DNA from: Dryococelus australis
Taxonomy: Eukaryota; Arthropoda; Insecta; Phasmatodea; Phasmatidae
Assembly: GCA_029891345.1 (NCBI GenBank)
Contig: CM056997.1
Span: 219,064,712-219,128,711 of the forward strand
Direction: 5' to 3'
DNA: 64,000 nt
In this document: one piece after another, positions 1 to 64,000 of the stretch
Numbering within the stretch: position 1 is the first letter of the stretch
Layout of the letters: every line of letters begins with the position of its first letter
Made by a program: the position numbers and the translations under genes
The notes under the pieces: model-generated
Databases searched by the model: none
Told to the model about the DNA's origin: nothing
The model's input: the letters and a program-made list of their open reading frames with translations, nothing else

Positions 1-1320
1 TTAATTCTGAGATGAGAGGTTATGATCTGAATATGTTAATTTTAACTTACTTGTTTATTTACACGATTGTATACAATTAGTTTCTTTTACTTAAAAATAT
101 AATTATTTATTTTATTCGTTATTTCGAGAGAGAATTGATGTTTTAATTTAATGTCCGTTTCGTTTTACCGGAAGCAGTTTCTCGCCAATAAGAGCAGGTT
201 TTTAGGAAGTTGCCGTAAGTCGTTGCTCTTGGGGAAGGCATTTGAAGGGTCAAGCGGCGATAATGCCATGTCGAAAAATATACTTATTCCAACCCAAATG
301 ATGTATGAGGAGTTCCAACCCAAAGGAAGTATGAGCAGTTCCAACACGGAGGAAGGATGACCAAACATATAAATTAATTTTTTTAGTAACAAAATTTTAT
401 TTTACTAAAATGTAAAATAAATGAGTGCTTTTATAGAGACTCTATTTTATACTTAAAAATTCTGCCATAAACTTTTTTAAAGTGGCATTTGATACAACAG
501 TTCTTTGTACACGATCGAGATGATACATTCAAACACACGCACATAATTTATTTGAAAAGTAATATATTATTGTTTACTTGTGATGATCTGGCTTTAGTAT
601 TTGCAAAGTCCTACATGATGGTTAGTATATGTAGAAAACTTCCTTCATGCGGACCTAATGTTTAATTCAGTTGCAGGCTTGTACTTGCTCGTGAAGCCTG
701 CTAACTCATTCTCTTTATTTACCAGATGCTGTGCAGGTACAGACCTGCTACGTGCTGACTTAGGCTATCTGACACCGTCTAGGTGTGAAAGTGGCCTGGA
801 AGCACGTACAGACTCCATTTACCGTGCATGTACAGACTTACTCTTGACATTTACAAGGTCAATTGGTCCTATGAAAAATTTAAGTTGGCGTGGTGTGTTT
901 AAATCAAGCAATGGTTCGTTGAAGATGTCTGAACTGTGGGCTTATGTGTGCTTGTCTTCTAGTAAGAGTTATGAGTAAATTTAGTCTGGTGACAGTTAGT
1001 AGGGCAGATTATCCGCAAAAAAAAAGTGGAAATATATCTATTGAATAGTAAAATAAGTATTTAAATATAAACAAAATAATAATATTTATTCATAGTAATA
1101 TGTATATCTTCAAGTTTCAATCACATTTGATGCTATTGCATGTCATAGGAGGGCTATAGTGATCGTTCTATACGAACAATGATAGCTGCTAACTAATCAT
1201 CATTGCCCTGACACTGAATAAGCTCTTTTTAATGTGAAAATATATTTCCTCCTAGTGCTATCTTCGCTCAGATTGAACTCATGTTCACACATAAAGCTGA
1301 CTAATCTTAGACCAGTTAAT
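1..1320. other. AT-rich stretch, nothing assigned
   Basis: No supported gene is visible. Short open frames (for example around 151-360 and 658-978) have no recognisable motif, and the sequence around them is AT-rich with homopolymer runs. I see no promoter or RNA gene I could defend. Confidence 0.4.
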
Positions 1321-1324
1321 TACA

Positions 1325-1530
1325 ATACTGATTATTAGACCCTTAACTCTTGACCCCTAAGTGACACCTAAGATCCCTAAATGACACCTAATGATTCCTA
1401 AGTGACCTCTATTGACTCCTAAATGACCCCTTATCACAACTTATTGACCCCTTATATCCCCTAAATGCCCTAATAACTCTTAAATGACCCCTAAAGACCC
1501 CATAGTGAACCCATTTGACTCTAAATGACA
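1325..1530. repeat. Degenerate 13-15 bp minisatellite (CCTAAATGACCC-like)
   Basis: Repeated variants of 'gacccctaaatgac' and 'cctaagtgacacc' follow each other with variable spacing. The reverse-oriented motif 'gggtcatttaggga' recurs near 57,290-57,440, so the same short motif has been amplified at two places. The array is too irregular to give a copy number. Confidence 0.6.
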
Positions 1531-2185
1531 TATCAGAGTCTATTAAGGCAGCTAATTGGTTGCTTCTTAGAGCAATAAGGCGGCGGGTAAGTGAAGTTCC
1601 CATCATAAGTTATGTACGTGACGTTTGAAAACAAACATGGTGACCTCCGTAAGTACGCAAATTCACCCAGCAAGTAAGCTACTTCATGTACTTCGAAAGA
1701 AAAGATGCTGCGTGTACAATACTAGAAATTAATTATGTGCTAGTATATACTTGGTGACTTCTCAGGTTGGAGCAAAGTTTGGACATGCATATACTTGAAA
1801 GGAAATTGGGAAACAGCCTACGTCAATACTTTTTTCTGTTACCGCTGTTATATATATGCTTCTCACATTAAACTGAGCACTTTTGAAACCGCTTCTTAAG
1901 ACCTACTCGTATGCACATTGTGTACTCTTACTAGCAATATAATTTATGACAGACAACAGAAACAATTACACGAAACTCCTACGACGCTCACCCTACGAGA
2001 CGTAACGAATGGACAATTCCCATGTGCCTCATCACTTTAGTCATGCATCGGGTCGTTCATGTGAACTTACATTTTGTTTTAAAAAAATAACATTTTTCCG
2101 ATTTGCTTATTTTTATACTTACATGCGTTGAAAGAACAGAAAGCAAAAAAAAAAAGTTTAGTATTCACATATGTTTACCAACACT
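1531..2185. other. Unassigned intergenic sequence
   Basis: There is no coding potential above background and no recognisable repeat. The stretch ends where a tRNA-derived SINE begins near 2,186. Confidence 0.35.
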
Positions 2186-2425
2186 TTAAATGAGGACCGC
2201 GGAGGCTGAGAGGTTAGACTACTGGCCTCCCACATTGGCAAACCGGGTTCATCACCTGCCTTGTCCCTCCGGGAATTTCGCAAATATTAATCGTGCTGGA
2301 CAATGTCGCTGGTCGGTGGGTTTTCTCAGGAATTCCCCGTTTCCATTGCCCTTACATTCATTTCACCCTCATAAGCTCTCGAGACAACGTGGTAAAGAGC
2401 CGCACAAATCTCTCAACTGAACTCA
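2186..2425 (+). repeat. tRNA-derived SINE, family 1
   Basis: The head 'ggctgagaggttagactac' looks like a tRNA A-box region, followed by a B-box-like 'ccgggttcat'. The body runs through 'atcgtgctggacaatgtcg', a cattt/tcaccct segment and 'ctctcgagacaacgt'. The same ordered blocks occur at 3,110-3,310 (minus), 5,228-5,375, 17,165-17,290 (minus), 18,060-18,330 and 18,715-18,950 (minus). Together they define a dispersed pol III-type SINE family. The open frames across this stretch are artefacts of the repeat. Confidence 0.75.
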
Positions 2426-3109
2426 AAAGTTTTAATTCAAATTTAACCTATGAGGCTACTGTCCCTACGTCAATACAAGCTATACTGTGCGGCGCATTAT
2501 TTTGTAGGGCACACTTCCAAATGTTTTTGTAGTCCCCGCAAAAAAACAGTGACTACTAAATATTAGAAGTGACGACTAAAAAATACCGTGTTCACCACAG
2601 AAAAACATTTGCAAATTAAACGCCAACCAATGAATTTCGTGGCTGGAGAACTGTGTTGCTAAATTCAATTCCTTAAAGCGAATATTGAAAAAAAAAAAAG
2701 AAAACTGAATAGTTATTTGGAATTAGACGTAACAATAAACGTACTAAATCCCAATAAATCACATAAATATAATTAAGCAATATTTCCTTGTATTTATTAT
2801 TACAAAGGCATATTTACCATTTCTGTCAAACTGTTCAGCATAGAGGACAAGATGCAATATCAACGCCCATATGGTTTAGCTATACGCAACACGGGATCAT
2901 TAGTCAATAAAGTCAATCATTTACATTTGGTAGCAGATATTTATATTCATACCATTATATGTTTTCAGAAATACTTCCTGCCAAAAATATTGAACAAACT
3001 ATGCGTATTTTGTCGACTGGTACTGATGCCGAAATATATAGGTATTAAACAAACAGCTGTGGAGTGGAGAAATTTGATATCACTTAACATCGAGGTCTTG
3101 AGAGTCGAA
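2426..3109. other. Unassigned AT-rich sequence between two SINEs
   Basis: An 86-codon open frame lies at 2,852-3,112 but it has no recognisable domain and runs into a SINE at its end. I treat the stretch as non-coding. Confidence 0.35.
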
Positions 3110-3310
3110 TAAATGAAGCCAGGTGAGTATGAAGCAGCGCTAGAATGAAAGGGCGAGGGAAAACTGAAGATCACCGAGGAAACCCGCCGACCAGCGGCAT
3201 CGTCCAGCACGATTCCCACGTGCAAAAATCCGGGTACAACCTTACCGGGAATCGAACAAGGTTCGTATCTGTGTGAGGCGAGGAGACTGACAACGACTCC
3301 ACCGTGACGC
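3110..3310 (-). repeat. tRNA-derived SINE, family 1 (minus)
   Basis: Read on the minus strand this has the family order: a tRNA-like head ending in a B-box-like 'ggttcgattcccgg', 'aatcgtgctggacgatgcc', a 'ccctttcattctagcgctg' block and a terminal 'ctctcaagacctcgatg'. It is one of the better preserved copies. The overlapping open frames are SINE-derived. Confidence 0.8.
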
Positions 3311-3496
3311 CTTATCTCAACAGAACAAAGTTATAATAGCTTCCCAAACATTTTCAAAATTGGTACAGCTTCCCTTCGTCTGCTGATGTGTAACAGGTTC
3401 ACATTCGAGAAGAAATAAGTTATTTAGCTGTGCAAAGGCTGCAAAAGCTATGTCGACTCATCTATAGAAATATATTAAAGAGATAATGAGAATTTG

Positions 3497-3498
<2 letters not shown>

Positions 3499-3572
<74 letters not shown>
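3499..3572. repeat. (TA)n microsatellite
   Basis: An uninterrupted TA tract of about 74 bp. It sits inside the first unit of the following 185-bp tandem family. A related unit at 5,660-5,700 has no such tract, so the expansion is local. Confidence 0.98.
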
Positions 3573-3573
<1 letters not shown>

Positions 3574-4260
3574 CGGCTGATCGCGGAAACTCCAAGGCTG
3601 ATTCTTATAATTCTTTCACTGTTAGGAATCTGCATTCCTCGAGATGGTCACAGGCTATGTTTTATTCAAAATAAATATATTTGAGAAATTTCAAAATTTT
3701 TGAACTAAGTCGAACAAAAATGAGCTACTTGGATGCTTTCTAAGCATGCGCTATAACAAAACTACAAGACATATTATTATAATTGTTTCACTGTTAGGAA
3801 GCTACATTCTTCCAGATGGACATTGGCCATGTTTAATTTTTAAAAAATTCCTTGAGAAATTTTAGAATTCTGTGAACCAAGTCGGAGAAAAATGCGCTAC
3901 TTGGCTGCTTTCTAAGCACGTGCTAACAAAACTAGAGGAGAGATTCTTATTTTACTTTCACTGTAAGGAAGATACATTTTTCCAGATATCCAATTTTTAA
4001 AAAATTCTTCAGAAATTTAAAAATTTTGTAAACCATGTCAGAGCACAATGAATCACTGGGCTGCTTTCTGTGCCTGCTCTACCAAAAATACAGGGCCATT
4101 CCTTATAACTCTTTCACTGTTAGAAAGCTACATTCTTCCAGATGGACATAGGCTAAGTTTAATTTTTAAAAATTCTTGAGAAACTTGAAAATTTGTAAAA
4201 CCAACTCGGAGAAAAATGAGTTACTTCTATGCTTTCCAAGCATGCTACAGAAACCATTAA
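3573..4260 (+). repeat. Tandem ~185-bp repeat family, about four copies
   Basis: Each unit contains, in order, 'ttcactgttaggaagctac', 'attcttccagatgg', an A/T-rich 'gagaaatt...ttttg' stretch, 'aaaatgagctacttgg' and 'ctgctttctaagcatgctc'. Units begin near 3,600, 3,780, 3,950 and 4,090. One to two more units lie at 5,675-5,960. The last piece leads directly into the 10-bp minisatellite, and the same junction recurs inverted at 11,300-11,376, so both parts belong to one repeated element. Confidence 0.8.
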
Positions 4261-4890
4261 AGATAAATTAAAACAATGTTACAAGCAAGTGTCTCAAGTT
4301 GTCGCAGGTAGTCGCAGGTAGCCACGGGTAGTCGCCGGTTTGTCACAGGTAGTAACGGGTAGTCGCAGGTAATCACAGGTAGCCGCAGATAGTCACGGGT
4401 AGTCGCATGTAGTCACTGGCAATCGCAGGTGGTTGCCGGTACTCACGGGTAGTCGTAAATAGTCACAGGTAGTCGAAGGTAGTCGCAAGTTGTCGCAGGT
4501 AGTCACAGGGTAGTCGGAAGTAGTCGCAGGTAGTCGCAGGTTGTACTAGGTAGTCACGGGTAGTCGCAGGTTATCACATATTGTGGAATGTATTTCAATA
4601 ACTCCATAAAACCTGAGCGAAGCGATGGCTGGCTGCTAGAACAATATTAAATAAAATATTTACTGCCAGGTTTAGTAGAATAATACATTAACCCAAGATG
4701 GTGTGGGTCAATCCACCTTAACAACTTAGGTTACGTATCCTACATTTAGGATGGTGCACCTGATTGGTATGCAATGATGTAAATCGTAAATAAGGGAACT
4801 GCCTTTCCTGGTGGGAGACATAATTCGTTGCCGAGACTATATGCTGTAGTCTCACAAACAAATGCTGTCAATAACATACAGCCCACACAC
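4205..4890 (+). repeat. Left arm of a long inverted repeat (partner 10,600-11,376)
   Basis: This arm aligns, reverse-complemented, with 10,600-11,376. Shared blocks include 'taaagataaattaaaacaa', the decamer minisatellite, 'ctccataaaacctgagcga', 'cccaagatggtgtgggtca' and 'actatatgctgtagtctca'. The arms differ mainly in the length of the decamer array and by scattered substitutions. About 5.7 kb lies between them. This could be two copies of one element in opposite orientation or the ends of a single large element. No target duplication was found to decide. Confidence 0.85.
4285..4580 (+). repeat. 10-bp minisatellite (TAGTCGCAGG-type)
   Basis: About 28 imperfect copies of a ten-base unit of the form 'tagtcgcagg', with variants such as 'tagtcacggg'. 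The complementary array is at 10,915-11,300. Confidence 0.93.
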
Positions 4891-5227
4891 GGATTTGATT
4901 ATGATCAACATACCATTCTGCATATACTGCAAAGGTATTAGAGACTGTAATTCGAATTGAACTATTGGTCGGCTTGGATTGTTTGTGTTTCATAATGTTA
5001 TATTATGCCTGGTTATTATCTCAGATTATATACAAAATATTAAATCATTAATATATACCTTTGCAAAGAAATCATCACAAACTCATTGAAGGTATAAACT
5101 AATTACATCCTTAATAATAAACAAACTTCTTTTAAATAATATAGATTGTAATACATATTCGGGAAGTAAGTAATTTTAATTTACAACAGTTTCATAACTC
5201 GTTAGTTAACTCGTTAACTTTTCGTTT
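4891..5227. other. Unassigned AT-rich sequence
   Basis: No coding potential or repeat unit is seen. It follows the end of the inverted-repeat arm and precedes a degenerate SINE. Confidence 0.35.
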
Positions 5228-5375
5228 GTTGGGCCACATAATGTAGTAGTCAGGTCGCTTGCCTTACACGAGGGTGGTCCAAGTGCCTGATGGATTTCCG
5301 CACGTGGAACACCTGGCGGAATTTGCCGTAGTACGTGCGTTTTCTCGCGGTTATCCCATTTCCTCCAGCAAAGTG
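5228..5375 (+). repeat. Degenerate SINE, family 1
   Basis: It retains the head-like 'tagtcaggtcgcttgcctta', then 'cgcacgtggaa' and 'gcgttttctcgcggttatccc', in the order seen in the better copies, but is diverged and truncated. Confidence 0.55.
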
Positions 5376-5659
5376 TTTTATATATATAATACGTTGTAAG
5401 ACTACGACCAGAAGTAACTGGTGCAATAATATTGTAACCTAAGATACGTGACAGTTAAATCAATTTGGGAATTGGTAACCAAATTTAAAAGATATTGGTT
5501 ATATCAATGAGTGAGGCCATGCTCCAATGGATTTGGAAATATTTCGCGTTTAGAATTTTGTAAGGTTTTAATTGGAATACATCGACATTCATGTGTTAAG
5601 AATTCAATACTGCTATTTTGGTGTACTCCATTTCTTAAAATCTATACTAATTTTATAAA

Positions 5660-5960
5660 GAGGTAATGTGAGTTTGTTTATTTGTTTATATGTCTCGGGT
5701 AATATCGGAAACTACAATGCCGATTTTTATAATTCTTTCGCTATTAGAAAACTACATTCTTCCAGATGGCCACAGGCTATGTTAAGTTTAAAAAAAGTAC
5801 TTGAGAAATTTCGAAATTTTTAACCAAGTCGAAGGAAAAAGAGCTACTTGGCTGCTTTCTAAGCATGCTCTACCAAAACTACAGGGCCAATTCTCATAAA
5901 TCATCCACTGTTAAAAAGCTACATTCTTCCAGATAGACGTAGGCATATATCAAGTGCACA
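5660..5960 (+). repeat. 185-bp family, second cluster
   Basis: This contains 'attctttcgctattagaaaa', 'attcttccagatggccacag' and 'gagctacttggctgctttct', then a second partial unit. It is the same family as 3,573-4,260, and it leads straight into the A-box-like minisatellite. Confidence 0.75.
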
Positions 5961-6275
5961 GGAACTCAGTGGGTAGAGTAATGCCAAGTGAGGCAGCAGC
6001 GGCACAGTGGCTAGAGCGATCCCAAGTGAGACCGCAATGGCTCAGTGGATAGAAATATATCAAGTGGGGCCGCAGTGGCTCAGTAGATAAATATATATCA
6101 AGTGGGGCCGCATTGGCTCAGTAGATAGAAATATATCAAGTGGGGCCGCAGTGGCTCAGTGGATATAAATATATCAAGTGGGGCCGCAGTGGCTCAGTGG
6201 ATAGAAATATATCAAGTGGGGCCACAGTGGCTCAGTAGATAGAAATATATCAAGTGGGGCCGCAGTGGCCGCAGC
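5955..6275 (+). repeat. ~38-bp minisatellite with a tRNA A-box-like core
   Basis: Seven to eight units of the form 'gtggggccgcagtggctcag' + 'tggatagaaatatatcaa'. The core GTGGCTCAGTGGATAG resembles the 5' part of a tRNA, including the A box. A related array in the opposite orientation with the same core is at 55,535-55,815. Transcription by pol III is only a possibility, because no B box is present in the unit. Confidence 0.85.
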
Positions 6276-6760
6276 TAGTTTTCTACATAAGGCAAAATAT
6301 CAAGTATTAAATAAAAAAATCCAAGAAATTCTGAAAATAATTTACTTTCCGATTCAAAACTTTTTACGGTAGTATCTTTCTTGAAATTAGGAAATAAAAA
6401 TAAGCGAGAAGTTTGATATACAGCTTGATTCCGAACAACACCGACGAACTTTGGCAGGTTATTCTTGATGAAAAAATGAGACGAAAATGTCAGTTTCTTA
6501 GACTTTGCTGCTTCGCGAATAGGCACACGACCTATTAGCAAATTATGCATAAGTAGTGTCACAGACCATGTCACGTGAACTACGTCCGCCATTACATGGG
6601 AAAGGTTAATTTATGCGATAGGGAAATCGTACAGGCACTCGACTTTCCTAATGTCTTTATAATTGAATGAATGTGTATGTAGACACAGATGCGATACACT
6701 GTTTTTTTTTCCTCTGTGGTCGAAATGGTCGTATTCGTTGTATTTTGTTATACTTATATT
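6276..6760. other. Unassigned sequence with one open minus-strand frame
   Basis: A 105-codon frame occupies 6,275-6,592 on the minus strand. It starts next to the minisatellite and has no motif I recognise. Nothing supports it as a gene. Confidence 0.3.
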
Positions 6761-6764
6761 GTAA

Positions 6765-6985
6765 CAATGTTCGTAAACTAGGGCATTATTATTTATACTA
6801 ATATTGTAATAATGTTCGTAAACTAGGGCATTATTATATATACTAATATTGTAACAATGTTCGTAAACTAGGGCATTATTATATATACTAATATTGTAAC
6901 AATGTTCGTAAACTAGGGCATTATTATATATACTAATATTGTAATAATGTTCGTAAACTAAGGCATTATTATATACCTCATTTCA
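6765..6985 (+). repeat. Tandem ~44-bp repeat, five copies
   Basis: The units are near-identical copies of 'tactaatattgtaacaatg' + 'ttcgtaaactagggcattat'. The low divergence suggests recent amplification. Confidence 0.92.
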
Positions 6986-7550
6986 CAAACGTGCTTAGAT
7001 TCGAAAAAAAAGAAAATGTCTCCTGAAATGTGCACAAACTATATATCATCATTAGCAACAATTTTCTTTGCGTAGACTACTTTATCACACATTTTCTGAT
7101 TAAAATTTTTTTTTAGGTCTAAGGATTTTTTCTTTTTGTATACTGAATACGTAAACAGAATTTAAATAATATTAGTTACTGTAGATGACTTATAAAACTT
7201 ACTTTTGTCAGTTAATTGAGATTCAGCACAATAATAAAAACCTTTCATTAATTTCATAACATGTATTTAGATATCTGCGTCAACAGTTTTGTTTGAAATG
7301 ATCGCTAAACAGCACATTGCTTTACAATATTTTTTACTTACACGCTAAACACTCATCTTACAATTATTCGAATTATCTTGGGAAAAGAAAACACAAGATT
7401 ACGGCATGTAAAACAGATAAAAAAAACTACTCCAAATGCCGTTACTGGAAATTTGAAAAGAGTATTTACTGTTTTCAAGGTACCGTGGATTTCGAAAAAT
7501 TCCAAATATGGAGCCAACGTTTACTAAATGCTCTAAACACAGTAAATATC
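6986..7550. other. Unassigned AT-rich sequence
   Basis: The short open frame at 7,317-7,589 runs into the following repeat and has no recognisable content. Confidence 0.3.
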
Positions 7551-8785
7551 TGCTCCCAACATCTCGCCCAGCTTATATTTCGCCCCTAGTGCTACCGTGA
7601 GCTCACTCCTGCACCGACTTCCCAAGCGAACGACGTGTTCCTTGTATTATTATATTATAAACATTTAACGTAAGGTACGTGTCTATTCTAAACGTAGCCA
7701 GTTGTTTTAAATTCATAACACGCATTTGTTAATTACTTCAGAATGTGTCGACTTGTGCAGTTTAATTCAAGTTGTGTAATTTATTCTGTCATAAATTATA
7801 TATTGCATGGGAAATAGTTTTTTGGCTTCATTGTAGGTATAAATATATTAACTCGTTGCTTTCATTATTTGTAACACCAGGATAGCTGGACCGGTTATTG
7901 AGTTTTCAAGTGGAAATATACACTGTTGCCTGTAATTAGTTTGTAATTTGCGATTCCATAGTATTTGATTTGTGTAGATATATTCTGTGGTAAATTATAC
8001 TTTGATAGGGAAATAGTAGTTCATATTTCTTTTAACGTTCGTTGATTCATTCATATAGTATGTTGTAAACATAATTTTTATCGATTTATATGGTCTTTCA
8101 ATAAGTAATTTTGCGCTAGTCAGGTAGTTGCGTGCGAGTCTCTATTGTTTGTCATATATTATATTCCTAACATACACGACGGGTTAGTAAAATGCTGTTA
8201 TGGACCTAAATCATATTCGGGTATCTTTTTGTTTAATTCATTTTTCAACCAAATAATTCATTATTTCCGCCATAACCTCGTTCGACAGTCAGACGCCGGC
8301 GGAGCAGGTGTATCTAGTGATGCTCTCTCTCCCCTAGCCGCCTGTCAAGACAATAATAATTAATATTACACAATTTCTATATACACCACTTCCCCATCAT
8401 ATCACACCTCAGTACAATGCTAGACGTCCGAGCATGAGCATCTACCATGCGGCTCCCCACAAAAAATATAAATAAAAAATAAAGAAAAACCCTTAGCACA
8501 CTGTTGCATAAAACTATACACTTATCAATTCGCACATAATTAAAAAATAATCATCAAATAAATTTGATCAAAGTTATTCCATCAAACTTATTTGATCAAA
8601 CAATCAAATTTTATCGGATTAAAATTAGCTGATTAACGATAATGCCCATTTTTATCGTATTTATGTCGGATTAATTTCCGGATTAATTGGGTTAACCTAA
8701 TTTGATATCAAATCGATAATCTGATTAATCAATGTTTGCCTAGGATCGGCACACCTCTACTACTCAAATGTTGTAAACTTCAAGT
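7551..8785 (+). repeat. 1.2-kb dispersed repeat, copy 1 (possible hAT-type non-autonomous element)
   Basis: This is collinear with 15,220-16,490 over its whole length, from 'cccaacatctcgcccagctt' to 'cctaggatcggcacacctct'. The last ~150 bp are rich in GATTAATC-like motifs. The end reads, reversed, TAGAGGTGTGCCGATCC, which resembles termini of some hAT elements. No matching terminus is seen at the other end and no target duplication was found, so the class is tentative. Confidence 0.75.
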
Positions 8786-9603
8786 ACATTACAAACCGTG
8801 AGCTACATAAAGAATGTTGTATGTTTTATAAAATATCATGTTTTAAATATAAAATAATCCAGCTGGAGAGTTACAATAAATCCTTTGTAAATCGTTTTCT
8901 AGGAATTGGTTGTAGCACGTACAAAACAGTTTTGCTGGGTGCATTGTATATTTCATTGTGAGGTCACTTTCATACCTTACCTAAAGACCGAATATTGTTG
9001 ATTAGTCCGTGACATGCGCATTAATGAACGTGTTCCTATTGTATTGCTTAGCGAGAAGAATAAATATTAGAGACGAGGTCGAGGGTAAAAACAACCATGA
9101 AGCTCATACCAGTCTGCTGTACTGAAACATCGCTACTTAAAGTTCCACAAATAATACTCTGAATGACGAAAACACTACACGTAACGTAGTTCCATGTAGG
9201 CGGGTTCCTGAAGAGGACTCTCAGTTTTACATGAGAAAATATGTCTATTATTGTTTCCAGGAGTTCTGTATACAATAGTTCTGTATATAATAATAGCTTT
9301 TATACGTTCTGACATTTAAATTAACTTGTGAAAAATACAATTTTTTTTAAGTACTAATCATTGTGCTTTTTTTATACTACAAATATGAGAATTGCAAATT
9401 GAAATTTTAAATCATCCAATAAAATGTTATTTGAATACAGATTTAGTTTTAGGCGAAGTTTTATTGATGCGTTCGGCTTATCTGCGGGAAGGTTATAACG
9501 TCTAGCTACTTGTACTTTAAATATCTGAAAAGAATCAAACTGAAATGCATCGGAACCCAATAACAGATTCCAAGTAACATAGTCTTCGTGATATTCTGAT
9601 TAA
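8786..9603. other. Unassigned sequence
   Basis: Two short minus-strand open frames (9,048-9,275 and 9,372-9,560) lack motifs. No repeat was recognised. Confidence 0.3.
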
Positions 9604-9752
9604 ATTTACTATTGTCTTTTAGATGCAGTCCAAGGTAGTAATTTACTATTGTCTTTTAGATGCAGTCCAAGGTATTCATTTACTATTGTCTTTTAGATGC
9701 AGTCCAAGGTATTAATTTACTATTGTCTTTTAGATGCAGTCCAAGGTATTAA
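9604..9752 (+). repeat. 37-bp tandem repeat, four copies
   Basis: Copies of 'actattgtcttttagatgca' + 'gtccaaggtattaattt' start at 9,608, 9,645, 9,682 and 9,719, an exact 37-bp period with almost no divergence. Confidence 0.95.
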
Positions 9753-10315
9753 TTTTGTTACATTTTGAGAAATTTGCAAAACAATAATATACATTTAGAA
9801 TTGCTACAGATATTTTCGTTAGTTTTTTTAAATTGATAATTGTTGCAACTCAGTTCACTCGTTTTTGAAAAGTTATTTTCTACCAATTTCATAATTTATC
9901 CTTACTGTTATTTCACGCCACTATGAACAAATTCGTAACAAGATAATAATCGAAATAATAATTTCTGATTCTTCAACACCCTTAATTTAAACCCCACCAA
10001 ATATCGTGTGGTGATAAAAGTATTTTGTACAGATAGTTCATTAACAGTTTCGAATGTTTGGGTCAGTTGTTCCTTGTTATCTAGATACACAAAAAAAAAT
10101 TCCTTGCTTGGATTTGACGATTAGTACACATCAATGAATAAAATGGATATGTGATACTATTTCACACATAACTTCGTTTCTCGTATTGCTCTTTCTTTTG
10201 TCATTGTTTAGGTATTAGATAAAAAAAACGGTGTCACTAACTAAATCACTACTCTTTTAACAAAACATTATGGATTTCAGTCTCTTATAAAAATTTCAGT
10301 GTACATACAAGTATC
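9753..10315. other. Unassigned AT-rich sequence
   Basis: Nothing was recognised here. Confidence 0.3.
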
Positions 10316-10317
10316 GG

Positions 10318-10599
10318 TAGAGCACAGGAGTTAAGTACACAGAGAAAATAAAATGGCGTGGCAGTTCTTTGATGAGGGCGTACCCATTCGCTGGTTTGTT
10401 GTTCAAGGCTCTGGGAATCTGCCTTGGGTCTGATTGGCTACTACATGAGGCGAAACGTTTCCCTATTGGCTGACCTACCAGTTGGAGAGTAGGCTAATGG
10501 GTAAGCGATGTTCCACCATCGGTTCGCAATATGTCTCTTTTACTTCCTTATACTTTAGTATTTTGTGGATTTATCACATTTCGAGACGAATTGAAACGT
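10318..10599 (+). repeat. Dispersed repeat shared with 18,350-18,550
   Basis: The pieces 'agtacacagaga', 'ggcgtggcagtt', 'gggcgtacccattcgct', 'aaggctct', 'ttggctact', 'ccctattggctgacctacc' occur in the same order at 18,360-18,510. It abuts the right arm of the inverted repeat and may be part of the same element. Confidence 0.65.
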
Positions 10600-11376
10600 G
10601 TGTGGTCTGTGTGTTATTGGCAGCATGTGTTTGTGAGACTACAGCATATAGTCTCGGCAACGAATTATGTCTCCCACTAGCAAAGGGAGTTACCTTATTT
10701 ACGGTTTACATCATTGCATGCCAATCAGGTGCATCATCCAAAATAAAGGATACGTAACCTAAGTTGTTAAGGTGGATTGACCCACACCATCTTGGGTTAA
10801 TGTATTATTCTATTAAACCTGGCAGTAAATATTTTATTTAATATTGTTCTAGCAGCCCGCCATCGCTTCGCTCAGGTTTTATGGAGTTATTGAAATACAT
10901 TCCTCAATAAGTGATAACCCGCGACTACCCGCGACTACCTAGTACAACCTGCGACTACCTGCGACTACTTCCGACTACACTGTGACTACCTGCGACAACT
11001 TGCGACTACCTTCGACTACCCATGACTACCGGCCACCACCTCCGATTGCCCGTGACTACATGCGACTACCCGTGACTATCTGCGACTACCTGTGACTACC
11101 TGCGACAACTTGCGACTACCTTCGACTACCCATGACTACCGGCCACCACCTGCGATTGCCCGTGACTACATGCGACTACCCGTGACTATCTGCGACTACC
11201 TGTGACTACCTGCGACTACCCGTTACTACCTGTGACAACTTGCGAGTACCTGCGACTACCCGTGGCAACCTGAGACTAACTGCGACAACTTGCGACATTT
11301 TCTGGTAACATTGTTTTAATTTATCTTTAACGGTTTTTGTCGCATGCTTGAAAAGCATAGAAGTAGCTCATTTTTA
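10600..11376 (-). repeat. Right arm of a long inverted repeat (partner 4,205-4,890)
   Basis: This is the reverse complement of the left arm. It contains the single-copy block (10,600-10,910), the decamer minisatellite (10,915-11,300) and the end of the 185-bp family unit (11,300-11,376). The minisatellite is longer here and has an internal duplication: 'ctgcgacaacttgcgactac' followed by 'cttcgactacccatgactac' occurs at about 10,990 and again at about 11,100. Confidence 0.85.
10915..11300 (-). repeat. 10-bp minisatellite (GCGACTACCT-type)
   Basis: About 37 copies of the complement of the unit at 4,285-4,580, with a ~110-bp internal duplication of a block of units. Confidence 0.93.
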
Positions 11377-11570
11377 TTTGGAATGTAATTATTTGTGATT
11401 AGGAGATAATTTTATACTTTTTTCAGTTTAATTTCCTGTATGTTTATGCTTCAAATCATATTCTTTGACAGCAAATGTTGAAAACAGGCGAGAGTCTGGA
11501 GTATTTTTTCACCGGCCCTCGTGTCAAAGACTTGAAGGTTCTTCATCACGACCTCGTCCTGCTCCTGGCT

Positions 11571-13576
11571 TGTTGGTTGGTGAAAGGAGGTGGGCGGGGG
11601 AGTAATGGTTCCTCTCATGCACACATGCAGCCAGACAGGCGGGCAGCTCGTTTCGCGTCCTGCTCCTGGCTTGTTGACTGGTGAAAGGAGGTGGGCGGGG
11701 GAGTAATGGTTCCTCTCATGCACACATGCAGCCACACAGGCGGGCAGCTCGTTTCGCGTCCTGCTCCTGGCTTTTTGACTGGTGAAAGGAGGTGGGCGGG
11801 GGAGTAATGGTTCCTCTCATGCACACATGCAGCCACACAGGCGGGCAGCTCGTTTCGCGTCCTGCTCCTAGCTTGTTGACTAGAGAAAGGAGGTGGGCGG
11901 GGGAGTAATGGTTCCTCTCATGCACACATGCAGCCAGACAGGCGGGCAGCTCGTTTCGCGTCCTGCTCCTGGCTTGTTGACTGGTGAAAGGAGGTGGGCA
12001 GGGAGTAATGGTTCCTCTCATGCACACATGCAGCCACACAGGCGGGCAGCTCGTTTCGCGTCCTGCTCCTGGCTTTTTGACTGGTGAAAGGAGGTGGGCG
12101 GGGGAGTAATGGTTCCTCTCATGCACACATGCAGCCACACAGGCGGGCAGCTCGTTTCGCGTCCTGCTCCTAGCTTGTTGACTAGAGAAAGGAGGTGGGC
12201 GGGGGAGTAATGGTTCCTCTCATGCACACATGCAGCCACACAGGCGGGCAGCTCGTTTCGCGTCCTGCTCCTGGCTTGTTGGTTGGTGAAAGGAGGTGGG
12301 CGGGGGAGTAATGGTTCCGCTCATGCACACATGCAGCCACACAGGCGGGCAGCTCGTTTCGCGTCCTGCTCCTGGCTTGTTGAATGGTGAAAGGAGGTGG
12401 GCGGGGGAGTAATGGTTCCTCTCATGCACACATGCAGCCACACAGGCGGGCAGCTCGTTTCGCGTCCTGCTCCTGGCTTGTTGACTGGTGAAAGGAGGTG
12501 GGCGGGGGAGTAATGGTTCCTCTCATGCACACATGCAGCCACACAGGCGGGCAGCTCGTTTCGCGTCCTGCTCCTGGCTTGTTGACTGGTGAAAGGAGGT
12601 GGGCGGGGGAGTAATGGTTCCTCTCATGCACACATGCAGCCAGACAGGCGGGCAGCTCGTTTCGCGTCCTGCTCCTGGCTTGTTGGCTGGTGAAAGGAGG
12701 TGGGCGGGGGAGTAATGGTTCCTCTCATGCACACATGCAGCCAGACAGGCGGGCAGCTCGTTTCGCGTCCTGCTCCTGGCTTGTTGACTGGTGAAAGGAG
12801 GTGGACGGGGGAGTAATGGTTCCTCTCATGCACACATGCAGCCACACAGGCGGGCAGCTCGTTTCGCGTCCTGCTCCTGGCTTGTTGACTGGTGAAAGGA
12901 GGTGGCGGGTGAGTAATGGTTCCTCTCATGCACACATGCAGCCACACAGGCGGGCAGCTCGTTTCGCGTCCTGCTCCTGGCTTGTTGACTGGTGAAAGGA
13001 GGTGGACGGGGGAGTAATGGTTCCTCTCATGCACACATGCAGCCACACAGGCGGGCAGCTCGTTTCGCGTCCTGCTCCTGGCTTGTTGACTGGTGAAAGG
13101 AGGTGGGCGGGGGAGTAATGGTTCCTCTCATGCACACATGCAGCCAGACAGGCGGGCAGCTCGTTTAGCGTCCTGCTCCTGGCTTGTTGGTTGGTGAAAG
13201 GAGGTGGGCGGGGGAGTAATGGTTCCTCTCATGCACACATGCAGCCACACAGGCGGGCAGCTCGTTTCGCGTCCTGCTCCTGGCTTGTTGACTGGTGAAA
13301 GGAGGTGGGCGGGGCAGTAATGGTTCCTCTCATGCACACATGCAGCCACACAGGCGGGCAGCTCGTTTCGCGTCCTGCTCCTGGCTTGTTGACTGGTGAA
13401 AGGAGGTGGGCGGGGCAGTAATGGTTCCTCTCATGCACACATGCAGCCAGACAGGCGGGCAGCTCGTTTCGCGTCCTGCTCCTGGCTTGTTGGCTGGTGA
13501 AAGGAGGTGGGCGGGGGAGTAATGGTTCCTCTCATGCACACATGCAGCCAGACAGGCGGGCAGCTCGTTTCGCGTT
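11571..13576 (+). repeat. 101-bp GC-rich satellite, 20 copies
   Basis: The marker 'gtaatggttcc' recurs every 101 bp from about 11,600 to 13,518, giving 20 units. Units are more than 95% alike and much more GC-rich than the flanks. Two units carry small deletions (near 11,998 and 12,905). Variants recur in blocks: 'ggctttttgactgg' in units 3 and 6, and 'agcttgttgactagaga' in units 4 and 7, so a three-unit block was duplicated. The overlapping minus-strand open frames rich in HERNHYSPAHLLSPV-like text are readings of the repeat, whose period is not a multiple of three. Confidence 0.97.
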
Positions 13577-15218
13577 GAGCGACGATGCCATGTTAGTAAT
13601 GCGGCAGAGCTTTATTTGTATGGCGGGCAGTCTAGAGCTCCAAAGATCGAACATATTTATGCTTTCATAAACTACTCTTTGTAACATTAAATTCGATAGT
13701 TAATAACTTTAACGCGTATTTGTTATAATAATTTGTTCTTTTTTGTTATGATCTTAGATTATTGGAAAACGTATCGATGTGTGAACCACATTTATGAAGA
13801 GAGTCTGCGAGTGTTCACTGCGTGAGATTTTTTATTCGATCTGTTCGCCTAGATTGTGATTAGGTAGCTTTTGTACATTTTCTCACAAATTATGCACATT
13901 AGATAAATAACAATCTACGTACATCTGGAGTTTAGTATGCTTAAATTATTCACTTATAACACCTTGATTGGTAGGGTATTAACATAAGGTTGTGTATTTT
14001 TTTATGTCATCTTTGTTAATTGCTATGTTGTAAAATAAATTGTATTTCTGTTGTGGAATTTGGAACGTAATTCTTAGTGTTGAGGGAATAATTTTTTAGT
14101 GGGAATTGTATATATATATTCGTTTGCAGCAAATGTTCAAAGAGGTTGAAACTCTGGGTTGAGTACTTTTTTCATAAGGGCACAAAGGTTTGGATTTTCT
14201 TAACCCAGGTGGCTGTGTTCAGGCTTGGCGACGGAAGGAGAGAAGGTATGGTGTAGCGGGACATTCCACACCGGCAGGGCAGTGCTCTCAGCTCAGTTTC
14301 TCCTCAAACTTTGCTCTGTGCATGTGTATACCTACCCACAGTCTGCGTAATATACGTTTCAATAGTTTATTAACTTTTCATAAAACATTTTTGTCGGGAA
14401 TAATTGCATGTGTGAATTCCATTTCTAAAATTTAATCTAAGATATTTCTAAAGGGTTTCTGTTTTTGTATGCTACATGATGCGAGAGTTGCTAAGTTTGC
14501 TGCGCTAGGTCTTAATGGAAGTTGTGTTAAAATTATTTTATTCTTGGAATACGGTTAGTATTTCTGTGTGATTAAATGTTCAATATTTGTACGTGTTTAA
14601 AAATTTCATTTGAAACTTCCGTATATTTTTACCTTTTCTAAGATGTTTTGTAAATTATATGGCTTCGGAAAATAACTTTGTATGTAGTTAAAACGTTGCG
14701 TACATCAGGAGTCTATTTTTTAAATAATCCGTGTGGTTTTTTCATTAGGCTAGGATTGGTAAATGTGGATTTTCGAAGCTTGTCTCGCAAGAGTTAAACA
14801 GAAGTTGTGTCAAAAATAATTTATTTTCCGTATGTATTCTTACGCTAGGAAACTACTTTTTTGGATACATTCTTTTAAATACAAGTGAGACATTTATTTA
14901 GAAAAAAAAATATTTTTTCCTAGAGAAGTGAAATTGTGCATTAATAATTTAAACGTGGCCTTGGAGTATGTTTTTCGTTATCTGTGTTTGTTTGCGTACT
15001 AATTCTTTAATTTCATTTGAAACATTTGACGTTGAAGGAGACGTGATTAATTAGTTTGTGGATAAATAATAACTCATTAAAAGTAGATTGGTAGGAAAAT
15101 AGCTTATTCAACATTTTTGCATCGTAAGACATTTATTTGTGATGTATTGAATACAAAACAATGTCCGTCATAACCTGAGTCGACTTTGTGATGGAGGCTG
15201 AAGCAGGCGTTGCCTCTG
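13577..15218. other. Unassigned sequence; part related to 11,380-11,560
   Basis: The segment at about 14,040-14,215 matches 11,380-11,560 in order ('gcaaatgtt', 'gagtactttttt', 'gggcacaaagg'). The satellite therefore lies between two copies of one sequence. The rest is AT-rich with no gene recognised. Confidence 0.45.
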
Positions 15219-15219
15219 T

Positions 15220-16490
15220 TTGCCCCCAACATCTCGCTCAGCTTATAATTCGCCGCATGTGCTACACTGAACTCACTCCTGCACCGATTTCCCAAGTGAA
15301 CGGACGTGTTCCCTCTATTATATTATAAACATTTAATGTAATGTACGTGTCTATTCTAAATATAAACAACTGTGTTTTGAATTTATAACTCGCGTTTGTT
15401 AATTACTTCAAACTATGTCGACTAGTGTGTTTTAATTCGTGTCGTGTAATTTGTTCTGTCTTTATTATATATTGCTACGGAAATTGCTTTGTTTAGCTAC
15501 GTTGTAGGTACAATAATATTAACTTGTTGCTCGCATTATTATAATACCAGGATAGCTGGGCCGGTCATTGTGTTTTCACGTGGAAATATACTCTGTTGTC
15601 TGTAATACATTCGTAATTTGCGATTCCTAAGTATTTTATTCATGTACATTTATTCTGTCGTGAATTATATATTGCTAGGGAAATACTTGTTCATATATAT
15701 TAAATGTTCGTTGTTTCATTCATATCGTATGTTTTAAACATAATATTTATCGATTTATAAAGTCTTTCAATAAGTAATTTTTAAATTTTTTCCATTTGTG
15801 CTAGTCAAGTAGTTGCGTACTAGTCTCTGTTGTTTGTCATATATTATATTCTTTACATATAGGAGGGGTTAGTAAAATGCCGTTGTTGACGTAAATCATA
15901 TTCTGGTCACTTTTCATTTAATTGATTTTCAAACAAAATATTTCGTTATTTCCACCATTACCTTAGTCGACATTCAGGCGCCGGCCAATTGAAGCAGATG
16001 TTTCTAGTGATTCTCTCTCTTCCTCAGTCGCCTGTCACAGGAAGCAAATCCTTAATATCATAAAAATAATAATACACAATACCTATATACACCTCTTCCC
16101 TAACACATCACACCTTAGTACAACGCCGGACATCCGAGCATCAGCATCTATCATGCTGCTCCCCACCCAAAAAAAAAATATAAAAAAATAAAGAAAAACC
16201 CTTAGCACACGATTTCACAAAACTATACACTTATCAGTTCACACAAAATTTAAAAAAAATTATAAAATAAATTTGATCAAAGTTATTCCATCAAACTACT
16301 TTCATCAAACAATCAAATATTATTGCATTGAGATTAGCGGATTAACACTATTAATAATTTTGATCCGATTAAGATTGGATTAGTTCCCGGATTATTGGGT
16401 AAATTAATTTGATATCAAATCGATATTCCGATTAATCCAAAGTGGCCTAGGATCGGCATGACCCCTAATACTCACTTGATTGTTAAAATT
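15220..16490 (+). repeat. 1.2-kb dispersed repeat, copy 2
   Basis: This is the direct-orientation partner of 7,551-8,785, with substitutions and small indels throughout and the same end ('cctaggatcggcatgacccc'). The two copies start TG and can be read as ending CA, which is LTR-like. However, the intervening DNA has no gag or pol and the flanks show no target duplication. Confidence 0.75.
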
Positions 16491-17164
16491 CAAAATTATT
16501 TTTACACATTCCGTACTAAGATTTTGAAAAACCTACTGTTATGTATTCGTGTCGTTAAAAAAATTGATTTTTATTGGTTAAAATTTTCTAAAGAATTCCG
16601 ATTACACGCACATCAACTCTACAATACATCTAGCGAAGTAGCCAGCTTACGTCGCATATGCATTTGCTTTGAAATATTGGAATATGATCCTTTTCCCGAG
16701 TCAACTCGATTTTATTTCTCGTTTCTATATGGTGCTTGGTCGATTGTTGAACCACAAAACTTCCCTACCTTTGCTGCGACCTTGTTTCGGTTCGACCCCC
16801 CGCCGAGAGGTACAAATGAAAGCACTACTCATTAGATATTTTGTTACCCTGGGCTGCGGAGGAATTGGAGAAACGTGGGAGGAGGTGAAGAGGGAGTGAG
16901 ATGAATGTCTGGATGGCCGGAATGGAGAGGTAAGAGACAGCTAGTGGTGCAGACTTCCAGGACCACATTACTCATCGACGGGAGGCCGCGAGATTACGTT
17001 CTATACCTGAGCTATCCGCGCACCATCAAAAACCCTTCAACAAATTTCTTACATAATATTTTTTTATGTATATTCGTAATGGTATTTTACGTAAGAAAAG
17101 ATACACAGACTACAGGAACTGCTCGTGACCATGTGCAACCATTTCTGCCAACGAGTTAGCTCGC
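16491..17164. other. Unassigned sequence
   Basis: An open frame of 125 codons (16,458-16,835) begins inside the repeat end and lacks any motif. No gene is supported. Confidence 0.3.
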
Positions 17165-17290
17165 GTGGCGTTATTCGGACGGTTCTGAACATCGAGTTAC
17201 TGAGAGCCGATGAGGGTAAAGCGAGGTAAATAGGGAGCTGCGCCGTCCAGCTGCAACGTCTGGCACGATTCCCACATGTGAAAGTCACAT
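17165..17290 (-). repeat. SINE, family 1 (minus, partial)
   Basis: Minus-strand order: 'cccacatgtgggaatcgtgc', 'gccagacgttgcag', 'ctacccatttacctcgc', 'tcagtaactcgatgttcag'. The tRNA-like head is missing. Confidence 0.65.
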
Positions 17291-18054
17291 GTGGGAGAGA
17301 GAGAGAGAGAAAGCGATAGAGACTTGAATAGTTTTAGCTGAATTAAAAACCCATACGGAGGTAATAAAAGAGAATATTGAAATAATTAATTTACATAAAT
17401 TTGTGCTATAACTTACTATGTAAATATGCGTTATAGATCAATAATGCTAACACAAAAACAGTTAAATTTAGAACACGGAAAATGGTTACTGAGCAGCTTG
17501 CATGTCCACTCTGCCCTACATTTTTTTTACGTTTGGGATGCCAGCTGGGGCGCCATAGTTGCGGTTTCAAATCCCGGGGAAAACATCAACATATGTTCTG
17601 TTTTTAAATTTTTGTTAATTTACTTTGTAAGCTATTCCCATCCATCAGTAGCATATAGTGGTAACCGCACATGACAAAAATGTTCACCGAAGTGACTGTC
17701 GAATTATCCGTTTGATAGCATTCTGTTTGCACACACGGACTGCCCTGGAATAGTGAAAATGCAGCTAGTTTAGAAGAAATAGTAGTTTCAATTCAGCTTT
17801 AACAGTATTATTAAGGTTGTGTAATATAATCTACAATTATATGAATGCTCTAATAAAAACCACTAATTATACCTAACGTATGATTACGATTGTACTTAGA
17901 ACGAAAGGTAGTTAAAAGTGAGTTCTGTAAATATAGATTCGTGACTTTGCCCCAGCTGATTCAACAAGATAGTTCAGCTGACCGCCACTGCATTATAATT
18001 AGCGCTACCGTGTGACGGCACGACTCTTCTAGTGCGAAAAGAAATCAGTTGCTT

Positions 18055-18330
18055 TATTCTTGTGTTGTGGTGGTTAGCCTGCTCGCCTTCCACTTAGGCG
18101 AACCGGGAACGATTCCCAGCGGGGTCACTCCCGGATCTTCGCATGTGGGGATCGTGCTGGACGATGTCATTGTTCGGCGGGATTTCTCGGGGACCTCCCG
18201 TTTCCTCCGCCCTTTCATTTCGGCGCTGCTCTATACTCACCTCGCTTCACCCACATCGGCTCTCAAGACCTCGATGTTAAGAACCGCCCAAATCACTTCA
18301 CTCAACTGCAAAAAGAGTGCATCTCACTAA
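18055..18330 (+). repeat. tRNA-derived SINE, family 1 (well preserved)
   Basis: The head 'gtggttagcctgctcgcctt' and B-box-like 'gggaacgattcccagc' are followed by 'atcgtgctggacgatgtca', 'ggcgggatttctcgggga', 'ccctttcatttcggcgctg' and 'ctctcaagacctcgatgtta'. It is the clearest copy for defining the family. The 93-codon frame over it is a by-product. Confidence 0.85.
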
Positions 18331-18349
18331 TCCTGTCCGAGGTTAGGGC

Positions 18350-18600
18350 AACAGAGTAGACAAGTACACAGAGACGAAAGGCGTGGCGGTTATTTTCATG
18401 TGGGTGTACCCGTTCTCTATTAGCTATGCGAGGCTCTTGGAACAAGCTTTTAGACTGGTTGGCTACTTCATGATTCCAAAGATTCCCTATCGGCTGGCCT
18501 ACCTGCTAGCAATCATGTTACAAGTGCTGATAGGCGGTCGGCGCTCAGTAGATCGGATCTGGGTTGGGATCGAGTCATCATGGTGCAGTAATAAATAAAG
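18350..18600 (+). repeat. Dispersed repeat shared with 10,318-10,599
   Basis: See the matched copy: 'agtacacagagacg', 'ggcgtggcggtt', 'gggtgtacccgttctct', 'gaggctct', 'ttggctact', 'ccctatcggctggcctacc' are in the same order. Confidence 0.65.
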
Positions 18601-18714
18601 TCCAACATTTTTGGCTGGAGCTCAGATCATCAGAAGTTTTTCTACACTATGTGTTCAACATGCCTTCTAAATCATTTTAACTTTTGAAGTCATATAATGT
18701 CAGGAGACTTGCAG

Positions 18715-18950
18715 GAGCTCGAATGAGTGAATGAATGAAGAGATTTGAGTGGCTCTTAACAGCGAGGTCTTGAAAGCTGATGTAGGAGATTGAGGCGAGT
18801 ATGGGATAGCACCAGAATGAAATGGCGGGGAAAAGGGAGAATCCCGAAAAATCCCACCTAACACTGACATCGTCCGGTATGAATCCCACATGCCAAAATT
18901 CGCGAGTGACCCGGCCGGGGGATTGAACAAGGTACCCCATGGTGTGGAAC
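18715..18950 (-). repeat. SINE, family 1 (minus)
   Basis: On the minus strand: B-box-like 'gttcaatcccccggccggg', 'atgtgggattcataccggac', 'tgggatttttcgggattctc', 'ccatttcattctggtgct', 'ctttcaagacctcgctgtt'. It ends 190 bp before the giant palindrome. Confidence 0.75.
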
Positions 18951-19138
18951 TTGATATTTTGAGGAACTACAGAGTATTCCATTTATCTACTTAGATTCTG
19001 TGCTTGGGTGAAATTTTTCGCAGTCCTCACATAACTACAGTAAAATTGAATATATTTTTCTTAAACAACCTTAAAATGTATACTTAATGTTTCAATAAAG
19101 TATATTTTGTCTGAATTACCAAATTAGTAAAAGCCTTC

Positions 19139-19590
19139 AGTATTCTAAAGAGGAGACTTCTGGGACAGGGGGCTCGGGACTCATGACCTTGCGGACTGTC
19201 CCCAGCCTCGTATGGTATCGCCATGGGGTAAAAAAATTCCTTGTTTCCTTTTTTCCCTCAAAAAACCGAATATCACTTCCGACGATGGCGGCCATCTTTG
19301 CAGATTATGCCGGCAGCCATTTTTTGCCCTATTTAGCATAATCCAGAGGATGATCCTTCAAGGTGGCAAATGACTCATGTGGGATGAAGGACTTCACCAC
19401 AATACCGTCATCTTGGATCCCGAACACCAGTGACCAACAGTATGGTGGCTGCAGTAGAACTGGCGGCCAGCTGAAGATGTCAGCCAATTTGGCGGCCAGT
19501 GACAGGCATCAAGTCGACCAGAATTTCTCGAAAATTCATTTCGGATCTCGTGCGCTACTGCCTCCCCCTGAAGTCAGTGTACATAACACT
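19139..19590. repeat. Left terminal block of the palindrome
   Basis: This matches the reverse complement of 35,800-36,298 over its length, including 'gcagccattttttgcc', 'agcataatc', 'atcttggatcccga' and 'tcatttcggatctcgtgc'. The 82-codon frame at 19,363 has a counterpart on the minus strand at 35,825-36,019. Both are readings of this conserved terminal block and no domain is recognised. Confidence 0.8.
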
Positions 19591-21240
19591 TATAAGCATA
19601 GTTGGCTGTAATTTCTGTACCTTTTAAGTTAAAGTTGTCAGATAATAACATTGTCATCAACCCCGACTATGAGAATGGACGGGAGGTTAAGTATGGCCTA
19701 TAGGCATAGTCGGCTGTAATTTCCGAACCGTTTAAGCTATATATGTCAAACTAATAACATAGGCATCAAGCCAGACTATGAGAAGGGTCGCAATGTCAAG
19801 TATGGCCTATGTCCACTTAAAAGCATAGTTGGCTGTAATTACTGAACCAATGGAAATACAGCTACCAAATTCATAATATTTGCATGATTTCCGACTATTA
19901 GAATAAGCAAAGTACAAGCAAAGTGTACTGTAATTTCCAAACCAATTATGATATAGTTGCCAATCACATAGCATGAGCATCGCCCCAGATAATGGGAAGA
20001 TACGAGTGGTTAAAATATTGCATATGTTTGATATAAGCATAGTTGGCTATAATTTCCGAACTAGTTATGTTATAGTCATCAAATTCATAACATGAGCATC
20101 GCTCCAGATGATGATAATAGGTGAGTGGTCAGTTATGTCCTATGTCACCTTATAAGTGTAGTCGGTTGTGATTTCCGAACCATTTAAGTTATAGTTGTAA
20201 AATTCATAACATGGAAATCGCCCCAGTCGAGGAGAAGAGACGAGTGGTCAAGTATGATCAATGTAGACTTATAAGCATGGTTGACTGTCATTTCAAAACA
20301 TTAAAGTTAATTTCATCAAATTTATAATATGGGCATCGCCCCAGACAACGAAAAAGGATCGAGGGATCAAGTATGACTTATGTCTGCATATAAGAATAGA
20401 TGGCTATAATTTCCGAATCATTAGTTCTAGTTTTCAACTCCATAACATGGGCATTACCCAGATGATCTGAAGAGTCGAGGGGTCAAGTTTGCTCCCTGTC
20501 GACTTATAAGCATAGTTGGTTGTAATTTCTGAATCATGTGAGACACAACTACTAAATTCATAACATCTACATCACCCCAGATGACGAGAAGACTCACAAT
20601 GACAAGTGTGAGTCATATGATAACTTATAAACATAGTTGGCTGTAATATCTAAACTGTTCGCGATATAGTAGTCAAATACATAATATGGGCATCAAACTA
20701 GATGACTTACAAGGCCAAATATATCCTATATCTACCAATATGCATAGTTTGCTGTAATTTACGAACCACCATTGATATAGTTGTCGAATTCATGACATAG
20801 ACACCACCCCAGAAGGGTTGCAGAATCAAGTAAACTATATGTTGGTGTGCAAGCATAGTTGGCTGTAAGTTCCGAACCATTTAAGATATTTAGTGTTTGA
20901 AATCATAACTTAGGCTACCACACAACTTCAAACAATGGACAGGAAGCGAGAGATCCAGTATTATGCATGTTTTCCTATACGAATAGTCGTCGGTAAATTC
21001 CGAAGCATTTAAGATATAGTGGCCAAAACTATAACATAGGCACCACCACTCCAGACAGTATAAAATTATCAAGGGGTTAAGTTTGACCCATTGCTACATT
21101 TAAGAATAGTTGGTTGTAATTAGCACACCCTTTGAGATACAACTACCAACACCATTGCTTAGACATTGCCCCAGAAGACAAGAAGAACCAACATGTCAAG
21201 TATGACCTACAAGTACACACACAATTGTAGTTCGCAATTA
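19590..21240 (+). repeat. ~120-bp minisatellite, left arm (about 14 units)
   Basis: Each unit carries 'gcatagttggctgtaattt', 'ccgaaccatttaagatatag', 'aattcataacatgggcatc', 'gccccagatgatgagaag' and 'gtcaagtatgacctatgtc', well diverged between units. The reversed array fills 34,000-35,800. The array is not a source of the open frames that cross it. Confidence 0.93.
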
Positions 21241-21959
21241 ATCGCCAGCATCTGAAATAGACTTGATGAAAAAATCTCACATCCCCTAATATTACTGATA
21301 TATATACATATATACAATGCTCTCAGCCATGTTGACATGGAAACAATACTTCTGCCACAAGCTCAAAAAAAAAAAAATTTATAAATTTAACTGTTAAGGC
21401 TGTAGACACACACGAATTTATTAAATCCACTTTTTTATCTCCGGCCTGTACTCGTCTACCTAAGCAAGTAATAATTCCAGACAGTCATACCGGAACCTCC
21501 AATGCCTGTACTTACTTCCAGACAGTTTGTTAGTACTACCACATCACTAGGGTCCTGGGGGGCCAGCCTGGCACTCATTCATTGTCGTCGTCGCCTCCAT
21601 GTACTGAGACTTCAATATACGTAGGTAATTAGTAGTCACTCGGTACTTTGCAATGCATATGCAGTCAGCGCTAGACAACCGAGTACTACAGATACAACAA
21701 CACATGCTAGAGTGATAAGCGTCCTATTATTAGTATCACGAAACAAACTAGCCTGTGGTGCAAGTAAATAAGAGGTATCACAACACACACACACATTTGC
21801 ATTAAGAGCAGAAGAGGATTACCTTGTGCACGGGTAGGAGCATGGTCGTACACACTCGCCAGACATGTGTCAATGCCAATTATGCCTATGACAGACATTG
21901 CATGATTAGGATAAGAAAATACACACATGGACTGACACAGTCGCTAAAAAGAAACAATG

Positions 21960-22045
21960 CAGGAGGAGGTGCAGGTAATCATTCTGGCTTCAATTTCTGT
22001 TAGCAGTCTGGTACATTGACCACTCAACCACCGCCATTCCATGAT
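21960..22045 (-). pseudogene. tRNA-Ser-like fragment (left arm)
   Basis: The minus strand reads 'ggtggttgagtggtcaatg' with an A box, then 'gactgctaac' in the place of a GCU anticodon arm. The T arm is not recognisable. The right-arm counterpart is at 33,195-33,290. It probably derives from a SINE head rather than a working tRNA. Confidence 0.5.
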
Positions 22046-22296
22046 AGGTGTGTTCGGAGATGAAATAGCATACATATTGGTTCGCCACACATGACAGCCA
22101 ATGTGCGGGTAGGAGAAGAAATATGTGTACTTGCAAAAACGAATTACCCATGAATCACTAATACCATGCAGATGAGAGGTTTATTTCACCTTACCTGGTG
22201 TAGCAGTGAATACCTGTAGGCCAAGAGCACATTTCGTCATCGACGTGACCTTGCTGGAAGCAGAGACCCTAATGATTGGTCCCACCTTTCTGTGCA

Positions 22297-22298
<2 letters not shown>

Positions 22299-22333
<35 letters not shown>
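22299..22333. repeat. (TA)n microsatellite, left arm only
   Basis: This is a pure TA tract. The corresponding right-arm position near 32,940 reads 'acatatatctacc', so the expansion happened after the arms separated. Confidence 0.95.
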
Positions 22334-22337
<4 letters not shown>

Positions 22338-22396
22338 CGACTAAGTATTGCATTCCTACCACCTCTTCTTGTCAAAAACACATGCTTACTGGTATA

Positions 22397-22515
22397 TTAT
22401 TGAAAAGAAGTAATACATCTACCTTGAAGGTGGTGGAAATGGTGAACTATCCTCGAGGTATCGCAGGTTCGATTCCCATAGAGATTGGTAATAATAATAA
22501 TAATACAAGTCATCG
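22397..22515 (+). repeat. tRNA-like block shared by both arms
   Basis: It contains a B-box-like 'gcaggttcgattcccat' followed by an (AAT)n tail, typical of the end of a SINE head. The mirrored copy is at 32,765-32,885 on the minus strand ('gcaggattgattcacat'). Confidence 0.55.
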
Positions 22516-22606
22516 TAAAAGCTGCAATTGGACGCTTGCACACAAGACGCAAGTGGAAGCAAGGGCCCTCCCACTTCTGCCAAAAAAGTCATGAAGAGCG
22601 TAGCTG

Positions 22607-22626
22607 CCATTGTCTACAACAGTGTT
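22607..22626. other. Empty SINE insertion site
   Basis: This is the left-arm equivalent of the position where a SINE interrupts the right arm (32,361-32,622). Here the sequence continues without the insert or the duplicated target. Confidence 0.8.
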
Positions 22627-22873
22627 CATAGCTACATACAGTCATACTCAGTCCCCTACGTGCACTCGCATACCAAGTCCATCACACACACAATTAGAAA
22701 TAGTCAAATGCTTACTCTGTGTGCTTTCATTTTCTCCAGTCGTCCACTAGAGTGCAAAAAAGGAAATGTAAATACCTACAAATCTGTGCTTATTATACAA
22801 GAAACAGCTAGAAAAGACCATACATTGTTTGTCATTCGACAAAAGCTATGTAATTCAATCGCTAATCCAAATT

Positions 22874-23300
22874 GTCAGGTTGGCTGAACAACTAAATTTA
22901 AGCTCTCATTCCAGTAAAGGGAGTGCAGTTTCAAATCCCCACACCTGGCACATTTTTTATGTTCAGTCATATAATGTTTTCCTGTAAAGGCACCATTGGT
23001 TCGAATCCCACACCTAACACATACTCTTTCAATGAGTCAATCGAGGTGGTCAATAGTAATTGTATTATGCTTCCTTGTGGATTTATTTGAAGGTTTTTCC
23101 TCACTGTGTTTCCTTTCCTTCCTTGCTGATGAAAATTTTCTTTTTTACCATGTTCGATAAGGATTAGGAGAGTGCAAAAAGCGAGGCACAGATGCACGAG
23201 CTCTCTCTGGCTAATTCCTAGTTCGAGCTCTGCCTGAATCTTGAGCCAGTTGAGAGTGGATACTTGTGTAGGTCAGCAGCTACACAACACATGCTACAAA
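22874..23300 (+). repeat. tRNA-Leu-derived SINE, family 2 (decayed, left arm)
   Basis: A tRNA-Leu-like head (22,874-22,950) is followed by a second 3' half ('ggttcgaatcccacacct' near 22,995). The body then has 'ttccttgctgatg', 'tcgataaggatta', 'gagctctctctggct', 'gttcgagctctg' and 'gtgtaggtcagcagctacac'. The tail matches the right arm at 32,231-32,345 in reverse. A second copy of the same family lies at 26,952-27,240. Confidence 0.65.
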
Positions 23301-23383
23301 AAAATGTGTTTTAATGTAATTATTTACACGCATAACCAATTCATACACACATAAATATATATCTATTATATCAATAAATAAAG

Positions 23384-23560
23384 CCTCTGATTCTAAGTTC
23401 AATAATAATTGAATTCATCCCTCCGATGACAGAAATATATCCACCTCTCTGTGAGGAAACCAACAAACTTAGTCTTTTAACTAGGTCATTGGGGTCTTCG
23501 GAATCATGTGTACACCTTCACTTGACATATGGCAGAACTTGATCGTCATCAGAAGAATAT
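23384..23560 (-). pseudogene. Polinton-associated ORF, C-terminal part (left arm copy)
   Basis: On the minus strand, from about 23,560 downward, the frame reads DPNDLVKRLSLLVSSQ, a gap of a few residues, then GGMNSIIIEL and a stop. This is the C-terminal signature of a protein found in arthropod Polintons (function unknown to me). The same text, mirrored and slightly different, is in the right arm at 31,862-32,122, and a more distant relative lies at 46,772-47,354. At least one in-frame stop lies just upstream. It belongs to a decayed gene series read away from the palindrome axis. Confidence 0.65.
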
Positions 23561-23899
23561 GCATCTACAAATTTTTTTGGTTCTTAGCATCCTAGGTAGC
23601 TCCATTGGTGGTTACTTACATAGGTGTTGTGCAGGATTGTTGTTGTTGTCATTGTTTAAACATACTGAAGATCCATATGGTTCACGCCCTGCATCACCCA
23701 TAGTTCTCTCTTCACATGTTGGTTTGGAACACCATGCAGGCACATGTAATGATATGAGAGCTCAAACAAACGATTGTTCACATTATGAATAAGCAGGAAG
23801 GTTAGCCTTGATGTGTGACAATGCATGCTGCCTCGTGTCAAGTAAAGGTGCATTATATTCACACATACCAGTGTCTTTTGAGAGTATAGCCTTTATCGA

Positions 23900-24200
23900 T
23901 TTTTGCACCACACATATCACATGTTAGTAGAAATTTAGAGGTAAACTGGCTCTGTTTATGATGACATACATTACAACTTTAACTGAAGATCTTGTCATAG
24001 TAACTGCATTGTTTACCAGTTAGATGTTGTTGATCGAACGTCGAAGTTTCACATGTAGTCATACCCGACGGTACACCCTCAGTGGTTGGCATCAACTTCA
24101 AGCACTGACTCCACACTGCTGACTCTACACTCCTGACCACACTCTGCTGAGTCCACACTGCTGACTCCTCACTGCTGAATCCACATTGCTGACTCCACAC
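23900..24200 (-). pseudogene. C2H2 zinc-finger remnant (left arm) with 15-bp repeats
   Basis: The minus strand reads KQCSYYDKIFS and then TCDMCGAKIDKGYTLKRH, finger-like segments with stops between them. The right-arm counterpart is at 31,440-31,715. Next to it, 24,095-24,205, is a short array of 'ctgactccacactg', also mirrored in the right arm at 31,365-31,435. Confidence 0.6.
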
Positions 24201-24659
24201 TCCTCAAACATAGTTTAACAACTGTGTGTTAAGTCTGCTGTAGCAGTAATTTATACCTTCCTTCTACCGGTCGAATATGAAGCTATATGCTCTCATCCGC
24301 TCAGTAGTTGAGGGGAAAAAGTCTGTGCGTACTTATTTTGCTAAGTGGAGAGTACCCATTCGTCCTCAACTCTATATGGTTTATCGAAGCCAGGCTCCAA
24401 TCCAAACATCATGAATTCTTCTTCCTATTAACATAGGTTGCATAAACTCTCAACAGTCCCATCTTATGGTGCAGCTGAATAACACATAGCTTCATTCGAA
24501 GTCTTCAAAGTATTGGTACAATACTCATCATAGCAAGATGCTGGTTTAGTATTGCTACAGTCCAGACATATATTATATTTGACATCAATATGTAATTCTA
24601 GCTCATAGATAATTTGGTTTATTAATTATTAAATTAGGTCCCATACCTGTCAGGAATGA

Positions 24660-25260
24660 GAAAACGGTGTGCAGTGTAGTCGATATATTCGGTGCAACAA
24701 AATCTTTACAAAGCCTCACTGAATGCAGATCGCCGCAGGAAAAATACAATTAGTGGTCGGCGATATCGAAGGTTCGACAGTCTTTGTATCATTTCCTTTA
24801 CACAGTTACAAATAGTTGCTAAAATCATCCTCGTGTACATACATTCTGTGAAACTTATCACATCGATATGTTATACGAACGGCTTTCCTCACAGAAGTAC
24901 TTTTTTCATGTTGTCTAGCATCATATGCACAAGTCAACTACTTGCTACAATTAAAGACGACTTCTCAGGTTGCTGCATCATACAAGCATCGAGTAACACG
25001 TTCTCACATGCAAACACAGTACACTCTCGATTCCAGTGGCAACCAGTTTCATGCTGTCTGCAGCTTAGAGTCTTCTTACAGTAGCGACTGCATCAACAAC
25101 AACTTGCCTGTTTGATCATCGAGCACGTAATTCACAGCTTATGTTCACTCTCTAAAGACTGAATGGCAACTGTGTGGGCAAACAGTTTATGACTCCACCT
25201 CTACAGTGTCAACCCGACAAGAGTATCAGCTTGAGAAGATGTTTCTTTAAATCGTCAACA
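24660..25260 (-). pseudogene. Decayed zinc-finger segment (left arm)
   Basis: This mirrors 30,400-30,990 of the right arm, including 'atatattcggtgcaacaaaa' and 'gatcgccgcagg' / 'tcgaaggttcgac'. The plus-strand frame of 130 codons at 24,692 is antisense to the finger-like reading and has no motif of its own. Stops are frequent in the minus-strand reading. Confidence 0.5.
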
Positions 25261-25299
25261 TATGCATACGTTCTTCGATAATTACCATGACAAACAGTG

Positions 25300-26120
25300 C
25301 AGGGTTACACATTGCAAGATGATGACTTCTGAAGTCAATACATCATGCAATCCATGATGTACATATTTCGCATGCGAACACAGTACACTCTGGATTCTGA
25401 TGCCAACCAGCCTCATACCATCTGCAGCTAGTTATTTCAGAAAAGGTCGTCTTAAAGTAGCATCACATCGTGTTCTATCATCTCCGAGCACATTATCCAC
25501 ATACAACATTCACTTTTCGCGGTCGGATCAACAACTGAGTCTCCAAGCATATCCCTACATGTATTAAACCACTATGTATGTGACCTTTCATGGGTACTAT
25601 CAGTGTCAGCTTGAGAACAAGTGCATGACACACTTTTGTCTAGTCCTTCACCCAGCAGAGGACTGTGCTTGAATCCCTGGGCTCATTTCTCCAATTGCTA
25701 AGCACCTTGCAAAGTCGCCTGTACGAAATCGTTATTAACTGGAGATTGTCTATTGTACGTAACATCCAACCGGAACTTTTTCCAATGTACTCTTCTTCCT
25801 CATTGTAAATCTTCTGTATACCAGCTTCTACACTTGTGCAATGTTGTGCATGTTATGGAGAGGCACATTCTTTCTATTAAAAGCTTTCCAACTATATTCA
25901 TTACCATGTGGTTCTGGTTTGGTATATATACCAAATATATATGTATTCCACCCACATATTATATTTTAATATGCCATCTTTTTCCATATCATCTATAAGT
26001 CGATCTTTAGCACTCTTGCTCATTTGCTTATGTGTGTACAAATAACTTTTGCCATGATGAAGCAAAATATGTCTTCATTAGACCACAGAAAGCAGATTCT
26101 TTCAGCATGAACCTATTCTC
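25300..26120 (-). pseudogene. Left-arm copy of the polymerase N-terminal-like module
   Basis: This mirrors 29,459-29,940. Matches include 'gaacctattctcattggata' (reverse of the SNENGF coding region) and 'gaaagcagattctttcag'. It is more decayed than the right-arm copy and I could not follow one frame for long. Confidence 0.5.
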
Positions 26121-26414
26121 ATTGGATAATCTGGCAGCAAGTGGTGTTGTAGTAGCGTTTTCGTATGTGCAATTCTTCATATACTAGTTTTCCCTGATAT
26201 GACTTCTTGTAGAACCAGCACAAATTGTTGTCTGAAGTAGTATCCATCGTTGCTCGAGCCGATGTTCACTCATCGATTAGCAACACACTAATGTTTCCAC
26301 CAATCTCACATGTTGTATAAATATGCATTTTCATATACAAACAGTGGGATATAATCCTTTTGTAGACATGTATTTAGCTAGTCATTGTATCTCTGTTACT
26401 AAACTGATGTGCAT

Positions 26415-26620
26415 CTGCAAGTTAAAATATAAATTTCATATAATAACAAATATGTGAACACTAACCTCTTTCCAACACATGCACATCTCTGACGTCGACA
26501 TGCATTGTTATTTCTACTAAAGAGCTTACCAGAATAGAGACATTGTTTCCGCCCTGAAGGAATGCTCAGTTCGGACCTTTATTGCTAGTATTTTGTCCTC
26601 CACTACCACCGCTGGGGTCC
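26415..26620 (-). pseudogene. Zinc-finger exon with a 51-nt intron-like gap (left arm)
   Basis: The minus strand reads a finger of the form QCLYSGKLFSRNNNACRRQR, one key cysteine changed to serine. A gap at 26,465-26,415 then begins GTTAGT and ends TTGCAG. The right arm has the equivalent gap at 28,578-28,627 with the same acceptor but a damaged donor. The conserved boundaries in two diverged copies suggest a real small intron in the ancestral gene. Confidence 0.5.
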
Positions 26621-26951
26621 AAGACCACAGTAGTAGTATTGCATTTCAGCATGACATTCACTTGTGGTTCATCATATACCAAGACTTTAATATACATAAT
26701 GAATGGAAGTCATACTCTCTCTGTACAGCACATACAACTGTGCTTCAATGAATACTCAGCCATCGCTTCTGTTCTAACAACGAAGATGATGCCAGACTCC
26801 TCCTCCAACGTAAAGATGAGTACATCACACATTGAATCATATTCAACAATTCCATCGGTCAAATTGGGAAGTGGTAACATTTTGTTACCACATCACACAC
26901 TCATATAGTACAGCATTCAATAGGTCTTATAATTCCTTACTTATGTAGGTT

Positions 26952-27240
26952 GTCAGGTTGTCCGAGAGGTCTAAGGCACTGGATTTAAGCCCTGGTTCCC
27001 TGTGTGAGGAGCATTGGTTCGAATTTTACACCTGACAAATATTTTCTTCTTCCTTGCTGGTGTGTGTCCCATGTCAAATAAGGATTTCATATGTGAATAA
27101 AACAAGGTTATATACGCAGGCGCATGAGCACTCTGGCTCATTCGCAGATAGTATGTTGTTCGAGCTCTGGCAGACTTGAGAGCATATCATTTTAGGTCAG
27201 TAGTTTGTACCATAGTTACACATCAGCAAAAAAATTTGTT
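26952..27240 (+). repeat. tRNA-Leu(UAA)-like SINE, family 2
   Basis: The first 86 bp (26,952-27,037) look like a tRNA-Leu: a perfect 7-bp acceptor pair (GTCAGGT/ACCTGAC), the A-box region 'tgtccgagaggtctaaggc', TAA in the anticodon place and the B box 'ggttcgaatt'. Anticodon and T stems are mispaired, so it is not a functional tRNA. The body then has 'ttccttgctgg', 'caaataaggattt', 'gttcgagctctgg' and 'taggtcagtag', as at 22,874-23,300. Confidence 0.7.
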
Positions 27241-27250
27241 GTAGAGCACT

Positions 27251-27730
27251 GTGAAAATGATGGCATGCTGTTCTAGTTGTCAGAAGATTCTATCAGCTAT
27301 TGTGGAATATGGAAAGCTTAATTCACTTGCAGCACTCAACAAAGAAACTGCTCTTTCATACTTTCCTAAGGAATTATTTCTGACATATGCTAGATATGAA
27401 TACAATATGTCTACAAACATCTACCTGCATATCTACAAGAGGACACTGGCATACACGACTACCTCCCGTGTACTCGATGTTTGCAAGGATGTACTTCTCT
27501 TATGGACCCACAACATTATAGGGTCAGGTATATTGCACGTCGGAAGCAATCTGTGTTGGATGCCCCATCCAACACAGATTGCTTCCCTTAGGAACTCATT
27601 AAGGGCAGAGAGAGAGAGAGATAGAGAGAGATGTGTACCTGGAGCAGCTGACGAGGTCGTCGTTCCGACACAGGTTTGGATGACAGTCACCATAAAACTC
27701 ACAGTTCTGACCCTGGGAGCCATTGGTTAA
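27251..27730 (+). other. Open frame of 159 codons across the palindrome axis
   Basis: This is one of the longest uninterrupted frames in the window. It starts with a CCSSCQK stretch and crosses the hairpin at 27,542-27,586, then a GA-rich run. The part after the hairpin is low complexity and unlikely to be protein. No family was recognised. It lies in the central segment that is not obviously duplicated between the arms. Confidence 0.25.
27542..27586. repeat. Perfect hairpin at the palindrome axis
   Basis: Two 21-bp perfectly complementary arms ('ggaagcaatctgtgttggat' + g and its reverse complement) are separated only by CCC. Its centre (27,564) coincides with the axis predicted from matched arm positions. 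Confidence 0.97.
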
Positions 27731-27922
27731 AATGGTAGAGTAGTTCTGGCAGGGTGCACTCTTGTGGTTCCTCCTGATGGTAGGAGCTGCCGTGGCTGTG
27801 GTTGGCAATATACATGAATCTCACAGTAGTTTTTAAACTAACAATATGATGATTTTTGTATAGGGTTTGCCAGTTCAGTTGTCACCCAGGCTTCGAAGAG
27901 TGATCAGTGCTCTTATTCCACA

Positions 27923-28580
27923 ATGGAGGACATCTGTTTGTGTCGCTACTGTAATAAGAGCTTTACTAAAAGCTGCAATGCTCGTCGATATGAGACTGGC
28001 TGTCCTCGCAATATCAAGTGCACTTATGTGTATTAAAAAGAGTGTCAATCGCATTTTCAGTGACGCGATAACTTCAAACGATATATTGCATCATAGAAAG
28101 AACTCCTTCCTGTTCGAACCAAACACAATTTGCTTAAATTTAAGGAAAGGAACATATCTGCAGAAAAACTGACATTAGTAAAGGACTCAAGAGTGCAACC
28201 AATGGCTGGATCACCTCATAGACATGTATGCAACTACTGTAACAGGAAATTATTTGCACATGTCCCCAGTGCAAAGAGACATATGAAGCATAAATACAAG
28301 CTGAATCCATATCCCACAGTCTATCGATGTGATAACTGTCACGGTTATTTCACTCGTATAGACAGTTGAAACATACATATGAAAAAGTGTAAAGCTCTTG
28401 TACCAGCTATGCAACAAACCTGTGGCGGTCAGGTGCCTGCCATATCGAGTGGTGGTGGTACACCAACTTCCGATCTAAGCATTCCTTCAAGGTGGAAACA
28501 ATGTCTCTACTGTGGTAAGCACTGTAGTTGAAATAACAACACACATCAACATGGGAGATGTGTCTGTTTGAAAAGAGATA
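27923..28580 (+). pseudogene. C2H2 zinc-finger array, first part (right arm)
   Basis: From an ATG at 27,923 the frame reads MEDICLCRYCNKSFTKSC with a finger ending NARRYETGC. Further segments follow: HVCNYCNRKLFAHVPSAKRH (about 28,222-28,285), YRCDNCHGYFTR...HMKKC (to about 28,390) and QCLYCGKH (about 28,500). Stops and a frameshift interrupt the array (for example in the RIDS*NIH region near 28,368). A proline/serine linker-like stretch separates fingers. Fingers ending H-x(3-5)-C recur here and next to the polymerase remnant at 53,192, which points to the same protein family. Confidence 0.65.
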
Positions 28581-28715
28581 GTGCTAAAGTATTTGTCATG
28601 ATGTTATATTCCAATTCTAATTTGCAGCTGCATGTCAGTGTTTTAACAGATATACAACTACTGACTAAATACAGGTCTACAAAAGGCTTAATTCTCCACT
28701 CATGGAATATGAAAA

Positions 28716-28784
<69 letters not shown>
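28716..28784. repeat. (TA)n microsatellite, right arm only
   Basis: A TA tract of about 69 bp inside the zinc-finger gene remnant. The left arm has 'gcattttcatatacaaac' in the equivalent place with no expansion. Confidence 0.95.
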
Positions 28785-28787
<3 letters not shown>

Positions 28788-28839
28788 ATGTGGAATTGGT
28801 GGAATGTTTAGTGTGTTGCAGTTAATACAAGAGTGAACA

Positions 28840-29312
28840 TTGGCTCGAGTGACGATGGAAACTACTTCAGACAACCATTTATGCTGGTTCTGCAAGAAGT
28901 TATTTTCCAACAGCCGCCATGCGCGTCGACATGAGACTGGGTGTGCTAGGAACATGAAGAGTTCTGCTTTAATATGCGAACCGTACAAGTCTCAATTTAG
29001 ATGCCATGATAGCTTAAAAATACATCTTGCAACATGCAATGGACTCTCGCCCATGCATGCTAAGCACTGTAGGTCCACATTGGATACTGGTTCATGCTCA
29101 CCATTGGACCTGAATATTGCAGGCCATTCTCCACAGGCATCGAGAGCATGGACTGCACCTGCTATAGTGGATACTCAAGCACCACCACCATCGGCAACAC
29201 TGATCCTGGACTTGTACAATTCTACACAGACATCAAGGACTACTGTATTAGGACCTTTAGTAAAAGATCCAGTGCATATCAACATGAGAAACCTGGAGCA
29301 TGTTCGATGAAG
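28840..29312 (+). pseudogene. C2H2 zinc-finger segment, best preserved (right arm)
   Basis: An open frame of 156 codons carries a finger LCWFCKKLFSNSRHARRHET (C-x2-C...H-x-x-x-x-C) and a second degenerate one ending FRCHDSLKIHLATC. A proline/serine-rich linker follows (DTQAPPPSATL). A third finger-like segment appears only after a frame change (YCIRTFSKRSSAYQHEK, about 29,240-29,300). Such finger-linker arrangements match the N-terminal region of Polinton polymerases and related proteins. DNA or RNA binding is plausible but unproven. Confidence 0.65.
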
Positions 29313-29458
29313 TTGTTCTGGGGTGTCTCAGCTCACCTGGGTTATAAGTGCAAATATGTTTTTCCATGTTATCAAGCAACAGAAAGCATTCTAGTCGAAG
29401 CATGATACAAAATAAATAACTATCACAGAAAACTATTTCGGGAAACAAGTAACAACCA

Positions 29459-29940
29459 TATGAAGGATTTTACATATGGAAAAGTTAATACTACACCAAC
29501 TGCTGCAAGCTTATCCAATGAGAATGGGTTTATCCTGAAAGAATATGCTTTCCATGGTCAAATGGAGATACATGTTGCATTGGGCATGGCAAAATATATT
29601 TGTACATACCTTATGCAAATGAATAAGAATATTATAGATTTTCTTGGAGATGAGATGGCAAAAGATGGCACATTAAAATAAAATGTGTTTTTGGAATGTA
29701 TATATATCAAACCAGAACCACATAATGATGAATTTAGTTGGAAAGCTTTTAAGACAATGAATGTGCCTCTCATAACATCCACGGCATTGTGGCTAGTATA
29801 GAAGCTGGTATACAGAACATTTGCAACAAGGAAGCAGAGTACATGTGAGAAGGTTCCAGTTGGAAGTTACATGCAATAGATCATCTCCAATTGAGAATGA
29901 ATTCATATAGACCACTTTGCAACTAGGCACTTGTCAACTT
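29459..29940 (+). pseudogene. Polinton polymerase N-terminal-like module (right arm)
   Basis: The frame starts MKDFTYGKVNTTPTAASLSN and continues with NGFILKEYAFHGQMEIHVAL, then IIDFLGDEM. After one stop (29,679) it reads FLECIYIKPEPHNDEFSWKA. A later piece, in another frame, ends in EGSSWKLHAIDHLQLRMNSY, the place where family members have a G-S-G-W motif. The same end is readable at 53,990-54,090, upstream of the polymerase C-terminus in the second Polinton. I see no polymerase catalytic motif. The module has at least two stops and one frameshift. Confidence 0.6.
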
Positions 29941-30119
29941 AAGCAATGAGCCCAGGGCTTGAAGCAGATTCTCTTGCTGATTGAAGGACTAGATAAAAGT
30001 GTAAGTCACACACTTGCTCTCTCATGCAGATACTAATAGTACTCAAGTTAGGTTTACATACATGTAGGGATATGCTGGCAATCTCAGTTGCTGTTGGAAC
30101 CACAAAGACTGAACGTTGT

Positions 30120-30340
30120 CTGTGGATAACGTGCTCTGCAATGATGATGGAATAGGATGTGTTGCTACTGTAAGATGACCATTTCTGAAATAACCACCTG
30201 CAGATCGCAGGAGGCCTGTTGTTATCAGAATCCAGAGCATACTGTGTTAGCATGTGAAATATGTACATCACAGTTTGCCTAATGTGATAATTTGAGAAGT
30301 CATCTTGGAACATGTAATTCTGCATTGTCTGACATGATAA
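30120..30340 (+). pseudogene. Zinc-finger remnant (right arm)
   Basis: One frame reads CCYCKMTISEITTCRS and then LACEICTSQFA, a stop, and CDNLRSHLGTC. This is a finger pair with one nonsense codon. The 191-codon minus-strand frame over 29,939-30,514 is antisense and has no motif. Confidence 0.55.
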
Positions 30341-30499
30341 GTCTAGAAGAATATATGCTAATTTTGACAATTTAAAAAAACATACTCTCAAGCTGATACT
30401 TGTGTCGGGTTGACACTGTAGAGATGGATTCATAATAGGTGGGCCCACACAGTTACCCTTCATTCCTCGGAGAGTGAACATCAGCTGTGAATTACATGC

Positions 30500-30780
30500 T
30501 CGATGATGAAGCACGCAAGTTGTAGTTGTTGCTGTCGCTACTGTAAGAAGAAATCATAAACTGCGGACAGCATGAAACCAGTTGCCACCGGAATCAAAGG
30601 CATACTGTGTTCGCACATGAAAAAGTGTAACTCACTGTTTGTCCGATGCGGCAAACAGATAAGACATAATGAATTGTGACAAGATGTTTACATGTGCATA
30701 CGATGCTAGATGACATGAAAAAAGTATGTGTATGAGGAAAGCCATTCGTATAACATATAGATGTGATAAGTATCACAGAA
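30500..30780 (+). pseudogene. Zinc-finger remnant (right arm)
   Basis: The frame reads CRYCKKKS, a stop, then GILCSHMKKCNSLFVRCGKQ, and more stops. It mirrors 24,700-25,100. It is the most decayed of the right-arm finger segments. Confidence 0.5.
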
Positions 30781-31439
30781 TGTATGTACATGATAATGAT
30801 TAAAGTAGACATTTGAATCTGTACAATGGAAAGGATATAGAGACTATCGAACCTTCGACATCTCTGACCACTTATGTTATATTTCCTGCTGCGATCTCCA
30901 TTCAGGGGGTATTTGTAAAGATTTTGTTGCACCAAATATATCAACTACACTGCACACTGTTTGTTCATTCCTGACAAGTTTGGTGCCTAGTTTAATCAAA
31001 CAAATTAACGATGAGGTGCTGTCAATTATAATATGGGGCTGGACTGTAGTTTTACGAAACCAGAGCCTTGCAATGATGAGTATTGTACCAGATTTTTCAA
31101 GACTTCGACTGTATATGTGTGTTATTCATCTGCAGCACAAAATGTGATTGTTGATAGTATATATAAGATATGTAAGAATAAGAAGAAGACATTATGGCCA
31201 AGTGTTTGGGTTGGACTATTGCTTTGGTAAATCATATAGAGTTGAGGACGAATGCATACTCTCCACTTAGCAAAATGGGTACACACTGCTTTTTTCCCCC
31301 TCCACTATTGAGCAGACGACAGCTCATAACTTTATCTTTAATCAGTATAAGGGGGAGTCGGCATTGTGGACTCAGCAGAGTGTAGTCAGAAGTTTGGAGT
31401 CAGCAGTGTGGAGTCAGCAGTGTTGAGTCAGTGCTTGAA

Positions 31440-31715
31440 GATAATGCCAACCACTGGTAAACAATGTAATTACTGCAGAACATGTTCAGTAAAATGTTCA
31501 ATGCACATGTTCATGAACAGAGTGAATGTACAAAGGCACCGACCTCTAGACTACTACTAACATGTGATATGTGTACTGCAACATTTGGTAGTGGTGATAC
31601 TTTCAAAAGAAACATTGGGACATATAAAGATAATGCACCTTTGCTTGACACGAGTAAGCATGCATTGTCACACGTTAAGGCTATCCTTCCAGCTAATTCA
31701 TCATGGAAACTATAG
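31440..31715 (+). pseudogene. Zinc-finger remnant (right arm)
   Basis: It reads GKQCNYCR and then, one frame over, MFSKMFNAHVHEQSEC, followed by LLTCDMCTATFGSGDTFKRN. These are two fingers in which the last histidine is lost. The left-arm partner (23,900-24,060) keeps the KRH histidine, so the two copies have decayed independently. Confidence 0.6.
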
Positions 31716-31861
31716 TTCTTTAGAGCACCCATAACATTACGTGGGCCTGCATAGTGTTCCAAACCTGTGTGTGAAGACAGAAAAATTGGAGATGCAGGGC
31801 ATGAACCATGTGGATCATCAGAAAGTTTGAACAATGACAACAAGAACAACCTTGAACCTCG

Positions 31862-32122
31862 CCTATTTTAAGTTACCTCCGACGATGCTACCCAGGATGT
31901 TGAAAACCAAACTGTGACATCCAGTGCTGATGCATATTCTACTGATGGTGATAAAGTGCCACCAATTGCTAAGAAAAGGTGAACATTTGGTTCCAAAGGC
32001 CCCAATGACCTAGTTAATCGTCTACAGTTGTTGGTATCATCACAGATAGGTGGCTATATTTCTGTCATCAGAGTGATGAATTCAGTTTTTGATGAACTCC
32101 GAGCCAGAGGATTTATTGATTG
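31862..32122 (+). pseudogene. Polinton-associated ORF, C-terminal part (right arm copy)
   Basis: The plus-strand frame reads DVENQTVTSSADAYSTDGDK, a stop, and then KGPNDLVNRLQLLVSSQIGG with VMNSVFDELRARGFID and a stop. The same block is present in inverted orientation at 23,384-23,560. The pattern PND/NLV-x-RL-x-LLVSSQ...IIDEL is that of a Polinton gene of unknown function lying next to the integrase in the second element (46,772-47,354). It marks the end of the gene series that runs outward from the palindrome axis. Confidence 0.65.
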
Positions 32123-32360
32123 ATATAATATATAGATATTTATGGGTGGATGATTTGGTTTTGCATGTAAGTAAATACATTAAAAATAACTTTGTTTTTT
32201 TTTCTTAATTCCCAGTGGCTAACAAAATACCTACTGCTATATACTAGAGGTCTACTAGAGTAGCATATGTCATGTAGCTGCTGACCTACGCAAGGATGCA
32301 CTCTCAAGTGGCTCGAGTTTCACTCAGAGCTCGAACTGTAATTACGAACACTGTTGTAGA

Positions 32361-32622
32361 TTGTAGGTAGGTATTTGGGCTTAACGTCTCTTCGACATCG
32401 AGGTCATTAGAGATGTTTGCAAGTTGCACGAGGAACAGGGACAGGGGAAATATTAGGAAGGAATTGACTATGGCTTTTGTTTGGGGCCCATCCCAGCATT
32501 CGCCTGGAGTGATTTCGAAAACCATGGAAAACCGAAATCAGCATGGCTGGACCTGGAATAAAACCCGGGTCCTCCCGAATGCGAGTCTAGTGTGTTACCA
32601 CTGCGCCACCTTGCTTGGTCCC
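32361..32622 (-). repeat. tRNA-derived SINE, family 3, with target duplication
   Basis: On the minus strand: A box 'ggtggcgcagtggtaacaca', B box 'cccgggttttattcc', body with 'ccatggttttcgaaatcac', and a terminal 'cgatgtcgaagagacgttaa'. It is flanked by 'aacactgttgtaga' (32,347-32,360) and 'aacactgttataga' (32,623-32,636). The left arm of the palindrome has the uninterrupted site at 22,607-22,626. The insertion therefore happened in one arm only. Confidence 0.9.
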
Positions 32623-33194
32623 AACACTGTTATAGACAATGGCAGTTACTTTCTTCATGACTTTTTTTGCAGCAGTGGGGGGCCCTTGCTTCCACTGACT
32701 TTCTATCGACAAATGAACAAATGATTGTCTTGTAGTTGAAAATACAATGGTGGCTTTCATGATGACCTGTATTATAATTATTATTACCAATCTCTATGTG
32801 AATCAATCCTGCGATACCTCGAGCATGGTTAACCGTTTCCACCACCCTCAGGTTACATGTATTACTTCCCTTCAATAGTACACCAGTAAGTACATGTATT
32901 TCGCAAGGGGATGTGGTGGGGATGCAGTACTTGGTCGGTAACATATATCTACCATGCACAGAAAGGCAGGACCAGTCATTGCAGTCTCCCTTCCAGCGAG
33001 GTCATGTCGATGAAAAAATGTGCTCTTGGCCTACAGGTATTCACTGCTAAACCAGTTAAGGTAAAAATAAACCACGACTCTCCATGGTATAAGTGGTTAG
33101 GGGGTAATTCATTTTTGCAATGTTCACATATTTCTTCTCCTACTCGCACAATATCATATTATGTATCCGATATATACACTATTTCATCTCCGAA

Positions 33195-33290
33195 CACACA
33201 TCTCATGCAATGGTGGTGGCTGAGTGGTCAAGGTATCAGACTGGTAACACAAGTGGAAGCCAGCATAATCCCCACACCTCCTCCTGCAGT
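33195..33290 (+). pseudogene. tRNA-Ser-like fragment (right arm)
   Basis: It has 'ggtggctgagtggtcaaggt' as an A-box region and 'cagactggtaac' in the anticodon-arm place, mirrored at 21,960-22,045. It is probably a SINE head shared by both arms before they diverged. Confidence 0.5.
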
Positions 33291-33999
33291 GTTTCTTTTT
33301 TGTTAAGGTGTAGGTTCATGAAAGTATTTTATATTCTAACCATGTGTTGACTGTCTAAGATGTCATTGGTGTTGACACATGTCTGGTGAGTGTGTAGACC
33401 CATGCTACTACCCATGCGAAAGGTAATCCTTTGCTGCTTTTTATGCATTTGTGTGTGTGTGTGTTGCGATACCTTTCTCCTTACTTGCACCACAGGGTAA
33501 TTTGTTTCATAATACTAATACTAATAAGCTTATCATTATGACACATATAGTATCTGTAGGACTTGGTTCTCTAGCACTGACTGCATATTTTTTGTGATGT
33601 ACCAAGTGACATCTCATTACCTACATACATCGAAGTCTTAGTACATAGGGGTGACAAGATGACACACAAGAACCAGGTCGGTCCCCCAAGACACTAGTGG
33701 GGTGTTGGTGCTAACCAACTGTCGGGAAGTAAGTGCATATATTAAAGGTTCGGTTGTGATTGTCTGTATTTATTACCTGCTTTGTTACATTAGTGCTGGT
33801 CGGAGATAAAAATGGATTTAATAAATTCCTGTGTGTCTACAAGCTTAACACTTACATTTATAACACTATTTTTTTAGCTGGTGGCAGAATTATTTTTCTT
33901 TGACAACATGGCTGGGAGCATTATATATATATATATATATATATATCCTTAATATTAGGGGCAGTGGTTTTTTTCATCAAGTGTAGTTCAGTAGCTGGC

Positions 34000-35800
34000 A
34001 GTTAATCATGAACTATTGCTGTATGTCTACTCATAGGTCGTACTTGACTTGACCCTTAAGTTCTTCCCATCGCCTGGGCGCGATGTCTACATTATGGTGT
34101 TGGTAGTAGTTGTATCCCAAACAGTTTAGTAATTACGACCAACTATGCTCGTACATAACCATGGGTCAAACTTAACACCTCGATCCTTTTTCAAAGTCTG
34201 GAGTGGTGGTACCTATTTTATTGTTTTAGCCACTATATGTTAAACTGTTCGGAAATTATAGATGACTATACTTGTAAGTAGACATGCTTCATAATTGACC
34301 CCTAGCTTATTATTCATTGTCAGATGTGGTGAGTTTGTGTATGTTATTATTTCGATCACTATATATCTGAAATGTTTTGGAACTTACAGCCAACTATACT
34401 TTTACGTCGACATAGGGTTTGCTTGACCTGCGACCCTTCTGGGGCTGCCTATGTTACGAATTTGACAACTATATATTTTTGGATCGGAAATTATGGCCAA
34501 CTATGTTTATTGGTAGACATATGAAATACTTGGTCTTGCAAGCCATTATGGGTGATGCTTATGTTATGAATTTGGTAGTTGCATCTCATATGGTTCGGAA
34601 ATAACAATCATCTATGTTTATAATTCGACGTAAGTCATACTTAACGACTCACCTCTTATCATCGTCTTGGGCGATGCCCATATTATGGATTTAACAACTA
34701 TAACTTAAATTGTTAGGAAATTTATAGCAAACTATGCTTATACATAGACATAAGTCATGCTTGACCTAACAATCATTTTTTGTTGTTTTGGGCGATGCCT
34801 ATGTTATAAATTTTATGACTATAACTTAAATGGTTCGGAAAATACAGTCAATTAAGCAAATTAGTCGACATAGAGCATACTTGACCACTCATCTCTTCTC
34901 ATTTGGGGACAATGCCCATATTATGCATTTGACTACTATAAATTCAATTGTTCGGAAATACTATGCTTATAAGGTGACAGGGAATACTTGACCACACAAC
35001 AATTCTGTCGTTTGGGGTGGTGCTCATGATATGAATTTGACGATTACAATTTAACCAGTTCGGAAATTATAGCCAACTGTTCTTATATGTGAACATATGT
35101 CCTGCTTTACCACTCATCTCTTCTTGTCATCAGGGACAATGCCCAAGTTATGAATTTGATGACTATAAATCAGATGGTTAGGAAATTACAACCAACTATC
35201 CTCAGAAGGTGAAATAGGGCATACTTGATCACTAGTTTATTCTCCTCATTTGGGATGATGCTCATGTTATGAATTCGGCAACTATAACTTAACTGGTTCA
35301 GAAATGACAGTATGCTATGATTATACATAGACATAGGTCATAATTGACCCCTCGATCCTTTTCTTTGTTTAGGGTGATGCTTATGTTATTAATTTGATGA
35401 CTCTAACTGAAATGGTTCGGATCTAACAGTACAATATGCTAATACGTATACATAGGTCATACTTGACCCCACGATCCTTCTCATAGTCATTGTAGATCCA
35501 TATGTAATGAATTTTTTATTTTTTATCTCCAATGCTTCAGAAATGAAAGCCAAATATGCTTATAAGTAGATATGGACGCTACATACTTGACCTTCCGACC
35601 CTTCTAATGGTCGGAGTTGATGCCTTTGTTATGAATGACACCTATAGCTTAAACATTTCGGAAATTACAGCCAACTATGATTATAGCCATACTTGATCCT
35701 ACGACCATTCTCATAGTCAGGGTTGATTCGTGTTATGAATTTGACAACTATAATTTAAACAGTTCGGAAATTTCAGCCAACTATTCTTATAAATGTTATG
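34000..35800 (-). repeat. ~120-bp minisatellite, right arm (about 15 units)
   Basis: The units carry the reverse complement of the left-arm unit ('ggaaattacagccaactatg', 'cataggtcatacttgacc', 'gatgcccatgttatgaattt'). Unit divergence is high, so homogenisation between the two arrays is not obvious. Confidence 0.93.
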
Positions 35801-36298
35801 CACACAGACTTTAGGACGAGGCAGTTAAGCACGAGATCCGAAATGAATGTTCGAGGTATTCTGGTCGACTTGATGCCTGCCACTGGCCACCAAAATGGCC
35901 GACATCCTCATCTGGCCTCCAGTTGTCCCACGACCGCCATATTGTTGGTCAGTGGTGCTCGGGATCCAAGATGGTAGTGCTGTGGTGAGGTTACACATCC
36001 TACACGAATAATTTGCCACATTGAGGAGTCATCCCCTTGATTATGCTAATTAAGGCAAAAAATGGCTGCTGTCACTGCTTGCTAAGATGGCCGCCGTTGG
36101 CAGGAAGGAAATTTGGGAGTATTTGCGGGGAAAGGAAAAAAAAGGTTATTTTTTTGTACCTGAAATCGCCTGTATTGTATGGGAAAACGAGAAGAAATAG
36201 AAATTGATTCCAGAATGATGATACTACATGAGAGTGGGGTAGTCCGTCAGTCATAAGCCCCGAGCCCCCTGCGCCAGAAGCCTCCTTTTTATACTACT
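35800..36298. repeat. Right terminal block of the palindrome
   Basis: Reverse complement of 19,139-19,590. It ends ...ATACTACT, which reversed gives 5'-AGTAGTAT. Confidence 0.8.
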
Positions 36299-36589
36299 GA
36301 CTTCGAAATACCGCTAATTTTTAAACCAATATTTATACAAATATATGATTTTAAATTTATTTCCTACAAGTTGCCAAAAATGTTATTTGCTAAACAATAT
36401 GGAGAATACGTGGGTTAATCTATGTGTACAGGCAGTGGCGCTTAGTTCATCAGAGAACTCTTGCATGTGAACCCCCGCCTATATCTACCAATTAAGATCT
36501 TTATTAAGTAGGATATACAGTAATTGTAATTATATTAATGATAGAATAAATAAATGTCAAAAATTAACGCCACCTACTCACAAGCTTAA

Positions 36590-38540
36590 TGCACTGAGCG
36601 CCGTTGATTCCTGCGCGCCTGCCACTTGCTTTGTTTACGCCGATCGGCCCATGCGATGGAGGATAAGCGGGCAGTGACTCGCGCGCGGCATGGAGCAACA
36701 TGGTGGCGGTACCTTCCCGTTAGCCAGCCCAAGGGGCCGATTAAATCCACGTATCTATGGGTACCACACAAAATTTGCACTTGCGGTGCAAAAAAAAATG
36801 GAATTAAATATGAAAAACTGAGGTGCAAATAGTTCCGTAACAAAGCAAAATGCAAAGAAATTTACACCCAGGCAAATTCCTCTGCGCAAGTGCAATTTCT
36901 CTCGCTACGCATGAGCAGTCGACACATGTAGCAAACGAGCAGCATGGATATCGTTTTGTAATTGTCAAAATACGGTTAGGTTATTTGTTATCAGTGTAAA
37001 ATTGTGTATATTACTAAATTAGAGTGTTTTCAACAACAAATTGAAGTGAGTAGAATGAAGAAAAGATGTTTTCTGAGGGTGCTTCTGGCTTAACTTTTCA
37101 CATAAGATAAAAAACACTTTTATTTCCAACAAAACAGTTCAAAAATAAGTTTTTATTGAAGTGCTTAATCCTTTTTGCTCCATATTATTTGGGGGGGGGG
37201 GGGGTTGTTATCGGAAACAAAATATTCTTGTTTCACTAACTGTCTAAGTGTGTGGCGACGATTGGTGATAGAAATGCTTATGTAACGACATGCAACACAA
37301 ATATCGTTAGAAGTCTGCGAGCGTAACATTAACTACAAACACCTTACATAATCCTAAATATTCCACATGAGCACTACACCGATTGCATTTGCGGAGAAAC
37401 CATCAACCATACGGAAATTCGCAATGACCTGAAAAAAAAAACGCCACGAAGAACAGAATGTTTTCAAAACAAGAAAGAAAGAAGTAAACACAATATTAGG
37501 TCGGTTACACTTCGAACACAGTGTAGGAGATCTCCGTCTCCCTAACTTCTAATATATTACTTCTACTATGATTCAGTACTCACTGACTCCAATTTCCATT
37601 ATTCGCAGTACATATAATCTAACACCTTGGAATCGGGAGGCCTACTGGGGTACGTAGCTTTCGATGGCTACACGAATAAATAAGACTCCTTATATAAAAC
37701 ATGTTTATTACGACAACCTCTATACTTACACGGAACAATATATTTAACTTTATAATGAGCTATAAACATTAATCACTTTACTTCGATACACTCTTACAAT
37801 GATTGATACGATGATATGTTAACCCCTAGCCTTGCCAAAATATTATTCAATTAATGGATTAATAACGGGCCACGAGATCTAGGATATCGCCTAACCGCCA
37901 TGCCGGAGTTATGCTCACCATATAATGTAGAACTGTGGAGTGCAGTGCGGCCTAGAGCTCCTCCAGACCCTATTATCAGTTGCCCTCGTCTTCATGCCGC
38001 TCCGGTACACACATCGTCGCTTCTCAATTACACTCTTGGTTCTTGAGTGTTTGGGGGGGGGGGGGGTACACCTTTTATAGACCGGTGACAGTGGGTCACT
38101 CAAGGTTTGTTGTACAAATTGGTAGCTCGCAAGGAATCTATAGTCCATGCTACCTTAGCTCGTCGTGTGCGGCCCACTGGTGCACGCCACAACAGTCAGA
38201 AATCTCATTTACGCTTATAATATGCGATATCGCGTCTCTTCTTTAACGTAAATAGCATAAGATACACAATATCAGGCGTATCTGATATTATGTTGCAACA
38301 TTAATATTGTAATTTCTTGTCTGCTAAAATATGAAGTTGTCCAAATATTATTCCCCAATCGTCACACTTCATCAGTTAGTAAAATAAGCCGCTCTCCAAG
38401 TCCAAACGTCGCAGTATAAACATAACACACGCCATTTGTCGTTTAGGTTATAACTACTACAAAATATCAACAAATATTAGGCACGATAAAAACATTATTC
38501 ACTGTCCTTAAAAAGAAAGTAGTGCATGTAAAATCCTTTG
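36590..38540. other. Non-coding 5' half of the hAT element
   Basis: This contains two G tracts (37,190-37,204 and 38,049-38,066) and a locally GC-rich patch near 36,600-36,740, but no supported gene. It may include a nested insertion, because hAT elements of this type usually do not need 2.5 kb upstream of the transposase. Confidence 0.35.
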
Positions 38541-39044
38541 TAACTTATGTATCCACGTGGCCGTGAATATTATGTTACAAATTATTTCTTTGGCCACTGT
38601 AGTTCGAGTAGTGGAGTGAAACTGTGTGTCCAAAAGAGCCCCGCCCACTTGCGTTCGGTGTATTTAATTGTACCCGTGGTTATGGGTGCAAGTGCGGTGG
38701 AGTTTTATTTGCGTTGCGCAGGTTCAAATGTTAGGTACTTAGCTACATTAAATCGACCATCAAGAGCACAGTTCAGTTGTGAGGGCAGGGCTATGTGTGG
38801 TGCGAGCATTGTCCATTTTTCCCGATTTCTGCTAGCTCTTCGAGAATGTTGATTGCACTGTTTGAGAGGTGTTATTATTTGACTTATGTGCGACATTTTA
38901 AGTATTAATTTGAATACTTTTAACAACAGAATCACTCGTTATGGCTATGAGCAAGTTAAGAGTTGCATATAGAAAATATCTGCTATTCTCTAGTTTGTCG
39001 TTGGAAAGGAAAATTGAAATAAAACAAACTGGCAAACCAACGCC

Positions 39045-40716
39045 TCAACTAAATACTTACAGTGCAAGCGACAAAGTCTAAAAATAGGAAATTCAGAAGA
39101 AAGTTCAAGCGAGACATTTATGAAAAACTCGTGGATTTGTGGATGCGAAGAGACCAACTGACTATATGGTTTTCCCTACCTACTCTTCGCAAAACAAAGT
39201 GGTGAATCGAGTTGGGTAAGTGTTGGCGTCTAAGATAAGTATCGCTTAGAAAAAAAAAAAGCACGAATGTGCACAAACACATTTGAATTCAATTCTGGAG
39301 TTTCATCTTTTGGGAAAATTAAACATTTACCAGCAACTTGGTAGCGCCTATCGTTTAAAGTTAAAAGACACAACGAGCATGTTTCAAAATATCGTTATGC
39401 CCTTTCTAAAATTATTGATTGCAAAACTTTTGCGGGTTATTTGAACTCGCGCTTCGAGTTTACGACGAGACACAAGAATTTACTAATACTGGAGTTTTCA
39501 GAGGTCTGGCTCATTTTTCAGCAGAGTTAGACAAATCTTTCAAAGACCGCCTCACAAATACAACGGTTTTTAAAGGGGCTTCTAAAGAAATCCAAAACGA
39601 TTGGCTAGATTGTATGCTTAACGTCTGCCAAGAAAACATCAAAAAATTAATCTCAAGTCACGTTATGTTTAAGTTATCGCAGACAAAATAATAGACATAT
39701 CATCAATGTTCCGATTGGTTGTTGTTTTACGCCATGTGTTACCTAACGGCCAATCAGTTGAGAGGTCCTGGCAGTTTGCTAACATTCCTGGACATGATGC
39801 TGCTTCAATCGCTCTATGTTCTCGTACTGTTTTGGAAAGTGTTGTTGATAAACATGAGAAAGTGATTTCTCAGAGCTATGACGGTGCTAGTGCAATGCGT
39901 GGACAAAATAATGGTGTTCGGGCTATTATTCAACAACAATATATATATGCCCATTATGTGCATTGTTATGCACATCAGTTGAATTAGATCGTAGCACAAC
40001 ATACAAGTCAAAACCAACCAGTCCGTGTATTATTTTCCAACTTAAGTGTTATACAGAACTTTTTAGTCACTCACAACAAAGGATTCCTGTTCTTGACGAT
40101 GTTGTTGGTAGGGGAATTCCTTACGCTTCCTCTATAAGGTGGGACTGTAAGAGTCAAACTGTTAACGCCAGAGCAACATTTGCAGCCAAAGAAGTGTGTT
40201 ATGTGATTGCTAAACAAGTAAAGGAATGATTTCCACATACTATTCTGCTGTGCGTCTTTTTGATGCCGAACATTTCCAGGAATACGATATGAAGTTTCCG
40301 GTTCGTCTGCTTAAACATACAACTAAAACGTGCCCTTTTTTGGATAAGGCTCGTCTGAAAACTGAGCTGGGAGTAATCTACAAACGACAAGACTTCCGAA
40401 GTATGAGTGGATAAGCCTGCAGTTTGTCGTGGAAACCAACTTACAAACCACGTTTACCGAGACACACAAACTGTTACTGATTATTATTACAGTTTCCATT
40501 ACTACAGCTGAAGCTGAAAAATGTTTTTCAACCTTGAAGTGGATACAATCATTCTTAACAAGTACAATGAACGAAGACAGTCTCTGTGCGTTAGCCATGC
40601 TTTCGATAGAAAAAGATAAGGTTAACAAAATACCCAATTTTAAGACAGTGTCACCGACTTGTTTTCTTCTAATAAAGACAATAAAAGATTACATTTATAA
40701 GAAATGCACTTTATGA
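39045..40716 (+). pseudogene. hAT-family transposase (ZMYM1-like), pseudogene
   Basis: Readable pieces in family order are: a degenerate zinc-binding N-terminal segment (about 39,090-39,200); LRVYDETQEFTNTGVFRGLA (39,419-39,691 frame); the central catalytic region with ISSMFRLVVVLRHVLPNG and QSYDGASAMRGQ, ending YVHCYAHQLN (39,690-39,987); SSIRWDCKSQTVNA (about 40,125-40,170); and the C-terminal dimerisation domain with TTAEAEKCFSTLKWIQSFLT and NEDSLCALAMLSIEKD (40,429-40,716). Frames change at least three times and several stops are present. The segment before FRLVVV lacks the usual acidic D-E-T-T-D text, reading ADKIIDIS instead. A non-autonomous relic. Confidence 0.85.
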
Positions 40717-41121
40717 TTTTGATTACATTGTAAATATCCTCTCATTTTTCTTTGTACATACTAAATTTGTGCATAAAATCAGATTTTGTGATATAATGAT
40801 TTCATTTTCAAGTTGTCGATGTGGTGTGTTCAAGTAAGCTAAAAAAAAGTTAAATACTGAATTGAATTTATAAGTGCTGTATTTAATTATTTCGATGCTG
40901 TTGAAAATACCAAATTTTTGTTTGTTACATTTTTGTTTTGTTCTGTGTTCAGGCGGCACCCTTAACTAAGATTAACTTTCTATCAAACTGTTCATATGTG
41001 CACGTGCTTTACTGTTCATGGCATTGTTTTATGTTAATTTTGAATATTTTTATATTGCAGCAATAACATTTACTTCAATATATTATAGTTACAAAAGGCA
41101 TGAGCCACCACCGTGTACAGG

Positions 41122-42400
41122 ATTTGGCTCCGCCAACCAGCCCTTTAGGTTTAAAAAATCTTTTAATATGGGAAACTCATGAAATTTCCAGGACAGATAA
41201 TATTTCTGGTTGGACAGAAGATTCCAGCGGGTACGTGGGGAAATGATATGTTCGTGTTGATTCTTTATTACTCATGTACAAAGAGATTCATTATAGCCTT
41301 GGCAAGTACCGTGTAAAAATCAGTTTTATTGCTTCAGCTCAGAACGGTACATCAATTTGTTTGTTTAAAACTTCCTTATATATATATATATATAATTAAA
41401 TTCTTTTTATACTGAGGACCGACCCAAATTAAATTATGTGTACCACCACCTCCTATACACACGCACACATGCACTTAGTTCAAAAGAGAAAATATGTTGA
41501 ATTTTTTACACATTATTTATTCGCCAGGATATTTTATTTTGACTTTCCTGTGGAGAGATTCAAGATAAAATTTTACTTAAGGTTTTTTGTGATAGCCAGT
41601 TTCCCTGTCAACAAGTCTCACCACTCCCTCCGTACGCATCCCCTTATGAAAGATCTGGAACAACCAGAAAATTATTAATAGTCAATTAAAGGTGTTTTAA
41701 TAATTCTTTTAGATTTTTTTAGGCACCTGGTTTTGATGAATGCGAAGAGAATTAGGAGAATTGTTTTCTGTAACGAAAATATTTTGAGGGTATTTTTATT
41801 AGTAAGCAAAGGGTAAAATTTATATGAAAAAATTGATTTAAGGCTTGGTAGAAAGGCGTATTTATTTCAAGATATAAGTAGGTAGAAAAATTTCAAACGA
41901 AGGCGCTCCATGTTCGAAAACTATAAATTCATTGTGACTGGATACTAATGTTTCTTTTGAAAATGTATTAAGGACCAAGTACATCTTGTGGAAATATTAC
42001 TCTTCCCTGCATCAAAGTTGGTAACTTCCTCCGCCCCCCTTTCCAAAAAAAAATACGGTGAGGCTGACGAATGAAATAAATAAAATTGTTTAAAATGTAT
42101 ATCAATCATTGTATTTCCTCTAGCAGCTACAATAATTTTGTATAACCATTTAAGAATAAAAGCAAATGAGTGAGAGTAGCAAGTGTGAGGTTCTTTAGCA
42201 GTGGCAACTAGGAACTCGAAAGAGGATATATAATATATACAGGAAGTTACTGGTATAAATAATGTCACTACTGTCCTCTACGTGGGTGCAATTAATTTTT
42301 TATGAAGTTGTTAAACGATTAGAAGGTACATATGCCTTGACATCTCGTTGACAGCAATATCTTTAGAGACGGAAACATAAACGTATATAACATGAACAAT
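41122..42400. other. Unassigned sequence
   Basis: AT-rich, with a short (TA)n tract at 41,378-41,392. The frames at 41,436-41,678 and 41,945-42,268 show no motif. Confidence 0.3.
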
Positions 42401-42469
42401 TATAGAATAATACAGATACACATGACCCTTACTCGGGACTATAGTCCAGAAAATTCATGAAGATAGGCT

Positions 42470-43520
42470 AGCGTACAATAAACTGCATCACGAGAGTACG
42501 ATTCGGGGCATCAATTTCCGATGCAACGCGTCTAATGTTTTTAATGTTCACTAACCTGAAATATTTACATGGCCATCATTCAGATAATAAGTGTCTGAGC
42601 CACTTAAAACACGTAATATTACATGTCCTACCATAGCGCTACTTGTGTGCAAAATTCGGTGAAAATTGGTTGATTAGTCTCCGAGATATGAATTAAAAAT
42701 TATTAATCGGTGTTATCGTACAAAATTGTCTAAAATAGAAATCCTGTATACGATGTTTCTAAAAGATACCGTCGGCATAAGAAGTGTTGTTGAATTTGGT
42801 TAAATGGATATTTCAAAGTTACCAAAGTTATTATATGGCCACCATTTAGAAAATTAATACCCAACCAACCAAACTTGTATCATGTTACTTCACATGGCTT
42901 GCTGTGACACTGATGGAGTGAAAGATTTGATGGAAATAAGTTGAACTGTTTCAGAAATATGGCAAATGTTTAATTTCCTCGCCCTGATCTGTTTTGCAAA
43001 AGGGCCGTTATAATTAGCGCCACTAGTAGGCAATGTTAGCGTACAAAATTTTATTGTTTTCTGTTGATCTCTTTTATTAATATAACATTTCAATCTGTGA
43101 CATTTATATTAACGCCATTAAAAAACTCCTGCAGCTTCAAAAACATGTTAGTTTACTTGTCCTACTGTATTACTATTTCCGCAAATAATTTTGTACGAAT
43201 CGATTAATTGTTTTTCGGGATATAACAGGCAAAACTTTATTATTCATGTTCCTCTATATTACAAAAGGGCCAACTAAAATGGGTATTTAATGGCATATAT
43301 ATATATAATGCTTGAGATTGATACCTACTTTAGGCATACAAAATCTAGTCGTAATTGGTTGAAATTGGTTGAACAGTATGGTAGTTATATCAAATAAATC
43401 CGAAAATATTTCATAGCCACCGATTTGTAAATAAGCGCCTCATAGTTTTCAATTGCGTACTATTCATGTCCTACCACAGTATAACTTACGTGCCAATTTA
43501 GGCAAAAAAGTTCATGCAGT
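42470..43520 (+). repeat. Diverged tandem repeat (about 200-bp units)
   Basis: Blocks such as 'atggccaccattt', 'catgtcctaccatagcgc', 'tgtgcaaaattcggtgaaaa', 'ttggttgattagtctccgag' and 'atatgaattaaaaattatta' recur in order about five times with strong divergence. Related text ('caaaagttggtttaaatcgg', 'aatggttcccgaaatatg') occurs at 59,020-59,710, so this is a dispersed family. Confidence 0.55.
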
Positions 43521-43529
43521 TTTCCAGAC

Positions 43530-45850
43530 AAAATATAGAAGCTTATTTGGTATTCTAAGGTTTTCTGTGAAGTTCCTTTACAGGGCTTATTGCATCACGC
43601 TTGTGTATCCATTCGACGATCGTGCTGGAACGACTTTGCCTGTAGAGTTGTAGAAGGCTGAGTGCTAGTTCGTTCACTGCGGCTCGAACCCCATATGGCC
43701 TGCCTTGTTTCATCGTCTGCTTGGTGAGGTAAGAAAAGACCCGGGCTCGCTGGTTTGCAGTCCACATAAATGAGCTATGTTTACTAATCATTAATTATCC
43801 TATCTGTTTTTAAAATTCATCGGCTCGCATCCTCGATGCGGGGTGGCGCCTCGACTTTGCGACCTTGCTTTCTTAAGGGTAGTGACGGCGGGTTCACGCA
43901 AGCGCCAAGGCAAAGGCTTGTCAACACACACAACAAAATGACAAACGAAAAAATTAACGAGGTGGGTGGAGTTCATTCGCCAGAATGTGCAAATGTGTGA
44001 GGGTAGGGAAGAGGAATGTTAATGCAATGAGAAACAATGGTGGTGGTCGAACGAAATTAAGTAATCAACAAATTGTAAAATCTTTCGTGTAGAAATATCG
44101 AAAGCAAAGTGCGCTAGCCCTCACAGCGGGCATACGTCCCACTTTAACGTACCTAAAAAATGTCAACAATTTGATGACAGATATGATGTAGTGGAATATG
44201 GATTAATTGCGTGAAGCAAAGCCTTGGGCACATTTTCTGCAATCAAAACTACGAACTTGCGCAAGCTCTAGCTCCTGTAATGTATTTTTTCAGTAGAGAG
44301 CACCTCCTAGCTGCGAAGTTGCAACAGTTCAAAATTGTGCCAGTCTTAACGTGTATGCAATAGAACCAGCTTTCACACTCTCTTACTCATAATAACATGG
44401 ATTTGAATATAAAGAAGCATATAATTGAGGGCTCAGTGACTGTAACCTCCAGGTTGATGGAGTACTTATGCCTGGATCTATCCTTGCTGGAACCCTGTTG
44501 AGACAAACACATTCTTATTAAATTTTACCTTTACATGTACTATTTGTACAGAGGACTGGAAAACTTTCTGGATGACACAGGTGCTAGAAAATACATTGCG
44601 AACAGCATATTACAGGAGAGATAGGGAATGAGTAGGGCCGCACGGGCTCTGGCTCACCTGAGGTGAATGAGGTGCGGATGGAGCAGAGCTAATTTGCAAA
44701 ATTGCCTAATTTCCACAATTGTCTAATATGCGTATGAACTGCTAATTAATTGATTAATTGCTAAATAATCAAATTATTTAATAGATTAATTAAATAATTC
44801 TTTGATCAAATTTCTTGGATAATTTTTTTATTGGTTTTGAAATGGTTAAGTGTCATAATGGTGACATTGGCGGAGCAGCATCGATGTGGACTCTCTCACG
44901 TGCGCCAGCCGACTGAACAGAGAGGTATATTTTAATTATATATGTAGGCGTTGAGGTTGGTGGAAGAGTGGCATAAGACACATTATTATTTTTATTTGTT
45001 TGGAAATATGTTGGGGCACTTGCAAATAATGGGAGCATAATACATGTCCATTCAGGTCGAATGTCTGTGGAGGAATGAGCCAATATAACGCACGAGAGCA
45101 GTTTCGCTCAGCTCACTCTATGGATGCATACTGATGATTTCACTAATTTAGATACGGGAGAAATGTTTTCTTTTCGGCGAAGCAAATATTTTTTAAATAC
45201 ATTAAATGATTTACGTTCAATAACCAACTGAAATAAGTATGAATCAATAAGAATTAATTTAATCACTAACCTGACTGTCCAATACTTAATCAAGTGATCA
45301 TCAAATGGACCACAAAATTATTTCCCTACCAAAGTAACTGATCTCCACTTTAATCATGCGATTACCGAATGAAACATAAAGTTTATATTAGAATTGTAGC
45401 TACAACACTATTTCAAACATAACAAATGCTAACCCACTAACTGAAGTCTTTAAACAAACTTAATGAAATTAAAATAATCATACAAACGAAACACCCAGCT
45501 AACATAAAAACAGTAAAATGAATCACATTAAAAATTACAACTCACCAGCCCTCAAAGTGTCTAAAAACGAATATAATCACAAAATCGCACTTCGCCCACA
45601 CCAGCTCTAAAAGTATAACATAATCAGAATGAAAAATTCTAAACTTCGAAATGCAAATATTTTCACTCCTTACAAATCAGAAAATATTAACCTAATACAA
45701 AGAATTACATCATAAATTAAATGTAATAGATTACCACCCAAACAAGAGGAATGATAGCACAATAATTGTAATAAACAAATTACAAACTTATTGTACATAC
45801 AATCCCCATCAATATCGATAGGTATATTAAATGAATAACACATAAAATAT
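43530..45850. other. Unassigned, left flank of the second Polinton
   Basis: A GATTAATT-rich patch at 44,690-44,830 recalls the end of the 1.2-kb repeat. No Polinton terminus could be fixed here. The minus-strand frames at 44,853-45,083 and 45,108-45,293 lack motifs. Confidence 0.3.
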
Positions 45851-45897
45851 TATTCATTTATTTTATTTAGTATAAAAACTATACACAAAACATTGTT

Positions 45898-46753
45898 TTA
45901 CAATTTTTCAAGGTCATAATTCTTCAACCACGAGTCGTGTGCTTTTGAGAAACCTCTCCATCGAACCAATGACCTATTCTTTTTGCCCTTTTAATGATTT
46001 TATCATCCAAATATTCATTTGGAGAACTTTTTGCAATTTGTGCTCATAAAATCCGCCTTATATAGGTTCCCCATCGTAGGTTTCTAGGTAATATATTATG
46101 GGGAATGATGGTCTAACTGAAATAATTTGAAATTTTTCATAAGGCCAATTAACAGTGTATTCTTCTGAAAGACAGATTTCAGCCTAGACACTCGTGCATA
46201 CATACCAACTTTAAAATTTGGCTTTCTCTTATCAAATACTTTTACATTATTGTATATGGTTTTCATCAATCTATTGTCAATAAGTTCTTCAGGTGCCATC
46301 TTGATAGTTCTATGATATCTCTAATTATAAAATTTAAGTGTTTCAGGCAAAACGCCCACACAATTGTACGTTCCCTACTATGTGAAATGCTTATATATTA
46401 GCTGTAATGATTGATACCATAATTGGTCATTAGTTTCTGGACATTTGCTTTAAAGAACTCAGATCCTATGTCGGTTTGGGGCGAAGTTAGCATTATTTCT
46501 TGCAAAACGATCTTCATTGCATAACTGAACTGTTTCCCAGAATTGTTTTTCACCGGTATACCCCAACCATATGTGGAATAAACGTCTATTATGGTTAAAA
46601 TATATTTGTATCCCTTATTATATTTAGAAATCAATGTCATTTCACACAAATTAGTATGAAAAAGATAATTTAAGCCCTTAGTAATAACTTTCCTTCTAAG
46701 AAACCTTATCCTTGCAAGGGCATGAAGTTCTTGAGCGATTTTACTGAACTTAA
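45898..46753 (-). pseudogene. Polinton integrase (rve core plus chromodomain-like tail), broken
   Basis: This retrovirus-type integrase inserts Polinton DNA. On the minus strand an N-terminal piece reads KIAQELHALARIRFLRRKVI. The core has YKYILTIIDVYSTYGWGIPV (first catalytic Asp) and SPQTDIGSEFF (second Asp). After the NYGINHYS text a stop and a deletion remove the region that should carry the catalytic Glu. The C-terminal part has KRKPNFKVGMYARVSRLKSV and ends with a chromodomain-like RGFSKAHDSWLKNY and a TAA at 45,900. Stops also interrupt the part after HHSP. The upstream gene on the same strand ends at 46,772. No in-frame ATG was found for the start. Confidence 0.85.
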
Positions 46754-46771
46754 TTAGAAATATAACAATTT

Positions 46772-47354
46772 TCAGTCAATTTTTTCAATAATAGAAACAA
46801 TTTTGTTCATATGTGAATTACTCCCAGACTGTCCCAAAGTGACTATAAGTTTTAATCTGTCAACCAATTAATAGGATTTTTCCAATATACAGGAGAAAAC
46901 CGATCGCCAACTTCATCTTTTTACATTCCACTGCTAGCAATATCACTTAATAAAAGTAGTTTCGGACTACTTTCATCATCTGAATGATTGATTTCATTTG
47001 TGTGGCGAACAATATCCTTATATTTATCCAAATCGGTGTCGGAATATACATTTCGAACTTTTATAATAATCTCTCAAACAGTACTTTACTGACATCAGTT
47101 ACGTAATCACCAACTAAAATTTTATTCTCAGGCAAAAACTTAATCACAGAATCTCCCAGAAGCTATACATTTCCATGACGATAGACACCAAATATCATAC
47201 CGCACATAGACAAAGATTGTTTTATAGCTAAATAATGTTGTGTTAATTGAGACAAGTTTTGCTTTTTCTTCTTTAAAGATTCTTCTTATTTAATTTCCAG
47301 TGGTTTTACATTAAAAGTTTTTAGCACGGGATGTAATGTATATATAATACTCAT
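46772..47354 (-). pseudogene. Polinton-associated ORF of unknown function, broken
   Basis: From an ATG at 47,354 the frame reads MSIIYTLHPVLKTFNV, a stop, and a basic segment. Then comes MCGMIFGVYRHGNV, a stop, and SVIKFLPENKILVGDYVTDV. After a frame change it reads DTDLDKYKDIVRHTNEIN and YWKNPINWL, and it ends RLKLIVTLGQSGSNSHMNKI with IVSIIEKID and TGA. This matches my recollection of a protein commonly located beside the integrase in arthropod Polintons; its biochemical role is unknown to me. Its C-terminal pattern is also present in both arms of the palindrome. At least three stops and two frame changes. Confidence 0.65.
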
Positions 47355-47520
47355 GTTTAAATATTTCATTGTTCAAAACATCCCATTACATTCGTGCACA
47401 TTTAGCTTGTAAATATTTCTCCTCTACGGCAGATATGACTATGTAATTCTGAAGCGGCCAGATATTTTATTTGTTTGCATTAATGTTCTAGTATTTATAT
47501 ATAAATTAAGACATTGCTTT

Positions 47521-48105
47521 TCATGTACTAGGTAAACTAATATGCACCTTTTCAATCTTATCGCATTTACTTAAAAGTCTGTCTAATTTACTCACAGTTT
47601 TAATCCTCAAATCATTATTGAAATATTTCATTCGAGATTTCAAATCATCTATTTGGTTTTTAGGAACTGTTTGCATAGCTAAACCAGATATTTTATTGGT
47701 CAGTTCAACACTTATATATTGCATTATTTCTTCCATACTTGCTTCAAATTGTCTTGTAACCGTAGGGCTTACCATTTCATTAATTACATTTTTGATATGT
47801 TCCAAATATTGGTTTGTTGTAGTTTCTATATTTTACAGTGCAGTCATAGCATTTGCCAATATTGACAAAATATAGCTGATATAAGTAGACGCTTTTGCAA
47901 TATTTTCAATTATGTTTGTTAATTTTTGTATATCGATTGATTGCGATTTAAATACATTCAGCATACGAGTGTTTAAGTCTTCCACATACCATTTATTTAC
48001 CGCATTGGTATTTGTAACAGCCATACCCACATTACGTAATACATGTCCATTCAAATCACAATTCCCATAGCGATTTCTCGTAAACAGCAATTGTAATGAT
48101 TGCAT
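47521..48105 (-). pseudogene. Fibre-like protein, one nonsense codon
   Basis: A 195-codon minus-strand frame from an ATG at 48,105, interrupted only by TAA at 47,835-47,833. Near the N-terminus it reads LNGHVLRNVGMAVTNTNAVN followed by KWYVEDL. This resembles the 'I-x-N-V...DAVNKKYVD' linker of phage and viral fibre proteins. The rest is rich in heptad-like I/L/V spacing, consistent with a coiled coil (residues about 60-190). In Polinton/adintovirus genomes a fibre-type protein at this place would attach to the penton. It is the best preserved gene of the element. The fibre assignment is inference from motif and context. Confidence 0.55.
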
Positions 48106-48129
48106 TTTATACCGCTATGTCCGAACTTT

Positions 48130-48738
48130 GAAACACTCATTATTCTTCATCGGGAAGTAAAACACTTTCATATCCAGACCTATATATACCTTTATATAGG
48201 AGAAGTGGTGGTATTATTACCAGAAACCCGTACTAGTTTTTCCAATAGTTAACACACATATTATTTTTAACTTTGTTAATGTAATATTGCACAAAACATG
48301 ATCATTGTAAATATATTTTAGATATATATATATGATCAATTTTAAGCACAATAAACATATTTGCATTATGGTGCAAATTATGTTTTCGAATGTGTGCATA
48401 ACTTTGCGTTATATAAAAGCAATCAACATTTAAAATGTCTACTGAAATTAAAGTATTGCTCTATTTCACACTGCAGTTCGCACCAACCATCATCAAATAT
48501 AAATGCTGAATTGGGTAATCACACAAAGAAGGGCCGCTTATTATACAACTTATATTTTGAGGTAAAAGAATACCATTATTCTGTTCAATTACATTTTCTT
48601 TCCCATTTACAATTACCAAAAGATGAACATGTTGTTTTATAACCTTTATCTCTACACATTTAGACAGTATTGGGTAACATACTAACATAAAAACTGAAAA
48701 TGAGGGTCTCTATATATGTTTGTGCTTAGTTGAAAACA
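48130..48738. other. Divergent intergenic region of the second Polinton
   Basis: The left gene block reads leftward and the right block reads rightward from here, so promoters for both would be expected in this stretch. I can see only TATA-like AT runs (for example 'tatatatatatg' at 48,323-48,334) and cannot assign a start site. Confidence 0.35.
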
Positions 48739-49334
48739 ATGGCTCGTACTAAACCTATAAAAAAAGACACATAGTATTGAATACATTGATTAAAAAATTA
48801 CTGTTTGAATTGCATTTACCAAAATACAATTATTGTGGATGGGTACTAAACTTGCAAAACATCTAGCACGGAACGATGAAGGAATGGATGATTGTGTAAT
48901 GCTTGTAAAGAACGTGGCATAGTATACGTTCGAACAAACTATTGGAAAGTAAGACATATAGCTGATACACTTCTAGCAGCTAAAGCAGCAAATATAAGGA
49001 AGAATCTGTCTACATCAACAGGTATAAAGCTCGGTACTTGGGTCATTGACAAAGTTATGCACGCAAAAGTTAAAAGAGGTATAGGCGTAAAATGCAAAAT
49101 GAAACAAAAAAAAAACAGAAAGTAGGCATATTGCTCTTTTTCCAGCATTAACAACTATAGAATCGCTCCTTGAGGAGTTTCGGCAATCAGTAGAGCAGTT
49201 AAACCAAATGATGAAGGAATGTATCTTAAACCATATAAATTCGGCAAAGAACAAAAAACTCCAAACTTGGAAAGAAATGCAGAAAGTCCTAAATAGTCTT
49301 CCAAAACATGCATCAACAAAGACATTAAGTAAAG
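48739..49334 (+). pseudogene. Phospholipase-A2-like and basic virion protein, broken
   Basis: From ATG 48,739 only MARTKPIKKDT is read before a stop. Further on, LHLPKYNYCGW and, one frame over, GTKLAKHLARNDEGMDD resemble the calcium-loop region of parvovirus-type phospholipase A2 domains. The expected His-Asp pair is not present: the text is CKERGIVYVRTN. A conserved-looking HIADTLLAAKAANIRK and a basic tail KRGIGVKCKMKQKKNRK (to 49,125) follow, then, with frame changes, FPALTTIESL and GMYLKPYKFGKEQKTP. This order (PLA2-like, basic/hydrophobic patch, YLKPYK tail just before the protease) is what I recall from Polinton/adintovirus virion proteins. At least three frame changes. Confidence 0.55.
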
Positions 49335-49634
49335 AAAGTGGATATTCACTACTTCTCACATGTGTATATGATAGATGAATTACCAAAGAAACCAAACCTT
49401 TGCAAATGTATGATTGTTAATTTATATTCGAAACATAATGAAGGAACACATTGGGTTGCATTAATTAAATATATAAATCAATAATTGTATTACAAAAGTT
49501 GTAGCATTTGACATTCTCCAATTGAGACACGTGATTATTTTAAAAATATAGAAATAAGATACTATTACAAAATGGAACAATTACCAAATACAGTTGATTG
49601 TGGACATATGTTTACACTTTTTGACTATAAATAG
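49335..49634 (+). pseudogene. Adenain-like cysteine protease, two nonsense codons
   Basis: This protease would process capsid and core proteins during maturation. A single frame runs from a segment reading VDIHYFSHVYMIDELPKKP through the catalytic His in EGTHWVALIKY (codon at 49,449-49,451). It continues to the catalytic Cys in NTVDCGHMF (codon at 49,599-49,601) and ends in TAG at 49,632. Stops at 49,482-49,484 and 49,509-49,511 lie between the two catalytic residues. The length and the His...Cys spacing fit adenovirus-type proteases. The reading frame is otherwise intact, so the damage is limited to point changes. Confidence 0.8.
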
Positions 49635-49830
49635 GTTGTATATGAGTAATTGTATTAGTAAAACATATTAATAATATCTCAATTATGTTGATATTAAGTT
49701 TAAACTCGTCGCAATTGTGCTTTGTATATTTCCCTGATTTGGAGTTAGAGGGACAGTGGCAAATAAGTTCAATCGAATTCATTACTTACAACAGTGTACC
49801 ATCTAAACAATCAATCATTTACATTCAACA

Positions 49831-50330
49831 ATGGTGAAAAAAACATATAAGATTGTTATACCAGTAGGATATAATCAGTTGGATGATTTAGAAACTCATT
49901 ACCTGAAAAGATACATTTCCAATTATGTGGAAATCCAAATATGATAACTAGTGTGATGTATAGTAATGTCTACATCGATTTCACAGAAGACAAATCAATT
50001 GCAAATATGTTAGAATATGAAAGGAGAGTTTATCCAGCTAATCAATTGCAAGTATCGTTAAAACAGGTTAGTATATTGTCAGTTAATGTATGTTGTATAA
50101 ATGTCAGTATAGTAGGTGATTCATATTTGAATGGTAAACCGACAAATACGATACATGAATTCACGAGTGCGGTGGATCCAGGTTGAAAAATAATTGAAAA
50201 ACCAACTACATTGATATGTCGTCCAGTAATAATTAATCGAGTGGATGAATTTGTTGTTACAATTGTCGATTAAGATAGTAAAATGATGAATTTTAGAAAC
50301 TAAGAAATTACAGCCCGATTACATTTTTAA
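49831..50330 (+). pseudogene. Minor capsid (penton-like) protein, C-terminal part, broken
   Basis: An ATG at 49,831 gives MVKKTYKIVIPVGYNQLDDL before a frame change near 49,935. The next frame reads VYIDFTEDKSIANMLEYERR, then VCCINVSIVGDSYLNGKPTN and IHEFTSAVDPG, a stop, KIIEKPTTLICRPVI and RVDEFVVTIVD. After two more stops it ends EITARLHF at 50,330. The order 'DFT...S...GF/EYERRVY...LSVN...GDSYLNG...V-x-PG-x-KI-x-E-x-P...VTIVD-x-DG...F' is that of Polinton penton proteins (single jelly roll). It probably formed the capsid vertices. Three in-frame stops and one frameshift. Confidence 0.7.
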
Positions 50331-50349
50331 GAAAGGCTATATTAACATT

Positions 50350-51740
50350 AGCATTCTGTGTATAATACACTTAAAAATGGGTATTGTGTATAATAATCAA
50401 CACATACATAAAGTGGACAGTTCATTTAAAAACTATGTTTCTTAAGAATACATTTCGAAGAACATAACTATAAAAAGATGTAAATGGAATCATAGGCAGC
50501 TCATTTCAAACAAGTTACCTTTGAAGTTAAAACAGGGCAATGAACTGTTTTTTTTAAGGAATTAAGATATAAATATGGAAATACATGTATATGAACCATT
50601 CCATATATGTTTCCGTAGGAGATAAGGATTGCTATACAAAACCACAATATTTACACATTAATGTCGAAATAAAGTTTAAGTTTTAGAGAAACATTAAAAA
50701 AGACAGCCAATACAATTAATCCAGTAACTATTGCAATGGTGAGAAATTTAATACTTAATTTAATCAATAGAAATGCATATCTGGTCAATATTGTTGAAAT
50801 ATATCAAACATTGGATGTTGGAATTACTTCCAATATAAAGAACTGTCTCTTCGGAACAATAAACAACCTTTATACAAGGCTTATGGCTGGGTGGAGCAAT
50901 GCTAACAATTGTATATTACAAATAAATTTAGGCAAAATATACAAAGTGGTTATACTGTAAAGTGTGATACTTGGGTTTGCTGAAGACTATAAACATGTAA
51001 TATTAAATTATAAACAAGAATTAGTTATTCTATTTGGTAATACACATTTGAATTATATATACAACATGGCTAATAATGAGGAAGGTGTAACATTTGAATT
51101 AATCGCTGTTGAATGGCTAATGCCACATATTGAAATTAACACTCATGAAAATGTAAAGTTTTAAAAATATATTGAAAAAGGTAATAATCTATATATTGCA
51201 GTCACATCATAGGCTTTGGAGACTTTTTCAACCCTACCAACATCACAAAAAGTAATATGGAATGTGAAAACCAGTTTTTCATCTGAGAAATCACAATTTG
51301 TTCTTATTTGTTTTTAAATAATTGACAAAATAATTTAAATGCTGATATATCAGCATTCGATAATTATGATATTAAAAATACTAACGGTATGTAAACAGTA
51401 AAGCTCATCCCTAATTGGATTTAAATACGAACTTTGAAAATGAGGAATTCTTTATTTGGTACAATATGTACTCAAAGTTTCAGGAAATGTGTTATAACCA
51501 AATTATGTCACCGATTGTAGAACACGAATCCTTTAAAACCAGAGGAACATTATTTTTATTTTATGTAAGCAAACAAAATGATACAGTTAGCAATAATGTA
51601 ATTGCTTTACAAATATAAATTATTGCATATACACCAGTTATGGCAAATACACAAGCTTATGCATTGATAACTCACGATAGATTGGCAAGCTATAATGTAA
51701 TAGATAAGCCATTGAAGATAATGACTTGAGCCAGTAAACA
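50350..51740 (+). pseudogene. Major-capsid-like (hexon-type) protein, broken
   Basis: Pieces in order: NIVEIYQTLDVGITSNIKNC (50,736 frame), a stop at 50,958, LGFAEDYKHVILNYKQELVI, then VEWLMPHIEINTHENVKF. Three more stops accompany VIWNVKTSFSSEKSQFVLI. After a frameshift comes DLNTNFENEEFFIWYNMYSK with GTLFLFYVSKQND, and finally a segment with NTQAYALITHDR near 51,640. The order of 'LLGF-x-EDY...KQEL...W-x-x-PH...VKTS...NTQAYAL' agrees with the large capsid-type ORF I recall from arthropod Polinton/adintovirus elements, predicted to be a double jelly roll. The N-terminal third (50,350-50,730) is too decayed to follow. Confidence 0.6.
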
Positions 51741-51744
51741 ACGA

Positions 51745-52255
51745 GCTGCGATATTAACAAGATCTTTTGCAATGTGCAAGGATTTCTATCCCCAGAAAAA
51801 TTTATCATTAAAGAATTGACTATTACTGATATGGAAAAACACACAATGGTATTCATCTTCATACTTCCATTCGACTGGAAATATCTAAGTACTAAATACA
51901 AGAAAACAAATAGCTGGGGTACCAAACACCATCATGGTTTAACCTGGGAAAGTGGTTGTATGGAGTATGAGAATATAGAAGATATTTGCAAGCAGTACTT
52001 AAATAATTGTGATATATACATTTGTGGAGTCGACCAAAAACATATTTTAGAAAGTGTGTAGAATGGGAAAGTAACAGATTTTCAAAAAGAGTAAAATTTT
52101 CCCTCATTCAGACAATTGCGTAAAACCTCTGGATATAAATTGACATTCTTCTCTGCAGACAAAAACTCCTGATTAATGTTAAATTGGTCATTGAATACAG
52201 ATTGGGATAAAGTAGTTGATGAGTGTCCCCCTGAGTCATCAGTGGATATTATATG
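51745..52255 (+). pseudogene. Late Polinton ORF of unknown function, broken
   Basis: It reads CNVQGFLSPEKFIIKELTIT and VFIFILPFDWKYLSTKYKKT, then TKHHHGLTWESGCMEYENIE and CDIYICGVDQKHILESV. After a stop it has FPSFRQLRK and DECPPESSVDII with the final TGA near 52,255. The 'VQGF...PF...W...HGL-x-W-x-x-G...Y' pattern is shared by a protein I recall as widespread in arthropod virus-like elements, function unknown. It follows the capsid gene on the same strand, as expected. At least three stops. Confidence 0.5.
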
Positions 52256-52355
52256 AGTAATGTGGCATTATCTGGGATGAGAGAACATTGTAGAGTAATA
52301 AGTGGAATTTAGTATATATAAGTACTTGGTTTGTGCAAACAAATACTTTGTAAAG

Positions 52356-52454
52356 ATGGATCATGAGAACAAAGTCACATGCTCATGCCCACAGAAATCA
52401 AAGTGTAAATTGAATATTAGCATGTTAATTGCATGCTGGAGTGAAGCAATTTGA
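52356..52454 (+). CDS. Small Cys-rich ORF (32 aa), uncertain
   Basis: An intact frame, MDHENKVTCSCPQKSKCKLN then ISMLIACWSEAI and TGA. Four cysteines and a position directly after the late ORF make it a candidate small Polinton gene. The length is too small to exclude chance. Confidence 0.25.
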   Translation: MDHENKVTCSCPQKSKCKLNISMLIACWSEAI

Positions 52455-52923
52455 AAATGTTTTGGAAAGTAACAGTCTTGGTGTCTTTGTAAAATGCCTT
52501 ACTTCCACCCAACCGCCAGTCACACCTCTGGTTACTCTTGTTTGTTTCATTTTAAAAATATCCAATGTAATGATTTAATATATTGTCCAGGTCTGACAAT
52601 ATGCCCTGTTTACTGCATGCATCCGAATATAAGTCTACCATCAAAAAAGTTCATTCGCACTTTTCCTGATTTTACCAGAATATATAGTATTACATGATAA
52701 TAAAACAGATGGAAATACTACAAGTATTGTTAAGGAGTATATATGCTGTAAATGTGTGTTTTTGCAAACAACTAATGTTGTAAATATGTGCTTTGTAGTA
52801 TTAACTTATTAGGTTTGAACATATGTGTGAGTTTTACTGACTTTACAAATGCATTAATTGTAATGTCCGTATATAAACTAATTCTGACAATGAAATATTC
52901 ATTATGTGCATTAAACAATCAAA

Positions 52924-53129
52924 CCTAAATATGTTTGCAAAGAAAACATTCATTTGAAAGCAATGTAATATCTAAACATACATTTCAAACATATTCTGTT
53001 TAAAATCAAGTTTACAATTCCTAGACCTAAATATGTTTGCAAAAAAAAAAAACATTCATTTGAAAGCAATGTAATATCTAAACATACATTTCAAACATAT
53101 TCTGTTTAAAAACAAGTTTACAATTCCTA
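52924..53129 (+). repeat. Recent ~104-bp tandem duplication
   Basis: Two copies from 'cctaaatatgtttgcaaa' to 'aagtttacaattcctaga' differ by only a few bases and an A-run length. The sequence outside is single copy. This is the youngest duplication in the Polinton remnant. Confidence 0.95.
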
Positions 53130-53191
53130 GAATTACATGAAAGTGCCTAAAAGGTGTGCAAATGTCCCTTTCATTTTAGAGTTGTAACAGT

Positions 53192-54190
53192 ATGGAAGCA
53201 ATAACGCATCTTCTTTGTTGCTTTTGCGGTAAAGCATTTACAGATTCGTGGAATTTACAAAGATATGAAAGAATGACTTGTGAAACGAAAAATTCTAGAA
53301 AACCTTTTTAGTTCGATTTCTGCCAGAAGCAATTTTTTGGAGCGATGTTTGAAAGAGACATTGTAAAGATTGCAACACTGGTTTTCCACCCCCACACTCA
53401 CCTCTACAGCCACCTCTACCTCCACACTCACCTCCACATCCAGCTCTACCTCCACACTCACCTCTACAGCCACCTCTACCTCCACATTAACCTCCACATC
53501 CACCTCTACCTCCACATTAACCTCCACATCCACCTCCACCTCCAAATCTTACTCTGCCTGCTCCACACATTGCTCCACAATCAGCTCAACAGACTATACC
53601 ACTGTTAGATCTGCAGTTAAAATTTTCTACTTAACCCAGTGTATTTCCTCCAAAACATTGCTATGTTTATTCAGGATTAGAAAGTAATTTGCCTTCCGAC
53701 TCGTTAGTAAAGAGATTATCATCCAGCTTCAAATACGAGATGCTATAAAACTCGTAGGCTAGTAGAATAAGTGAAGTGTTGATCCTAATGAAGAAATAGG
53801 GTCTGATGCAGACTTTGAACCATTTTTTAAGAAGTGCAGGTACCCTCTCATAAAAATAATGTCATCTCCTCGATCTATAATGATTAACATCATCGTAGCA
53901 TGTAAATTTCTAAAGATGCTAGAGAGACATTTTATTTTCAGAATAGATCAATTCCCATCCTTCATTCAACCGATGTGGGAGAAATGTTCTATAAAATAAT
54001 TACTCTACAACTACACAATAGACTTGAGGAATTTAGTGTGCGTGGTTCTGGTTGATCTTTGCAATTAATAACATATTTGGATATTCACATCTCACAATAA
54101 GGAAAGTTTACCACTAAGGTCACTCTCACTAGATATCCTAAGTTTATTAGCGATAGGAAGGATTGTATTCCAAACTTGGTCAAATTAGCA
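53192..54190 (+). pseudogene. Polinton DNA polymerase B, N-terminal zinc-finger part
   Basis: From ATG 53,192: CCFCGKAFTDSWNLQRYERM (finger with the first His changed to Tyr), a stop, then FDFCQKQFFGAMFER. After a frame change comes RHCKDCN. A proline-rich linker follows, readable as PPHSPLQPPLPPHSPPHP in one frame and as Ser/Thr repeats in another (53,385-53,560). Next are SDSLVKRLSSSFKYEM and MINIIVACKF. The module ends TDVGEMFYKIITLQLHNRLE, a stop where GSGW is expected, and LQLITYLDIHISQ. The same finger and end modules occur inside the palindrome. Polymerase catalytic motifs are absent. Confidence 0.65.
53385..53560 (+). repeat. CACCTCTACCTCCACA-type low-complexity tract
   Basis: A short pyrimidine-rich repeat of 'cacctccacatccacctcta' type, which encodes the proline-rich linker in one frame. 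It explains the long low-complexity open frames on both strands. Confidence 0.9.
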
Positions 54191-54464
54191 ATGAAATACT
54201 TGTCTTAATCAAAAATGTGAAATAGCTCGGCCATTCCAAATTAATCCTGTATGAATTTTCATTATAACTATATTAATACCGAATTTACTCCACAAGCCTT
54301 CCACCTTCTGTATTGCTATACCTTTAATTATGATGTTGTTTGTAATGTGTGTAGAGTAAAAACCCCAAATTTAAAAGCACAGTTTCATACTTCCAACTAT
54401 TCACTCAATAATCCACAAATTTATCCCGAGAGAACAAAGGACGTACAGGAATGATGTAAGATGA

Positions 54465-54800
54465 TGTGGTGAACGATTAGTCATACATTTATAGGCTTGT
54501 GTTCTAAGCTTTATACATACATTGTGGCGAATGAGCAGTGTTTGCAAAAGGCAAAGGGCGTGAAGTCTAACATCTTACATAAACTCCGATGCGAGGATTA
54601 TCAGAAATGCCTCGAAAATTGTACTAGGGTTTCAGGGAACCCAATTGTATGATCACGACATCTACAGCAAATGCGTGAGCAAAGTAGCATTATCGGTGTT
54701 GGACGATAAGCCCTACGTTGAGGTGATGATGCAGGTTCACGGCTCCATTATCATTGAGGTCAAAAGGCATCACTTCATATTCACAATTCATCTTCGCGGT
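54465..54800 (+). pseudogene. Polinton DNA polymerase B, C-terminal part
   Basis: One frame reads ISHTFIGLCSKLYTYIVANE, then CLQKAKGVKSNILHKLRCED with YQKCLENCT. After a frame change it reads YDHDIYSKCVSKVALSVLDD and KPYVEV. 'F-x-GL-x-SK-x-Y', 'KAKGVK' and 'K-x-ALS-x-DDK' are hallmarks of the extreme C-terminus of Polinton family-B polymerases. The catalytic core that should separate this from 53,192-54,190 is missing (only about 300 bp of unrecognised DNA lie between), so at least 2 kb was deleted. The end of this reading overlaps the left arm of the inverted repeat at 54,731. Confidence 0.7.
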
Positions 54801-54851
54801 ATGGGAGCACTCTGAGAAAAACCCAAATACTCGTTCGCCCTGGAAGAAAAC
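54731..54851 (+). repeat. Left arm of a 120-bp inverted repeat (partner 56,461-56,578)
   Basis: It aligns with the reverse complement of 56,461-56,578, for example 'cggtatgggagcactctgag' with the partner's 'gccgtatgggagtactctga'. Both arms share an open reading with FIFAVWE and SEK. The arms enclose 1.6 kb of AT-rich repeats. Confidence 0.85.
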
Positions 54852-54879
54852 ACTCAGATACTTTCATAACATAAAGTTA

Positions 54880-55430
54880 TTTAGGTATGCTTGTAGGCAT
54901 ATGTATATATCTAAATATAAACATTTAAATTAATTTTATGTTACCATATTTATTATTACATACTTATATATAAACATTTATATTGATTTTACATTCCTAT
55001 TTTTATATGTACATACCTATAAACATAAAAAATTATTTTATATTCCAATATGTATATGTATATACTTATATATACATTAAAATTAATATTATATTCTCAT
55101 ATTTGTAAGTACATACTTATGTATAGACATTAAAATTTATTTCGTATTAGCATATTTATATGTGCATACTTATATATAGACATTTAAATTAATTAAATAT
55201 GCTCATATTTATATACCTGATCATATACATAGGTATGTGTGAAATAAATTAAAAGAATTTCATAATTATATATTTATATACTTATGAATACTTATATGCC
55301 TATACCTATTCATATAAATTAAATTAAAAATAATTTAATGTTAACATATTTATATTCATATTCATATAGATATAAATCAAATTGAAAGTAGTTTTATATT
55401 TACATACTTATATACGTACTAGGGGCCCAG
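54880..55430. repeat. AT-rich tandem repeat, first block (~60-65 bp units)
   Basis: Units contain 'tatatgtacatacttatata', 'tatagacatttaaattaatt' and 'ttatattctcatatttat'. A second block lies at 56,130-56,440. Confidence 0.85.
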
Positions 55431-55534
55431 ACCGTGACCTTCCTTTAGTATTGTCACGTGCCTAGAACCGTTACGATGTTACACATTTTTGTTATCATAC
55501 AAAGACTGAAAAAAAAATGATGTGAAATGACCTC

Positions 55535-55815
55535 AACATTGGATATAGTTCTATCCACTAAGTCACTACGTCCCCACTTGGAATCGCTCTATCCACTGAC
55601 CCACTAAGGCTCCACTAGGAATAGCTCTAGCCACTTGGCCACTGCAGCTCCATTTGATGTAATCTATCCACTTGGCTACTGTCGCCCCACTTAACATAAC
55701 TCTATCCACTGAGCCACTATAGCCCGACTTGGAATCACACTATCCACTGAGCCACTGCGGCCCCACTTGGAATCGCTCTATCCACTGAGTCACTAAGACC
55801 CCACTTTAAATTATC
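55535..55815 (-). repeat. ~39-bp minisatellite with tRNA A-box-like core
   Basis: About seven units. On the minus strand they read 'caagtggggccgcagtggct' + 'cagtggatagagcgattc'. The same core is amplified at 5,955-6,275 in the opposite orientation, but with a different linker between units. Confidence 0.85.
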
Positions 55816-56129
55816 TTAACATTGAAGCGAGAGATTTAAAGTTAACATACACTATATTCCATTACCTTTATATCTCTGTGCAATAATCTCTACGCATTCA
55901 TACAAAACTTTCATAACAGAAAAAGTGATTTAATTATCAATCAGTTTTTAGGGTAAAAGGTTACGATTGTGTAATTTAATCCTGCTGAAATTAGAACTTG
56001 ACCTGTATTAAGCACTGAGGATTCACTCTGCCAAATTTTAAGAACTTCTGTTGAGTTTCAAGGCATTTAGAAGTATTAAAGATGGACGGACAGATATACA
56101 GATATCGCCTGCTTATTATCTGGGATATC

Positions 56130-56440
56130 TATACATATAAATGAAATTGAAAATAATTTTATGTGTACATACTTTTATACCTATACATATCCATATATAT
56201 TAAATTGAAAATAATTTTATATTTACATATTTATATGTACGTACTTGTATATAGACACTTAAATTAATTTTAAATTCTCATTTTTATATATACCTATACA
56301 TAAACATTAATTTGAAAATATATTTATATTTACATACCTATATGTAAATAAATATAAATAAATACATATATATTAAATTGAGAATAATTTTATATTTAAA
56401 TAGTAATATTTATTTATGTAAATATAGATAATTATGTATA
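56130..56440. repeat. AT-rich tandem repeat, second block
   Basis: Same unit type as 54,880-55,430, on the other side of the A-box minisatellite and before the right inverted-repeat arm. Confidence 0.8.
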
Positions 56441-56460
56441 GTCTTATCATATGACATGCA

Positions 56461-56578
56461 TGTTTTATTCCAGGGCGAACGAATGTATGGGTTTTCTCAG
56501 AGTACTCCCATACGGCGAAGATAAATTGCGAATGGAAGTGTTGCCTTTTAACCTCGACGATCAGTAGCCGTAAAACTA
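56461..56578 (-). repeat. Right arm of the 120-bp inverted repeat
   Basis: Reverse complement of 54,731-54,851. On the minus strand it reads through with HSQFIFAVWEYSEKTHTFVR, so this copy preserves a slightly longer open frame than the left arm. Confidence 0.85.
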
Positions 56579-56605
56579 CAGCATCGCTAACTAGTTACCG
56601 CCAGT

Positions 56606-56845
56606 GCCGATTCTGCGATCGAGTTTTCACCTATTTTCAAAAATGTATATCGGCATGAGAGGGCGGTCCATACTGAGTCCTTTTCACGCGTCGGCGAACA
56701 ATTGGGAAGCATGGTGGTGGCCTGTCGTGATGCGGTATTGTTCACTACAAAGTCCATGTTGCACATCGACCAATGTCGAAGCGTGGTGGGAGCCTGTTAT
56801 AGCTCTGGGCACTTTAATTGCAAAGTGTAAGTGCAGTTTACCCAG
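56606..56845 (+). pseudogene. C2H2 zinc-finger fragment
   Basis: It reads CRFCDRVFTYF and then, after a one-base shift in an A run, VYRHERAVHTES, giving the C-x2-C...H-x4-H pattern. The frame continues VACRDAV...LHIDQC and ends with TAA near 56,839. It resembles the finger part of Polinton polymerases and may be the beginning of a further Polinton copy to the right. No following polymerase domain is seen. Confidence 0.5.
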
Positions 56846-56994
56846 GAAGCGATTAAATATACTGAGTGACATAGATATGTACTTTTTTAAAGCGAGATTA
56901 ATAAATAAAATGTTAGCATTTCAGATTTTAGAGTTAAGACTATATTTTTATTTTAAATTCCACGCATTTTTTTTCACTTGTCACCTACACATTC

Positions 56995-57265
56995 ACACAT
57001 ACCACACTTAGCACCACAATCACAACCAGCACTGCACTTAGCACTGCAATCACAATCAGCACTACAATCAGCACCACAATTAGCACTGCAATAGCAATCA
57101 GCACCACAATCACAATCAGTACCACAATCACAATAAGCATTACAATCAGTACCACAATCAACACTTCAATCAGCACTGCAATCAGCACCACAATTAGCAT
57201 CGCAATCACAATTAGCATAGCAATTAGCACCACAATTGGCACCACAGCACTGCAATTAGCACCAC
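56995..57265. repeat. 12-bp minisatellite (CACCACAATCAG-type)
   Basis: About 22 units of 'caccacaatcag' and 'cactgcaatcag' with variants. The hydrophobic VLIVVLIAML-like minus-strand frame is a reading of this repeat. Confidence 0.95.
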
Positions 57266-57284
57266 AATAAAATCCGCAATCAGG

Positions 57285-57450
57285 GGGTTATTATGGGTCA
57301 TTTAGGGACCATAAGGTGTCATTTTGGGGGCATAAGGGTTCAGCACCACAATCAGGGGTTATAATGGTTCAATGGTCAATGCGTCTTGGGTCATCGGGAC
57401 ATGGGTCATGGGTCGATGGGTCATTCTTGTGAGGGGTCGGCCAGACAATA
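57285..57450. repeat. GGGTCAT-rich degenerate repeats
   Basis: Short units such as 'gggtcatttaggga' and 'catgggtcatgggtcgatgg'. The first is the complement of the motif at 1,325-1,530. Confidence 0.55.
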
Positions 57451-57519
57451 GGAGTCAGATGTATAATTTAAGTGTGACCATGATTTATAGGTGAGCAAAT
57501 AACTTGTTAGTATGCTTGC

Positions 57520-57810
57520 AGACTTTTATATATATTTTCTCGAGTTTTTGTTTTCAGCGTCATTAAAGGTCATGGAGTCAAGGTCAAGATATCCTGCATC
57601 TGATATGGTGGTGGTAGTCTGTAATGTTTTATACTTGCTGACTTTCATGTATTATTTTCGAGTTTTTGTTTTCAAGGCCAAGGGGTGAAGGTCGAGAGAG
57701 TCTGCACATAGTATTGTGGTGGTAGTCTGAAATACCATATGCTTGATGACTTTTATGTATTTTTCTCGGGTTTATATTTTCTAGGTCATTCAAGGTTATT
57801 GTGTTAGGTC
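57520..57810 (+). repeat. ~115-bp tandem repeat, three diverged copies
   Basis: Each copy has 'gacttttatgtatttttctc', 'gggtttttgttttc', 'aaggtca..ggtcaagg' and, in the first two, 'gtggtggtagtct'. Confidence 0.75.
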
Positions 57811-59019
57811 ATGGACATTGGCCTCCAGTATGGCGGATGGGTGATGTATACTAATATGGTGGTTGCCTACCAAGATAGTGGCCTCCAAAATTTTATAAAC
57901 AAATGACGAACGAAAAAACAAGTATGGCGGCCTCCAGAAACATAAAGCAATTTATGGCTGCCTCCAGGAGCATGTAAACAAATGGCGAACGAAAAATCAA
58001 TATGAAGGACTGAGCATAGATGAAGGGAATATGGGTGAGGGAATCAGTCGCTTGATGGAGTTGAACACAAGTGAGTAATTGGTTATAGTGGGGGACCTTC
58101 AAAAATGAAAGCTTTTAAATAAATTATAAGTTTTTAAATATTTTTTAATGATTTCATAAATTTTTTTTATAATTTTTACTTATATTTTTTTTTGGTGATT
58201 TTTTTGGATTCTTTGTGATTTTTCGGTTTGTTTTGTGACATTTTGAAATTTCTTGTGAATTTTTTTTTTTTTTTTGGATTTTTGCAATTTAAAGGTCAAA
58301 GGTCATATGCATACAACATGGCTGAAAGATAGCTGATTCTTAGGTCTGAGGTCTATCCACTATACCTTATATAGACTTGTCATAGGGTATGCCTATAAAA
58401 CAAATATGGCCGCTACTGCTCTGCAGATCCTAACAAAGCCCCTCGAAATAATTAAATTTACGGAAATTGGATTTCAGGGGCTTTTTTTCTGTGTATGGGG
58501 TGCTTTTGCCATTTTTGAGGGTAAAATGGGTCATTTCTGAGGAACCTTAAAATGATTTTTAATATTAACAAATAATTTTTAATAATTTTTAATCATACAT
58601 TTTTTCGGATCTTTTAATAAATTTTTTTACAACTTTTTAGGGTTTTTGAGGATTTTTTAATAGGTTTTTCTAGTGGTTTTTGGGGTTAAAGGCCCTCGAG
58701 GACAAGGTCAAGGTCGAAGGTCAGACGGGTCATGGGTAAAAGGTCAGTGACATCCAAGATGTCGGTCGGGTGACGTAATAACATGGCGGCTCCGCGGCTC
58801 CGGCTCAGATCCCCGATCCCCTTATGCCTGAACTTACCAAACCCTACTACTTATAGGTAAAAGTTGACATGGCAGATTAGCACCTCTCCATATATTAAGT
58901 TTCGTTGGCCCCTTCCGATTACTTAGAACATTGTAACCCTGCTTTTAAAGCAATTTGACACGAGTTGTTAGTAATTAGCATTTAAAAAAGCAATTGAAAA
59001 GGTCGCCCTGGTAGAATCC
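57811..59019. other. Unassigned, T-rich sequence
   Basis: Long T runs and phrases such as 'catggcggcctcc' repeated two to three times, but no clear unit. No gene recognised. Confidence 0.35.
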
Positions 59020-59720
59020 ACTAATCCGTACCCTATCCTAGGAAAACACATTATAAGTTGGAAAGTAGATTAATGGTTGCATTGAAGTTAGGTAGAACTT
59101 CCAGGTTCGAATATATTGCGTTCTAAGCTAAAATGGATATATGTCCGACATATCCAGAAAGAAGTGTCTGACGTACATAAAACATATCGATTAACATGAT
59201 CTGTCGCAGTACTACATGTTCGCCAAATTGTGTATTATCGGTTTACTGTTTACCGAGATATGGAACAAAGACTTTATTTATTCGTGTAGCATTATTTTAC
59301 AAAATGGCTGTGTAAACTAGATATGTGTTGACTTACATAATGATTGAAAAATATACTTTCAGTTTACAAAGTGTGATATAAATGTATTAAATGGCATGGT
59401 ATATATACCAAATAACCTTAGATATTTTGTATGGCTGCGTTTTTGAAAATAAGTACTTAATTAAGTTTAATTCCTTTCATTTACTTGGTCTATAATAATA
59501 TCACTTGAGTGCCAATTTAGATGCAAATAGGTTAAAAATATTTCTATATAACGTAAAATATTTAATTTTCATTTTTTACACCTTCCAAAATGGCGGATCA
59601 ACAGCAATATCCATCTCAAAATTTAATATTTAAAAGATTCTCTGCTAGCCTACAAAAGTTGGTTTAAATCGGTTCAATGGTTCCCGAAATATGACATACA
59701 TCCTAAATATTAAAATTTCC
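59020..59720. repeat. Diverged dispersed repeat related to 42,470-43,520
   Basis: It contains 'aaattgtgtattatcggttt', 'accgagatatggaacaaaga', 'ccttccaaaatggcggatca' and 'caaaagttggtttaaatcgg', which recall blocks of the earlier family. Copy boundaries are not visible. Confidence 0.4.
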
Positions 59721-61630
59721 GCCATTTTAAAAGTCTGTGCCCGGCGTCGGAAAATATAAAAGTCTGGTGGCCTAACTAATAATATACATAGGTAAACAGA
59801 GTTTGGTGAAATTCGCTTGACGCATTCCAAAATTGAAAGGAGACACACTCTCGCACACCAAACTGACACACGCATACACACAAACACCACGCAGATAGGA
59901 ATGTGAACTCATAAGCATTTCATTCCTTCATAAAGTAGGCTAAAATTTTTAGTAATGAATTTCGTATTACATTAAATATCTATTTACAACAATTACTTTG
60001 ATAAAATTACGCTTTTTCATGCAACGCTGCAATGCAAATTATTTATGTAATTCTATCCTTAATGTCAACACAGGTACTATGCTTCCTGATTTAAAAAAAT
60101 ATCCCAATAACTATTCAATCGTTGAAGACTAACACCAAAGCATAATGTTGCGTCGGGTCTCTAGATTAAGACAAATTGCAGGTTTATATAATGATATTGT
60201 GAACGACCGAAAATTTCGAAATTCAGACGGCAAGCACGAGTACAGGAGAATAAAACCAGAAAAATAATAATTCTTGTTTGTCACTCTACAACAAATTTTT
60301 CTATTGTGACTGCTCCTACGATTTACTGACGCTGTATTGATGGGATACCACGTGTATCGTTACAGACTATGCACAATTTGAACGTTTGTGTATGTGCAAG
60401 AAAGAAAAAGGGGGCAGGTGAATTTCGAACCAATCCCCTTTTTACCTCTCTCAATATATACTCAGAAAAATGTTTGAACGTTTTCAAACTCTGATTGTGT
60501 AATCTACCACGCGGAGATTACAGAGAAGTCTATAGAGAGGACAAGTACCTCCCCCCAAATAAAACTCCTTGCGGTGATTAAGTTGGGGGGAGAAGGAGGG
60601 ACACGTGTCACTCACTATTGATCATTTTCAGACGCCAGTCTGTGCCAGTTTTTTACGTGCAGTGATTGACTACGTCATTTACTGCTGACGACAGCGGCCA
60701 TCTAACTTGTGGCATCTCTGCTGATTTGTTTTCGCATATTGCCACCAATATTACTCCACATGGCAGTGAGTTCGGTGACAGCTGCTCAGCAGACTCAAAA
60801 ATTCAATTTTCCTCCATTGATTATTAAATTAATTGTTAAAATTTTAGCGATCATTCATTAATCCTCCATATTCGACCAAGCCATAAAAATTAATTTGTTG
60901 TTCATTTCAGTTCATACATGGAAAATTAGCTGAGCGTATATTTTTGCTTTACTGTCAAATATAATTGACTACAAAACCACGATACTTGTATACATTTTAT
61001 TTTTCCTTCAAAATAATCCCGCTAAGCAAAAAGTGACAGTCACAGAGGAATTTTCGAAAATTATTACTTGAAAAAAAAAAGGGGGTGTGGATAATATTGC
61101 AATGAATACGCTGCGAGTAATAAGGGAATCTTGATTTTTACAGATAATGTTTTACAAGGAAGAAGCTTTTATTGCTCTTACCTGCCTAGAAGAGGGACTG
61201 AAGCTTTCCAGATTTATTTCTTAGGGGATAAAACAGGAGCACCGGTGATGCTTGCGAAGGGGTGTGGCTTGCGCCCTCGTGGAATGAAGAAAAACTGCCG
61301 ACTTTATTTCCCCCCGCCGAGATAGTAAGACACGAGCCGTGGTGGGCTCTCTTCAGTCCGGAACAAGCAGAGCGATCTGGCAGAATACTGCACAAGTGGA
61401 AACTATTCCAAAGTTCTACTTTCAGATTATCCCTCCACCCCATACAAACGAAGCTTTACCAAATATATACGAAATAATTATCAGGTCTTGATTTATTTCT
61501 GTTATACTATTATTTAATAAACTACTACACCAAAGTGACAACGCGCCACATTAGTGTGCAATTTGTTTAACAATATTTTTGCTTGAGAATTATTTCTTAC
61601 TAGGTATTACCAACACAACTATTCTCTCTC
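59721..61630. other. Unassigned sequence
   Basis: A pair of overlapping frames near 61,131-61,477 on both strands covers one moderately GC-rich patch, with no motif. Nothing else was recognised. Confidence 0.3.

Positions 61631-61690
<60 letters not shown>
61629..61690. repeat. (TC)n microsatellite
   Basis: A nearly pure TC tract of about 60 bp. Confidence 0.97.
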
Positions 61691-61697
<7 letters not shown>

Positions 61698-61699
61698 TT

Positions 61700-64000
61700 G
61701 TGTTTATTCATATTAATCATAAATGAAATATTAAAATTTATAGATAAAATAAAATAAAACGTTCAATTTGAACATAAATAATTATACGAGACGCCAGAGG
61801 GCCATATACGAGGTCGTGTGGGGTGGAAGTCTTACAAAAATAAAATAACCGTATTTGATTTTAATTTATTCACACAGCAATTATTTACATCTCTGAAATA
61901 TCTGTATCCATTATTAATTTCTTTTTTCTCAGTGAGCGCAATATTTAATGACTATTTAAGTTCTAAATAAAGTCCCCAGTGTCTCAAAATTTATTATAGT
62001 TAATTAACTCAGACTCATTAAAACGTGTTCAGTCTGTCTGTTGCTATCATTCGAAATGTCTTACACTCAGGCATCCAGCTCACTATACCTACCTGTCTGT
62101 CGCACTTTCCACTGAACCGATGCTCACAGTCGCAGATTTTACTCCCACTGGTCACTTACCTCGCCACTCGTTACTCTCTGGCTCGTCGTCTATCGTTAAA
62201 GGCCGCACAATCGCCCGCGTTTAAATACTATCGCTGGCCTTGATCTGGAAGGTTCGCTACACCTCGAGTCACGCAGAGAGAAACTAGGCAATTAAACCAG
62301 ACAAATCTTCAGATAAACGCAGAAATTCAATCAGCTGAAGGCGAGGAACGCGCGAGCCGCTAAAGACTTATCGCGGCGCCACGCGGCTGCTGGCCTGTGT
62401 AAGCTTGTCTTTGTCTTAGGCCCTCGCTCTTGGATTACATGCGTGACATTCACACATTTCCACTCTCACAAAAGCAATGTGAAGTATCTAACCGGCAAGA
62501 AAAAAAAAATAGATACTTCCATTTTAACAGACGTATATAATGCTTGTGGTACATGGCGTATTTGGGAAACAACCAGACGCGTCATACACAGACTGATCTT
62601 TCAAATGTTTAAATCAGAAAGTGTGTAGATTCTGCGAATAGACTAAATCCATAGGGAATCTTGTCTTTCCAAACTATATTTCTGTGACGCGGAAGATTAT
62701 GTAATAATTCACGTGACCATTTTCTCGTTGTGTTTGTGTCTGCACGCGCGCCTTTTACCTACACTAAATTTTTCTACCAAACTCTGTGCAATTTTCCCTC
62801 TGTCAGATGTTTGTAATAAACTGATTTTTTTAAATTATCACATCACAAAATGCCTTAATGCTTAAAAACAGTATTTTGCAATCAGGGAAAGTTTCGTGGC
62901 TGCTGGAAAATAACGTATATGTCGCCACAAAAATAAAGGCATGCTGTCTGCTAACGAATAGTTGTGTAGAGATGACAATGTATTCTATCTGCTGTCGTAT
63001 CTGCGTCTAGTCTCTAGCAGCAAGTATGCAGCGAAACTGTTCGACAGGAAATCAACACAGGAAAAGTGGGCATGCCAGCTGCACACTAACAATGACAAAA
63101 ATGTCGAAAATTCCGCCGAAAATACGATTATTTGACTAAGGTACTTCAGTAATTACGGTATTACGAGTTTTGAAATATTTTTAATAAATCTCTGATTAAT
63201 TTCAATGCAAACGCCTACTCAGTTATAAATATTATCCAGTATTTACATTTTAAAATTTGTCAAAATTGTTAACCACGAACATGACTAGCGCATAAGGATT
63301 ATTTTTCATAAAATAAAACTTGATCAGATTTTTTAATATGACATTTTGTTAAAATTTATTAAGCAACAGACGAGTTTATTGTTTTCATTGGGGAGGGGGT
63401 GGCGTGTAAATTCAGCCACACACCGAATAATACGCGCCCGCACTTGTGCACATATAACCACACTCCCAGATAAAAAATAATTGCCCCCCCCCCCCCCACC
63501 AGCATCCCCCGGGTAAGGATGGGGGTTTATTTCACAAGACATAATAATAGTACTTATTGAGAATATTACCGACAGTTATACCTTACATTTCAAATTTCTA
63601 TAGCGGCTTTCGAAGAATAGCTGAGCGTATTTTCTTGCATAATTTAATTAATTAATTATGTTGACTTTGGCCATTCTCTGTGAACATGGAAAATTATGTG
63701 ATACCCTAATGAGCGGAAACTGACTGATTTTCTGTTGTTGTAGGCCCTATAGGCAAATAAAGACCGCGCAATGAAAGCAGAAAACATCAATGGGATTGAA
63801 ATTTTTTAATGAGTCAATGTTCTGGTTGTTATGTAAAATATGTATAAAAGAAAAAGCCGATCACAGATGCTAGGAAGACTATTCCATAGAGCCAGAATGC
63901 ACGCCAACGAAGCTAACGATGCATAACAAAATGATGTGTTGCTATTAAGACGACTGTGTACTGAAATATTTCACATAAAATAGTTGTTTGCCCAAATACG
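61700..64000. other. Unassigned sequence to the window end
   Basis: It contains a C tract at 63,484-63,497 and a GC-richer patch at 62,330-62,400. None of the open frames has a recognisable domain. Confidence 0.3.

Follow-up and report, generated by a model that had tools for sequence, protein, structure and literature searches.

Extent and symmetry of the element

The locus studied here raises the question of how a Polinton-type element came to be almost entirely its own mirror image. The window, i.e., the whole stretch of DNA analyzed, comprises 64,000 nt of the Dryococelus australis assembly GCA_029891345.1 (C5:219064712-219128711), and a preliminary description had claimed a near-complete palindrome with arms of more than 7 kb in it. 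Self-BLAST and a two-arm alignment confirmed this claim, as 19139-26575 is an inverted copy of 36298-28469 with ~78% identity (left arm 7.4 kb, right arm 7.8 kb; Table 1). Shuffled halves used as a control gave matches of 12 to 14 bases at most (five shuffles). In the two-arm alignment, identity was 73-83% in most 250-column bins and 62-74% in bins within the subterminal repeat zone, and almost no alignment was obtained at ~22.64-23.3 kb; filtering left 30 columns for arm positions 3521-3990. On the filtered columns, identity and K2P distance between the arms were 0.777 and 0.272 in the outer 450 bp, 0.722 and 0.352 at positions 451-2012, and 0.794 and 0.243 at positions 2013-7437, the figures for 451-2012, the zone of 106-119 bp tandem units, being probably out of register. 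The palindrome is real and is a Polinton derivative, and like an inverted dimer it has two oppositely oriented halves inside one pair of target site duplications (TSDs).

Table 1. Features of the palindromic element and its flanks (positions in the window)
Feature	Position	Strand	Remarks
Left target duplication GCCTTC	19133..19138	.	matches GACTTC at 5/6
Whole palindromic element	19139..36298	.	17,160 bp; based on arms, ends, TSD
Left arm, inverted copy of right arm	19139..26575	+	two-arm alignment
Subterminal tandem repeats, left arm	19591..20592	+	periods 109 and 119 bp
PolB-upstream-related piece, left arm, gene 2	24467..24625	-	blastp 8e-5; joint profile 1e-19
PolB-upstream-related pieces, left arm, gene 1	25643..26074	-	blastp: 25831-25965 1e-6, 25643-25852 5e-5
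Left arm-centre junction	26565..26580	.	2-6 nt microhomology
Single-copy centre, present in family copies	26576..28468	+	1.9 kb
Zinc-finger-like frames, centre	27842..28369	+	by eye; no Pfam zinc-finger match at cut-off
Right arm	28469..36298	-	two-arm alignment
Second zinc-finger-like frame	28837..29310	+	by eye; without Pfam support
PolB-upstream-related pieces, right arm, gene 1	29406..29798	+	blastp 4.6e-12, 6e-10 vs same-genome Polinton pieces
PolB-upstream-related piece, right arm, gene 2	31015..31227	+	blastp 5e-8
Subterminal tandem repeats, right arm	35249..35791	-	periods 106-119 bp
Right target duplication GACTTC	36299..36304	.	5/6 vs GCCTTC

Ends and target site duplication

The element ends in AGTAGT on the right and AGTATT on the left, in agreement with the proposed Polinton-type ends. 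The end motif is present at 19139 and 36298 and absent anywhere between them at a threshold of 17/25 or better. Both the (AGT)2 end motif and the 6-bp target duplication of Polintons/Mavericks were found. Five copies of the family have both ends in view, namely the window copy and copies D, E, F, and G, and their TSDs match at 5/6, 5/6, 4/6, 5/6, and 5/6 positions, respectively. The resulting 24/30 compares with a maximum of 18/30 for random pairs from the same flanks (20,000 draws), which supports the proposed duplication against the chance origin that had been named as an objection to it. AGTAGT occurs exactly at 6 of the 10 ends of these copies, with one base off at three and two bases off at one. 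Copies A and B, in each of which one end is not recognizable, stand outside the TSD count.

Gene remnants and kinship to Polintons

Remains of two genes akin to the stretch upstream of the Polinton PolB core are present in each arm, so that the claim of Polinton-type remnants in both arms stands. For gene 1 of the left arm a joint profile gave values of 1e-14 to 2e-12; this profile mixes family and Polinton pieces, and its E-values are therefore not independent, whereas the single-sequence and blastp values are. In single-sequence searches without iteration, pieces of copies A and H matched the PolB-upstream stretch of the Polinton loci L016, L013, and L017 at 4e-27 to 9e-26 and that of L011 at 1e-21 to 2e-23. 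Window pieces matched the same stretch at 2e-10 and 5e-12. Family matches inside L021, from which the query pieces originate, were filtered out before counting, and centre matches to L022 past base 8519, which are family-to-family matches, were left out.

The input of the gene search consisted of 520 stop-to-stop pieces of at least 22 aa. Family-to-family matches aside, only PolB-upstream pieces matched at E <= 0.001; no piece of the element matched polymerase core, integrase, protease, PLA2, or capsid at this level, which very decayed genes could escape. Core Polinton genes within the element were rejected on this basis, no piece having been found by Pfam and pairwise protein searches, and so was an intact coding element, as the longest listed stop-to-stop frame has 204 aa and no Pfam match. 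Two family pieces compared with a large protein database gave no match at E <= 0.001. The statement that the Polinton gene set is held twice had to be given up: the doubled half consists of zinc-finger-like frames and PolB-upstream-related genes, and core pieces were not found in it. The suggested kinship to Polintons is supported by the ends, the TSD, and the relatedness of the PolB-upstream proteins, and the presence of ends and TSD together with the loss of the core genes would fit a non-autonomous Polinton derivative that may have moved in trans.

Copy E contains a nested Polinton (L021-L022, ~13.3 kb by coordinates) with the TSD TAAATG/TAAATG and the ends AGTAGTATAGAAATGCC, one side having T as first base. 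It has AGTAGTATA in common with the ends of the palindrome family, the two being alike in the first bases only. Pfam matches were obtained for a double-jelly-roll and a phospholipase A2-like piece; the PolB piece was unnamed by Pfam at 0.01 and matched other PolB loci (best 1.5e-90), and the protease was labelled by eye. Polinton genes are very common in this genome (13,949 first-look capsid candidates). A second, degraded Polinton is also present in the 64-kb window.

Other copies of the family

The palindromic element is a member of a large, old family, of which 14 other places were fetched and mapped. Arm DNA flanks the centre on both sides in copies A, B, D, E, and G. Copy F has arm DNA to ~4.8 kb on one side and 0.7-1.2 kb on the other, facing inward, without a recognized centre; its reading as arm position 3644 joined to centre position 349 was rejected, as the 127-bp "centre" match fits arm positions 3710-3824 equally well. 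Copy Cc has the centre, and the 5.3 kb to its left are devoid of arm DNA. Copies H, I, J, K, M, N, and O were left out of the two-sided architecture because in the fetched DNA a single side is present or the centre is interrupted or absent; in copy K, the arm reaches ~1.25 kb, and the next 7.8 kb show no family DNA and no Polinton pieces.

The shorter arm ends at position 971 in G, 0.7-1.2 kb in F, 1387 in D, 2135 in E, 4375-4550 in B, ~6243 in A, and 7437 in the window. The shorter arms of B, A, and the window copy clearly exceed an ordinary terminal repeat, and copy E with 2.1 kb is marginal. G, F, and D are indistinguishable from elements with an ordinary repeat of ~1 kb, their shorter arms ending in the tandem-repeat zone where the register is uncertain. 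In both arms of copy A, the stretch from arm position 4.8 to 6.05 kb is not recognizable. Of the features that the preliminary description wanted to see in other copies, shared ends were found, and the same axis was found in none of the copies in hand.

At its inner junction the window copy has right-arm sequence up to TCGGA and then the centre from GACC, with 2-6 bases in common. A region that we call X lies directly before the centre in 20/20 other copies whose centre start is in hand. This count comprises 15/15 junction loci, picked from the best-scored centre matches (40 of 2,288 candidates scored), and copies A, B, D, E, and G; Cc is excluded, since X was defined from it. X contains a 109-bp tandem array. 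The window copy is without X, save for one 37-bp terminal match, and neither X nor a terminus, and hence no joined ends, lies at its centre. In copy G, the order centre-X | X-centre precedes the 971-bp end.

An inverted dimer bigger than the window copy was found at C17:49.51 Mb. Here (C17:49.506-49.528 Mb) two centres face opposite ways at a distance of 1.5 kb; X lies in the interval and each centre is followed outward by inner arm, giving the order arm-centre-X | X-centre-arm. Of its outer arms, DNA of the left one was seen, and the sample of the right one gave a single 35-bp match. Near the axis it has an inverted repeat whose loop holds ~40 bp of terminus. The locus on C6 shares this inverted repeat and loop, and B and Cc have one side only; in all four, X shows ~40 bp of inverted terminus followed by the same sequence.

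At C6:145.953-145.962 Mb, arm, centre, X, and axis are followed by pieces of Polinton genes, the arm DNA adjoining the centre on the side away from these genes. The stretch C6:145.956-145.962 Mb gave an integrase match (3e-6; the Pfam rve match, at 1.1e-5, stays below its cut-off), matches to capsid (1.4e-7, against the piece in which Pfam recognizes a double jelly roll) and PLA2 (1.7e-7), and protease-like matches at 0.001-0.003. This locus may be an asymmetric parent, or an ordinary Polinton may have been joined or inserted there. We infer that the C17 dimer, C6, B, Cc, and G stem from one ancestral head-to-head dimer that was later deleted in parts; K and the copies with a short, ordinary repeat point to an additional, asymmetric form.

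Age of the symmetry

In a combined tree with 17 rows the two arms pair with each other in the window copy (95/97), in A (94/84), and in B (91/79). The window pair shares a branch of 0.019, compared to end branches of 0.13 and 0.15. The distance between the window arms is 0.26 and that to other copies 0.23-0.30, with A_left and B_left at 0.31-0.38 and A_right, a short row, at 0.31-0.33 as exceptions; the arms of A and B are 0.145 and 0.276 apart. In single-segment trees the window arms pair in 3/5 cases (75/92, 90/91, and 85/79, none starred) and are unpaired in 2/5. In the outer-end tree, one D end groups with M (94/90) and one G end with N (93/95) rather than with its own partner, and the two ends of these copies may differ in history. 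As the inner arms are at least as old as the ends, and the combined tree pairs the two arms, the symmetry was already present at insertion. That the duplication in the window arose before or with insertion is the firmest mechanistic point.

Origin of the palindrome

A fold-back or head-to-head dimer origin had been suggested for this element, and it is supported by the symmetry at insertion, the C17 dimer, and the long arms in A and B. The reading that we tentatively favor, at somewhat less than an even chance, is a non-autonomous Polinton head-to-head dimer that formed in extrachromosomal replication and was later shortened across its axis. In an extrachromosomal, protein-primed replication stage, a strand would fold back near the left terminus, yielding a dimer with identical right-end sequence at both outer ends. 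With two good ends, such dimers could then rely on a Polinton polymerase for copying and on a Polinton integrase for insertion, both acting in trans, and different copies would subsequently gain different deletions across the axis. In the window copy, a short-microhomology join at 26.57 kb would have removed one centre together with the axis and the X region on either side of it.

Several observations sit poorly with a dimer. The shorter arms of G, D, and F (~0.7-1.4 kb) end in the tandem-repeat zone and make it unnecessary, K continues without family DNA behind its short arm, and the 5.3 kb left of the Cc centre are free of arm DNA. For the C17 dimer, the outer right arm comes down to the 35-bp match, the axis sequence is one-sided in B and Cc, and beyond the axis at C6 lie Polinton genes instead of a family arm. 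In addition, the window arms pair weakly or not at all in single-segment trees, and D and G ends pair elsewhere.

A second possibility is direct copyback from an asymmetric Polinton parent that has an ordinary short repeat, with the core genes on its left and an X-centre-gene arm on its right. We prefer the dimer with later deletion by a small margin, copyback being doubtful in itself yet nearly as likely. The polymerase would have switched strand, and the window copy, A, and B might represent separate fold-back molecules resembling defective genomes, made without a full-dimer stage. G, D, and F, with what fits an ordinary repeat of ~1 kb, and K, seen on one side, agree with this, as does the C6 locus, which couples arm, centre, X, and axis to capsid, PLA2, protease-like, and integrase pieces; moreover, B, A, and the window copy each have their own junction. 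The re-reading of F and the ending of G, D, and K in the repeat zone weakened the view that every copy differs and moved the odds toward direct copyback. On the other hand, with Polinton genes so common in the genome, and another Polinton in the window, such a neighborhood is weak evidence, the axis between the C6 genes and X holds an inverted terminus as though two ends had been joined, and copy G is simpler as a deleted dimer.

Compared with dimer formation or copyback, it is improbable that host DNA at the locus was duplicated in inverted orientation after insertion: the window arms are closest to each other in the combined tree, but the inner arms are at least as diverged as the terminal 450 bp, both arms are enclosed by the ends and the TSD, and related forms exist at A, B, and C17:49.51 Mb. 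Two separate head-to-head insertions that mimic one element are a general possibility, and nesting is known within the family (copy E). We nevertheless regard them as very improbable, given the single outer TSD pair and the clean junction, and a nested double insertion was rejected for want of a terminal motif between 19139 and 36298. Artefacts from missed adapters or chimeric reads yield nearly identical arms. Although the published D. australis assembly is described, in the passages of PMC10268593 used here, as built from PacBio CLR reads, an artefact of this kind is hardly credible and was rejected at an arm identity of just ~78%.

Relation to known systems

No paper on a palindromic Polinton was found among the literature matches listed, as judged by titles and the starts of abstracts. 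It is conceivable, if doubtful, that Polintons shed palindromic defective genomes as protein-primed viruses do, and that the family described here has prospered in this insect as a satellite lineage bearing two right ends. If so, its integrated copies would be a fossil record of defective-genome formation, and mirror-image copies with conserved ends and TSDs are the footprints expected from a protein-primed, strand-displacing replicon folding back. The junctions of such copies make the fold-back model of Polinton replication testable from sequence alone. Repeat annotation that assumes short terminal repeats would split palindromic elements into unrelated families.

For intact vertebrate Mavericks, the passages of PMC8097293 considered here give lengths of 12,723-24,620 bp and terminal inverted repeats (TIRs) of 46-1,447 bp. 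The palindromic element resembles them in its (AGT)2-type ends, its 6-bp TSD, its protein kinship to the PolB-upstream region, and its size near 17 kb, which is within this vertebrate range; it differs in its repeat of 7.4 kb, compared to those TIRs, and in that no core gene piece was found. Like Teratorn, the family also carries an internal copy of its own terminus, but Teratorn is a herpesvirus-piggyBac fusion with 18-bp TIRs. Fold-back transposons likewise consist mostly of long inverted repeats, but are without Polinton ends or genes. Palindromic genomes also occur among defective adenoviruses, for instance as symmetric recombinants; they share with the element described here a protein-primed replicon and the same end flanking the palindrome, the difference being that they are free virus DNA, whereas the palindromic element is integrated.

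Other copies of the element's family in the genome

Within region X, which precedes the centre in other copies of the family, about 40 bp of the terminus are present as an inverted copy. This was found at four fetched genomic loci (L041, 1649-1692; L043, the axis locus, from 693; L051; and L040, from 5874), and the inner edge of the inverted copy is the break point of both copy B and copy Cc. The junctions between region X and the centre at loci L042 and L049, which lie on different chromosomes, are 87% identical over 1.08 kb and form the closest pair among those listed.

Copy K (L035) has an arm of ~1.25 kb, followed by 7.8 kb (L035 2116-9901) in which neither family DNA nor Polinton pieces were found. 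Copy K may be either a truncated copy or an asymmetric form.

Polintons and other repeats

Besides the palindromic element, the window contains a separate, degraded Polinton, which is listed in the table with the other repeats.

Further repeated features of the window
Feature	Position in window	Description
Second degraded Polinton	46401-54812	integrase-like, protease-like and PolB-region pieces
Tandem array	11555-13575	101-bp unit, 20 copies, 97% matches
Direct repeat, ~1.25 kb	7551-8783 and 15221-16493	80% identity (self-comparison)
Inverted repeat pair	4212-4891 and 10597-11375	made of 10-bp unit GTCGCAGGTA / ACCTGCGACT

An ordinary Polinton of ~13.3 kb, flanked by a perfect 6-bp TSD (TAAATG), is nested inside the centre of copy E (L021 4816 to L022 8470). 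In the whole genome, a Polinton capsid piece gave 13,949 first-look candidates, and all 150 of these that were scored matched with E below 1e-73, which indicates that the Polinton load of this genome is very large.
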